64,000 nucleotides of DNA. It comes from Malus domestica. Its lineage: Eukaryota; Streptophyta; Magnoliopsida; Rosales; Rosaceae. The stretch spans positions 2,124,501-2,188,500 of the forward strand of contig NC_091668.1 of NCBI RefSeq assembly GCF_042453785.1, given 5' to 3'. The notes under the pieces are model-generated. The model was not told where the DNA came from. It did not search any database and saw only the letters and a list, made by a program, of their open reading frames with translations. Position 1 is the stretch's first letter; each line of letters begins with the position of its first letter. A program made the position numbers and the translations under genes. Shown one piece after another: positions 1 through 64,000 of the stretch.

Positions 1-13
1 AAATCAAATAAGA

Positions 14-285
14 AAAATTGTATTAATTGTCCCTCAACTTTAATTCAGTTGGAGGAATGGTTCCTCAATTTTAATCTAATTGGAGCAATGATCCCTTAAC
101 TTTAACTCAATTGTAGCAATAATTATTCCAACATAACTCATTTTGACATAATTTTGACGAACTTGACGAAAATGACCATAGTTACATGTTTTGATGAGTT
201 GAGAGGCCAATAGTAATGAATTTTTAGTTGAGAGACTATTGCTCTAATTTGATTAAAGTTGAGAAACAATTGTTACAATTTACTC
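14..285. repeat. Long inverted-repeat element (MITE-like)
   Basis: The left arm reads attgtccctcaactttaat and, on the opposite strand, the right arm reads attgtttctcaactttaat. Both continue with further similarity (ttggaggaatgg against ttagagcaatag). The element is therefore a diverged long-terminal-inverted-repeat unit without coding capacity. The exact ends and target duplication are not resolved, because the left end lies close to the window edge. Confidence 0.5.
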
Positions 286-438
286 TGATTATAAAACTAA
301 ACCAATAACAATTTTTTTTTTCTCCTCAAAATAATAAGATAGAATATTCTAATAAGATAGAATATTCTAACTTAAAAACATATTCTAAAGTGTAAAATTA
401 AGCAATTATTATACTTAGTGTGGTAGTGTAAAAAGATT

Positions 439-773
439 AGGGTATGTTTGAGAATTCTTACGTGAGAAGTACATTTTGTTCATAATTGGTTAGATGTGAT
501 TTTAAAATGACTGAAAGCATATTTAGAAATAATATTTTTGAGTCTCAATGTACTTGAACGTGCTTCGTCGAATAAGCACTTTAAGTGCTTTAGAAACCCA
601 AAAATATGTTTTCAAAAGTGCTTTGGAAGAAGCACATAATTGCTGTTTCTAGCAGAAAGCACTTCCAGTACTTTTTCAAGATTCACTTGTGTTTTTATGA
701 AGAATTGGTTTAAAAAATATTTTTCACAAAAAATGATTTCAGTCATTTTAAAAGTATTTTCTAAACAAGCCTT
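439..773. mobile_element. hAT-like MITE
   Basis: The ends are imperfect inverted repeats: agggtatgtttgagaa on the left and, on the opposite strand, aaggcttgtttagaaa on the right. A second inverted pair, ttttaaaatgactgaaa, lies about 60 bases inside the left end and about 25 inside the right. The interior has no ORF and is built of stem-forming 'aagtgctt/aagcactt' motifs. The GGCTTGTTTGG-type end is common in plant hAT MITEs. No clear 8-bp target duplication was found. Confidence 0.5.
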
Positions 774-3700
774 ATAAACACTATTAAGCTTTGATGTTAA
801 ATGTTGTCAAAATCACTTTTAAATACGAAGGTGTTTTTAATTATTCTTAAACGACGTCCAATCGAGCCTTTTGGTGAGGAACTTTCAAGTCTCACGGGAT
901 CGATGCTAGAATAGTAAAGAATGAGTCACAATATACTAGATAAAAGAACTTAGATAAGAGGGATTTGATTAGCAAATGACTCCTTCCAACAGTGTTCTAA
1001 AAAAATTGTATAGGTGCCCACTTAATGGCTAGGCGATGGCCAGCTGCCGCAATTAAGCCAGAGTTGAGAGAAAAATCGACAAATGGGTTTCTAATTTTAA
1101 TGTTTAGGTTTTTGGGCAAAGCTAAAATTGGTAAAGGGCTGAAATTTTAATTTTTAGGTTTTTGGGAAAAGCTAGAATGGCACAAACCAAATGATACCCA
1201 ATCAAATATTTTTAAATTGTAACCAAATGTTCAACATTCCAAAACATAAATTACACGTTACCTTTTTTGCCAAAGATGACATATTTGTTTCCCATAATCT
1301 TTTTGTTGCGATGATCCAGCATAGTCAAGTTCATCTTTTATCTTGTAAATAAAGGACTAGATAAGATGACAAAGAGTACATAAGGTATGATGACTGAAGG
1401 TCGAAAAAGGCGAGAGAAAGGTTGGAATACGAGAAATTAAGACAATAACAACCAAGATGTTAATAAAACAAGTGTTATAATATATGGAATAATATTTGCA
1501 TTCTTCTTTGGGGGATAATCGAAATTGTATCTTCACTTTAGAAATTTCATAATCGAAACTGTTCAATCTTTATGAAAACTACCATCACAAAAATCATTTA
1601 AATTAGATATCGTTTAGATATCCAAAAATATTAAATAAATCAATTGTTTAACATGAATATGTTACTTGATATCTAAACTGCTGATAAATGTTATATAACA
1701 TGAGATGTTATTTGCATTTCAAAAGTCATTATGCATTCGTCAAAGTGTTATTTTTCTCTATTATGATGTGGTGGTTGATGTTTAAATTCTTTTTTTAAAT
1801 CATTAGAAATGAAATTCAATTATTAATTGTCACATCATTTGATTTAATATGATTTAAAAAGATAGTCTATCTATCATTACTCTTGATTTAATAATACATA
1901 ATCTTTTTTTATAGAACAATACATAATTTTGTAACTGTTAATCATTAAGGTTTAAATTTAAATATTAATGGCCGATAATTGTTGAATAAAGTGAAGAATT
2001 ACTATTTTTTTTATCACTTGAAAACAAAAGGATACTTGGATAAGAAATTACTTACAAAAAGAAAAGTTACTCGACGGTAAAAAGAAGCACGATGTCAGTA
2101 AATGCTATTGCCACCGGGGAGGTGTTCCCAGAAATTTTGGCATGAAAGCTTCGTGCCTTCGAGAGAGAGATCTCGGCATGAGTTCTGGTGGCTGGCTGGC
2201 TGAGTCCGATGGCTCCGGAGTACAGATTCTTGTCGGATGCTTTTTTTGTGAAGATCTCGAAAATTCTCGTCGTACAATATACGATAAACGAACACGATTT
2301 ACAGATTTCTAAAATCCTCATTAAAAAAATCCGAAAAAGACCCTGTTGAGGGGAAAGGGCGCGCGGGACAAGTAATAAACGTGCAGAGGGGAGTCACAAT
2401 CCACTAATAACGACGAAAACCATTTAACGACAGAAACGTGCACTCCAAAAACAAACAAAATTCAACGCCCACTGTACCAAAAACTGCGCCAAAGACTTTC
2501 CACGTTTGTTTATAAAATTAAATTTATTAATGTCTTTATAATTTGATCAATTATTTTGATTTATTAATTATGGGCATGTGGCAGCAGCACCTTGAGATTT
2601 ATATGACCAGTTAATGTATTTGCGGGAGAGGTGCTCTCATATGGTTTCCATTTTGGAGACATGTGAGACACTTTTTCGTACGAGTTTTCAAGTTAATCTT
2701 ACGGTAGATAAAACTTTTTAACTTAACTAATTCATGTTACACGAAAACAAAATACTAATTGATAAAAAAAGAAAAAAAAGAAGTGATCAGAAGATTTCGT
2801 CGAATCATTTCTATATGCAAAACCTAGTCTCATCATTGAATATCTAAACCTAGCAAATCCAACTGCATAAAATCGTAACAACTTTACAAATCCAATTTCA
2901 TCCAATCTTTTATCAATAATATTCAAATTCAGTTAGTTACAAAGCACAAAAAAGAGTTGAGACTGTGTGCTTTCGAAAATTGGGATACTCTTCTTCTTGA
3001 ACGCATAAACTCTTTTTCATATGAAATTTTCTGACGGTGAAAATTTTGAAATAGGTTCCTCTCTCTTTTTCATACGCAAAAAGGAAAAAACAAAAAACTC
3101 ATGAGGAGAGAAGGGGAGTGAACGATCGAAAGAGAGAAAGAGAGAAAGGGAATGGGGAGGAGATAGACGGTAGAGGAAGAAAACGAAAAGTTTAGAGGAA
3201 GAAGACGAAAAGTTTCACATGAGAACTTTTTTATACTTTAAACACTGTGCAGAATTATTATGTTTCGGTATAACATAAATTATTTAAATTGATAGTTTAA
3301 TTTATCATAAGATTAATATGTAAAAAAGAACCTCAAATGAGCAGGTCTAGTAATTACCATATCTTCTTTGAGCTGAGACACTTATCGACTACTCCTTGTA
3401 ATAACTAATTTGTTGGTTTCAAGTATTATATTATGAATGTAAAATGAGAAATATACATTACATGATTTTGTATCTATCATTAAATGACACACTAAGATTA
3501 ATGAATCAAAGTAATTATAATATTCTTAAAAAAAAAAATAATAATACTCAGGTTTTAGTGTATTGGATTTCTTATATCGCTTGTATGAAGAAAATAATCA
3601 AACGGTAATAAAATACAATGCAAGTCAACAATTAGAATGATTTTAATACAATTTTTTGCTTACAAATGATATTACTACTATAAGCCACACTAATAAAATG

Positions 3701-4303
3701 AATGAAAGTTAAATCCAATACGCTTTAGGTTGAAGAAAAATCCGTATTCAACAAGGCAATCTACCAGTCATAAATGAATTGAGGTAAATAATGACTATTT
3801 TTAGGACAACGAGAGATTTTTCAGTATATCGAACACATAGCATGGTACACCAAATATAATAATACAAGTAGTTAGATATTTGGAAAAAAAATTCAAGGTT
3901 GTTTTATTACCACCCCATAATTTGTTAAATGCACCTCACAGTTAATTTTTTTCTCAATAATTCCAATTTTACCCTTCTTTCTGTTAAATCCACCCACCTT
4001 CCAAAAAAAAAAAATAATAAAAAAAAAATCTCACAATCAACCACCCTATCACAACACCATGGTTGGGGACTCCATTGTGTCCTTCAAATCATCTAAACCT
4101 TTGGAGAGGCAATAAGAGCATTGCATGTACCCTATTTTATGCAGGTTTCTAGAAATTGTATTAGGAGTTCATTCCTAGCTAATTGCTTTTGATAATGATC
4201 TTGAAACTAAAATCATATCCTATTATCCAGGTTTCACGCTACTGCATTAGGGTTTTGTTCTTATTTTGTACTTTTTCTTTTGGATAATATTCATATCCTT
4301 GCT
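774..4303. other. AT-rich intergenic DNA, no gene seen
   Basis: About 3.5 kb of AT-rich sequence with only short chance ORFs. A slightly GC-richer island at 2070-2330 has an 84-codon minus ORF that I cannot relate to any family. Purine-rich and poly-A or poly-T tracts occur near 3090-3200 and 4000-4030. No RNA gene was recognised. Confidence 0.5.
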
Positions 4304-4642
4304 TGTGAGGGTGAGAATTCCCTTTTATAAAATAAGGGCTCCTCACTTATTACATATTTGCCCATTACTTTATTACATAATTACATTTGAGTCCCTCGAG
4401 TATTTATACGAGATCTAAATACAGAGGCCCTAAGTATGGTACAAACAGTAGTCCCCTAAATCTTCAGTCAAAAGAGTCTTTTGGCTGGAGACTTGAAATT
4501 CAGTCTATGTCTTCTAAAATTGAATACTCGATATGAGACGGTGCTCAATCTGAAATGATGCTCAACTAGAAGTAGTACATGTTGCGAGGCTGCTCAGCTT
4601 GTAGCTTATGTTGCCTTGGTTGGCTCGGCTTGCGGCGTTGAA

Positions 4643-5100
4643 GGTGAGGGAGTCCCTTTTATATAATAAGGGCTCGCTCCTCAATACATAAATGATGGGC
4701 TAGAGTTGATGCTCGCGGCGAGACGATTGCTTAGCAGGCGGCGATGCTATCTAATGATGGTGAGGGGGTCCCTTTTATAAAATAAGGGCTCGCTCCTCAA
4801 TACATAAGTGATGGGCTATGAGTGATGCTCGCGGCGAGTCGGTTGCTCAGCAGGTGGCGATGCTCTCTAATGATGGTGAGGGAGTCCCTTTTATAGAATA
4901 AGGGCTCGCTCCTCAATACATAAGTGATGGGTTAGGAGTGATGCTCGCGGAGAGTCGATTGCTCAGCAGGCGGCAATGCTCTCTAATGATGGTGAGGGAG
5001 TCATTTTATAGCATAAGGGTTCGCTCTTCAGTACATAAATAATGGGCTAAGTCCTCAAAGTATTTTTCATGAGACCCAATTGAGGCCCAATATATGGTAT
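4643..5100. repeat. 116-bp tandem repeat, about four copies
   Basis: The marker ggtgaggg(a/g)gtc recurs at 4643, 4759, 4875 and 4991, which is exactly 116 bases apart each time. Each unit contains 'ttttata-aataagggctcgctcctcaatacataa' type sequence, which resembles the TATA/R part of the LTR at 8007-8365, followed by a 'gatgctcgcggcgag...tgctcagcaggcggcgatgct' type stretch (described piecewise). The array probably grew inside an LTR promoter region. Confidence 0.85.
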
Positions 5101-5214
5101 ATAATGTAGTCCCCCAAGACTTCGGTCAATAGAGTATGTTGGTTGGAGACTTCAAATTGAATCCATGTATAGGTCGAAGTAGCGGTTGTTCAGAGGTGGT
5201 ATTTGTATACCCTG

Positions 5215-5335
5215 CACTGAAGCTTTGTAGGTGAAGCTTTGCAAGTGAAGCTTTTGAAGCCGGAGCTTTGTAAATGAAGCTTTTGAAGCTAGAGCTCTCG
5301 AAGCTGGAGCTTTGTAAATGAAGCTTTCGAAGTTG
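5215..5335. repeat. Short direct repeats around the motif gaagcttt
   Basis: A run of roughly 15-22-base units, each with a variant of 'gaagctttgtaaatgaagctttt'. It is non-coding on inspection. The minus-strand ORFs that cross it have a repetitive composition (KLHLQS-type) and are products of the repeat. Confidence 0.7.
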
Positions 5336-5575
5336 ATTGACATGAGTGATGCTCATAAATGTTTTATGTTGATTGACATGAGTGATGCTCATGAATGTTT
5401 TATGTTGATTGTCATGAGTGATGCTCATGGATGTTGACATGAGTGATGCTCATGAATGTTGACATGAGTGATGCTCATGAATGTTGACATGAATGATGGT
5501 CATGAATATTTATGCATGATTGACATGAGTGATGCTCATGAATGTTTATGTATGATTGACAGGAGTAATGCTCAT
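5336..5575. repeat. Minisatellite of gacatgagtgatgctcatg units
   Basis: About eight units contain gacatgagtgatgctcatgaa, spaced 24 to 38 bases apart, with an optional 'tttatgttgatt' spacer. Each unit has a small self-complementary core, atgag.gatg.ctcat. This is tandem DNA of variable spacing inside the LTR element. Confidence 0.8.
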
Positions 5576-5589
5576 GTATAATTTTGGAA

Positions 5590-6035
5590 TACTAGACGTA
5601 CTTTTGATCACCTGGTTGGTGATAATAACGGCAGACTGCTGAATAATTTTGAAGTACTGGGCGTATTTTTGATCACCTGGTTGGTGATAATAGTGGCAGG
5701 CTGCCGAATAATTTTGGAGTACTGGGCGTACTTTTGATCACTTGGTTGGTGATAATAGCGGCAATGTGCTGAATAAATTTGGAGTATTTGACGTACTTTT
5801 GATCACCTGATTAGTGATAATAACGGTAGGTTGCCGAATAATTTTTTGTAGTACTGGACGTACTTTTGATCACTTGGTTAGTGATAATAGCGGCAGGCTG
5901 CCGAATAATTTTGGAGTACTGGGCGTACTTTTGATCACCTGGTTGGTGATAATAGTGGCAGGATGCCGAATAATTTTTTATAGTACTGGAATTACTTTTG
6001 ATTACCTGGTTGGTGATAATAGAGGGTCTGACTTT
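5590..6035. repeat. 65-67-bp tandem repeat with a hairpin core, seven copies
   Basis: The core gatcacctggttggtgataa, or a close variant, starts at 5606, 5671, 5736, 5801, 5868, 5933 and 6000. Spacings are 65, 65, 65, 67, 65 and 67. The core contains ATCACC...GGTGAT, a 6-bp stem with a 5-base loop, so a single strand of the array could form a string of hairpins. The ORFs seen on both strands here are products of the repeat. Confidence 0.85.
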
Positions 6036-6039
6036 TTTG

Positions 6040-6690
6040 GGCACCCTCTACATAACATTCCAGCCCATTATTTTAGGCTTGGCCTTTTTTTTTTTTTAAT
6101 GATTACCTTCTGATGGGGTTACACAGATGTCTCTGAAATATAAGGAAAATAAATTACATCATTCAAAAATAAATCTGACTCTCTGCTTAATGGGTCACGC
6201 CCATAATTCCCTTTTATACATGCCATCACCACCGCAATTATGTCTGATTTTTTTATCTTCTTCCTTTTTTTTTCTTTTGCTTTTTACTTTTGCTTTTGTT
6301 TTCCACTGTGCCTTCCTCTCTGTCTCTGTCTATGTGCTGCTGTCCATTTGTAAAACGCATCTTTGAAGGTCATCACTCACGAGCTCCACGACCACTTTCT
6401 TTGGAGGTCATCAACCCACATGTGCTTGCATGCACCTGATCCATTTAATCACATAGAATTAATGGAAAGCATTGCCGGGCAAAAGCAAAAGCATACCAAT
6501 ATCAGTTTCCCTTTTTATTTTTCTTTTTCTATTCTTTAGTAACATCATGATTTTTTTTTCTTTTTCTTTTTCTTTTTCTACTTTTATTATTCTATTGCTG
6601 TTCCTTCTGATGCTGAATCCCACCAGAGAACGACTTTTGGTTGTTTGAAAACGACCACTGCATCCCTGAATTCTTGGTTTCTTTACTGGG
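6040..6690. other. Non-coding interior downstream of the thioesterase piece
   Basis: T-rich and pyrimidine-rich sequence. I looked on the minus strand for the expected second thioesterase exon and found no convincing match. No gene or RNA was recognised. Confidence 0.5.
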
Positions 6691-7152
6691 TTATTCCTTC
6701 AGAGTCGCACCACCATTGATTGAGCTCAGACCCAGAAAATCCCTCTCCATTATTCCAACCTTGGCAGTTGAGACATAAGAGATGGATATGTCGACGGAAA
6801 CATTCATAGGGAGGTTTGGAATATAAGCTAAGGAACCACCAACTATATCAACAAGGTTTGCAATTGCACCATTTGCCAAAGTTCCATCTCTATCGATAAG
6901 GCGGGGATGAACCTTGAAAGAACAGATGACGACATCGGGCTCGACTCGCTCGACTTGGATACTTCTCAGAGCGAAGGCATCGTAGAAGCTCGACTTTCCG
7001 ATTTGGAGAGCTAGGATGGCAACTCGCGACATGGTCTCTGACTCGTCCGAGTTCAGCTCCAGACGCTTATTCGCCTTCTCCATCTTGACTTCCCTTTCCC
7101 CAAATCTATAACCTTCCATCTCAGTTTTCAATTCGCGAGTAATCGATCCCAC
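6691..7152 (-). pseudogene. Acyl-CoA thioesterase 13-like (hotdog fold), first exon only
   Basis: The 153-codon ORF contains the N-terminal half of a plant acyl-coenzyme A thioesterase 13-like protein, which would hydrolyse acyl-CoA to a fatty acid and CoA. Family-like sequence runs from about residue 45 (SRVAILALQIG) through FKVHPRLIDRDGTLANGAIA and ends at NVSVDISISYVSTAK near residue 132. GT follows the AAG codon directly, at the place expected for a donor site. The remaining codons read into what looks like intron. The second exon (beta strands ending in a GRHSLF-type motif) was not found within 650 bases downstream, so the piece looks truncated. It lies inside the LTR element in the same orientation as the element. 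A very distant second exon or an unrecognised chimeric gene cannot be excluded. Confidence 0.6.
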
Positions 7153-7407
7153 AATCGTCCGCCTTGAGATAAAACATCAATCCGGAGGCGAATTCAACAA
7201 CACGAACCATAGATTCACGAAAATCGAACAGGGGGATAAAACCCTAGATCAAGCTTTGGGTTTTTGATTGGATGAGGGTCGAAACGATTTGGGAAGTTTA
7301 GGGCTTAGGTGGCGATGATTCAACCATGGGTCGGTTCAGACAGATTTTGAGGATTTGGGATCGAGAAGGAAGGAAGGTAACTTAATTAGCGAAATCTAGA
7401 GAGAGAT

Positions 7408-7726
7408 TTCAGGCGAGGAGCTCACGATGAAAGAGAAAGAGAGAGAGATCCAATACTATGGAGGTGGAGTTGAGGTAGACGCGGGTGCCAGTGATGGAGA
7501 TCGTGGATTTGAGGTAGAGCTGCACGGCGTTATAGAGCTCGTTGGTGTTGACGCCATCGATCTCCCTGATGTCGAAGTAGTAGTAGGAGGAGAACTAGTG
7601 GAAAATCTTGTTGAAGAGCTTGGCGAAGGCGTAGCGGAGCTCCGATGGGAACACTGCTTGGAGGAGGCTTTGGCAGAAGGCCAAAACGCCTAGCAAAGAA
7701 ACTAAAGAGGTCCAATACTCCTTCAT
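7408..7726 (-). pseudogene. AAA-ATPase (BCS1/ASD-type) N-terminal fragment
   Basis: Reading the minus strand from the ATG at 7726 gives an N-terminal hydrophobic helix starting MKEYWTSLVSLLGVLAF, then QAVFPSELRYAFAKLFNKI and FDIREIDGVNTNELYNAVQL, then a TISITGTR-like stretch. This is the AAA-ATPase-associated domain that precedes the ATPase domain in plant At3g28580-type mitochondrial or ER AAA-ATPases. Codon 44 (7595-7597) is an in-frame TAG, where family members carry a residue just before FSSY. The similarity stops near 7450, and no Walker A or B region follows. It is a gene fragment, minus strand, between the LTR-like ends and about 250 bp upstream of the thioesterase piece. The plus-strand ORF over it (7427-7693) is a shadow. 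Confidence 0.7.
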
Positions 7727-8006
7727 TTTTGGTGCGAAAATACTTGGGATTTTGAGTGGTGGGTTTTGCTCAATTTATGAAGGGATGATGAGATTTTGGG
7801 AAATGGGTTTCGCACAATTTAAAGAAAAGTGATAGAATTTTGGAACTTTGGAGTATTTTTCAAATGGGGTTTGCTGGATGTAGAGAAAAGTAATGAACTT
7901 TGGAGTTTTTGGGGTTTTAACAGATTTTGCAGATTCACGGTGGAGGTGAAAAAATGAAAGAGAACTGACATAGTTTTTCGTGTCGATTCCCACATACGGC
8001 GCCAAA

Positions 8007-8365
8007 TGTTGATACACAAAACCGGAGGGGTCTTGGAACAACGTAAATCCGACCATGAATCTGCAAGAAAGTAAAGAACACAAGATGTATCGTGGTTCAC
8101 CCCAATGTTTGGGCTACGTCCACATTGATATTGTATTTCTCTATTTGTAAGAGGATGAGAGGGTGAGAGTTTCTGAGGGTGAGAGAGCTCTTTCCCATGA
8201 CCTAAGAATTGACCTCCTAATTGTGAGGGTGAGGAGTCCCTTTTATAGAATAAAGGTTCCTCACTTATTACATATTTGTCCCTTCCTTTATTACATAATT
8301 ACATTTGAGTTCCCCGAGTATTTATACGAGATCTAAATACAAAGACCCTAAGTATGGTACAAACA
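8007..8365 (-). repeat. Complete-looking LTR of the element at 4304-8365
   Basis: The LTR shows TG...CA ends on the minus strand. It has an A/T-rich promoter part with TATAAATA and TATAAAAG, and a U5-like end with GTGGACGTAGCC and GGGTGAACCACG. The same U5 words occur on the plus strand near 29730-29770, which ties this LTR to the family of the remnant in the PMT28 intron. This entry describes a fossil LTR. Confidence 0.65.
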
Positions 8366-8666
8366 ATTTTAATTGTAGGATGTTTTCATCAAATTATGGA
8401 GTCTTTATTAAAAAAACCCAAAAATTTAACCACTTATATTATGACAGCATCGAAATGCTCATAGCCAACGCCCATTAAACTAAAAAAACTCCTCTTGAAG
8501 TCCGTTAACAGCACAAATAAAATCGGACCAATAGCACACCGCCACGTCGGATATGCAAAATCGCGTCCCGCGTGACGAGGAAAGCAAAACGTCAAGTCGT
8601 GTATCGATGACTCACCCACACAACCACAACACGTCGTCGCAAAAGAAAAGCAGAAACGCAACAACT

Positions 8667-9110
8667 ATGGCAGTTGCTTCGCGCCGCCTTATCTCCAGCT
8701 CGGCCTCATCCACTGTAACCGCCATTTCATCCTTCCCTCCAAAATCAAAAACCCTAATTTCAAATCCGCACGCTTCCCCCAATCTTCAGCTGCCAAAACG
8801 CAGTCGTAGAGACGTCGCTTTGCTCTCCCTCATCGCTCTCATCCCTTCACTCTTCCGACCCGGCCTGGCATCCGGACTTTCCTTCGGCATTTGTGAGCTA
8901 GCTCGCACCATTTTGATTTAGTCCTCTAATTTATAGTTGTTTGCCTTGGAAACCCTAATTTTTTGGGTATTTGCGCAGCAGGACCAAAGGATTGGCTCCG
9001 CGAGCAGAAGAAGAAGGCCTCCAGGTTCCTCTTGGCCCCGATTGATGCCTCCCGTGAGAGCCTCGTCGCGGCTCATCAATTACTCAGTCTCTCTCTCTCT
9101 CTCTCTCTCT

Positions 9111-9158
<48 letters not shown>

Positions 9159-10050
9159 ATGTATGTGTGTGTGTTGGTGCAATTTCATTTGGATTAATGT
9201 GATTTATTTTACAGCGGCTACAGATTCGGATTATACGAACAAGGAGATGGAGGAGGTTCAGAGATTGTTTAGATCTGCTGCGAGGGATTGTGTTATAGAG
9301 GATAGGAACTCGTTTGTTGCATTTCAAGCCAATACGGGTGTTGAGGTTCGGCAATTCGCTCATTTCTCTTTGTTTTTATTTAATCAGGTTAATTAAGCCG
9401 CTATTAATCTTAATTAATGCATAGGAATGTGTAGAACCCTATTGCAATTTGGTTGGCATTGGGAGAATTTGTTGTAGGATGATGGAGATGTTGAGCTTTT
9501 GGTAATTTACCTCATATTACTAAGCTCATTTACTTCACAGGTTTGCACATTCCGTTTGGTTGTAAAGAATGCGTCGTCATTGCTTGGTGATAAGGATCCT
9601 GTAAAATTGGAAGCCGAGTCTTTGCTAAATGATCTTATAAGGTACATTTAGGTCTGACATAATTTCATGGTAGAGAAATATATTTCTCTATACAATCGTT
9701 GTAATATTTACTTGTTATATTGCAGATCATTCACTTCTCTTAATGGTCTGGTAAATGAGACCGATGTTCAATTTGCCGCTGAAAGGTAAACATGGACAAG
9801 AGAGAATTTTCTTGAAAGCTTTAGAAATTTGTTTACTCTCAGTTTTGTCGCACCCTTGATCCTGAGAAGGAATTTTTTTTAGTACCCTGTTTCGCATAAT
9901 AGGGTACCAAGTTGTACGTTAGTAACAATTCATTTTTCCATCTGACGTTTTTCTATTGGCTGCAGAAAGAAGGTTGCAGATTCTCTCATGGATACCATAT
10001 CATCCCTAGACAAATTTGAGCAGGGAATCAAGGACTGCCTTGAAGCTTAA
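8667..10050 (+). CDS. MPH2: Thylakoid lumen 16.5 kDa protein (PsbQ-like), MPH2
   Basis: Exons are 8667-8892, 8979-9086, 9215-9345, 9541-9641, 9726-9785 and 9966-10050, giving 236 aa. All introns are GT-AG and the phases join. The protein matches At4g02530, maintenance of photosystem II under high light 2, a lumenal protein needed for PSII repair. An S/T-rich plastid transit peptide is followed by a twin-Arg RRDVA motif and a hydrophobic stretch (VALLSLIALIPSLF) ending in a lumen-type cleavage site, which suggests Tat-type thylakoid import. The mature part begins near PKDWLREQKKKASRF. It contains the conserved AARDCVIEDRNSFVAFQA and ends SSLDKFEQGIKDCLEA, a PsbQ-like four-helix bundle. I chose the ATG at 8667 because upstream in-frame codons (from 8553) are hydrophilic and would bury the transit peptide. 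Intron 2 carries a (CT)n(TA)n microsatellite. Confidence 0.92.
9087..9174. repeat. Compound microsatellite (CT)n-(TA)n-(GT)n in MPH2 intron 2
   Basis: About 12 CT units run from the splice donor into roughly 19 TA units, then GTAT and GT units. The array starts at the donor itself (TCA|gtctct), so length changes here sit next to a splice site. Confidence 0.95.
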
Positions 10051-10972
10051 CCAATCTGTAGTTTTTTCCTTGCAGAAAAAGCTATCTAGTGGATATCATG
10101 CTTGAAATTCTGTAGATGCATGTATATTGTGGGTTTGAAACCTCTCCTTTTTTCTTGTCTATCTTGTGTCTTGATTTCTGTCCCCTGTCATGCTCTTTAA
10201 CCTTATTTTGTCCATTTTTCTCCTCTAAGTTGTATGTTTATAAATAGCAAAGTTATTGAAGTCAATGCTAGTTTTTTCTTAATGTCTTCATATTGCCTTC
10301 TTAATTTCTCATTGTGGCAATATCATTGCGTTCTTTGTTAATGGAAAGGCATCCAGGTAGCTCTGTTCTTGGTTTTGGAACGATAAGGATCTGAAATATA
10401 TTCACACACACGCACATATATTTATATTTAAAAATGTATAGTTTAGTCACATTTCAGGTCAATCCTAGTCATTTAATGAACTCTAGTGGTCAAATCATTC
10501 CAGATATTAACTAGGTGGATGACTTGAAGTGAAGCAAAATGCACACTTCTAAATGCAGAGAATGCGGTTCACGACTCTATAAGCTATACTGTTTGATTTT
10601 TTTTTCTTTTTTCCTTAATTTGCATACCCGTTGACAGTGGGTGTTGTTGATAATTTGCTCAACATGATTGAAAAACTGCATATGTAAGTACTGGCTTGCT
10701 TGGAAAATTTCAGACATCTCAAATTTGTTTGAGTTTCTCATTTCAATGGAATATATTTTTCTTCACAGATCTACAAATATCAATGCCTACTCCTATGCTG
10801 CCATAAATTTTGAGTTTGACACTTGTGGTATCAGATATAATGACCTGTTGGTCCATGTGGAGTCGTCTAATAGTTTGATTCAGATGGCTACACCAAGCAG
10901 TAGCGAAGTTGTGTACTGACCTTGACAGCTGTGCAGCTAATTGAAGATATTTAGTAAAAATTTGCTGGCTAT
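10051..10972. other. Intergenic spacer between tail-to-tail genes
   Basis: This is the space between the ends of MPH2 (+) and the methyltransferase gene (-). The first 250 bases are T-rich and probably MPH2 3' UTR. The 83-codon plus ORF at 10668-10919 has no family resemblance that I can see. Confidence 0.6.
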
Positions 10973-12465
10973 CTAGGGAATAGTTTGATTCGGTGAGCCA
11001 GAAGCCTCAACCAAATACAAGCGACAACATGGTGTTCCATCATCTGGGTGGGTATATAATGACCTAGGCAAACTGCGAAGCTTGTTGAACAGATTTAATG
11101 GATCGTGCATGAGTCCAAAATGAGCATCTGGATCACCAATTTGTGAAAGTTTAACATGAGAAAAGCCAAGAGATGGCAGGAGATGATCAGGCCAATCGCT
11201 GTAGAAATGGAAGGTGGAATTGGAAAGTGTGGTTGACGGTTTGTTCATAAAATCCGCCAGAAGCACCGTGTGAGTAAGCGAGCACTTGTCTGCTATGGTT
11301 TCAAGTACTTGCGTGGCCTCAGAGTGGGTTAAGTAGTAGAGGATGCCTTCCAGAACCCACACCGTGTTCTTCTCCGGCACAAACCCGGATGTTTGAAGTT
11401 TTTCGAGCCAATTATTGCTTCTGATATCGGCCGCCACTCTAGTTATGGATTTTGCTGTCATCATTAGACACTGGTGATCGTTTGTAGAGTCCATTGCTGC
11501 TTTCAGGAGAGTGGCTTTTATTTGCAGGACATCAGGAAAATCAACTTCGAACACATTGCTTTCCTTCAAGCAACTCAGTCGGTAAGCTCTTGCATCCATT
11601 CCTACAAAAGAAGTGCAATTTTCATCATAAGCTAAATATTTACTTTCCGTACATGTGAAAGTCGAGAGATTTCAGTTTCTATATATATTCTATCTACAAT
11701 TTTATATAAACTACAATTAGTATACTTGGTTGGGACCTGGTCTAAAAGTTTGCCCTGGTTTCTAAAGTTAGCACATGCATATACATGACCAATAATTCCT
11801 GATCTGTAGTTTACATTGGTGCATAATCAGATGCTGCATGTTGGGGATCAATTTTCCTAAAAAGCGTTTGTTTTTTTACGGGAGTTGTGTTTCACTCTAC
11901 AGGAATTCATCCAGTAGACTGGTAAAGCAATGTAAATGAACAAGTCATCTAGTCTTGAAAGCTACGTATTACACAAATATGTCCCAACATCATACATCAC
12001 CGGCACGAAGTTCACCTTGATATACACTGCATTGGTTCAAAAAGTGCTGGTAACCAAAATATTGTGATAGGGTAGTTACCAACCTGCCCCAAGAAAAACT
12101 ACTTGTGCTTCTCCATCATTGAACGAATGAAGTGCTGCTTCAAGCTTTGAATCAAACCAGAGTGTTCGAACTGCGAGAATGACACCAGATATTTCTCGCG
12201 CCTTGTTGACGCAGTCTTTCTTTATCTTCTCATGGAAACTTTTAAGGTACGACTCTCCTGCAAGTATGTCTGCCAGGGGGTCATGAATGACATGATTCCA
12301 CAAGGCTCTCCCAGCTGCCGTCTGGCAACCCGACCGCTGAAGAGGATCCCATTCGTTCTCAATGGTTGCATGAACCTGTTGAACGGTGTCTGTGGACAAC
12401 AAGTCCGGAAGCTTGAACTCCGGCCACATAGGGAACTCAGGTGAGCCATTGTCTTGACTCGACAT
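10973..12465 (-). CDS. Leucine carboxyl methyltransferase-family SAM-dependent methyltransferase
   Basis: Two exons, complement of 12084-12465 and 10973-11601, about 336 aa. They join in phase across the SAM-binding motif (FLGAG|MDARAYRL). The protein belongs to the LCM/PPM1-like family (Arabidopsis At5g42760 type; Pfam LCM). The N-terminal part carries AAGRALWNHVIHDPLADILAG, followed by the glycine-rich SAM site (about residues 122-134) and a C-terminal VLEGILYYLT motif. Such proteins transfer methyl groups from S-adenosylmethionine, but the substrate of this plant group is not known to me. The start at 12465 (MSSQDNGSPEF) is preferred over the ATG at 12546, because the extra 27 residues are not typical of the family. 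Confidence 0.88.
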
Positions 12466-12546
12466 GGTCTTTATATTGCACTGAAACACCTTTAAAGTGG
12501 ACGGAAGTTTGGAAACTAATAGAAAGGAATGAAGAACATATGACAT

Positions 12547-13486
12547 ATGCTATATGCAAGCAGAAGATAGAGGTGGGATTCAAAACGTTAGGCTGCAGCA
12601 GGTGATAGAGGGATAAGAAAAGAGAGCCACACAACACAAACCCATAAGGGTTGGAGAAAATGGCTTATAAGTCGCGTCCCGCCTTTTTTTTATTGGCCTT
12701 TATAGAAAAAAGGAAGGTTGCAAATGCAGTCCACGGCTACCACAATTTTATGAGCCTTCTGTTTTTGGTCTACAGGCATTGTGTTATTATTTGGTATCAG
12801 TGGCTCCCAGGAAGTGATATCCGACAGGGGCACCCTGGCTCCTAATGAGGGAAGTCCAATGCAGTCCAGTGGTTTTATAACAAGTACTCATTTGTTTGGT
12901 TTTCGTTGGGCACACGACAAAGGCGTCATTTCGTGGTACGTGTTTGCTTGCGTTGCACAAGGGGGAAGGCAATTGGCGTTAGGCCCCGAATTGAGTGGCT
13001 ATCAGTTTTCACCCTCTATCCCCCACGGGAAGACTGACTTGTATCCGTGATGCCACCACGGGGTCTTGGGACAATGCGGATAACTTTTGGATGTGACATT
13101 GTATTATTGGTTGGAAACGTCGTGCTAGCATCCTAGGGGTGGAGGAAAGTCCCTCCTCTCAAGGTGATACTTAACCCCAAGTCAATGAAGCACTGTTGCA
13201 CGTTTTATCTGCCGTGGTAGTTTCTTATGTTGGTTGGAGCATGAGAACAGTGACGGGACCAGACATACACAACTGGCATCGTCAGCCCATATTTGACAAG
13301 GATTCAGCTTAACCACATGCGATCATAAACCAATATTTTCCTAGGTAAAAAGTTATGCCCGTTTCTTAAGATGAATTGACTTTTCTGTAGGAATTTTGAG
13401 ACAAATTTTTTTTATTTTTTTTTATTTTGTAATTTGGTTGATTGTTTGGCTTATTAATTGAACTGCTCCGGAAACCGTCTTTATGT
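12547..13486. other. Intergenic: promoter side of the methyltransferase gene and anonymous DNA
   Basis: 12466-12640 is probably the 5' UTR or promoter of the minus-strand methyltransferase. From about 12780 to 13320 the DNA is unusually GC-rich for this spacer and carries short overlapping ORFs on both strands (12781-13050 plus, 12787-12972 minus), none recognisable. It could be an old transposon piece, but I cannot name it. Confidence 0.4.
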
Positions 13487-13690
13487 ACTGGTTTGGTACT
13501 GAGGTGCTTTTATAAAAAGTTGGCATAAAAAAAAGCTGAGCTCAAAAATGTGTTTGGTAAACACTTAAAAACAGTTTATTTTCACAGTTTTGGGTGAAAA
13601 AAGCTAAAAACATGAAGCACAAAAAATAAGCTTATTCTCACAGTACAACAGAAACATTTTTTTTAAAGCACAACAATACCAAACCAGCCC
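13487..13690. mobile_element. hAT-like MITE of about 204 bp
   Basis: The left end is actggtttggtactgaggtgctttt. The right end on the opposite strand is gggctggtttggtattgttgtgcttt. They share CTGGTTTGGTA-TG-GTGCTTT as an imperfect terminal inverted repeat. Both flanks carry TATGT (13482-13486 and 13691-13695), possibly the remnant of a target duplication. The interior contains inverted aagctga/aagcttat-type A/T-rich sequence and no ORF. Confidence 0.65.
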
Positions 13691-15489
13691 TATGTCTCAA
13701 TTTACCCTCTGAAAGTGGACTTTAACCTTAAAGTCTTGATTGTTTCAGGGGGTAAATGAAGACTTAAAGACAGTTTGAGGGGGAAATTCAATTATAAAGC
13801 CTTTGATTGTTTTGATTATTTTTGTGTGTACAATATGATGTTTTAAACTACCTGAATTACGAGAAGCCGATTCAAACTTGGATGTAAGAAGCTAGCACAT
13901 TGCCATGACCGATTGACATAGCTCATGTCAAATGATTATGAGAATCAGATTAAAACTTAGGTGTAAGAGGACGCCCACACATCACCATGATTCATTGACG
14001 TAATTTACATTTGTTAACTACGAGAAGTATGATTAATTGATTTAACTCACGTATGCTGATTATTTATTCCTTTTATGAAGTGTGAATGTGGTCCTCCTAA
14101 TACAAGTCGCTTTGTGGTTCATTTTTGTCTTTTATATTACCACCACGAGTGAAAGGTCCACACCCAGCGAAAAGCATATGCGAATAAACATTGTGAAGAA
14201 CTTGAGATGGCCGGAAAAAGGAGAGAGTCGTGGCATAGAGAGGACCGTCGCTGCCGTAGCCAAACAAGTGGTGGCGGTGCCGCCAATATTAATTAATGAA
14301 ATATTCTCTGTAAATATACCTAACTAGATACCCCGAATCAACGGCTGACGTGTTTATTCTTGTTCCGGGAATCAACCCATTATCATCGATCTGCTTGCAA
14401 ACGCAAGCGTATCGGGGTAAAATCTGACTTTTCAGAGGCCATGTGGACCAAACACAATACTAACATGATTTTTTTTTTAATAAGAACGTCTCGCTGTTAC
14501 GTGTGTTTAATAATTATACGATGTGTGTTGTCCACTTGCATTATAATTGTGAATAAAGCGGTCAATATTACAATTGGAACATGTGTTAAGCTTGTCATTT
14601 GAACATTGTAAAAATAGACTGTTTAAATTACTGTATCACATTACAAAATAAAAAAGAAATAAAAATGCTCAAAGAGAAAACTACAAAAAGAGAAATACTA
14701 AGGAGATGCTCTTGAAGTGTGACTGTCTATGGATTCTCTACCACACAATTTACATCAATTTCTGTGACATTATTATTAAACAGTGCTAAAAATATGAGGT
14801 GACAAAGAATCCTGAAACAATCTCATTGTTGAGAGAATTTCCTTAGCATTTCTCTTGCAAAAAATACCAAATAGATTACCAAACAAATTGAAACATGCCA
14901 CGTGTAGCATTAGCACCACATTCAAAAAAATATAAATGTTAGGGTGAAGTGCTGATTTAGTCTCTGAACTATCACTTCAGTGAAAATTAGGTCACTAAAT
15001 AAATTTTTTCAGTAAAATAAGTCACTAAATTCATTAAAAATTGCTAATTTCCTCCCTACTACTGTATTCAAAGCTATTTCATCTAATTTTTCGTCAATTT
15101 AAGTCACTTAACACACTTTAGAATGTAATACCGTTATTTTTTTCGTCTATAAACCTTTAATATTTTATATAAATTGTGAATCTAACGTTTAAATTAAACT
15201 TTAAAATTAACTTACATATTTTCTTACAAAAAAACTATCAATTTATCCTCCAAAGTTAATATAATTGGGACTTGCTGTGCCGCTAAAAGCAAGTGTTTTA
15301 ATGCAAGAAAGTCAATAAATATTACCAATTCCGGTAAAATGGGTGTGATAAAATCGAGGGAACTGAGCCGGCAAAAGGCGATCCAGTACACCCAACGCAA
15401 AAGGTCCGAGAAAGACAAGCCCACGCGCACGCCCACGGCTACAAATTTTGGTCTCCACTGTCCAGGAACTGAGCCAGCGAGCGACGGAG
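13691..15489. other. AT-rich intergenic DNA and DUF21-gene promoter
   Basis: No gene is supported; the ORFs at 14082-14602 have no family resemblance. 14940-15130 has repeated 'gtcactaaat' and 'tagtctctgaact' words typical of dispersed non-coding repeats. 15330-15489 is GC-richer and is the likely 5' UTR of the next gene. Confidence 0.5.
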
Positions 15490-18400
15490 ATGGCGGCGAA
15501 GGTGCCTTGCTGCGGGACGACGTTCTTTATTTACGTGCTGATAATCATAGGCCTGGTTTGCTTCGCCGGATTGATGGCCGGACTCACTCTCGGCCTCATG
15601 TCCCTCGGCCTCGTCGACCTCGAGGTCCTCATGAAGTCCGGCCAACCTCAGGATCGCAAGCACGCCGGTCAGCTTTTTTCCCTCTTAAATTCATCTTCTT
15701 TTTTTTTTTAATCTTTTTTTTGCAATTATGAAATTTGGAGCTCAGCAATTCAAATTTCAAATTTCATTGCTTTGGGCCTTCTGTGATCCTCTGGATTCTG
15801 AGCTCTAAGAACTGTTTTTGAATTGAAACTTACTCAAATTTCGTTTTTGGATTGGAAATTATGAAATTTATCTGTGATATGCTGGACAGTAAGCTAAATT
15901 ACGAGATGACTCAGTTGATTGCAGTCCAAGTCAAAGGAATAGTTGAATTTTACAGAAGAAGTAGATTTTCTTGTGTTTAAATGCTTTAAACTGCTCCGAT
16001 TTTCGCAGCTAAAATTTATCCGGTGGTGAAGAATCAGCACCTGTTACTTTGCACGCTTTTAATCGGAAACGCGTTAGCAATGGAGGTAATTGTGTGATTT
16101 TGTGGCTTTATCATGGCAATTGATTAAAAGGAAAACTAATGAAAAATCCAAAAAAAATTTAGTTTGAATGAAAAAGACAAATAAACGTGTAGTACCAGAG
16201 AAAAGTAAAAATGTGGTTTTTTTTGTTATAAGTGAACAGTACGGGAGTGTTTGATTAAAAGTAATGCTTTCTTACAAATTGGTGATGTTTCTTTTGTTAT
16301 TAGGCTCTTCCGGTGTTTTTGGATAGTCTTGTGCCTCCTTGGGCGGCTATTGTGATATCAGTCACTCTCATTCTGGTGTTTGGGGAGGTGGGTTGTTTTT
16401 CGCAAGAGCATTTTACGTTGAATAACTAATTTAACATACAAAAGACGTTCACTTTTGTTTCTTTGTATGCATTACAACTCCAGATATTGCCACAAGCAGT
16501 GTGCACTCGCTTTGGATTGACTGTTGGGGCGGCAATGGCCCCGTTTGTGCGTGTTCTTCTTGTTCTTTTCCTCCCCATTTCGTATCCCATTAGCAAGGTG
16601 ATGTTAATACGTGAACTTGCATAATAATTACCTTTAGATGTTTGTAAGTTGTGTCATGCTTCTTGACTATTTGACTTAGCTGCATATATTCGGTCATTTA
16701 TTGCATTTTTTTTCCTATTTTCATTTTATTTGTTCTAAATATGTTCTCTCCGCAGGTTTTGGATTATATGTTGGGTAAGGGACATTCTGCCCTTTTACGA
16801 AGAGCAGAACTAAAGACTTTTGTGGATTTTCATGGAAATGAGGTATATAATATTTTACTAATCTCGCATTAGAGCACTATGCTAGTAGCTAGTGGCATAT
16901 GTTAGGAACTTTCAACTCTCTGGAAGTCCTCCGGTTTCCTGTGTTCTCTGATTAAATATGGCATATGCAAATGATATGTTACTTAGGCTGGGAAAGGCGG
17001 GGATTTAACACATGATGAGACCACCATCATTGCTGGGGCACTTGAATTGACTGAAAAGACTGCAAAAGATGCCATGACTCCCATATCAAATGCATTTTCC
17101 CTTGATCTGGATGCACCTCTTACTTTGTGGGTTTGCGGACTTCAGTTTGTTCTCTCTATCATATCTTATGCGTTCTTCCATCCTTTTAAACCTGCCACTC
17201 TATTCTCTCTCCAGGGACACATTGAATGCAATAATGGCAATGGGTCATAGTAGAGTTCCAGTTTATGCTGGGAAGCCCGGAAATATAATTGGTCTAGTTC
17301 TGGTAATTCCATTTTTGCTTTCTTTATACACTTTTTTCAAAGTTGAAGTGATGCTGCGTGTCTGACCAAAAAATGAAGAGTGATGTTGTCTGAACACTTA
17401 TCAGTTCAATCTCGTATAAGTGCAGGTTAAGAATCTCTTGATGGTTGATCCAGAAGACGGAGTTACTTTAAGAAAACTGATGATACGAAAAATTCCTCGG
17501 TATGGAAGTACCTCATTATATTTTGGTTTTTATTGCCGATACAAGACATGAGCTTATGTAATTTTGAGAATTTTCACTCCTAAGATAGTTCATTTCACTG
17601 TCTACGTATTCTTCTTTTATTGGGCTTGAGCATGATTATTCTAGACTGGCCTTTTCATTTGCCCCACAGGGTTTCGGAAGACATGCCTCTGTATGATATT
17701 CTAAATGAATTTCAGAAAGGTCACAGTCACATTGCTGTTGTCTATAAGGATATAAGTGGGAAAAAGGATGCACTAAAGAATGGCAAAGATGATGAAACAC
17801 CCGTGTTTAAGGATGACTGTAAGAAGCAAGCAGGCGAATCTGGGGCATCATTCAAGAAAGGTGTGTATATTCGTAGCAGCTACAAAAGTATGTTGCCGTT
17901 TTGGCTTAATTTCAGTTTGAGGTTCAAAATCAAATCTCAAATTTCGTATTTGATCGTTTCATGACATTTCTTTTTGTACACATAATGTAATGTTACGTTT
18001 GACTTGTTCTGCGTGTCCTGTGTGATTGATGATTAATTGAGCTTTTGGCTGCATGATTTCTCAATGTATGTGCTTTTCCTGAGTTCTTCAACCACTGCCA
18101 CTTTTTCGTATGGCGTTCCCTTGAACTACATAATTAGTGTTCTTGTTAAATTCCAGATGAAAAAGTGGGTTCAAACAATGCTCAGAGTGCTTTGGACAAT
18201 GGTGACGGAGGTCAACAAGCAAAGAAAAGCCCATCGGCTACTCCTGCTTTTAAGAAACGACACAGAGGCTGTTCACATTGCATTCTGGACATTGAGAACG
18301 GTCCCATTCCAGTTTTCCCAGACAATGAAGAGGTTGTAGGAGTAATTTCCATGGAGGATGTCATTGAAGAACTTCTTCAGGTAATGATCATGATTATACA

Positions 18401-18900
18401 AATAAGTAATTGAATCTGCTTCTGCATTTTCTTACGAAAGTTGCAGTATTATCTGGATACTGGATTTTTGTAAATATTAATTGCTGCACGTATTGATCCA
18501 AATGGTAAATCTCTGCTTATGCCAGGAAGAGATATTGGACGAAACAGATGAGTATGTCAATATCCACAACAGGTAAGATTTGAGTGATTTTCACCTACAC
18601 ATATTAGCACGACGCCTTTTCCTCTTAAATCATCGGTGCCATGCTGTGGTATGGGTTCGTCTTGAGAGCAAGGACAACCAGAATTGCTGAAACATGTACT
18701 TTGGACGGAAAGATGATAATATTTCTTGGATATGCAGGATTAAGGTCAATATGCATGCATCTCAGGAAAAGCCTTCTGACTCGAACTCAGCCGATCCTTC
18801 CAGAGAATGGTCATCTGTCACCAACGCCCCACTGCTAACATCAGCGTCAGTGCCATCAGATTTGGGTTCCACTCAACATCAAGACTCTGGTAAGGCGTGA
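15490..18900 (+). CDS. DUF21 and CBS domain membrane protein (CNNM/CorC-like)
   Basis: Twelve exons: 15490-15667, 16009-16085, 16304-16387, 16484-16597, 16756-16842, 16987-17126, 17215-17302, 17426-17499, 17670-17860, 18157-18380, 18526-18572 and 18738-18900. They total 1467 bases (488 aa) with consistent phases and GT-AG borders. The N-terminal half is the DUF21/CNNM transmembrane domain: [22 protein letters not shown], then [19 protein letters not shown], then [19 protein letters not shown] bipartite CBS pair follows ([39 protein letters not shown], and later [26 protein letters not shown]). A low-complexity insert within the second CBS is typical of plant members such as At5g52790 and At1g47330. 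The relatives transport or sense Mg2+ or other divalent cations; the plant substrate is an inference. The start is the ATG of MAAKVPCCG, conserved at that position in the family. Confidence 0.92.
16131..16260 (-). repeat. Diverged copy of a dispersed ~140-bp repeat, intron 2 of the DUF21 gene
   Basis: It contains aggaaaactaatgaaaa, 'gtaccag' and 'aaaaatgtggttttttttgttataagtgaacagtac' type words in the same order as the reverse complement of 54113-54270. Further members lie at 46825-46965 and 63890-64000. Confidence 0.55.
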
Positions 18901-20686
18901 TGCCAACGGACTCGCATACCGCAGCTCATCAAGGTTCTGAAGATGACGCGTCGAGAGATCGGTGAGTTTGGTCGTATGTTCTTGGTATGAATGAAATTTA
19001 GATGCACAAAATCGATATTTAAGTTAAAAACTTACCTAAAATTAACCTACATGTTTGATGAAAATCCACTAAGACAACTCTCTTTGGAGAATGTAAAGTC
19101 CATTGCTACATGAAGTGTTACCGAAAAGGATATTAATGAAAGGTGTGGAACCAACCATTTTTTGATTTTGTGTGTGTTTGGTAAGCACCCTTTCCCGGGT
19201 TCGTAACGTCAAGTTTTGGCCATGAACTCCTAACACTTTGCATCGAGTTATCGATCGGTAGAAGTAGAACCACCCAATTGTTTTATTTTGTCAATTTTCT
19301 GACGTGAGATTCTTGTGTTCTTCAACAATTAAGACCTAAACTTGAATAGTGAAAACCATTCCTTGTATTTTTGGCGAAACTAAAACTAACATGATCAATT
19401 GGTAGCTGTATTTTACATTTCTAAAGATAATATACGGAAACACGTATATAATCACTCCACGTGTTCATAATATAAACTACCTATTAACAAAACTTTATTT
19501 GTCAACTAAAAGTGGGTGAAAGATCACATTAATCTTGTCAACAAAAAAAATAATAATAATCAAAATAAAAATTTTAGGCAATATAGTAAATTAAACGCAA
19601 AATAATTTTACTGCGCTTTTTTTTCATAGCCTCATATGCAAGTACCCATATCAGTCCCTCATTTTCTCTTTCACAATGCTCTTAGTGACAAAATAAATAT
19701 TCAGATATGAACAATCTCTTCAACGATGAAAATTGTTTAAAGATCGTTACCATAAAGTTTTAACGATTATTTTATATTATCATATTTTTTTTTTGTCAAA
19801 CCATTGATTCTGTTAGATTATATATTAAATTAGCCGTCAACGGAGTTTGAATCCACGTGAAATAATGGATCCCATAATGCGTGACCGTATTCAAATATTA
19901 GACGGCAAAGTCAAAGTCTTCTTAGTGCATGTGTTGGTTAGCTATTGTGAGCAGTACGCATCCATGGCGTACCCGGACGACATAAACCCGAAACTTTCTC
20001 ATGACGGTCCTTTTTCCATCAATGGCGGTCGCCGCAAAGTGCAGATAAATTCCAACCTTCCTTCTTCCAGCCTCTGAGGTGACTGACACGACCACCTTAT
20101 CAGCAACGCCCCGACACGACAACACAACTACCTCAATCCTACATAAATCCACCATTTTTCAATGTATTTTTCAAAAGTTACTACCTCTCTGCTCATGTCC
20201 CCAGCTGATCAACTTTTTTTTATTTATTTTTTAATATTAATTGTCTGAAAAACCTGCTCCTAATTTAAATCGGGTCGGTGCCACTAAACATACCCAGTTG
20301 AAGTTCGTCTTATAATTTCCCAGCTCATCGGAAAAAAAAAATAAAAAAATCAAACTTTCCTCTCGATTTTTCATGATCTTGGTTATAAATTCTTTGAAAC
20401 ACTTCGATCCAGACGGTGATTTTCCCATTTGGGTACTCGCAGTTTCATCTCTCTTTCCATTTTCAGAAACATTCCCACGGATCTGTCTCATCTCCCGCTC
20501 CAGATTTTCGAAGATTTCCTTTTTAGTAAAATCCCACTTCTGTCTTTCAATTTCGATATTTTATCCAATTTTGGCGCGGTTTTGCATTGGGGGTCTCCAG
20601 ATTTGTAGTTGCTTTAGTTTACTTTCTTCAAAGTTCATCTGTCGGGGAGGTGTTTTTTAGAGGGAGAGAGAGAGAGAGAGAGAGAG
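18901..20686. other. Intergenic DNA, then PMT28 5' region
   Basis: 18901-19150 is probably the DUF21-gene 3' UTR. The rest is AT-rich with no recognised gene; the ORFs at 19847-20155 on both strands look like chance. 20400-20686 is likely the 5' UTR of the next gene and ends in a (GA)n tract (about 20660-20685) directly before its ATG. Confidence 0.5.
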
Positions 20687-23600
20687 ATGGCAGTGGCAGT
20701 GGCTCGGTTAGCTCGGTTGGGCCGCAAAGCAAAACTGCCAGGTGGGTTCTGTATAAAAATGGCGGCGGCGGCAATCTTGGGCCTCTGCTTTATATTCGCC
20801 TGGTCGATGTTTTCTTCGCCCTCCTCCTCTGTCACCACCCGAATCGAAAGCTTCGACAACATTGTGGCGCCGCCTGGATCACGGAGCACCCGGGCGAGCA
20901 CTCCCGATGGGACCCAACAAGCTGCTAGTAATGGTGGGGAGGAGAAAAGGGCTACTGGGTCTGCTGTGAGGTCACCTGTCCATGAGCATAAGTCCGAGAA
21001 GAAGGAGAAGAAAGTGGTAAATGGGAAGAAGGGGAAGGGAAAGAAAAAGTTACCGGAGAGTGTGACGAAGGTTAAAAATGTAACTGAGGAATCCGAGAGC
21101 GAAGATTCAGAGAACGAAAAGGAAGATGGAGATGAAGAAAAGGAGGTAGTGGATGGAAAGGAAGAAGCTTTGAGTGATGAAGGTGAAGGTAATGGGGAAG
21201 CAGGAGGAGAGGGGGATAATTTGATGGAGACGGGGGATCAGGAATCCGAGGAGGTGAAGCTGGACGATGACGGTGGTGAATCCGAAAAAAAGGGAAAGAA
21301 GAGGTATAAGATGAAGGGTCCATTGTTTGATCCAAAAGCACATTATAGTTGGAAACAATGTAGCACAAGGAGCAAGCACAATTACATTCCTTGTATTGAT
21401 ATGGAAGTTGTATCTGGAAGGCTGCAGTATAGGCATACGGAGAGGAGTTGCCCGAAAGCGGAACCTATGTGTCTTGTACCTCTTCCCCGCGATGGATATG
21501 GCCTTCCGGTCCCCTGGCCTGAGAGCAAAGAGAAGGTATATATGCTTGGAGTTTCATATGTTTTTCTTGCATTCAATTGTAGTACTTTGTGAGGAAAAAT
21601 AATCATTTTGATGTTTTGTTTTCGTAATTTTCGTGTTTTGTAGATATTGTACAAGAATGTGGAGCATCCGAAACTTGCTGCATTCGTCAAGGAACATAGT
21701 TGGGTGATGGAGTCTGGAGAATATCTGACGTTCCCCCAAAACCAGTCTGAGTTGAAGGGCGGAATTCTTCACTATCTTGAGTCCATTGAAGAGGTGTGAC
21801 TTTTACTCATTGTCTTAATTGAATATGAGAATCTGTACGATGCCTCTTTTATTCCAACCTGAAATGAATTGATAAAGTTTAGACATGATTATTTGGGTAG
21901 ACAGACGATTTTCTCTTTCGAACATGTGTTTTTATATATGAAATTAGTGGTAAACCTTTGAAAATCTCATATTTCCTGGATAAGGAGTCTAATTGCTTTA
22001 TGTCGACTGTTCTTTTGCATCCTACTATTGTGAGAGATGCGGAGTTTTGAAACTGACGGCTACTTACAGATGGCAATTAAACTTCACCATATACATATAC
22101 TGAAACTCCGCCTATGTCTTACATGGCCGGTCCCAAGCCCGGATAAAGGAGGAGGGGGAGGGCGTCAGGTAGTCGACAGCCGGCACTCCATGATCACGTC
22201 GAATCCTTATGAAAATGAATCCAGAACAAAATCGCGCTAAAGCTAGGGCGTCACCCGTAAGTGGCGCGCTGTGTGGCCTGAGCACAGTGATAAGTGAGCA
22301 AGGGTCGCTGTATCTCCATCGGCACCCGGATGCAGTGTTAAATGAGCAAGGGGGCCATAGAAACTTCTTTTCGAACGACTCCACTCAAAGTTGTTTGGGA
22401 GCATATGCTCCTATCAACTTTACCCGGGACACACAAAAGAAGTACTTTGATCCTATTAGACGGGGGAGGGTGAAGAAGCTAGGACAGAAGGGTAGAGTTC
22501 AAGAGAGCAAAATGCGTTTAGGAACGTGGAATATAGGAACCTTAACGGGAAAATCTATGGAAGTAGTGGAAGTTATGGTGAGGAGAAGGATAAATATTAT
22601 GTGCCTACAAGAAACTAAGTGGGTTGGTAGTAAGGCAAAGGATCTAGAAAACTCAGGGTTTAAACTTTGGTATTCGGGCACAAATAGAACGAGAAACGGT
22701 GTTGGCATCATCGTGGACAAGACCTTGGTACAAGATGTTGTAGATGTCAAGAGGGTAGGAGATAGAATCATGGCAATCAAGATTGTAATAGGACAAGAAC
22801 TTATCAATGTGATTAGTGCGTACGCACCTCAAGTAGGGTTGGATACGAGTTCGAAGGAGAAATTTTGGGAAGATCTTGGAGACTTGGTGCAAGGAATTGC
22901 TCAGACGGAGAAGTTATTTATAGGAGGAGATTTAAATGGACACGTGGGCAGGGAGACAGGCAACTATGGAGGTTTTCATGGTGGCCATGGTTTTGGGGAG
23001 AGAAACGAGGATGGGGAAGCTATCTTGGATTTTGCAATGGCATATGATCTCTTCTTAGCCAACACCTTCTTTAAGAAGAGAGAAGAACATGTGATCACCT
23101 ACAAGAGTGGGTCGTCAAAAACACAAATAGATTTTCTTCTAATGAGGAAAGGGGATTGTATAACTTGTAAGGATTGCAAAGTTATACCAGGAGAGAGCGT
23201 GGCTAATCAACATCGCTTGTTGGTGATGGATGTACATATCAAAAGAGTAAGACAAAAGAACAAGACTTGGAAGTGCCCAAGGACTAGATGGTGGAATCTA
23301 AAAGAAGAAAAACAAGCCATTTTCAAAGAGAATGTAATCACCCAATGTGTGTGGGATAGAGAGGGGGAAGCTAGCCAAATGTGGGATTCCATGGCTAGTT
23401 GTATCCGAAAAGTAGCAAAAGAGGTATTAGGAGAGTCCAAGGGCTTTGCCCCACACCAAAAGGAATCTTGGTGGTGGAATGAGGAGGTACAAACAAAGGT
23501 GAAGGCTAAGAAGGAATGTTGTAAAGCCTTATACAAGGAGAGGACTGATGAAAATGGTGAAAGGTATAGAAAAGCGAAGCAAGAGGCGAAGAAAGCTGTC

Positions 23601-26600
23601 AGAGAAGCTAAGTTAGCGGCTTACGACGATATGTATAAACGACTAGATACCAAAGAAGGAGAGTTGGATATCTATAAACTATCTAGAGCAAGGGAAAAGA
23701 AGACAAGGGACCTAAACCAAGTGAGGTGCATCAAGGATGAGGATGGAAAGGTTCTTGCTACAGAGAACGCGGTTAAAGACAGATGGAGAGGTTATTTTCA
23801 TAATCTTTTCAATGAAGGACATGAAATGAGTGCTTCTTTAGGGGAGTTGAGTAACTCAGAAGAGTGTAGAAACTACTCTTTTTATCGTCGAATCCGGAAG
23901 GAAGAAGTGGTTGTAGCTTTGAAGAAGATGAAGCATAAAAAAGCAATAGGCCCAGACGATATACCAATCGAAGTGTGGAAACTTTTGGGAGAGACAGGTA
24001 TAACATGGCTCACTGACCTTTTCAATAGGATTTTGAAAACGAAGAAGATGCCAAATGAGTGGCGAATGAGCACTTTGGTGCCTATCTACAAGAATAAGGG
24101 CGACGTACAAAATTGCATGAACTATAGGGGTATTAAGCTAATGAGTCATACAATGAAGCTCTGGGAGAGAGTCATTGAGCATAGATTGAGGCAAGAGACA
24201 CGGGTTTCGGACAACCAATTCGGGTTCATGCCAGGGCGCTCAACCATGGAGGCAATCTATCTCTTACGAAGATTGATGGAAAGATATAGAGATGGGAAAA
24301 AGGATTTACACATGATCTTTATAGATTTGGAAAAAGCGTATGATAGGGTCCCAAGAGACATTCTTTGGAGGATTTTAGAGAAGAAAGGAGTACGAGTAGC
24401 ATATATCCAAGCTATAAAGGATATGTATGAAGGAGCAAAGACTGCCGTAAGAACTCATGAAGGACAAACCGAAAGCTTTCCCATAACTGTAGGATTACAT
24501 CAAGGCTCATCCTTAAGTCCTTACCTTTTTGCGTTGGTAATGGATGAGTTAACACGACATATTCAAGATGATATTCCTTGGTGTATGCTTTTCGCAGACG
24601 ATATAGTGTTGATAGATGAAACTCAGGAAGGGGTAAATGCAAAGCTTAACCTTTGGAGAGAAGTGTTGGAATCTAAAGGTCTTCGCCTAAGCCGATCAAA
24701 GACAGAATATATGGAGTGCAAGTTCAGTGCAAATGGAGGCCAAAACGAGTTAGGGGTGAGGATCGGAGATCAAGAAATACCAAAGAGCGACCGTTTTCGT
24801 TACCTAGGATCTATCTTGCAAAAGAACGGAGAATTAGATGGAGATCTCAACCATAGAATACAAGCTGGATGGATGAAGTGGAAGAGTGCATCCGGCGTGT
24901 TGTGTGACCGCCGTATGCCACTGAAGCTCAAGGGAAAATTTTATAGGACGGCAATAAGGCCGGCGATGCTGTATGGCACAGAATGTTGGGCGGTGAAACA
25001 TCAACACGTACACAAAATGGGTGTAGCGGAGATGAGGATGCTTCGTTGGATGTGTGGGCACACGAGAAAGGATAAGATTAGGAATGAGGATATCCGGGGT
25101 AAAGTAGGAGTAGCCGAAATTGAAGGAAAGATGAGAGAAAATCGGTTACGGTGGTTTGGACATGTGCAAAGAAGGCCTACTGACGTTCCGATTAGAAGAT
25201 GCGACTATGGGACAGAGGTTCAGGGCCGAAGGGGTAGAGGAAGACCTAGGAAAACTTTGGAAGAGACTCTAAGAAAAGACTTAGAGTACTTGGATCTAAC
25301 GAAGGACATGACACAGGATCGAGCACAATGGCGTTCTAAGATTCATATAGCCGATCCCACTCAGTGACTTGGATTTTCCAAGTCTCCAACCGAGAAGTTT
25401 TCCTCATTCGGGAAATTAAGAGAACACTACCCCAACCTACATGCTCCACTCAGAAAGCTTCAACATACAAGCTTTAACAAAAGAAAATTCAAAGAACTTA
25501 GCGAAGAAGGCTTTGGTGTATTTAACACAATACGTTGAAATGAAGGAAAGCTTATTTATTGATATCCCCGATAAGCTACAAATATGTACATATACATGAG
25601 TCAAAATAAGCACACAAGAGGGAGCCTTCACAAAGGTTGCTTAGGAGAAGTCTCAGCAGTCGGTAGAGCCCCAGAAAGAGAAGGCACCGGAGGGGGATCA
25701 TTTGGAGCCTCAGTACTGGACAGAACCCTAGAAGGAGGAGGCATCAGAGGTTGATCATTTGGAGCTTCATTACGCGGTACAGCCCCAGAAGACGAAGGCA
25801 ATAAATGCCTTTGGAACAAACCCACAAATCTCTGATGATCAAGTAAAACCTGACCATCAGTTTCCTTCATCTGGTCAAGCTTCCTCTTCATGTTTGTAGC
25901 ATAGTCATGTGCGAGCCGGTGCAACTGTTTATTCTCATGCTTGAGCCCTCTAATCTCCTGTTTGAGACTCATCACTTCAGCCGCCAATGATTCAACTTGG
26001 CGGGTTCGAGCAAATAGGCGTTGGGCCATATTAGACACAGAACCTGCACACTGAACACTGAGAGCCAGCGAATCCTTAACAGCTAACTCATCAGACCGTT
26101 TGGAAAGTAGTCTGTTATCTTTGGGAGTGAGAAGGTTCCTGGCCACCACCGCAGCGGTCATATCATTCTTCATCACGGAATCCCCAACGGTAAGAGGACC
26201 AGTAGGGGAGACGAAGGATGGGCGCCATATGTTGTCTGGAGAAGGCGGGGCTGCCTCTTCAACAAGGTTCAAGTCAAAACGACGGTCGGAGGGGCCAGAC
26301 ATTTTCAAAGGTGTTGAAGAGAGAAGAGGTCGGACAAATCAAGATCTTAGAAGTGCAAGAATGAAGCTTCTACTGGTGGAGATTCAAGTGTGCTTTGGAA
26401 CTTAATGCCAGCCCCTATAAAAATCTGCACTCGACGAAGCTTCAGAAATCGAAGAGGCGCCTGCTCAGAAATCGAAGAGGCGTTTGCTTTCTCAAAAGCT
26501 GGGCTGCTTAGAGATCACGAGGGTTGATCTCAGAAATCGAAGAGGCGTTTGCTTTCTCAAAAGTTGGGCTGCTCAAAGACCACGAAGGCCGATCTCAAAA

Positions 26601-29600
26601 ATCGAAGAGGCGCTCGCTTTCTCAAAAGCTGGGCTCCCCAGAGACCACGAGGGCCGATATCAGAAATCGAAGAGGCACCTACTTTTCCAGCCTTTTCCAG
26701 CCTTGTCAGCACCTGTCACACGCACACTCAGTTTTGCGGAAATTATGGGCATTCTGTCAAAGACGTCTGGGGAAGTAGAAAACACATGAATCTTACTGTT
26801 CAATCACCCACTTCCCACACGCAACAATAGCTCATGGGTACCACAGATAACTTTGCCAAAGTTCTCTGCCAAAGTTGAGCACGTGAAGCTTGCAGCTCCC
26901 ACTACATCGCTCTGACCAAGAAGGGTAAAAGAATAGCAAAGAAACAGCACTAACAAAGTTTAGACCCATAAATTTTGAAGGTCTAGCTACCATATTATTA
27001 CCCACAAGGGTAAAGGAACAGTACCACTGCTGGATAATTGGAAAGTCCCTGTGTGTCAACCTCTGTGCTTCGTGGCAAGGTAGACTAGCAAACATGCCCA
27101 ACCTTTACTCACATTCGAGAAAACACTCCCAATAAGATTGCTTGCTCCAAAATCGAAGAGGCACCGTCCTCCGAATCTCGAGAGCCAGACTCCCAACATG
27201 ACTACTTTCTTAAAAATCGAAGAGAGGGTAAAGGAACAGTACCATTGCTGGATAATTGGAAAGTCCCTGTGTGTCAACCTCTGTGCTTCGTGGCAAGGTA
27301 GACTAGCAAACATGCCCAACCTTTACTCACATTCGAGAAAACACTCCCAACAAGATTGCTTGCTCCAAAATCGAAGAGGCACCGCCCTCCGAATCTCGAG
27401 AGCCAGACTCCCAACATGATTACTTTCTCAAAAATCGAAGAGACACTGCTCCCCGAATCTTGAGAGCCAGACCCCCAGCATGATTGCTTTCTCAAAAATC
27501 GATGAGGCATCGTTCTCCGAATCAATCGAAGAGGCGCTCGCTTTCTCAAAAGCTGGGCTGCTCAGAGACCACGAGGGCCGATCTCAGAAATCGAAGAGGC
27601 ACCTACTTTTCTAGCCTTGTCAACACCTGTCACACGCACACTCAGCTTTGCAGAAATTATGGGTATTCTGTCGAAGACTTCTGGTGAAGTAGAAAGCACA
27701 TGAATCTTACTGTTCAATCACCCACTTCCCACACGCAACAATAGCTCATGGGTACCACAAATAACTTTGCCAAAGTTCTCTGCCAAAGTTGAGCACGTGA
27801 AGCTTGCAGCTCCCACTACATCGCTCTGACCAAGAAAGGTAAAAGAATAGCAAAGAAACAGCACTAACAAAAGTTTAGACACATAAATTTTGAAGGTCTA
27901 GCTACCATATTATTACCCACAACTGTAAAGGAACAGTACCACTGCTGGATAATTGGAAAGTCCCTGTGTGTCAACCTCTGTGCTTCGTGGCAAGGTAGAC
28001 TAGCAAACATGCCCAACCTTTACTCACATTCGAGAAAACACTCCCAATAAGATTGCTTGCTCCAAAATCGAAGAGGCACCGTCCTCCGAATCTCGAGAGC
28101 CAGACTCCCAACATGACTACTTTCTCAAAATCGAAGAGAGGGTAAAGGAACAGTACCATTGCTGGATAATTGGAAAGTCCCTGTGTGTCAACCTTTGTGC
28201 TTCGTGGCAAGGTAGACTAGCAAACATGCCCAACCTTTACTCACATTCGAGACAACACTCCCAACAAGATTGCTTGCTCCAAAATCGAAGAGGCACCACC
28301 CTCCGAATCTCGAGAGCCAGACTCCCAACATGATTACTTCCTCAAAAATCGAAGAGACACTGCTCTCCGAATCTCGAGAGTCATACCCCCAGCATGATTG
28401 CTTTCTCAAAAATCGAAGAGGCATCGTTCTCCGAATCTCGAGAGCCAGATACCACAGACCACTTTTTCAAAGTGCTCTGACAGAGTTAAAACATGTGAAA
28501 CTGGCAGCTCCCACTACCGTGCTATGACCAAGCAGGGTAAAGGAATAGCATTACTACTTGTTGTTAGGGAGACTCCTATATATGTCGACCTCCATCCCCA
28601 ACGGACAGGCAGACCTGCAAAAATGCTCAACCCTTCATCATATCTGAGAGGGCACTCCCAACGAAGCCTTTCGAAATATTCAGCTTTCTTTCCCCCCGAT
28701 AATACCTCTGCAAACAAGCTATACTAGAGCAAGAATATCTCATATCATCAGGGTTAAAAGCAAGAGTATCCCATATCATGCTTTTTCCCTATCTTTTCTT
28801 TTGGCCTTGTTTTTACCTGCAAGACAAGGAGAAAGAGAACAATCAGTCAGCACTTGGAATCAAGCTTCCAGCCAGGAACTGACTGCCTGGAACCCCTTAC
28901 CTGATTACTTACCTGGCATTGCTCTCGAGTACTCATCTTCAACATCTTATGTTTCCAGGGAAGATTCCGCATCTGCTTGAGGAACAGATAGGGCAAGTGC
29001 GAAGGATACAAGGAAGCATGTGGAGACAAGCGTAACAGCACACGTGCCGATACATTCATTACTCTGTCAAAAGCAAAAGTATCCCATATCAGCAGGGTGG
29101 AACGTACTCTAGATTTGATGGACTTGTTTTGACCCTCAAATTCTTCAGTCGGCCTTATACTCTGGAGGAAACCAGAAAACCCTCCAGCTCAGTTCAAGAA
29201 TAAGCCTGTGGAAAGTTACTTCTTCAAAAGCAAAAGTATCTCATATCATCTCTTCTCATTTTTCTTCTCTTTATCCTTCATGCTGCTGCAAGATGGGGAG
29301 AAGGTGAACAATCAGTCGGAGCTCTGATTGCTTACCTTGTCTGTCACCTCTTTCAGCAGACCCCCTAGCTCGGCGACTTGGGGGACTCCTACTACATGGT
29401 TTGTATCGCGCTTGACCAAGCCTGAAACTACAAGTAAGCTTCAAGTGAAATTGATACATTACCTTGTGCATCTCCACCAGTTAAAGATACCACCCCTGGA
29501 TGGAGGAAGAGTACTTCCAGAGAAGATGCCACATCTACCTATGAGACAGATAAGGCAAGTCAAGACGACACCACACTCCGATACTTAGAAGTTTCGTGAT

Positions 29601-32334
29601 TACGAGATCATTCTCCCACAATATTTCCTAATGTCATTTGTACTAAATCATTCACTTGTACTCACTAAATGAGAGCTTGAACCTATGTACTTGTGTAAAC
29701 CCTTCACAATTAATGAGAACTCTTCTATTCCGTGGACGTAGCCAATCTGGGTGAACCACGTACATCTTGTGTTTGCTTTCCTATCTCTATCCATTTATAT
29801 ACTTATCCACACTAATGACCGGAGCAATCTAGCGAAGATCACAAAAAGCGGTCGTTTTCGCTACCTAGGATCTATCTTGCAAGAGAACGGAGAATTAGAT
29901 GGAGATCTCAACCATAGAATACGAGCTGGATGGAAAGAGTGCATCCGGCGTGTTGTGTGACCGTCGTAGGCCACTGAAGCTCAAGGGAAAATTTTATAGG
30001 ACGGCAATAAGGCTAGCGATGTTGTATGGCACAGAATGTTGGGTGGTGAAGCATCAACACGTACACAAAATGGGTGTAGCGGAGATGAGGATGCTTCGTG
30101 GGATGTGTGGGCACACGAGAAAGGATAAGATTGGGAATGAGGATATCCGAGGTAAAGTAGGAGTAGCCGAAATTGTAGGAAAGATGAGAGAAAATCGGCT
30201 CCGGTGATTTTGAACATGTGCAAAGAAGGCCGACTGACGCTCCGGTTCGAAGATGTGACTACGGGACAGAGGTTCAGGGCCGAAGGGGTAGAGGAAGACC
30301 TAGGACAACTTTGGAAGAGACTCTAAGAAAAGACTTAGAGTACTTGGATCTAACGGAGGACATGACACAAAACCGAGCGCAATGGCGTTCTAGGATTCAT
30401 ATAGCCGACCCCACTTAGTGGGAAAAGGCTTTGTTGTTGTTGTTGTTGTATATACATATACTGATGTGCATGTATATGCTAGTTATCTCCTAATAGTAAA
30501 TGCTGTCAGTCTTACCATAAAAAGAAGTTAAAATTTTTATTTTGTTTGATAGATGGTACCAGACATCGAGTGGGGAAAGAATATCCGTGTGGTGCTGGAT
30601 ATTGGATGTACAGATTCTGCCTTTGGGGCTTCTCTCGTTGATAAGGATGTATTAACATTGGCATTGGGTTTGAAAGATGACCTAGTTGACCTAGCTCAAG
30701 TTGCCCTCGAGCGTGGTTTGCCTGCTTTTGTTAGCCCTTTTCGAAATAGAAGACTGCCTTTCCCCAGTAGTGTTTTTGATGCTGTTCACTGTGGCGGTTG
30801 CACCATACCTTGGCATTCACATGGTTTTAGTCAATTTCTTCCCACCTTTCATTCGTCATTTTTTCTTCTTGAAGTTTCAAATCCGACTTTAAGTCACACC
30901 TTTGTGATATTCTTTCTTTATCAGGGGGTAAGCATCTTCTAGAGATGAATAGGATTTTAAGGCCAGGCGGATACTTTGTCTTGTCAACTAAACATGACAG
31001 CTTTGAAGATGAAGAAGGTTTGCCCTATGCTGCTAACTCTTAGTGTATCTAAGATTTGTTTGCTTTACGGGATCGTATGATTTTACCGTGAGTTGCTTGT
31101 GCTGAATAATTCGATAACATGTAGCATTTTTTTCTTCTCTTCCAGCCATGACTAAATTGACCGCATCTATCTGTTGGAATATTCTGGCTCATAAAACTGA
31201 TGAAGTCAGTGACGTGGGTGTCAAAATATACCAGAAGCCAGACTCGAATGATATATATGAGCTGAGGAGGAAGAAATATCCGCCTTTGTGCAAGGAAAAT
31301 GAAAACCCAGATGCAGCCTGGTAAGCTTAAATCAACTTGCTGTACAATATTCATCTCTTCCAGGTTTTCTATCATTATATATCCATCCATATTCCATTTT
31401 TCGTTTGTTAATTTTTTGAATGGAATCAGTATGTTAATTGTCCGCGCACGGAAGACTGCTTTTCAATGATTTTGTTCTTTATTTAGGACCAGTTAGCGTT
31501 ATGTGTCCCTTAACAGGTATGTTCCCGTGAAGACTTGCTTGCACCCCATTCCATCTGCCATTGAGCAGCATGGCACGGAGTGGCCAGATGAATGGCCCCA
31601 AAGGCTCGAGAGGTATCCTGACTGGTTGAGTGATAAAGTTAACTTGGATGCAGACACCAAGCACTGGAAAGCTATTGTTGATAGATCCTATCTCACAGGA
31701 CTAGGTATCGACTGGTCAAAAATTCGAAATGTAATGGACATGAAAGCCATCTATGGAGGGTATGTCAAAAATTTGAAAAGAACCTTGCACTTTCTTTTCT
31801 ATTCAACAGAAACGCGTCGAAGTTGATTGATAAGTTGAATTGCAATGCTTTTATGCAGATTTGCTGCAGCTCTCACTCAACAAAAGGTTTGGGTGATGAA
31901 TGTGGTCCCTGTCCATGCGCCCGATACACTTCCTTTCATTTTTGAACGTGGCCTTGTTGGAACCTACCACGACTGGTGTGAGTCCTTCGGTACTTATCCC
32001 AGATCATATGATCTTTTGCATGTTGATCATCTGTTTTCACGGCTTAAGAACAGGTGAGTTTCTGTTGCTTGCTGATAAAGTTTCGATTTTGTAAACTATA
32101 CACATATCTTTTACTTCCGGAATACTACTTTGCAGGTGTAAGCAGCCTGTATCAATCGTTGTTGAGATGGATCGCTTGTTACGGCCTGGAGGCTGGGCAA
32201 TTATACGCGAGAAAGTTGAGGTACTGGAACCGCTGGAGGGAATGTTGAAGAGTATGCATTGGGAGATCCGGATGACTTTTGCTCAGGGAAAGGAGGGTAT
32301 CTTATGCGCCCAGAAAACCTTGTGGCGGCCTTAA
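20687..32334 (+). CDS. PMT28: Probable methyltransferase PMT28 (QUA2-like, DUF248)
   Basis: Eight exons: 20687-21535, 21644-21793, 30553-30823, 30925-31017, 31146-31320, 31517-31759, 31859-32053 and 32136-32334. They total 2175 bases, 724 aa, all in phase. It is a type II Golgi membrane protein. A short cytosolic tail is followed by a transmembrane helix near residues 25-42 ([16 protein letters not shown]) and then a K/E-rich stem (about 85-210). The DUF248 methyltransferase domain starts at [20 protein letters not shown]. The SAM site [15 protein letters not shown] is of the PMT28 subgroup; other PMTs have [36 protein letters not shown], and a second half with [17 protein letters not shown] and [15 protein letters not shown] also fit. 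Relatives are thought to methylate cell-wall polysaccharides. Intron 2 is about 8.76 kb because of nested transposons, but its splice sites (GAG|gt and ag|ATGGTACC) look intact. Confidence 0.92.
22089..22103. repeat. Left target-site duplication of the RTE LINE
   Basis: The 15-mer atatacatatactga here is identical to 30450-30464, directly after the (TTG)n tail. The LINE 5' UTR begins right after it with aactccgcctatgtc. Confidence 0.85.
22209..25367 (+). CDS. RTE LINE polyprotein: endonuclease and reverse transcriptase
   Basis: An uninterrupted ORF of 1052 codons. The apurinic-like endonuclease domain starts near residue 103 with [14 protein letters not shown]. It continues with [29 protein letters not shown] (about 237), TQIDFLL and [10 protein letters not shown] (about 333). 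The reverse transcriptase has [49 protein letters not shown] (about 704), [20 protein letters not shown] (about 761) and the catalytic FADDIVL (about 794). The C-terminal tail, with [19 protein letters not shown], is typical of plant RTE proteins. No gag-like ORF1 or zinc knuckle is seen, as expected for RTE. The true start may be internal, for example MRLGTWNIG near 22512. The unbroken frame suggests a young copy, although its own 3' end is replaced at 25366. Confidence 0.93.
25628..26308 (-). CDS. Antisense ORF of the LTR element (coiled-coil protein, unknown role)
   Basis: An open frame of 226 codons on the strand opposite to the element. The N-terminus is [20 protein letters not shown]. 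The middle (about 95-150) forms a predicted coiled coil with [20 protein letters not shown] and [20 protein letters not shown]. The C-terminus is P/S-rich with imperfect repeats of the type EAPNDxPxxPxxS. I recall near-identical hypothetical proteins in other rosid genomes but know of no function. The likely origin is the additional antisense ORF of Tat-type elements. An alternative is a captured host gene. Confidence 0.6.
   Translation of the reverse strand: MKMSGPSDRRFDLNLVEEAAPPSPDNIWRPSFVSPTGPLTVGDSVMKNDMTAAVVARNLLTPKDNRLLSKRSDELAVKDSLALSVQCAGSVSNMAQRLFARTRQVESLAAEVMSLKQEIRGLKHENKQLHRLAHDYATNMKRKLDQMKETDGQVLLDHQRFVGLFQRHLLPSSSGAVPRNEAPNDQPLMPPPSRVLSSTEAPNDPPPVPSLSGALPTAETSPKQPL
26440..28440. 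repeat. Nested tandem repeats (~64, ~220 and 914 bp periods)
   Basis: At the left, units of about 64 bp carry 'aaatcgaagaggcgtttgct' and 'gggctgctcagagaccacgag' type words (26450-26690). A larger unit is repeated with a 914-bp period: cacacgcacactcag is at 26717 and again at 27631. Inside each large unit, a block starting gggtaaaggaacagtacca occurs twice, about 215-222 bases apart (27009 and 27231; about 27926 and 28140). The overlapping ORFs that share the repeated peptide [11 protein letters not shown]-type sequence on the minus strand are repeat artefacts. The array lies inside the LTR-element remnant. Confidence 0.85.
29845..30449 (+). mobile_element. Second copy of the RTE LINE 3' end with (TTG)n tail
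   Basis: It matches 24790-25365 at about 96 percent by eye, starting near cggtcgttttcgctacctagg. It contains small indels and substitutions relative to the first copy that interrupt the LINE reading frame: six bases are missing near 29933, and the frame shifts again near 30205. It continues past the point where the first copy stops (cacttagtg) into ggaaaaggc(TTG)n and then the target duplication. Confidence 0.9.
30450..30464. repeat. Right target-site duplication of the RTE LINE
   Basis: Identical 15-mer to 22089-22103; it directly follows the (TTG)n tail and is followed by PMT28 intron sequence. Confidence 0.85.
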
Positions 32335-33335
32335 AATGGTAATGCAGCTTCATACAAGTCCATAACAGCACGAAGACCTGCGGCGAAGCCATGCTTCCTT
32401 CGGCTGCTCCAGCCTCCGTAGTCCATCCAATTTTGAGCCAGTTATAACCGATGTTTTTGATATGCCACTTGAATTTATTGGTGACGCAGTTGATGTAGAG
32501 GATGAGCTAAGGAAGCATGGACGGAGCCAGGCTCACTGGGGCAGATGCCCCCGCTCAAGTAATTCGTTTGTTTAGTTGCAGACTACAATTATATAATATA
32601 CACGGTTATCTTTGAAGAAAATATATGTATCTAATATCCAACATACATTCATTCCACTTATACTCCATATCAAATATTATATTATATGAGCAATAGTGCT
32701 TTTGTTCTGTCATTCAAACCGAAAAAACCATCTCCCATATTTTTCTCATCACTTTGTCACTTTCCAATACTATATTGAAATTTTTGTAACATTGCAATTG
32801 TAATACATCATCATTTGAAATCATCATTAATATCATATTGCACATAACCATACTATAATAATGTTTTCTTAGTTGTTTTCGGTTGCCCCACTAGAAGAAA
32901 TTTCTGGCTTCGTAGGGTGAATGAGCAAGGGATTCGAACCCAGATGCATTAGAGGGAGAACATTCGCTCTAGTCAATGTGACTATGTCTGTGTCTGCAAA
33001 TGTATAAGTTTCTTTCATGAGCGAGGTGCTAAATTGTTGTATACTTGTATTTGAGTAAATTTTTAGATTCTATTTCACGTGTTATAATATGAGCGGATTT
33101 GAATTTAAAATGAGGCAGTGTTAATCATTGAACTCAAATAGTTTGGGCCGACTAAGACTACAATATGAATTCAGCCCACCAACACTGCGTACCCAAATTC
33201 CGAACGCCGTCTTCTGCCTCCCCTGTCACTCTTCGCGGCTCTGCTACGAACTCCATGTTCTTCGCGCCTCCATAACGCTCATCGGCTCATGTGATTTTCC
33301 GCAAAAGGGCAATCCCAGAACTTTAATTTCCCGCC
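32335..33335. other. PMT28 3' region, MITE-like insertion and TYW1 promoter
   Basis: 32335-32515 is probably 3' UTR. It is followed by a terminal-inverted-repeat unit at 32521-32913, listed separately. 33130-33335 is GC-richer and is the likely 5' UTR or promoter of TYW1; no gene lies between. Confidence 0.5.
32521..32913. mobile_element. Non-autonomous DNA element with acgaagccag-type ends
   Basis: The left end is acggagccag and, further in, ctggggcagatgccccc. On the opposite strand the right end is acgaagccag and, further in, agtggggcaac. The interior is AT-rich and has no ORF. A clear target duplication was not found, so the superfamily stays open. Confidence 0.5.
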
Positions 33336-36300
33336 ATGTCCTTCTCCTCCACCCCTGCGCGGCTCACTCTCCTCGCCCTCCTCTCCGCCACCACAGTCTA
33401 CTGCTTCTACAAATCCCGCCGCCTCCGACGCCTCAAGCTCTCCCTAAACCCTAACTCTAGCTCCTCGCCTCGCAGAGGCAAGCTCTTCTTCGTCTCCCAA
33501 ACCGGCACCTCCGAAGCTCTAGCTCGTCGCCTGCTCGATTTTCTGACGTCGAACGGCGTCGCTTTCGACCTCGTCGACCCCAACAACTACGAGCCCGAGG
33601 ACCTGCCGAAGGAAAACCTAGTTCTGATCGTCGCTTCGACGTGGGATGACGGGAAGCCGCCTCCGAACGCCAGATTCTTCTCCAATTGGCTCGCCGAGAG
33701 CGCGGAGGACTTCAGGGTGGGATCGCTGTTGCTCTCCAATTGCAAATTCGCCGTCTTCGGCGTCGGGAGCCGAGCCTATGGCGCTACGTTCAATGCGGTG
33801 GGGAAGGACTTGGCTAGGAGGATGAGGGCGTTGGGCGCTTCTGAGATGTTTCCGATTTGGGAAGGTGACGTGGACGGTGGTGATTTGGACGAGGTGTTTG
33901 ATGCTTGGAGTGGGAAGGTGGTGAGGTTTCTGAAGGGTGGTGCGGCGGAAAATGGCGGGGTTTTGGGTAATGGGGTTGGCGATGAATGTGAAGCTGAGAG
34001 CTTTGATGGGTCAGACGAGGACGAGGAGGACGAGGAGGAGGATGGTGGGGAGTCAGGGGTTGTTGACCTTGAGGATATTGCAGGTAAAGGACCTTCAAGA
34101 AGGAATCCAGTGGCGGTGACGAAGACTAATGGGACAGTGAATGGTAAAAAAGAGATGGTCACTCCGGTGATTCGGGCTAGCTTAACGAAGCAGGTAAGCT
34201 TGTCTGGGCATACTGTGACTGCAAAGATTTCAAGTTGTGTATTTGCTTTTAGGATTGGTGTTCTGATCTTTTGCTTTGATTTTTCTCGAGTGAAAATGCA
34301 GGGGTATAAAATCATTGGTTCACATAGTGGTGTCAAAATTTGTAGATGGACAAAGTCGCAGCTCCGAGGCCGTGGAGGTTGCTACAAGCACTCGTTTTAT
34401 GGCATAGAAAGTCACAGGTAACCGGAATTGTTATCAATTTGTAGTAGATTTCTCACCGTCCCTTCACATATACATGTCTGTGAGACTGTAAATTCATGCA
34501 TTATGCGCAGATTTTAGCTTGACTGTTGCATATCGATTTTCATGAAGTGAGAACATAATGCCCGGTTGAGATTTTTCATAATGTAGAGGTTTTGTTACTC
34601 TATCTGTTATACCTCAGCACTATGTAATTAGTGTGAATTGGCAGTCTTAGAAGCATATACATTTGAATTTGTATATTTTACATAGTTGCATTTACTTTTA
34701 TAGTTGTATATGTAATCCACATTGCCTCAACTAGCAGCTTAAATTTGACACGTTTGAATGAAACAGGTGCATGGAGACAACCCCTAGTTTGGCATGTGCC
34801 AACAAATGTGTATTTTGTTGGAGACATCACACAAATCCTGTCGGAAAGAGTTGGCAGTGGAAGATGGATGATCCGTTAGAAATTGTTAACTCTGCCATAG
34901 ACCAGCACACAAAAATGATCAAGCAAATGAAAGGAGTTCCTGGTAAATCCTGTGTTTTTTTTTCTTTTGGGAAGAAATGGGGGTAAGGCTAGCCGACATT
35001 CACCTCTCCCAGACCCTGCGTAAAGCGGGAGCCTTGTGCACTGGGTACGACCTTTTGGGAAGAAATAGATCCTTGGATAATGCTTTAGATATTTTTAGTT
35101 GTACAAGACTACCTAAACCAGTGATGAATTAATTGAAACACCTTTTAGGCAGATATGATTATATTGGGTTCCCAAACTATTTGGTTGTACTATCATCAAC
35201 TAATCAGTAGTTGACAGAAACCAGTTAACTGTGATTCATGTTTGATATCAACTAAATCATAGGAAACTTGATGGTGTATAAATCTACTTAGTATATGAGA
35301 TATCTTCTCCTGCAGGTGTTACATTGGAGCGATTAACAGAGGGTCTCTCTCCCAGGCATTGCGCCTTATCTCTTGTTGGTGAACCTATCATGTATCCTGA
35401 GATTAATTCACTCGTAGATGAGCTGCATCGAAGGCGGATTTCTACTTTTCTAGTCACAAATGCTCAGTTTCCTGAAAAGATCAAAATGCTGAACCCCATT
35501 ACGCAGGTTTGTTTGCTACTGTTATATTACTGTCAAATTTTACATCATGCTATTATTTAGTTTTAGGAATGATTTTGGACTTGCACACAGTTATATGTAA
35601 GTGTGGATGCTGCTACTAAAGAAAGTTTGAAGGCAATTGACAGGCCACTTTTTGGGGATTTTTGGGAGCGATTCATTGTAAGCATCTGATCTACTTGATA
35701 CTTTGAGGGCCCAATTTCTTGTCTTTAATCCACTGAGAGAAAATAATATGAATCAGTACTTGGTATTACTCATGTGTATGCTTGAATTTTTATTGCCAGG
35801 ATTCCTTGACTTCTCTCAAGGATAAACAGCAACGAACTGTTTATCGCCTTACTCTGGTGAAAGGCTGGAATACAGAAGATATTGATGCTTATTATAACAT
35901 TTTTAGCCTTGGTAGTCCTGATTTTGTTGAAATCAAGGGAGTTACATACTGTGGAACGTAAGTTTTCTTTTCTTTGGTTCCTAAGTAGTCGGGTCATTTA
36001 CAATGCTCTAGTTCTATAACGAGAGTGATCAATTCACAGGTCTGCTACATCAAAGTTGACAATGGAGAATGTGCCCTGGCATGCCGATGTTAAAGCATTT
36101 TCAGAGGCCTTAGCTTTGAAAAGTAACGGCGAGTATGAGGTTGCATGTGAGCATGTCCACTCTTGTTGTGTCCTCCTGGCTAAAACTAGCAAGTTCAAGA
36201 TCAATGGCCAGTGGTTCACATGGATTGACTATGAAAAGTTTCACGATCTGGTATATGCAACTCCAATAATTATATACCCCTAGAGTGCCGTTCAGGCGAT

Positions 36301-36479
36301 AATATTTATTCACTCATCCATTCTTATTGAAAATGCAGGTGGCTTCTGGAAAACCTTTTGACAGTAAGGATTACATGGCTCCAACACCTTCATGGGCCGT
36401 GTATGGGGCAGATGAAGGTGGATTTGATCCGTACCAGTCTCGATACAAGAAAGAGCGCCATCACAGACCAAACCAGTGA
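33336..36479 (+). CDS. TYW1: tRNA 4-demethylwyosine synthase TYW1 (radical SAM)
   Basis: Eight exons: 33336-34193, 34302-34417, 34767-34942, 35316-35506, 35591-35677, 35800-35957, 36040-36250 and 36339-36479. They total 1938 bases, 645 aa, close to Arabidopsis At1g75200. An N-terminal hydrophobic helix (LTLLALLSATTVYCFY) is ER-anchor-like. A flavodoxin domain follows (KLFFVSQTGTSEALARRLL to AFGVGSRAYGATFNAVGKDL-type sequence, about residues 48-200), then an acidic linker with DEDEEDEEEDGG. The radical SAM domain has CANKCVFC (about 334-341) for the 4Fe-4S cluster, then WRHHTNPVG, SLVGEPIMYPEI, FLVTNAQFPE, LYVSVDAATKESLKAIDRPL and VEIKGVTYCG. TYW1 condenses N1-methylguanosine-37 of tRNA-Phe with pyruvate carbons to form the tricyclic 4-demethylwyosine, the second step of wybutosine synthesis. 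No defect was seen. Confidence 0.96.
34979..35051 (+). mobile_element. 5'-truncated Au-like SINE in TYW1 intron 3
   Basis: The 3' portion of an Au SINE: gggtaaggct, then cagaccctgcgtaaagcgg, gagccttgtgcactgggtac. It is flanked by a perfect 15-bp target duplication, cttttgggaagaaat, at 34964-34978 and 35052-35066. The 5' tRNA-like part is absent, so the copy was truncated on insertion. Confidence 0.88.
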
Positions 36480-39385
36480 CTACCAGGTTAGGGGTTTGAT
36501 TACTGTCATGTTCTAGGAACAGTTTTGATTGTATTTGATTGAAGTTTTACGTACGTGAAACAGTATTTTCACAACATAACTGCAGTCTATAAATTAGAGA
36601 GAGAATTACTGTTTATGTTCCCATACATTATTATCCTTTAGTAATTCTCTGCTTCGTTGTTTCTGGGAAAGTTTTACTCTGCAATGATTATGTTTCAATA
36701 ACGTCGTAAATATGAAGCTACTGTTAATTAGGGAGAGAATTACTGTTTATGTTCCGATTCATTCAAATCGATTCAAAGGTTCTGGCTACTTGATGTCTTT
36801 TGTGTTCTTAGCTCTTGGGACTTACAAGAAACGGGGACACTAGGATAGCGGTTTGCCAAACCTATGGGGCGGTGTGTTTGAACTTCATGCATTATGTCAC
36901 GTGATTGGTTTGGGACACAAGCGCTTTGGCGTTTCAATCAACATCAATTTGAATATAATCCTTCTCACCTTGTATTGTAATAGGAATTAGATTTTTTTCT
37001 CCCCCAAATCCTCTCCATCTCTCCTCCCACTTTCCTCATTGTCTTCTCTGTAAAGAAATCACCCAAAATGTTGACGTGATTTAATTGTGACTGTTCAAAT
37101 AGAAGAGGATTGTAGTAAAGGAAATTTCGAGAGGAAATTGTCGTCACTTGTAAATATCATACGCAGCTTTACACATCAGCCAACCTCATTATTGCATTAT
37201 TTTTTTTTTCACTTAGTTTTTATTTAGTTTTTTGTATTACTGTTAGGCAGAGCAAATTATGTCATTACCCAAAAGATGTCCAATCAGTAAATTTTATTTC
37301 ACGAGCGAAAAATTGTACTATATGTCTAGTCATTTTAAATTTCCACTGTTCTTTTCGCAAATTTAGGTTCAAGTCTTGTTCGCCCATCCAATAAAATGTT
37401 GAATCGTTGGCGTTTAAATATGTAAATGAAGTATCAATGATAAAAACGACGCATCTTAATCAATAACGTATGAATATGATTGTTAATATTTGGTGATCGT
37501 ACATACCGTGTGATTAAATGATCCAGCGATTTGACTTAAGATTCTTTCATCTAAATCGAGCCTAGAGATATCGTGTGCATTTGGAAGCATGAGTTTTCTT
37601 CATAATTCAGGGCGGGGACTTGAGAAGCCACACCATAAAATCGTGGTTCAAACTCTTCTTTATAAAAATCAAACCTAACATCTTTGATATACGAGAGAAT
37701 AAATATCATTAAACCACAATATTAAGTGACTGTATATTCAATAACTTTGAATCTAGTGACTAGACCTGACAAATGGATTGTATTTGTGTTGTTTTCATGT
37801 CATACTCATCATCGTTACGGGTCGCATTGTACCAAACTCGTTATCTTAACGTTTGCTTAACAGCTAAACCCGATAATGACCCGATTAACGAACATGTTAC
37901 GTATTTTGTGTCATGTTAACGCGTTATGTAAAAAATTGATATGTCTAATGTCTTGATATGACAAACGATATATTATCAGGTGACTGATAACGACTGACTT
38001 GTTAACAAGTTCTTAACGTACAACTCGATAACGACCTGACTTATTAATAGATTGACCCGAAATTTATTATTTTAAAGTCTTTTCGTCCAACTCGATAACG
38101 ACCCGATTCATCTTCATTGGGCAATACAATTTGCTTTTCGTAAAGTGTCATACAACTCATCGCGCTGCAATCAAACAGTGGCTGTGGATTCTGGAAATCA
38201 AACAAACAGTGGGCGGCGTCTGCTGCTGATATGTATCGTTGAGGTGAGGTGGGCCGCCACAACCCAACAACTTGACGAGTGGAAGCAGGAACCATTGGGC
38301 CCCACCCAACACAAGTATAAAGCACGTCAAGACGGCTCCAGCCCTGCCAACTCCCAAATCCCTTTTCTCTTCCTCCTCATCTTCCTCGAACATATCTCAA
38401 AACCTTTACAAAACCAAATTATAACTCTCTATTTAATAGTAGGTATTTGTCGATTTCTCCATGAACTGTCAATTTTTCTTTCAATTTTAATTTTACTCAG
38501 TTATTTTCTTGAACTTTTATAATCGGCTAATTTTCTTTCAGAATTTTAATTTTATCGATTACTCTGTTAAACTTTTATAATTGACCTTTTTTTTTTACTT
38601 TAGATTTTGAATTTTTTTTATTTAATTTTCCATCCATTTTGGATGTGTGCACAACAAAAAGGTAATTTTATCTTGATTAAAAAGTTAATCCGTTTAAGTT
38701 AAAGTTAAAGTTTAGAGGAAAGTTCGTCAATAATACTAACAATTTTGTACCAATAACAAAACTAAATCGTAAAAAATGAAAATTTGGCAAGTCATTGCAT
38801 GCACGGTGCATATTACCAAAAGATAAATAAAAGTTAAAGATTACTATGGTCCAAGATATAATTACTAAGATTAAATTGTTAAAAATTCCGGAGCATACGA
38901 TATTTCAAAATTTTACAAAATTTTAATTTTGTAGAAATTAAATTTCCTACGAATTATGTAGTTGACATGCGATGCGTAAATGACCATTAAACCCATGGCT
39001 ACAACAATTTTTTGACTTTATGCATGGTTAAACCAGACACGAGGCAGTACTTACGCGTGCGTGGAACCCCTAAGCTGCCACGTCCTACTTATTACAAAAG
39101 CACTTATTGGCTAAACATATAAAATCAGCTTTCTTCTACTAGCTTTGTGCTTTTGTTTCTTAACTTAGAACGTGAGCGTCACGTGCCAGCTGCAGCAATT
39201 TAAGAAAATTAGCAATTGCTCTCCTCTCATCAGTCTCAGAGAGCTGGCTGTGCGGAGTTAGAACTAATAGTGCAAAGCTGTTAACTCCGCACAGCTAAAG
39301 ACAATTTTTTTGTGTGCTTCGGAGTATTTCTATTTTGAATGTCAAACGTTAAATTTTTGTTAAAATTTAACGATTAGAATATTCG
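36480..39385. other. AT-rich intergenic DNA, no gene supported
   Basis: 36480-36780 is the TYW1 3' region and includes a short direct repeat, gagagaattactgtttatgttcc (described piecewise), near 36600 and 36735. 37770-38110 is built of repeated 'gataacgacccgatt/gttaacgcgttat' type words, a degenerate low-copy repeat. 38145-38400 is GC-richer with ORFs on both strands but no family match. Confidence 0.5.
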
Positions 39386-41850
39386 GAGCCTAAAGTATTT
39401 CGGAGCACCTAAAAGCTTTTGCAGCGAAGACCTCTAGATTTTTCAGTCTTCCTCTTCTTTCTAAATTCTGCAGTAAAACAACCCCAACTTTCTTACTCGT
39501 TCATTTTTTACCCACTTCTTTTAACTGCCTTTTATTTTTACTTACTTTGTGTGTGTTTTACCCTTTTCAACATAATTATATTCGCGGACTTGAGATTAAT
39601 CAAGTTGACCATGTCAGTTTGCTTTCTTTGTACGTTTGAGTTTTTGGGTAAATTATTCACAAATTTGATCTTAATTAAATTGGCTATATTAGTGTACTGT
39701 TCTTTTATACATAGTTCGAATTCTCTTCATAAACTTAATTGAATTGATTTAAAATATATCGCTCATATAAAAATTAAAAATTTAACAATTAAAAAATTCG
39801 AGCCTAGAGTATTTAAGAGCACCTAAAAGCTTTTGGAGCCAAAAACCTCCAAATTTTGCAGTCTTCCTTTTCTTTCTAAATTCTGCAGTAAAACAACCCC
39901 ACCTTTCTCACTCATTCATTTTTTACCCACTTCTTTTAATGGCCTTCTATTTTTATTTATTTCATATGCGTTTTACCCTTTTTCATAATTATACTCGCAA
40001 ACTTGAGATTAATCAAGTTGACTATATCAGTTTGCTTTCTTTCTACGTTCGAATTTTTGGGTAAATTATTCACAAATTTGATCTTGATTAAATTGGCTAT
40101 ATTAGTGCATTGTTCTTTTATACCTAGTTCGAATTCTCTTCGTAAACTTAACTAAATTAATTTAAAATATATTGCTCGTATAAAAAATAAAAAATTAACG
40201 ATTAAAAATTTGAGCCTAGAGTATTTCAGAGCACTTTTTTGCAGCCAAAAACCTCCAGATTTTGCAGTCTTCCTTTTCTTTCTAATTTCTGCAATAAAAC
40301 AACCCCACCTTTCTCACTCATTCATTTTTTACCCACCTCTTTTAATGGCCTTCTATTATTATTTATTTCGTGTGCGTTTTACCCTTTTTCATAATTACAC
40401 TTGCGGACTTGAGATTAATCAAGTTGATTGTATCAGTTTTCTTTCTTTCTACGTTCGAATTTTTGGGTAAATTATTTACAAATTTGACCTTGATTAAATT
40501 GGCTATATTAGTGCACTGATCTTTTATACCTAGTTCGAATTCTCTTCATAAACTTAACTGAATTAATTTAAAATATATCGCTCGTATGAAAAATAAAAAA
40601 TTAACGATTAAAAAATTCGAGCCTAGAGTATTTTTAGAGCACCTAAAAGCTTTTGCAGCCAAAAACCTCCGGATTTTGCAGTCTTCCTTTTCTTTCTAAA
40701 TTATGCAGTAAAACAACCCCACCTTTCTCACTCATTCATTTTTTACCCACTTCTTTTAATGGCCTTCTATTTTTATTTATTTCGCGTGTGTTTTACCTTT
40801 TTTCATAATTACACTCACGGACTTGAGATTAATCAAGTTGATTATATCAGTTTGCTTTCTTTATACGTTCGAATTTTTGGGTAAATTATTCACAAATTTG
40901 ATCTTAATTAAATTGGCTATATTAGTGCACTGTTCTTTTATACCTAGTTCGAATTCTCTTCATAAACTTAACTAAATTAATTTAAAATATATCGCTCATA
41001 TAAAAAATAAAAAATTAACGATTAAAAAATTCGAGCCTAGAGTATTTCAGAGCACCTAAAAGCTTTTGCAGCAAAAAATCTCCGGATTTTGCAGTCTTCC
41101 CTTTCTTTCTAAATTATGCAGTAAAACAACCCCAAACAACCCCACCTTTCTCACTCATTCATTTTTTACCCACTTCTTTTAATGGCCTTCTATTTTTATT
41201 TATTTCGTGTGTGTTTTACCCTTTTTCATAATTACACTCACGGACTTGAGATTAATCAAGTTGACCATATCAATTTGCTTTCTTTCTACGTTCGAATTTT
41301 TGGGTAAATTATTCACAAATTTGATCTTAATTAAATTGGCTATATTAGTGCACTGTTCTTTTATACTTAGTTCGAATTCTCTTCATAAACTTAACTAAAT
41401 TAATTTAAAATATCGCTTGTATAAAAAATAAAAATTTAATAGTTAAAAAATTCGACCCTAGAGTATTTCAGAGCACCCAAAAGCTTTTTCAGCCAAAAAC
41501 CTCCAGATTTTGCAGTCTTCCTCTTCTTTCTAAATTCCGCAGTAAAACAACCCCACTTTTATCACTCATTCATTTTTTTATCCACTTCTTTTAATGGACT
41601 TCCATTTTTATTTATTTCGTGTGCGTTTTACCCTTTTCAACATGATTACAATCGCGGACTTGAAATTAATCAAGTTGATTATATCAGTTTACTTTCTTTG
41701 TACATTCGAGTTTTTAGATAAATTAATCACAAATTTGATCTTAATCAAGTTGGTTATATCAATGTACTGTTTTTTTTATACCTAGTTGAAACTCTCTCTA
41801 TTAACTTAATAGAATTAATTTAAAATATCGCTTGTATAAAATAAAAACGT
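39386..41850. repeat. ~410-bp tandem array, six copies
   Basis: The marker gagcctagagtattt or a variant starts at about 39386, 39800, 40212, 40619, 41033 and 41454, giving spacings of 414, 412, 407, 414 and 421. Each unit runs from agcacctaaaagcttttgcag through 'ctcactcattcattttttaccc', 'ttttaatggccttctatttt', 'cggacttgagattaatcaagttga' and 'ttcgaattctcttcataaactta' type sequence (described piecewise) to an A-rich end. The outer units are the most diverged. ORFs of 60-107 codons recur in each unit on the plus strand with the same hydrophobic FxLxxxRFTLF-like sequence, but they are broken differently in different units, so I read them as repeat artefacts. Confidence 0.9.
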
Positions 41851-41885
41851 AAACTGCAAAATTAATTCCTAGGCTTCTTCTTCAT

Positions 41886-42113
41886 CATACAAAAGGAGAT
41901 GGATTGTCTGCCCTCCCCTTTCCATACCCTCCCTATGCCCTTCTGTTTTGTGCGGTTAAGGTTAAACCACGTCAACATTTGTTTTTTGTCTTATTATTTT
42001 TATAAAAAAATTAATATAAAATGTTGACGTGGCTTAACCGTAACCGCACAAAACAGGAGGGCATGAGAAAGGTATAGAGAGGGGAGGGCAGGCAATCCAT
42101 CTCCCATACAAAA
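41886..42113. mobile_element. Mutator-like MITE (210 bp) with 9-bp target duplication
   Basis: The element at 41895-42104 is almost wholly palindromic. Both ends read GGAGATGGATTG(T/C)CTGCC inwards, and the inverted repeats extend about 85 bases, through gttttgtgcggtta and ccacgtcaacattt. It is flanked on both sides by catacaaaa (41886-41894 and 42105-42113). A 9-bp duplication with long inverted repeats fits Mutator-type MITEs. Confidence 0.85.
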
Positions 42114-42343
42114 TCACATATGAAAATAATAAAAAAAAAAGAAAATAATAAATAAAAAAACTTACTAAAAGATACGCTATATATCACCAAAGAACTAAGA
42201 AATAATAAAAAAAATCAAATGCCAAAGCAAACTCCAGCTTTTTATCTTTTCAGATTTTTCGATTGATTTAATTAATTTTCCAGATGTTTTTAACACAGAA
42301 GAGGAAATTAAGAACAATAAAAAAAAATTACCATGAGAGGTAA

Positions 42344-42760
42344 CTAATTGTGGCTACTCTTTCTGGGCTTGCTTTTCCTCCTTGCTCTACTTCTTGAAGG
42401 CTCCCTAGGTAAAAACCCCTCCTCTTTTTTACCACCACCTTCTTCTTCGTTTACCTTCTGCTGCTGCAACTCTTCCTGTTGCTTCTGCTTTTGATCTTCA
42501 TCATCCTCATCTACTTTTGCTTTTTTGGAATCACTTTCTTTAGCAACATCTTCAGCTGCAGAAGCAGAAGCAAAAGCAGACGCAGAAGCAGATTGTTCTA
42601 CTACTGCAGTGGATTGCTCTTCAATAATTATCTTGCGAGGCCTTCCTCTCTTTCTTGGGTTGTGAGCCTGCGGTTGCTGCTGGGATTCGTCTCCGGTTGA
42701 TGAAGCTTCTGCTATTGCCACTGATAGCTCCATCGTTTTCTGAGGCTTCTTCTTCCCCAT
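42344..42760 (-). CDS. Small AT-hook nuclear protein
   Basis: 138 aa in one exon, starting at the ATG of MGKKKPQKTMELSV. One canonical AT-hook, RKRGRPRK, lies at residues 36-43 and would bind the minor groove of AT-rich DNA. An S/A-rich stretch (SASASAFASASAAEDVAK) follows, then an acidic segment (DEDDEDQ), a Q/E-rich segment and a basic tail with SRARRKSKPRKSS that could serve as a nuclear localisation signal. The ORF opens 12 codons earlier (42796), but that extension is hydrophobic and lies across the probable 5' UTR. I do not recognise a named orthologue, and the role (chromatin or transcription) is inferred from the motif only. The upstream region carries a CT tract at about 42920-42940. 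Confidence 0.7.
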   Translation of the reverse strand: MGKKKPQKTMELSVAIAEASSTGDESQQQPQAHNPRKRGRPRKIIIEEQSTAVVEQSASASAFASASAAEDVAKESDSKKAKVDEDDEDQKQKQQEELQQQKVNEEEGGGKKEEGFLPREPSRSRARRKSKPRKSSHN

Positions 42761-42796
42761 TAAAACAAAAAATAAAAATATTAATCTCTCTATCAA

Positions 42797-44050
42797 ATAA
42801 TGAATATTTTGATGATAATTTTCATCAAGACAACAACTTTTCTCTTAATCCGACGAGAATAAATAAAACCCACAAAGCCGAAAAAGATTCAAGAACGTAT
42901 TATCTAATATTTTTCATAGTTCTCTCTCTCTCTCTCTCAAGTTTGAGAATAAGCAGAGAGAGAAGACAAATCTTTGACCTGGATTCTGAAAATCTTAGTT
43001 AAAAAATCTTCCCTTTCCAGTGACATCCAAGACCCAATAAAAATTCGATCCGGCCCCCTTCCTTCTACTTCTAATTGATAAAAAATAAGCAAAAATATTA
43101 TCAAAAAGCCACTAGAATAATTATATTTCCCTTTTCTTTGGTAGTACCTATTTCTCTATCTGATTCATGTCTAAGTAAAAGAAGCTAGAAAAAGACAGAC
43201 GAGGAAATGAGGTCGAAAGCCAGTGAGAGAAAAATATATATGGAGTGGCTGAGGGTAACCCTACCATATATATTTTATATACTACCATGGTTAGGGGACT
43301 GATTGTCAGGGTTTTAGGGGTTTTTTGAGATAATAATTAGGGCTTTAGGGTTTTTGTTTTTTCAGAGTAGTTGTACACATTCTAAAATTTTTATTGCAAT
43401 TTAGAATGCATAATAGTTCTTAGTGATAGTCTTTTGGTATAAGCGATACTGAAAAATGAAGAGGAAGCGAACGTTCGAACTTAGGTCAGATTTAAACGTA
43501 AATCCTCTTGACTAATTGAGTTACAAAATGTTTGAAGGCGTTAGGGTTGGACCAAAGGCCAAATGGGTTCTCTCTCTCGACCTTTTTTTTTTTGTTTTTT
43601 TGTTTGGACAAGAAACGATAGAGTGTATTTCATTGAACTTCACAAACAATTACAAAGGTTGTCAATTGGGTACATAAGCTCCAGTGACCAAGAAATTTAT
43701 TTGGAGTAAATTTGCGCATTAAAACAAACAATAGCAAACCCTTATACAGCTACCATAAACACTGCCATAACCCGACAAATTGTCATCAATACAAATCTGT
43801 TACAAAAACATGATAGACGCAACAAACTTATATTGGCGACTGCATAGGTCATCGCATAAGCCACATAAAATCATTGTCATAGAGCGAGACCACAAAAAGT
43901 CATCGTTGAAAGAAGAGACCACCTACTCAACGCATAAAGCGAAGACAACATCCAACCAACACAAACATGCGACCACAACATTCATAGGGCAAGGAAATAG
44001 AATCAAACACTACTTCAAGAAAGGACCACCGGTTAGCTCATCTCAGTGAG
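42797..44050. other. AT-hook gene upstream region and anonymous DNA
   Basis: 42797-43260 is the likely promoter or 5' UTR side of the minus-strand AT-hook gene. The plus ORF at 43780-44049 (89 codons, K/H/T-rich) has no family resemblance and may belong to an old LTR element that reaches to 44720. Confidence 0.4.
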
Positions 44051-44720
44051 TAGGTCACGAACCAAGACCACGTGGATTTCTGGACAAGAGAGGACAAAAA
44101 TACCCTTGAGGTACAACAGAATTCCTATGCGCGAGCAGTGGACAATCATCCTTCAACCAAGTCAAAAAAGCCAAAAAAAAGTAACAATTCAAAATCCATC
44201 TCATCAAATGCCTTTTACAAGGTAATTCCCAAAAACTATCTCATTCCATATATTTTTACCTCTTTTTCCCTCTTTTAGCTAATCAATTAAGCTATCATTC
44301 CATAACTTACAAAATATTCCACATAAATTACATAACCTCCCAAAAACATTCCTTTTATTATGTTAATTAGCCAATTAATATATGTATTCCTAATCAATAT
44401 ATTAATTGCTAATTAAATCACCAAACAAGACCCCAAATATACATAAAGGGCTGGCCACTCTTTCTCCAAAGAGGATCGGCCATGCCCTATAAATATTACG
44501 CACTTTTCTCTAAAAACCTAAGTTCACACTTTTGCAAAATTTCAAAAACTCTCTAAACACTTTTCTCTCTAAATTCTAACTTTGGCATAAGAAGGTTTTT
44601 GGCCAAAGCCCCCCTATTCATCGTGGACGCGTGAGGCTCTTGGCCTTGACCCAAAGGAGTTAATTGTTTTGTACGTGCAATTTTGTCCAAGAAGAATGAG
44701 GAAGAAATTTGCATCCACAG
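44051..44720 (+). repeat. Probable solo or fragmentary LTR, fossil
   Basis: The plus strand shows cctataaatattacgc as a TATA-like box near 44490. A pyrimidine/A-rich leader and 'cattcatcgtggacgcgtgaggctcttggcc' type sequence follow. It then ends near 44720 in a CA dinucleotide after gaagaaatttgcatcca. This layout is typical of plant LTR promoters. No primer-binding site and no partner LTR were found, and the left boundary is uncertain. Confidence 0.4.
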
Positions 44721-45444
44721 GTAGGTCCTCTCTAGATATGTGTCTCCGAATCCTACAGATCAAGTCATTTTGGCCGTTTGATTTGAATCGTGTGGTCATA
44801 TTTTTATTTATTTATGTCCTTCTTTTCCTTCCTCTTTCTCTTTCTCTCTGTCTCTCCCTCTTCTAGGAGAAAACCCAGCACCCACCAAACTTTCCCCCCG
44901 ACACAACCTAGCAGATTTTAGTTTATTAATTCGATTCGTGCGGTTTGAAATTGTACCAAAAACATAACATGACAAAAAATCTATTAAAAATTTTACTTTT
45001 AAAGAAAATTTTCGTAGCATTTCTCTCTAATATTTCTCTTGTGACAAATGGAAATCTCAGCTCATCAATCAGATTAAGTGGCAAATTGACAAACTGGCAA
45101 ATTTATTATGGTGCCGAAAGATTTGTTTGACCTCCCAACAAGGTCAAACCTTGTAATAGTCTTCCATCCTTCGTATCTTCTACGCGTCTCGCGACGCGTG
45201 GAAAAAGCCTGCATAGACGCGTCATCATCCTTACAGTTTTGAAGATATGCCGACGGCAAGGTAGATGGGCCCCATGTGTCCCAGCACTCTCACGATGTTT
45301 CTGGGCTATTCCATCCCAACTCGAAACCTAACCCTGTTTTTTTTTCTTTTAGAACAAACGATATTATGTATACTAAATTGAAGGAAATTAGTTTAATCTC
45401 ACAATGAGTTAGTAATAATGTAATTAAACATTTTAGTCATCATC
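44721..45444. other. Intergenic DNA, no gene seen
   Basis: Mixed AT-rich sequence with short chance ORFs on both strands. 45160-45300 is GC-richer (acgcgtctcgcgacgcgtgg, a self-complementary core) without coding character. Confidence 0.4.
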
Positions 45445-45635
45445 GGGGTGCTTCAGTGGTTGAAGACGAATTCCATGTTCATATTCCACTCGGAACGTCC
45501 TGAGTTCGAATCATGACGCTCATGAATAATACAGTAGTGGCCAAGGGAGGTCGACATGCCTCTGTAAGTTTTCTCAACCCCTCAGAAAATGAATTGTCAT
45601 AACGAAACTATCAGCTGATCATTTAAAAAAAAAAA
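45445..45635 (+). mobile_element. tRNA-derived SINE
   Basis: The head has an A-box-like tgcttcagtggttgaag near 45450 and a B-box-like gagttcgaatc at 45502-45512, the RNA polymerase III promoter pair with the usual ~50-base spacing. A tRNA-unrelated body and an A-rich tail (45624-45635) follow. No clear target duplication was found. Confidence 0.7.
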
Positions 45636-47090
45636 TATTATTATTAAGTTTGCCACCTAATAAGAATACCATATACCAAACGAGTAAGAATGAAAATACC
45701 AAATTCCATATGCTACCAAATGCATAAGTGATATTCCAAATTTTAGAAAGGAAACTACTTGCCTCGTTTGGCGTCGAAGAAGCATGCAAATGACAGTTTG
45801 ACACGTACTTATGATGTGAAATGTCCAACGTGAAGGAGTCAAGTGTTTCCCTTTCGGAGATTAAGATTGGATGGAAATCAGATGGGACTGTTGTTGGACA
45901 GCAAAAATGGGTAATATGTTAGCTCTCCAAGCCCATAGCTCAACCCTGTATGAACGGTTTGGACTTCACAAACAGTTATTTCAGCTTTCAGCCCATATGA
46001 GGAGGCTTATTGGCTTTTGTGTGTGTGTGTGTATTTTTTTTTAATTTTATAAAAGATAGCGTTTGTGGGTTAAGTTTAATATTAAGGGGTAGGGAGATTG
46101 GTTAGGATGGAACTTTGTACCATGTTATATAGACAGAATTGTATTCCGCTACTATACTAAAACTCCAAATGCATGCACTACTTTTCTTCTTTTTATGTAG
46201 TTATGTTCAATGATAGTTATTGTTTTCGTCTGATTTATTCAATTGAATGACCACATACAAATTGTTGTGCTAGAAACTATAAATTATGTGCGAAATCAAT
46301 TTTCTTTATAATATCATTACCATCATTTTGTGTATGATTAGTAACTAAGAGTAATATCGTATTATTGTTAATGAGTTAAATAGTTAATTGTTGAAAAAAA
46401 CTGGTGAGATCGAACATGCACCAGAGTGCATATACATGCTCTCTTTTTTTCGCCACTGCAGCAAAACATCATTTGCAATGTCAATAGTTATAATTAAACA
46501 ATTAAATGGTTTCAAAATTTTGTTTGATTTTTTTTTTAAATAAAAAATTTAAACTAGTTACCCAAATCAATTTTTAATATGAAAATTGAAATAGTTGTCA
46601 AATTGCTCTGTGATGATTACCATGGCGCATATATTTTATAAATACGCAGCTATAGTTCTGATATTCATACTTGAGTTTGAATTAACAGTTTACAATATTA
46701 TCTACATTATCATTATTGTGATGTTTAATAAAATATCTTTCAATAAAAAAAGGCAAAAACCCCCCACAAAAGGAGGAAAATGAATTAAAAGGGGTTAGTT
46801 TCCCATTCCATTGAATCTTGTAAATTTTAACGAAAAATTTCTGATACTGTTCAATTTAATGAAAAATTATATTTTTACACTAAAAAATTAATCTTAGTTC
46901 ATTTCACCTTTTATTTTATTTTTACCGTAAAAACTCTAAATTTTCAAACTTTTTCATTAATCTTCCTTTGAATCATTGGTTAATTTAACCCTTAAAAGAA
47001 GGAAGAAGATATTTTTATTAAAAGTAGCCATTAATTTCTCACCAAGCAATTAAGCATCGGCCATCCCTTTCAGGGACATCAGCGTCGTGA
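45636..47090. other. AT-rich intergenic DNA with a dispersed repeat copy
   Basis: No gene is supported. A (GT)n run lies at about 46018-46031. A copy of the dispersed ~140-bp repeat is at 46825-46965 (listed separately). Confidence 0.5.
46825..46965 (+). repeat. Copy of the dispersed ~140-bp repeat
   Basis: It shares ordered words with 54113-54270: 'actgttcaatttaatgaaaaattatatttttac', 'aaaaaattaatctt', 'cattt-cacctttta' and a tail of 'aaaactctaaattttcaa' and 'ttttcattaatcttcc' (described piecewise). Confidence 0.6.
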
Positions 47091-47495
47091 GTGCAAATTC
47101 TTCTGCCTCTCCCCAATCCGATAAGTGAACGCCCATTTCCCTCTCAGATTTCCTTTCCCTCAGAAAACCCATCTCCCCATTTCATACGATTTCTTTGTAA
47201 ACTTTCAGAATCCACACGCCACAAACTCAAAAGCCTCAAACCTTTTTCCAACCCAGAGAAGGAAACAACAAAAAGCAACAACTTTTTTTGGAGGACTTGG
47301 GTCAATCGTAAAATTGATTGGCCTGCCACGAATTCTGGGCTGGGAGGAGAATCAAAAGCCTCGACCTTGGAGTTGGAAAGCGATTCGGGAAGTCACTAGC
47401 TGCAGTTGAAGATTGTGGATGGAATTGAATCAATTACTTGGTAAGTTTTAATTTTAATTTTGTTTATTTCCATTTATTTGTGGCTCTTGATTCGT

Positions 47496-47542
<47 letters not shown>

Positions 47543-48538
47543 CTGCTTGTGTGAATTGAAAAATTTTTGGGCAGCTTTTGCAGCGTATTTTATTTTTCTT
47601 CGTAATTTTGTAATATTCGCTTGCAAATATTTCAGAATTCAATTGGGTTTCTGTTCGTTTGATTTCATTTGAAATTTTACGAAATTACGAGTTGAATTTG
47701 AAGATTGTAGATGTGAATTGCTCAGTTCTTGTTTATTTCCAGGATCCGCTGGTGGGTCTTCCTGTTTTCATCCTCTTTTCAAATAAATTGTGTGTAATTA
47801 TTATTTAAAGTTGATATTATTATTATTTTTTTTTAGGACTATGTTCATGCAGTGAAAAGCTCTAAAATTAATCTGTAATTTGGATTGCTAATTCCCATTT
47901 TTTTGTTATTTGAATTGGATTGGATTACTATGCTTTTAGGCTAACATTCTGTGTTCTTCTAATTACTTAGTATAAATGGGAAATTATATCTGCACAGTAT
48001 TTTTCTCGTCTATGTTCATTGATTTTCCTTCGATTTATATTCGAAGGCTATAAATATACAACGGTGTGCAGAGGGAGAAAAGGTGTGTGCGGAAATTATT
48101 TCCCCGTATAAAATGTTCATGATTTTATGAAGTTAGATTTGTGTTTGTTCGATGCAAGAGTGAGCATATACTTTTTGTTTTCAAATCCTATTTATTAGCC
48201 TGTATAGCTCGATTTTTGCTCTTTCAGTTGTGAGATTGAGTTATTTTTTCCACAATTTATGGGTGTCTAACTTTCTGTTTCTAAAAATGAAGTGTCTTTT
48301 TTTCCTTTTTTTCCCTTAAAAAAAAACCTTTTTACCTGGCAAAGGCTGGATTTTAGTTTGACGATCCGGGTTTCTGGGTTTTTCCCCTTTGTTTGTGATT
48401 ATCTGAATCGAACATATTCTGGTTGTTTCTTTGCAGGTTTCGTATGCCAGTGAGTTCAACCTGTGTGGTTCCTATTGCAATGACATTGCCGTTTTGATCA
48501 ATATTGAGGGATTTCGGTGAGGATTGCCCTTCTCAATC
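47091..48538 (+). other. 5' UTR and leader intron(s) of the At1g01500-like gene
   Basis: The GC-richer stretch at about 47050-47440 looks like a 5' UTR exon, with a plausible donor at 47440 (acttg|gtaagt). A (GA)n tract at 47499-47537 lies in the following intron. A good acceptor sits at about 48437 (tttgcag|gtttcg), leaving about 100 bases of leader before the ATG. Confidence 0.55.
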
Positions 48539-50446
48539 ATGGATGGTCCAAGGAATGGTGAAGTTGAGAATCATGACCTCCAGATTATCCGGTACTCTCC
48601 TTACCAGCCCTGGAGTAATTTGTCTTCATCTTGGTTTGATTTGAGAGTCTTCTATGTGAGGATCAGCAACTTTAAGGTGGATGATTCGACCCCAAAGTTT
48701 CTGACTCTCCATCATATTCCTGTAAGCCCGGATACCCTTTTGGAAGTCAATGGTGCGAAAACTAGCATTCACTCTGAAGGTGTTTCTTCACATCTTAGAA
48801 GGGATCGGGTAGATAAGAAATCTGAAGAGGCCACATTTGTGAATACAGACAGCATAAGGTTGACAGGGAGTGCAAGATTTGAGGTGTATGACAAAGAAGA
48901 TCTCATCCTATCTGGGGTGTTAGAGATGTCTAATAGCAACGGTTTCGTTGGGGAGTCAAAAAACAATGCCAAGCGATGGAGCATGAATTGTGAATCAGAT
49001 ATGAGTGCTTGTACTGGATTTTTGAAAGGGAAACATCTTGGTGGCGCTGAATTACCTGCACCAACCATTGAAGTCTACATCACAGGGTGCTTCTCCGGCA
49101 CACCGATCATCTTAACCAAGACCCTGCAGCTTCATTTTAGAAAGAAACACAATAAGAAGAGCATGTTGGATGCTATACCTGAATACGAGACAACTGAATG
49201 CCAGAAAGATGTCTCGCCCGGAGTTGATATGGAGGTACATATTGAAACTATTTATTTGCATTAAAAATTTGAAACTCAAATTGTCTGGTGCTTTGCCATA
49301 GTTGCATTCATCCGGTATCTTATGGTAGTGTTGATACATGCATGTTGTAAGGGACCTGCGTTCATCTAATGCCTCAGTCTAGGGTGGGTTTTTCTTTGTT
49401 ATAAGGTGGAAAATTCTTTAAAGTTTAATTTCCAGTCACTGTAGTATTTGATATCGAAAATTTTGCAGTGCATTGGTGTCCGCTTCAGTGGATGGCTGGA
49501 TTTGCCTGCTCTAAACTAAGCAGTCAATCTAGCCATCCATAAAACCGGTGCATCACACACCTGTGTACTGCAGGACTCCTTTGATAGATGAGGTATTGAA
49601 CAAGTTCTTCGCTTTCGAGAGGCAGGCAGGGCTCCAGTGATCTAAAACTATATAGCAGTAGGGTGAAATTGTTCGTTTTGTCAACTCTTTCATGCGAGCC
49701 TTGTGACTGCCTGCCCGGAATATTTCTTATTAAACAAGGACTTGCAAACATAACCTTATCTTATGGCACATGGATATCATGGGTAGGGCTCAGTTTCCAA
49801 ATGATTAGGTTGTATTCAATTTGCCCGTTTTGTTTTCTTTTTCATATCCTTGTTTTTCTGGTGTTCGACTTACATCGGCCTCATCCATCGACACGTGGGG
49901 ATGGTCCGTTGTTGCGGGCCCCACATTCTGCTTGGTAGTTGTAGACAGTATTCTGAAGGTTATATTGGCGCCATTTTATTATCTTTGTGATCTTGATAAG
50001 TTGGTTGTTTTAATTTACCCTGGTTAAGATGGCACTCGTGAATTTGTTCCGTTGGTTTTATCTCTTGCTTAAAGAAGGAAATGTTAACTTACTATTGGGT
50101 AAATAATTAGTCATCGTAGCATCTTTCATTTGTTATAGTTTGTATCTCCATCATTTAATCATCGGTTGGGATTTGTACGTTTTGGGATACCCTAACCTTT
50201 CTTGAATTGCAGGTAGCAGAATACAGAAACTACAAGCCGGAGAACGAGGAAGAGTACAACAATATGTACTGGAGGAGGACGGAATATATGGATGGTGAAG
50301 ATGGAGAACTCTCATGGTTCAATGCTGGTGTTAGAGTTGGCGTGGGTATCGGACTTGGCGTTTGTCTTGGAGTTGGTATAGGGGTTGGGTTGCTGGTTCG
50401 CACTTACCAAACGACCACACGAACTTTCAAGAGGCGCATGTTGTGA
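48539..50446 (+). CDS. Conserved plant protein, At1g01500-like
   Basis: Two coding exons, 48539-49234 and 50213-50446, giving 309 aa. The first part has LQIIRYSPYQPWSNLSSSWF, DLRVFYVRISNFKVDD and RRDRVDKKSEEATFVNTDSI, a conserved plant-only domain with predicted beta-rich structure. TIEVYITGCFSGTPIILTKT lies near its end. The second exon ends with a Gly/Val-rich hydrophobic helix (VGVGIGLGVCLGVGIGVGLL) and a basic tail RRML, which looks like a C-terminal membrane anchor with GxG packing motifs. Databases label the family 'erythronate-4-phosphate dehydrogenase family', but I see no dehydrogenase motif. The start at MDGPRNG follows family usage; an in-frame ATG five codons earlier (48524) is possible. 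Confidence 0.85.
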
Positions 50447-51611
50447 TTCTTTCAATCCGGACGTCAATGTGTTTTGTGTGCTCAATTTCGAGAGGCAGCT
50501 ATTCGTCTACGTTCGACGTGCATCTGGAACTACAGATTTTGACTTAGTACTGTTTGTGTAGCTGACGGTTTATGTGTTTCATATTCTTCTTTGTGTTTTC
50601 TCCATTGGTGAGAGGTTTGTTTAGAAGAAGGGTATGATAGAAAGGGATAAAGAGTCTTTGATTTGGACAAAAGTTTATAAATGGTAAAAGATTGTATTTC
50701 GAGCCCCAAAAAAAGATTGTATTTCGTGTCGATAACGAATCGAGACCCCTTTCTGGATCTCGGAGTTTAGAGTCGACGGATCGAAACATTCGGACGGTCT
50801 CATTTTAAATTATACAGTCCTCATTAGGCTATTTCATTGATTCTTCTCATACAAATCAAGGATTCAGATCTCTCTCTCTTTTGAACTGTTCGGAATTTTC
50901 GGTCCATCGGCTACGAATTGCGAGATTCAGAGAGGATCCGAACGTGTTGAGAGAACTCTAAAGCTAGTAAAAGGTTATTCTGTATTGTTTTTCCATGGTA
51001 AATCTTCCTTGGCTTGCTTTAGAGTCAAGGAAGATTTATTGAATTCATATGAAGATCGCTTATTAATATTCATATTTTATGAGATTTTATTTTTGGCCAT
51101 CGGACTAAAATGAGTGGAGAAAAAAGGTGCAAGTGTTTTTATCATTTTTACATCCTAAACTAGAATTGTAAAAGGATTCAAACTTCGGTGTAAGATGATG
51201 GATCTTAATTACGTCTTGGCTGATTGATCCAACTCGCATCTAATGAGATTTTAATTTTTCAATCAAAGTGAAATGATCCTAACATTTTTTATAATAAAAA
51301 AAGTTTTACCCGATAATTTATTTTATTGTTTACTCATGCAATTAAGGACATCAAATCGGTAATTTGTTTTCTTAATAATAATGTAGCTACTAAACATGTT
51401 TAGTAGTAAGGTAACAGGCACTCGCCAATGCCTGCAAGAGAAAAACTCGCCATGAAGTAATAAAATTCCTGCCGGATCGTAGCTTGCAGCCTTTCAGAAC
51501 CATCTCAATGAGTTAGTCCCTCTCACTTATTCCGATATACTTTATCAGCTCCCGCTATGGAGGATTCCAGTGCACCATCATGATCATGCGCTAAGAGTTG
51601 GGGCGGGAGAC
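50447..51611. other. Spacer between tail-to-tail genes
   Basis: It holds the 3' UTR of the At1g01500-like gene and AT-rich DNA. A perfect 13-bp stem with a 14-base loop lies at 50999-51038 (listed separately). Nothing else was recognised. Confidence 0.5.
50999..51038. repeat. Perfect 13-bp inverted repeat (stem-loop)
   Basis: taaatcttccttg and caaggaagattta are exact reverse complements separated by 14 bases. It could be a cruciform or a short hairpin RNA stem. It is too short for a typical plant miRNA precursor, and the flanks do not extend the pairing convincingly. Confidence 0.6.
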
Positions 51612-53015
51612 TCAGCTGGCTGCCGGTGTAACGCTCACCGGTTCTGGAGCCACCTCGGCTCCAGAACGCCCATTAGCACAATGTGGTAGCTTTTCATCGC
51701 GACCCCAAAATGCAGCTGATTTCACATCATCTTGATTCATTAATTTCGAGAATTCCTCGTGGTCATAATTTAGTATGGCCTGTCCTCCAAACTCGGTAGG
51801 GAGATTTTCCTCATCGAAATATTGTTTCATAAGCTCCACGCTATCTTTGTTCTTCGGGTAAACGAACTTAACCTTGTGGAATGTCTTGTTGTCCAAGAAA
51901 TACTTGACAATCTGCACAAACAGAACGGGGCAAGATATCAAGTTGTCGTATAAGAAAAACTCTAGCGAATCTATCGTCAATGGGAATGATTTCAAGATTA
52001 CAACCGCAATTCAAACTCGGTTGTCTGAGAAATATTGGATATGTGAACTTGGAATTGCCGCGAAAAGATCATGAGTTAATGGAAACCAGCATGATCATTG
52101 GTTCTTCAAACAGAAGTAAATATTCAATGAAGCAGCGAAAAGCAACTAGGAAAAACAGAACTCAAACCTTCCAAAACGCTTCGAAGATGCGTGGGGGATT
52201 GTAGAGAAATGCTACTGCAAGTCTCTCGGGGTAGTGGTTCTGTAAAATATTGATGGTGTCTCGAGCTGATTTCACAGGCACGGTAGTACTTAGCGTCCAC
52301 CCCGTGAAGTCAATCAGCCACGCCATTTGTTCTTGGCCCTCGGGAAGGTTGAATACAGCATTCTCGATCAGATACACCAGATGACGCATTTGATTGTCTA
52401 TTGACACCGTGTTCTGCAACATTTCTAGCAGCATTAATCTTCGGCCTAGTGAAAGCCAACGAATCAGAAATATGACTAGGCAAACCCTCAATACCTGCAT
52501 TCCCGGTCTCAGTATAAGAACACTCCTCCCACTACGATCGCGAAAACTTGCTCTGTAAACTTTTCCAGTCTCGCCTTCACTTGCAACTTCGGGCTGACAA
52601 ACACAACAATCCCACCAACACTCAGCTAGAAACGTAAGCATCAGAAACAGAAAACATTGTAACAAGTAAAGCAATTTTACCCAGCGGATTTCCTCGGGCT
52701 TATAGGTTGACCTCCATTTGAGCGTTTCATCCAACATTTTCTTCGCTTTGTCAACGTTCCAATTCCGCGCCTCCAAGTACCTCCTGAAGCATGCATCAGT
52801 GCAGAACTGCAAACTGCGTCCGGATAGCGGTCCGATCGCAGCCTTCATCTCATTGATCTGCACATAAATTTCAATTCATAAACTCAACCAAGAAAGATAT
52901 TTTTTTTTCACCTTTCCTTGAAAGCTCATAAAATTTTCAAACTTTTCATTACCTTATCGTCGTGCTTCAACGGATCGTTCACTTGCTGATGAGAACCGCT
53001 CCAGAGGCGCAACAT
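51612..53015 (-). CDS. CRAL-TRIO (Sec14-like) phosphatidylinositol transfer protein
   Basis: Five coding exons on the minus strand: 52953-53015, 52681-52857, 52495-52593, 52168-52413 and 51612-51911. They total 885 bases, 294 aa, all in phase. The CRAL-TRIO N-terminal helical domain has CFRRYLEARNWNVDKAKKML and LKWRSTYKPEEIRW. The lipid-binding CRAL-TRIO domain has RDRSGRSVLILRPGMQN, AWLIDFTGWTLS, SARDTINILQNHYPERLAVA, YNPPRIFEAFWKIVKYF and LPTEFGG. It resembles At1g75170-type Sec14p-like proteins, which move phosphatidylinositol or related lipids between membranes. The first exon encodes only MLRLWSGSHQQVNDPLKHDDK. A leader intron probably separates it from a 5' UTR near 53830-54050, which contains a (GA)n tract at 53868-53909. 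Confidence 0.9.
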
Positions 53016-53865
53016 GTTCACAGATTTTTCGATATCAAAACTTTCGCAACCGCGTTCAAATTCACCTACAACATCTCAAGCATTCACACAAGAACATATT
53101 AGCTGCTTGTTTACTAGACTTGTAGGATCAGAGACTTTTCCTAAAACGCCATAAACCCGAGGAGTATTTACTATTTAGTTTCATGTCATCCAATCGTACA
53201 AAGCTTCAAAAGAACAGACTTACATGAAACGGGAACGCTAGAGACACGACCAACGCTTATAAAAAAAAAACTTACATGAAACGAGGACGCCTAGTGACGC
53301 GACAAAAGCTTATAATAAACTGACTTACATGAAACGGAGACGCCGGCAGGCACGAGGGGTAGAAAATAATAAATAAATGAGGAGAAATCACGCAAATTGC
53401 GGTGTTAGATCAACCAACGGAGCGTGACTCAACCAACCCAACCCCATCTTGGAAGTCGATGAATAAAACAGTTTTATGTTCCAGAAAAAGTGAACCTTTT
53501 AATTATAATTTAAAACAATATGAAGGGAAGAAAGTATGAGACATTGGGCCCAGAGACAGGAGGTGTTGGCAGTCAAAAGGGAAGTGTTCTTTTTCCATAT
53601 TCAAGCTCAATTCTTTTGACTTTTATTTCGGTTATCCAGAAGCACTACAGAAAACCCAGAATTTAGAATTTCTAATTCTTTACTAATATCTGCATTAAAA
53701 ATAATTTAAAAATAAAAAAAAAGACAAAAAATTCCAGTCTTCATTAATTTTCATGGTAAATATGCAATAAAAACAGATTAAAAACATAAAAACAAGCACA
53801 AAACATGAACACAGAGATTCAATCCTACCTGCAATCCAAGCCTCCGAGCTTGCCAATTGCCAGAT

Positions 53866-53911
<46 letters not shown>

Positions 53912-54112
53912 GTGATGACTTTTTGTAAGACTAACAGGAGAAACAGGTGAAGAAAGAAGATAAAAGGGTGAAAGACTGAAGCTTTCTGGAGTCGCTTCTG
54001 GTGTACTCATATGGCAGGTCCTCCAGATATTTTGGGTCTCCCTTCATTTCCACAGAGAGAGAGAGAGAGTGTATGCGTGTGTGTGAAGTCCGGATTCGAG
54101 GAGTAAAATATT
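53016..54112 (-). other. 5' leader, leader intron and promoter side of the Sec14-like gene
   Basis: 53080-53830 is AT-rich and contains a duplicated segment: 'cttacatgaaacg(a/g)g(a/g)acgc' occurs near 53220, 53273 and 53325. 53868-53909 is (GA)n on the plus strand, so CT-rich in the transcript. A second GA run is at 54054-54070. Confidence 0.45.
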
Positions 54113-54270
54113 GGGAACTTTAATGAAAAGTATCTGCTACCGTTCATTTTAACGAAAAACCACATTTTTACATTAAAAAGTCAATCCTGGTACTATTCAC
54201 TTTACCCTTTATTTTGTCTTTATCATTAAAACTCAAAATTTTCAAGTCATTTTCATTAGTTTTCCTTAAA
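54113..54270 (+). repeat. Best-preserved copy of the dispersed ~140-bp repeat
   Basis: The left end gggaactttaatgaaaag and the reverse-complemented right end aaggaaaactaatgaaaa form weak inverted termini. The middle reads 'gttcattttaacgaaaaacc', 'acattaaaaagtcaatcc', 'tactattcactttaccct' (piecewise). There is no ORF. It may be a MITE family; related copies are at 16131-16260, 46825-46965 and 63890-64000. Confidence 0.65.
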
Positions 54271-56455
54271 ATATTCTCTAATTATATTGTTTATGCGTGT
54301 GAATAATTTTTATCAAATACTGTTTATATTTAATTTTTAAATAAAAAAATTATAATAATTTTTAATTACATAATATACAATGAACGGATATAATTGAAAA
54401 ATCATTGACATCCTCGTAAAGAAGATCGAAGAGGAATACTCATTCTCATCTCTCGGCTCTGCTGCTTTCCTTTTGCTGTGTTATTCTTGGCGGCAATGCT
54501 ATACCCACTGCGTGGTGATGTTTGGAGCAGTGACAGGCGGCCTAAATCACCCCACGTGTTTTTCGCGCACTTTACGCTGCGTGTGTCCGAAGGCCAATCT
54601 CTTCGCTCTTCTGCTTTCATACGTTCCTCTGTTTCTCTCGGAGGCAATGCTAGAAATACTGGCGGGTGATGTTTCCAGCAAATGACAAGCGACCAAACCA
54701 AACCCACCCCACACGCGGTGTTTCACGCACTTTATGCTGCACGTGTGGCCTGTGCGAGAGAATCAAGTAGAAAATTTTCAGTGTTTCGAAAATATGCTCC
54801 GGATCAACAAGTGTTGTAATAAAAATAGTTAATTTTTTTATAGTAATTAATCACTTGTGTCATGATATTATAAGTTATGATTAATTAAAATGAATTTAAA
54901 TATAGTCCGTTATTTCTTATCTTAAAAGTCTATATCAATCTAACGTTATCTAAGATCCAATAGTCCAACAAACAAACTTTAATAATTCGAATTGTATTTT
55001 TGATATACTAAAAAATCTCTGAGTATCAAGGGTCTTGGTTAATGTGCATGGAGGCAGATTCTTGATGGTGGTTTGACGAAATTCTTGGACATTGAAATGG
55101 AGGAAAGTTGGAGAAGAAAAAAAAATGAGAAATTTTTAATTATAACTTGAACATGGATGGTACACCGTGTTTTTAAGTAAGTGATGAAAAATTTTATTTT
55201 TTAAATTATTAACTTTTAATATACATATTCCAATATTTATATAATAATACATAATGTATCATTCCGTGTGACGATCACACAAAAAAATCTCTCCAAAAAA
55301 GTAACGAGTACATGGAGGAAATAAAAAAGATGAAAGTGAGGAAAAGTAAACCGGCGAGTCGGCAATGCGTGACTATGCGTGGTCGACGTATTGGGTAAGT
55401 GGTGGGTGCTGCTTCGTGCAAGTTGCAAGTGCCGAGTCAACGTCTGCCAAACCAAACAAACAAAACAAAACAACACAACACAACAAAAGGACTTCACTCA
55501 CCAATAATCACTAGGCTTTTTCCAAGTAGGTTAATCGATTCGACATTTTTCGAATAAGCGTCAATTATTCACATGCATATCAATCACTTTTTCACTAAAA
55601 AGTAATGTACGGTGACTTGTTCAAAGTGTGTAAATAATACCTAGTTGACATAATGCGTTTATTTAACAAATTGTGTTTTAAGTTCAAACTCTTGTCCCCT
55701 CCGTTATGAAAGACTTATACTGATGGACATAATTGATGTGTCATTTAACCAAATTCAAAGAAATATGTTGTTTTTGCATTGCATTTCACCAAATCCAAGG
55801 GTCACGAAAGAAAACTAACTCACAAATTACTTCTTAGACATGTCACGAAACTAAAATCCATCACAAATTAAGGAAACCACCAACAAAAACATGAAGAAGG
55901 GGCGCCGTAAAGACTGTAAAAACAAACGTCTGAAAATCACTTCTCTTAAAACTCGAATTGTAATTAGTTAATTGGATATGATCTACAACGATCTCTTTAG
56001 TAAGCCCAATTACTCATCACAAAAGCTAGTCAGCCCAATTACTTATAACAAAAGCTCGTCCACGAAATTCTGAGAAATAAATAAATAAACAATATTTGGT
56101 GGCCTGCAAAACATAAAACTAGCTGGGAAGAGGAACCTTTCCGGATTCATTTTACAGGATCTTAAGAATTTCCACATTTTAGCTACATTATTCGGTTAAT
56201 TTTTATCAGATATTATACTTGTGTTTAATTTTAAATAAAAAAATTAAATAATTTATGACTGCACGATATACAATAAATAATAAATAAGTAAGATATGTGA
56301 GGATTCCTATAATTTCATCGATCCGGATGGGATCCAAGTAGTGACGTATTGGTTGGTTCCATGGACAACGGTTTCCCGCGGAAACGGCAGCGGCTTAATA
56401 CGACTAAGCAATTCCGTATCTGGTTCTCTCTCTCTCGCTCGCGCTCTGCGTTTCC
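54271..56455. other. Intergenic DNA, no gene supported
   Basis: 54492-54745 contains a direct duplication with ~151-155-bp spacing (ggcaatgct at 54492 and 54643; 'tttc(g/a)cgcactttacgctgc' at about 54566 and 54721). The minus ORF at 55237-55497 has a hydrophobic start (MKSFCCVVLFCFVCLVW) but no family match. 56340-56455 is the PEX11A promoter or 5' UTR, with a CT tract just before the ATG. Confidence 0.5.
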
Positions 56456-57241
56456 ATGGACTCGAAACCTTCAACAACCACCGCTCCTCTACTGAACCAG
56501 AAAAATCCTAACAATCCTCCATCGAAGCCGAAGCCAAGGGACTTCCTGAACCACCTCGAAGCCTACCTCGCCAAGCGAGATGGCGTCGACAAGCTCATCA
56601 AGATATCTCGGTACGCCACCAAGATCGTCATCGCCTCCTCCGCCCTCCCGGAAACCCTGCCCCTAACGCAGCGGCTCAAGAGCTTCGAGTCGAGCGTCGG
56701 CGTCAGTCGCAAGGCCTTCCGGTTAGGTAAGTTCGTCCAGGACGTCAACGCTCTGAGGAGCTCGACATTCGATTCGAATCAGGAGCTCGTACTCGCACTA
56801 ATCGCCTACGGCGGCGAGGGACTGTATTTTTTCGTTGAACAGTTCGTCTGGCTGGTCAAATCGGGGTTGATCGATAAAAAGCACTCGCGGAATTTGCAGA
56901 AGATCAGCGCCTGGGCCGAGTTCATCGGGTACGCCGGCAGCATTTAGTTGAAATTCAGGGATTTGAATCGGATCTCGGAAGACGAAAAGTGCGTGAAATC
57001 GAGCATTGAGATCTCGATTACGAGGGGGAACGGGTGTGAGGAAGAGAAGGAGAGGTTGAGTAAATTGCGTGAGAAGAAAATGATGAAGAGGCTCTCTGTG
57101 GTTCAAGATTCGGCGGATGCGTTAATGGCGTTGGCGGATATCCGGGACGGCGGCGGACCGTTCCTAGGGCCGCTTTCGGTATCGCTGGCCGGGATGTTGT
57201 CGGCTCTGATTAGCACTCACAAAAATTGGGTGTCCTGCTGA
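56456..57241 (+). pseudogene. PEX11A: Peroxisomal membrane protein 11A with one premature stop
   Basis: A single-exon frame of 261 coding triplets with one internal TAG. It matches Arabidopsis PEX11A (At1g47750), which elongates and tubulates peroxisomes before division. Residues 28-163 contain [74 protein letters not shown] and [15 protein letters not shown]. The frame then meets TAG at 56945-56947, where the family has a serine (GS-V/I-S-x-K-x-RDL). In the same frame the rest of the protein follows without further damage: LKFRDLNRISEDEKCVKSSI, then DSADALMALADIRDGGGPFL, and the conserved end STHKNWVSC. A TCG-to-TAG change would explain it. The truncated product of 163 aa would lack the C-terminal membrane region. 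A sequencing error, a null allele or a young pseudogene are all possible. Confidence 0.88.
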
Positions 57242-58598
57242 GATTCATGGCCATTTTACAAGGTATGATTGCTGGACACTTTCTTTGTTAATTTGGTTAT
57301 TAATAATTGATCAGTTTTAGAGTTTGTGCTGCAAATTATAGGGGAATAAAACTCAATACGGATTGTTACTGGCCGTGAACTCTAAAAACTCCATGTCTTT
57401 CCTTAAAGTCTTTTTTTAACTCTTCCTAAGTTTTTCTCTACCTCTTTTGTCCCGAGTCTCTGACTCAAAATCACATTTTCTAAGCAGAGCATCTGGAAGT
57501 GGTCGGTTCATATTTTCTAAATGATAAAAAATCAAATGAAGTGACAACTTATATGTAGTGCCTAACGTGAAGAACTTCAATGGATGGATTTGAATGTGTA
57601 AGTGAACCTCACAGAAGTTAGAACAACGGATCGAAAACTCTTGGTTTAGGATCTTAACATTTCGAGTTCGTTTGAAATTTTCATGTTTGGTCTGTCGTGT
57701 ACATCTACATTGTCCTTGAACATGACATGTCTGAATAGTTAGGAGCAATGTAGCCGAAAACATTTGTCGAAGAATATGATTCTCGTATGTCAAATTCGAC
57801 TTTGATGAGGATGAAGATCCCTTAGGGCCCCAATATCTGATTCAAGTACAACTGAATATCATCCCTTAGATCCCTTGGGACTCCCCTTGTTCCCACTCCG
57901 TTTATCGGAAATCTATAGTCGCTTGCCTTTCGGTTCACAGTTACTACCGATGGATGCAGTTTTATGAGTTCAACTAGTTAACAGAGTGGCGATTAAGTGC
58001 ACTCCTCTGTCTCAGTCGATCCATCCGTGGTTCGAGTTGTCACTCCCGCAATCATCTCACTCCACGAAACATTGTTATGTCAATCTGCGACTTTGCTGTT
58101 TTGCGTCGTATACAAGTCGTGTGATAACAGAAACTAGAAAGACGCTTCAGTGGCAATATTCCGCACCGACTATGCAAAGTTTGTATGGTTTGTTGTATTG
58201 TTTTCCGTAAGACTGCGTTTGGTTGGTGAAACAATTGTTTGGGAAAGGAATGTTTGTGAGAGCAGTGTTATTTCCTTCCCCGGTTCGGAAGGTGGAAGGG
58301 AAAGTTTTGTAATACTTGTACAATGTTGCCAACGGCTATTTGGTCATAACATCGAGTAATGGGCCAAACCTACTCAATCAACCCGGCCCATTATATTTTG
58401 TGAAGCTGGGCCAATAGAGTGCAAGCCCAAATCGTATCACGACTATCCACTTCGCAACCAGAATCTTCCCGCCGGTCCGCCTTACTCCTCTTTCCCCAGA
58501 TCCGCACACTCCAATACGCCATCGTTTCGATGACCCTTCCCTAGAACCCCGCCGGACTCGGACCTCCTTCCAATTAGGTTTTTTTTTTTCTTTTGCTG
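57242..58598. other. PEX11A 3' region and intergenic DNA
   Basis: No gene is supported. ORFs at 57416-57793 and 57986-58359 lack family resemblance. 58440-58598 is GC-richer and is the likely LPEAT1 5' UTR, ending in a T tract. Confidence 0.5.
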
Positions 58599-60852
58599 AT
58601 GGTTTCCGAACTCCAAGGCCTCAATTCCAAACAGGCCAAGCAGGACCGCAACGACGGTCCGGCGTCCAAGGACGACTGCCCGCTCCTCAAACCCGAACCG
58701 GCCTCCTCCGTCTCCGCCGAGGAGCTCCAGGAGCTAGAGAATAAATGCGCGGCGTACGTGCGACGCGATGTGTACGGCACCATGGGGCGAGGCGAATTGC
58801 CGGTGAAGGAGAAGGTGCTGCTAGGGCTCGCGTTGGTGACTCTGGTTCCGATACGCGTGGTCCTGGCCATGACGGTGTTGGTGCTGTACTACTTGATTTG
58901 CCGGATTTGCACGCTCTTCAAAATCCCCAATCGCGACGAGCAGGAGCAGGAGGATTACGCGCACATGGGGGGCTGGCGGCAGGCCGTGATAGTCCAGTGC
59001 GGCCGCGCCTTATCCAGAGCCATGCTCTTCGTCTTTGGCTTCTATTGGATCAACGAGTCATATCGGATACCATCGGATTCCGAACCCAAACCCGCACCCC
59101 AGGTACTCTCTCTCTCTCTCTCTCTCACTGTTTCTCTCTCTAAAGCATGAAAATTGATTTCGTGAGATTTTGAGTGGTAATTTTGATGTTAAATTTTTGG
59201 TTAGGGAAAAGATGTTGCCGAAGAAAAGGAGCCTGAAAGGCCAGGGGCGATCATATCGAATCACGTTTCGTATTTGGATACCTTGTATCACATGTCTAAT
59301 TCGTTTCCGAGCTTCGTCGCCAAGGTTTGCTACTCTATATGAATTTTGATTGAAAGATGATCCAATTTTATCTATGTGTTGGTTCTGAGTTTCTGTTATC
59401 CTGGATTTTGTTTGTGAAGAGATCGGTGGCGAAACTTCCTCTAGTTGGCCTCATCAGGTCGGTTGCATTCGCTTTCGCTTGCTTTAATTTCGTCATACTT
59501 CTGAAAATCTGTAGTTTTTCTCCATCATATTTACGGGAGCTAATGGAGTTCGATTTCCGATTGTTGTTTTTGACAGCAAGTGCCTCGGTTGTGTCTATGT
59601 TCAGCGAGAGTCAAAGTCATCCGACTTCAAGGGAGTTGCAGGTACATAAATTGGGGTGCTCCCTGTTTTTGATAGTTTTCTAATCACTCTCAAGGTGCAC
59701 ATCATAAATCTAGCGATATTTGCAGTATCGAGGTGAAAACTATGATCAATCACGAGTGGATATGACACACGAACACTGTATAACGAGTTTTCGGTTGTGT
59801 TACTTGTATGAATGTTGTTTGATTAATAATTGGATATCATTTGCAGCTGTGGTGACTGAAAGAGTTAAAGAAGCACATCAGAATAAATGCGCCCCGCCAA
59901 TAATGCTTTTCCCAGGTTATAGTTTTAAGCACTCTACTATTATAAGAAAGCCCGATTAATGATTTTTCAGCTGTCCTCGTTCTTGGATGTTCAAATCATC
60001 GTTTGTTAATTTATGTGCGTGGAAGGGAACACGAGTTTTCAACCACGCTGAAACTGGTCTGCGATTCATTTGTTAGCAGACGTGCATAATGTTGTCAGCG
60101 ATGCTTATACTTCTGTTACGTGGTATTTATTTTATGGTTAATCTTTCTACAGAGGGAACTACTACAAACGGAGACTTTCTTCTGCCATTCAAGACGGGAG
60201 CATTCCTGGCAAAAGCTCCAGTTCTTCCGGTGATTCTTAGGTATCCTTACCGAAGATTTAGTCCTGCATGGGACTCGATATCTGGGGTGAGTGTTTCTTA
60301 ACCAATTTCCAAGAACACGTATAAAGAAAATACATATATCATGCAGGATAATTATACATACACAAATAGTAAGAATTCAACATGTCAGGCATATAGCCTT
60401 TCGGTCTTCTGAGCTTCTAATTTTGGTTACCTCATTTACTTTATTTTCAGGTGCGCCATGTGATATTTCTTCTCTGTCAATTTGTAAATCACATAGAGGT
60501 CACAAGGTTACCTGTTTATTACCCCTCGCAACAAGAAAAAGATGATCCAAAACTCTACGCTAGTAATGTCAGAAGATTGATGGCCAATGAGGTACATGTT
60601 TCCTCCCGAAAGTATATTATGAAAGCAAAGTTTAAAGCATTTTCTTGCTTGAGAGCGTGACCATCAACTAGGTAGAGATATTAATCGTGCGAGCTCCTGG
60701 TGTTTGTAACTTGATTCCATGTGTGCTTTTTGTTTTGTTTACAGGGCAACATGACTTTATCAGATATTGGACTTGCCGAGAAGCGGGTGTATCATGCTGC
60801 TCTTAATGGTAATAATAGCCGTCCTAGTGTTTTGCATCAGAAAGAGGATTGA
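58599..60852 (+). CDS. LPEAT1: Lysophospholipid acyltransferase LPEAT1
   Basis: Eight exons: 58599-59102, 59205-59324, 59420-59457, 59577-59641, 59847-59915, 60153-60286, 60451-60591 and 60744 to about 60852. The protein is about 392 aa, close to Arabidopsis LPEAT1 (At1g80950). A hydrophilic N-terminus precedes a membrane segment (VLLGLALVTLVPIRVVLAM, VLVLYYLICRICTLF). The PlsC-type acyltransferase domain follows, with the catalytic NHVSYLD (HX4D, His near 188), LGCVYVQRES, the FPEGTT substrate motif formed across exons 5 and 6, and VILRYPYRRFSPAWDSISG. It transfers acyl groups from acyl-CoA to lysophosphatidylethanolamine and related lysolipids at the ER. The C-terminus reads GLAEKRVYHAALNGNNSRPS and ends HQKED. 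By hand I count the last exon as one base off a multiple of three, which I take as a counting slip that needs rechecking. The downstream gene is convergent. Confidence 0.92.
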
Positions 60853-61883
60853 TAAAATTCAGGGCCTCGCTCCCAAATGATATCTAGTCGCAGTTGAGTT
60901 TCGTAGTTTTCGTTCATGATTGCACTAGCCACAGTGAGGGGTGTGCAATTATTAACTTGTAATTCCATGCTTATGGAAACTGTGCCCTTTAACGCTAAAA
61001 TCTTCGAAATATTTGTGTTTTCACCATGTTAAAATGCATTGCAACCCCTTTAGAAGAAACTTTGCACCTGTTGATCTGATCTGAAGCATCTCTTTCATGT
61101 TCATGCAGGTTTGTTTTCCCAATGCTAACTCGGATCGTCATCTGTATATTCATATGGGGTGTGCTATCCACACACCCCAAATTACTTCTCACATACCCTT
61201 GTTAATTTCTGTCCGTTGATCTTCTTCAATTCATCCGATCCGACGGCCGAAAATTAGAATGGTGTGTGAGAAGTAAAATGGGGTGTGTGGATATCACATC
61301 CCTATTCATATATGATTCTATTTGTTATAGGGAAAAATTAAAACTGATACGGATTGCAGAAGAATTATTTTTTGGTCGGAGTAAGTTGAAACGGTATTTT
61401 TACGATGCGCGCCGCTGTGGATTTAAGCTGGCATTCTCAAAGCAGGCGTTTTCCGATTGTTGTATGATCTCAGTTAACGGAGGAGGGAACGGGTTGGCGG
61501 AAGTCGATTTATCTCGACGAGCTTGGCTGGTATATATATTGGTTGTGATTTTGTTTCACCATTATAAAGCTCTGATGTGTGACGATGTATCTCAATCTGA
61601 TCCTTTCTGTTGCAAATTAACAGGTAGGTTTTGCGTAAGAAAAGTTTGAAAGATTAGAACTGATTTAGCAATACCTTCATGAATTTGTTGGAAACTAATA
61701 GTTACAACGATCACAAGCATCAGTCCACAAACCTGGGAGAACACACTCTGCGACGGAGGGAAATTCAGACTCACTCTTGGTATCGATTCTGAGAAGACTT
61801 TTCCCCCTAATTGCTACGTCATCATACTAGATACATTCAAATTACAATTGCGGGCGTAAAGAGCAAGTCTTCCGAACAGTTTC
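60853..61883. other. Spacer between convergent LPEAT1 and DeSI-like genes
   Basis: It holds both 3' UTRs, a 147-bp MITE at 61156-61302, and a plus ORF at 61266-61649 that begins inside the MITE and has no family resemblance. Confidence 0.5.
61147..61311. mobile_element. MITE (147 bp) with 9-bp target duplication
   Basis: The element at 61156-61302 has inverted ends of about 43 bp: GGGGTGTGCTATCCACACAC and, on the other strand, GGGATGTGATATCCACACAC, both followed by CCCA-TTACTTCTCACA. It is flanked by tattcatat at 61147-61155 and 61303-61311. The length of the duplication suggests a Mutator-type MITE. Confidence 0.85.
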
Positions 61884-63094
61884 TCACCTTTCTTTCAACG
61901 AACCATTCAACGATCTTCGCAGTTCCCATGGCGGCAAGCAACCTTTCAGGGGCGACTGTAGAAATAACGAAGATGAAGATAACTGCTTCTGCCGCATTGA
62001 GATAGACGACACGCAACTGAAGGCGCTTCTCAAGCTCCTCTTGTCGCTGTCGTACGGTTGGCAGTTAGGGTCATGTTGTACATCGGAAATCTTCAGAGAT
62101 TCCGGAAGTATGCAGTTGCATACTGAACCTACCACATAACAGTAGAGTTAGTTTACCTCTGCAAACCACTGTTTTTCCATCGTTCATTAGAAATTCGAAT
62201 CTTGATTCGATCCCAGGTAAGACCTTAAAACATGCATGACCTAAGCCGATTTCTTAGGACTATACTTAATATCAGAATGACGACTCTAATGAAACTTAAA
62301 AGCGTTGTTTCACAATGTCCGAAAATACAAAAACAGACCAGAAACTCAAACTCCAAGCTCCATACAGAAGCACGCGCGAATGAAACAAGATCATTACAAC
62401 TGAAAACAGTGGGTGAAGAAAGGATACCAATTCTTGCCAGTCGGTTCACCCATTTAGGAATTGATTTTCCGGTGAGCCTGCGACAAATATCCCTGCAGAA
62501 ATGGTTGCAGTTCTTGACAATCAGGTGATATGTATCCCCGTTGTAGCTCAAAGAATGGCGCTCCATAAACTCTCGAACCTGAGTAGGGTCCAAGCCTGTT
62601 GTCCCGATCAATATCGACCTTCTGAACTTGAACCCTGGGCATTGGCGAGGTTCAACCTCAAAAACACCACTCGTAGGATAGTCATGTGCTCCGAATGCAT
62701 ATTCCACACCATGAACTGCACAATGCATATGGACTATCAGCAAAACCGAACTTCACTCGATCGAAACAAACATAGAACGAAGATTAACAAGGTTATAGTA
62801 ATTTGATAGAATTAAGCAAAACAAACAGAGATAGAGTTCAGCTTGAGATAAACACGAATTGCGTGACCAGAACGTAAGCTCACCTTCAACACCAGAGTGA
62901 AAAATTCCAAAGCCAGCCCAATAGACATAGCCATTCATGGGAGTCAGATCATATACATTGAGATAAACTGGTGCTTTTCCTGATTCAGCGCTATCCGATT
63001 TTGATTTGGGAAATAAACAAAAACGCCCCGCGGATTTGTTCTTCAATTGAAGCGGGGCAACGGATCTCCATCTCTTCTTCAATTCAAATTTCAT
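61884..63094 (-). CDS. DeSI-like protein (PPPDE thiol peptidase)
   Basis: Three coding exons on the minus strand: 62884-63094, 62428-62715 and 61884-62128. They total 744 bases, 247 aa, all in phase. The PPPDE (DUF862) domain starts at VYLNVYDLTPMNGYVYWAGF. The catalytic dyad is His66 (GIFHSGVE) and Cys140 (IVKNCNHFCRD). VEYAFGAHDYPTSGVFEVEP and SLSYNGDTYHLI lie between, and the domain ends in RRLTGKSIPKWVNRLARIG. Relatives such as animal DESI1 and DESI2 remove SUMO or ubiquitin; the plant members (At1g80690 and At4g17486 group) are little studied, so the substrate is unknown. The C-terminus is S-rich and ends PPWELRRSLNGSL. A leader intron is likely, with a donor at 63724 and an acceptor just upstream of the ATG near 63110. 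Confidence 0.92.
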
Positions 63095-63319
63095 GTTTCC
63101 TCAACAAGTAAAAACCAGAACGCACTCAATGCTTGCCTCCAGCCTGTGCATTTGGGTACACATCAAAGGCATTACCACCCAAAGGATGGAAATGCAGTGG
63201 CATTATAAACAAAAGCTCAACACAACTACATACATACAAATATTATCCTCTTTCTTTATCGATGAAAGCGTTATTTTAAACTACTCTAATCTGCGTGAAT
63301 TGCAACTACTTTATTGACC

Positions 63320-63526
63320 ATGGATAAAAGGCGACCTCAGGCCAACAAGGCTCCTGACTTTGCGACGGTCCAGCAATATATCCAACACAACAACAGAAAA
63401 AAGGAAATTCTTTTGCGGGTGATCAAAGATAACAGGCTCCAGTGCAGATCTCAGAGTATAAAATCAGATCCAGTTTCAATTAGTAGAGAGGAAGCAGAGA
63501 AACTTTTAACCAAAATTAACAGATAA
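63320..63526 (+). CDS. Unrecognised 68-codon ORF inside the DeSI-like leader intron
   Basis: It is an antisense ORF to the DeSI-like gene, starting MDKRRPQANKAPDFATVQQY and ending REEAEKLLTKINR. It is basic, helical-looking and not low-complexity. I know no family for it. It may be a chance frame or a fragment of another gene; there is no evidence of expression. Confidence 0.2.
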   Translation: MDKRRPQANKAPDFATVQQYIQHNNRKKEILLRVIKDNRLQCRSQSIKSDPVSISREEAEKLLTKINR

Positions 63527-63889
63527 ATGAGCTTTTCAAAACTTGGTCAATCATAATTCCCACTTGTTTGTTCGTTTTCCCGAGCTTTCTCAGCTACCAA
63601 ACAGGACCCAGAAGAAAAATTCAAGCCCCGGAAGATACATGAACTCATAAAACGAAAATTTAAAGGAAAAAACTGGAAGAGATTGAAAGTTCTTAGAAAA
63701 AAATGAACAACTGTGGGACTCACCGAATAAGAGAAGACAGCCATTGGAGGGCAGCAAAACCCAACTTCTTTCTTGAACACTAAAACAGCTGCGTTTCTGT
63801 ATTTTCAGAGCTCAGAAATGCCAACAGCTGCTCTGAAATGGAAGGCCTTCGTGATCTTGCTGCAACCCCCTCATTATTATTTTTTAATT

Positions 63890-64000
63890 CTAAAAAAAAA
63901 CTAAAGAAAATGATTTGAAAAAGTTAAGTTTTAACGGAAATGATAAAATAAATAATAAAATGAATAGTATTATAATTAACTTTTTAATATAAAAATATAA
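63890..64000 (-). repeat. Copy of the dispersed ~140-bp repeat, cut by the window end
   Basis: On the minus strand it reads ttatatttttatattaaaaa, then gttaattataatactattca, then 'ttttat-atttccgttaaaactt' and 'tcaaatcattttc', the same order as in 54113-54270. Confidence 0.6.

Follow-up and report, generated by a model that had tools for sequence, protein, structure and literature searches.

A lone in-frame TAG in an otherwise preserved apple PEX11 frame: probably a recent nonsense allele backed by an intact homoeologue

Introduction

A single stop codon interrupts a PEX11 gene of Malus domestica whose reading frame looks otherwise sound. Is this a gene caught in the course of being lost, an error in the assembled sequence, or a stop with which the gene still works? 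The gene lies in a stretch of 64,000 nucleotides (C8:2124501-2188500), hereafter the window, which was compared with the genome of 651,096,769 bases in 19 contigs. Among titles and opening parts of abstracts on PEX11 and peroxins in apple, we found no study of the PEX11 gene family in this plant.

Results

A PEX11 frame with one stop codon

The single-exon gene occupies positions 56456-57241 of the window on the forward strand (262 codons including the terminal one). Its frame runs from an ATG at 56456 to a TGA at 57239-57241, and its codon 164 is TAG (Table 1). Residues 1-163 match the Pfam family PEX11 (PF05648) over profile positions 1-137 (E = 1.9e-30, 106.5 bits), and the 97 residues 3' of the TAG match it over positions 140-222 (E = 8.6e-11, 42.2 bits), the two parts adjoining at profile positions 137/140. 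Both scores exceed the family cut-off of 23.8 bits, and the match on either side of the TAG is far beyond chance. Besides the TAG, no stop, frameshift or indel was found across 56456-57241 relative to the 261-residue homoeologue on C15. The original prediction of a TAG in an otherwise preserved frame is thus borne out by the Pfam matches on both sides and by the ungapped alignment with C15. We take the gene to be of the PEX11A type, following that prediction.

Hydropathy analysis of the C15 homoeologue revealed peaks at residues ~109-131 and ~234-254, and a product ending at residue 163 lacks the second of these hydrophobic segments. An uninterrupted frame through the second membrane segment is therefore present in C15 and absent in C8.

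Table 1. Location of the C8 gene parts, of the related copies and of the two background genes with a lone stop. Plain numbers are window positions.
Feature	Location	Strand	Identity	Basis
CT-rich leader adjoining the ATG; C2 and C8b similarity starts near here	56424..56455	+		copy alignment
PEX11 frame 5' of the stop, 163 codons, N-terminal part and first hydrophobic segment	56456..56944	+		Pfam; C15 hydropathy
In-frame TAG, codon 164; TCG in C15 and C2, TCA in C8b	56945..56947	+		copy comparison
Frame remainder, 97 codons and TGA, undamaged, second hydrophobic segment (~234-254)	56948..57241	+		Pfam; C15 hydropathy
C15 homoeologue	C15:1784915-1785700		93%, 786/786 bases	
C2 copy (L014)			92%, 755 bases	DNA search
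C8b copy	C8:2538826		89%, 592 bases	DNA search
C13 copy, two pieces	L016 (C13:18662500-18672499), 2444-2690 and 8875-8983			DNA search
106-base piece, 3' part of PEX11A only (bases 601-706)	C8:9828736-9828842			DNA search
GRAS match, whole profile, single in-frame stop	C3:22020849-22022117			profile search
KCS-family match, whole profile, single in-frame stop	C16:30346528-30347397			profile search

The C15 homoeologue and other genomic copies

A DNA search of the genome identified seven places with PEX11A-like sequence, the C8 gene included, and no second allele of the C8 gene was among them. The C15 copy aligns with the C8 gene over 786 bases with 54 mismatches and no gaps (93.1% identity), has an open frame of 261 residues and scores 160 bits against PF05648 (profile positions 1-222). 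The downstream neighbour of the C8 gene (window 58445..63911, forward strand), which we take to be LPEAT2-like, is matched in order on C15:1789649-1795473. Its first exon is open in both the C8 and C15 copies (168 codons, no stop), and two of its exons gave no Pfam match. Upstream of PEX11A, the region C15:1730000-1784880 showed no collinear gene-like match, so that it is the single downstream neighbour that carries the collinearity with C15. The dS values between C8 and C15 are 0.257 for PEX11A and 0.202 for the first exon of the neighbour; a PEX11B-like pair described below yields 0.225 for its 5' part and 0.316 for its last 40 codons. All are consistent with one genome duplication.

The other copies are visibly damaged, with two stop codons in C2, frameshifts in C8b and a split in C13. 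About 6.2 kb of other sequence lies inside the decayed C13 copy, and ~7 bases of the gene are found on both sides of the break. The 106-base piece lies just past the point where the similarity of C8b ends.

Elsewhere in the window, an open frame of 1057 residues (22194-25367) has, by eye, the look of a LINE-type endonuclease and reverse transcriptase, and the bulk of 22104-30449 is matched on C15:1819965-1827523 at 97% identity. At 39362-41841, six copies of a 414-base unit follow one another in tandem. An Rfam scan of the window gave no match at the gathering score.

Polarity of the stop

Among the four copies that cover codon 164, the TAG is private to C8, because C15 and C2 have TCG (Ser) and C8b has TCA. 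One TCG-to-TAG change is enough to account for it, in keeping with the original prediction. The same prediction called the lost residue a conserved serine, which holds for all three other PEX11A-type copies covering the codon but not for the PEX11B-like protein, which has a valine. This serine thus appears to be kept among PEX11A-type copies only and not family-wide.

In 623 shared columns, nine sites join C2 with C8b and one joins C2 with C8, and C2 and C8b therefore look like sisters. C2 has 43 differences to C8 and 76 to C15, and C8b has 64 and 92, respectively. Judged by these comparisons, C2 and C8b branched off the C8 lineage once the duplication had taken place, and the TAG is younger than that split.

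The C8b copy, which retains its whole 5' end but is truncated at the 3' end, is carried by an LTR-type element at C8:2538003-2542286 (~1504-5787 of L015). The two LTR copies of this element are 94% identical over 354 aligned bases, and it has TG...CA ends with GACTC on either side. The C2 copy and this element have flanking sequence in common, and thus one capture of PEX11A seems to have spread to both places.

Selection on the C8 branch and age of the stop

Changes were assigned to branches over 251 codons with C15 and C2 as references, two ambiguous sites being dropped. Since its split from C2/C8b, the C8 branch has accumulated nine changes, seven synonymous, one nonsynonymous and one nonsense. 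The C15 branch, stem included, has 29 synonymous and 11 nonsynonymous changes, and the C2 branch 16 and 29, plus three changes at its two stop codons. From the substitution spectrum, the nonsynonymous share expected under neutrality is 0.70-0.73. C8 departs from neutrality (P = 0.0007-0.0013 for at most one nonsynonymous change of eight, and 0.002-0.004 with the stop pooled), and therefore selection acted on this gene until recently, whereas C2 fits neutrality (P = 0.24-0.42). Fisher tests gave P = 0.015 for C8 versus C2 (0.023 with stops pooled) and P = 0.66 for C8 versus C15.

The region 3' of the stop tells the same story, with four synonymous changes (at three codons) and no nonsynonymous change on the C8 branch. 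The dN/dS comparison with the duplicate suggested in the original prediction gave 0.092 overall, 0.142 before the stop and 0.038 after it. Thus, the C8 gene, its 3' part included, was under constraint until very recently. Relaxed selection after the lesion is not visible among the nine changes of the C8 branch, a small count, as expected if the stop is very young; the stop is therefore the one feature that marks the gene as a pseudogene. If the whole gene was relaxed on acquiring the stop, the 95% bound on its age is 0.0083 substitutions per site, or ~6% of the homoeologue branch, and if the 3' part alone was relaxed the bound is 0.0147, or 11.5% of that branch; both count one nonsynonymous change, assume a single rate and draw on few changes. 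The first reading of the locus had held the stop to be young, unreal or tolerated. The ratio of seven synonymous changes to one nonsynonymous change and the stop, together with the low dN/dS, argues for a young stop or an artefact, and nothing specific was found for a tolerated one.

The same data bear on the idea of an old pseudogene or a retrocopy at the C8 locus, like the four other decayed copies or pieces in the genome. We consider it extremely improbable, given the downstream neighbour common to C8 and C15, the single lesion and the overall dN/dS, and given how different the decayed copies of C2, C8b and C13 look. The shared neighbour speaks against a retrocopy, and the branch counts speak against an old pseudogene.

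Nonsense allele or sequence error

The C8 homoeologue of PEX11A most likely carries a nonsense allele of recent origin, either segregating or fixed, that the C15 copy would buffer. The main rival, an assembly or base-calling error in a tree that has TCG and an intact gene, is unlikely. It would account for the lack of any sign of relaxed selection; the genome search found a single C8 allele and no second one to confirm its base, and in another PEX11 gene, on C7, a conserved frame is likewise interrupted by one isolated lesion. Nevertheless, the change is a substitution outside a homopolymer, and long-read errors are mostly indels. Excerpts of a published account put the heterozygosity of two apple cultivars at ~1.3% (PMC11631450), which we count in favour of a nonsense allele.

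We also asked how often lone stops occur in this genome, in two background families. GRAS and KCS genes are mostly single-exon, and matches were taken as full-length when they covered the profile, 63 partial ones being left out. For GRAS, 110 of 144 candidates were scored and there were 113 matches, 81 of them covering the profile: 78 have no stop, one has one TAG and two have three or four stops. KCS gave 55 matches, 24 covering the profile, 23 without a stop and one with a single TAA. That 101 of the 105 full-length matches lack a stop speaks against an assembly error, although the count is blind to frameshifts. A lone stop occurs in 2 of the 105, which makes the C8 case ordinary; since frameshifted genes would mostly escape the full-length set, lesions are probably more frequent than this count shows.

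An unlikely alternative: a tolerated stop

It is improbable that the stop is real but tolerated, be it through readthrough, a stop-removing intron or a functional N-terminal form of 163 residues. An intron has some appeal: there is a full 5' splice match (TAG/GTAAGT) at 56727, the mutation itself creates an AG that is a potential acceptor, and there are 168 GT-AG pairs whose excision would take out the stop and keep the frame. Yet the in-frame pairs with the new AG have weak donors (at most 5 of 8 matches) and a GC content of 0.53-0.57. The strong donor at 56727 keeps the frame with later AGs only, leaving proteins of 114-176 residues, and neither the C15 homoeologue nor the C1 PEX11B-like gene needs an intron for an open frame here. 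The 15 pairs best by donor and the 10 with the new AG, out of the 168, included no convincing candidate. Programmed readthrough is at odds with the absence of the stop from all three other copies covering codon 164, and the bases 3' of the TAG presumably do not fit the leaky CARYYA context. As for a short form, the N-terminal part contains the amphipathic region that, according to excerpts of two papers, is required for membrane elongation in human PEX11beta (PMC3538539, PMC8853631), but truncation removes the second hydrophobic segment.

A second PEX11 pair

A protein search added a pair of genes, at C1:27881948 (L017) and on the minus strand at C7:32427049 (L018), whose products are 38-40% identical to the C15 protein and which we take to be PEX11B-like. 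The C7 gene has gained two bases (GA) near CDS base 530, and its frame ends after 179 residues (226 in C1). Between C7 and C1, dN/dS is 0.089 up to the lesion and 0.069 in 40 codons beyond it. Each of the two single-exon PEX11 pairs identified thus has one member (C8 of C8/C15, C7 of C1/C7) with one isolated lesion. This pattern, noticed post hoc and given no P value, may have arisen by coincidence, through two recent losses within a family of redundant genes, or from a pair of assembly errors. Both cuts fall 3' of the N-terminal membrane-remodelling part and leave a conserved remainder of the frame, but it is very improbable that the cause is selection after duplication for a lower dosage of PEX11 or for short N-terminal forms.

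Discussion

We infer a true allele with a null product, buffered by the duplicate. In the C8 homoeologue of the single-exon PEX11A, a recent C-to-A transversion would have changed a serine codon, TCG, to TAG. The resulting allele would yield a product of at most 163 residues that lacks the second membrane segment and is most likely degraded or without function. The plant would tolerate this loss thanks to the intact C15 copy and to the redundancy of PEX11 proteins, which act through dosage. The PEX11 genes that remain here are the C15 copy, the C1 PEX11B-like gene and exons on C1 and C7 that are presumably PEX11C-E-like. In Arabidopsis, one study describes pex11ab double mutants as indistinguishable from the wild type under normal growth; more generally, double and triple pex11 mutants resemble the wild type in normal conditions, whereas abcd and abcde mutants are impaired (PMC13351133). 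This pattern points to redundancy and dosage, and according to the authors it is mainly the number of gene doses on which certain PEX11 functions depend (PMC13351133).

The event is ordinary in kind, either a redundant duplicate being lost or a broken allele. If real, it captures a very young homoeologue loss in which decay has yet to begin, and the same genome supplies both an intact duplicate and a copy evolving neutrally for comparison. Surveys of PEX11 dosage across cultivars or species would thereby gain a clean marker.

Excerpts of the literature on human PEX11beta place its hydrophobic segments near residues 90-110 and 230-255 (PMC3538539), and the C15 protein likewise has two at comparable positions. 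The plant PEX11 peroxisome-division proteins (PF05648) are matched by both halves of the C8 gene and by C15 over profile positions 1-222, but the C8 frame differs from theirs in being broken at codon 164. Fractionation is the recent loss of one duplicate, here after the genome duplication of the apple tribe. As in nonsense alleles and fractionation after duplication, one homoeologue (C15) is intact and the other (C8) has one disabling lesion relative to it, after a past of purifying selection. The C8 gene differs from fractionation in that its lesion is so young that no subsequent decay is visible.
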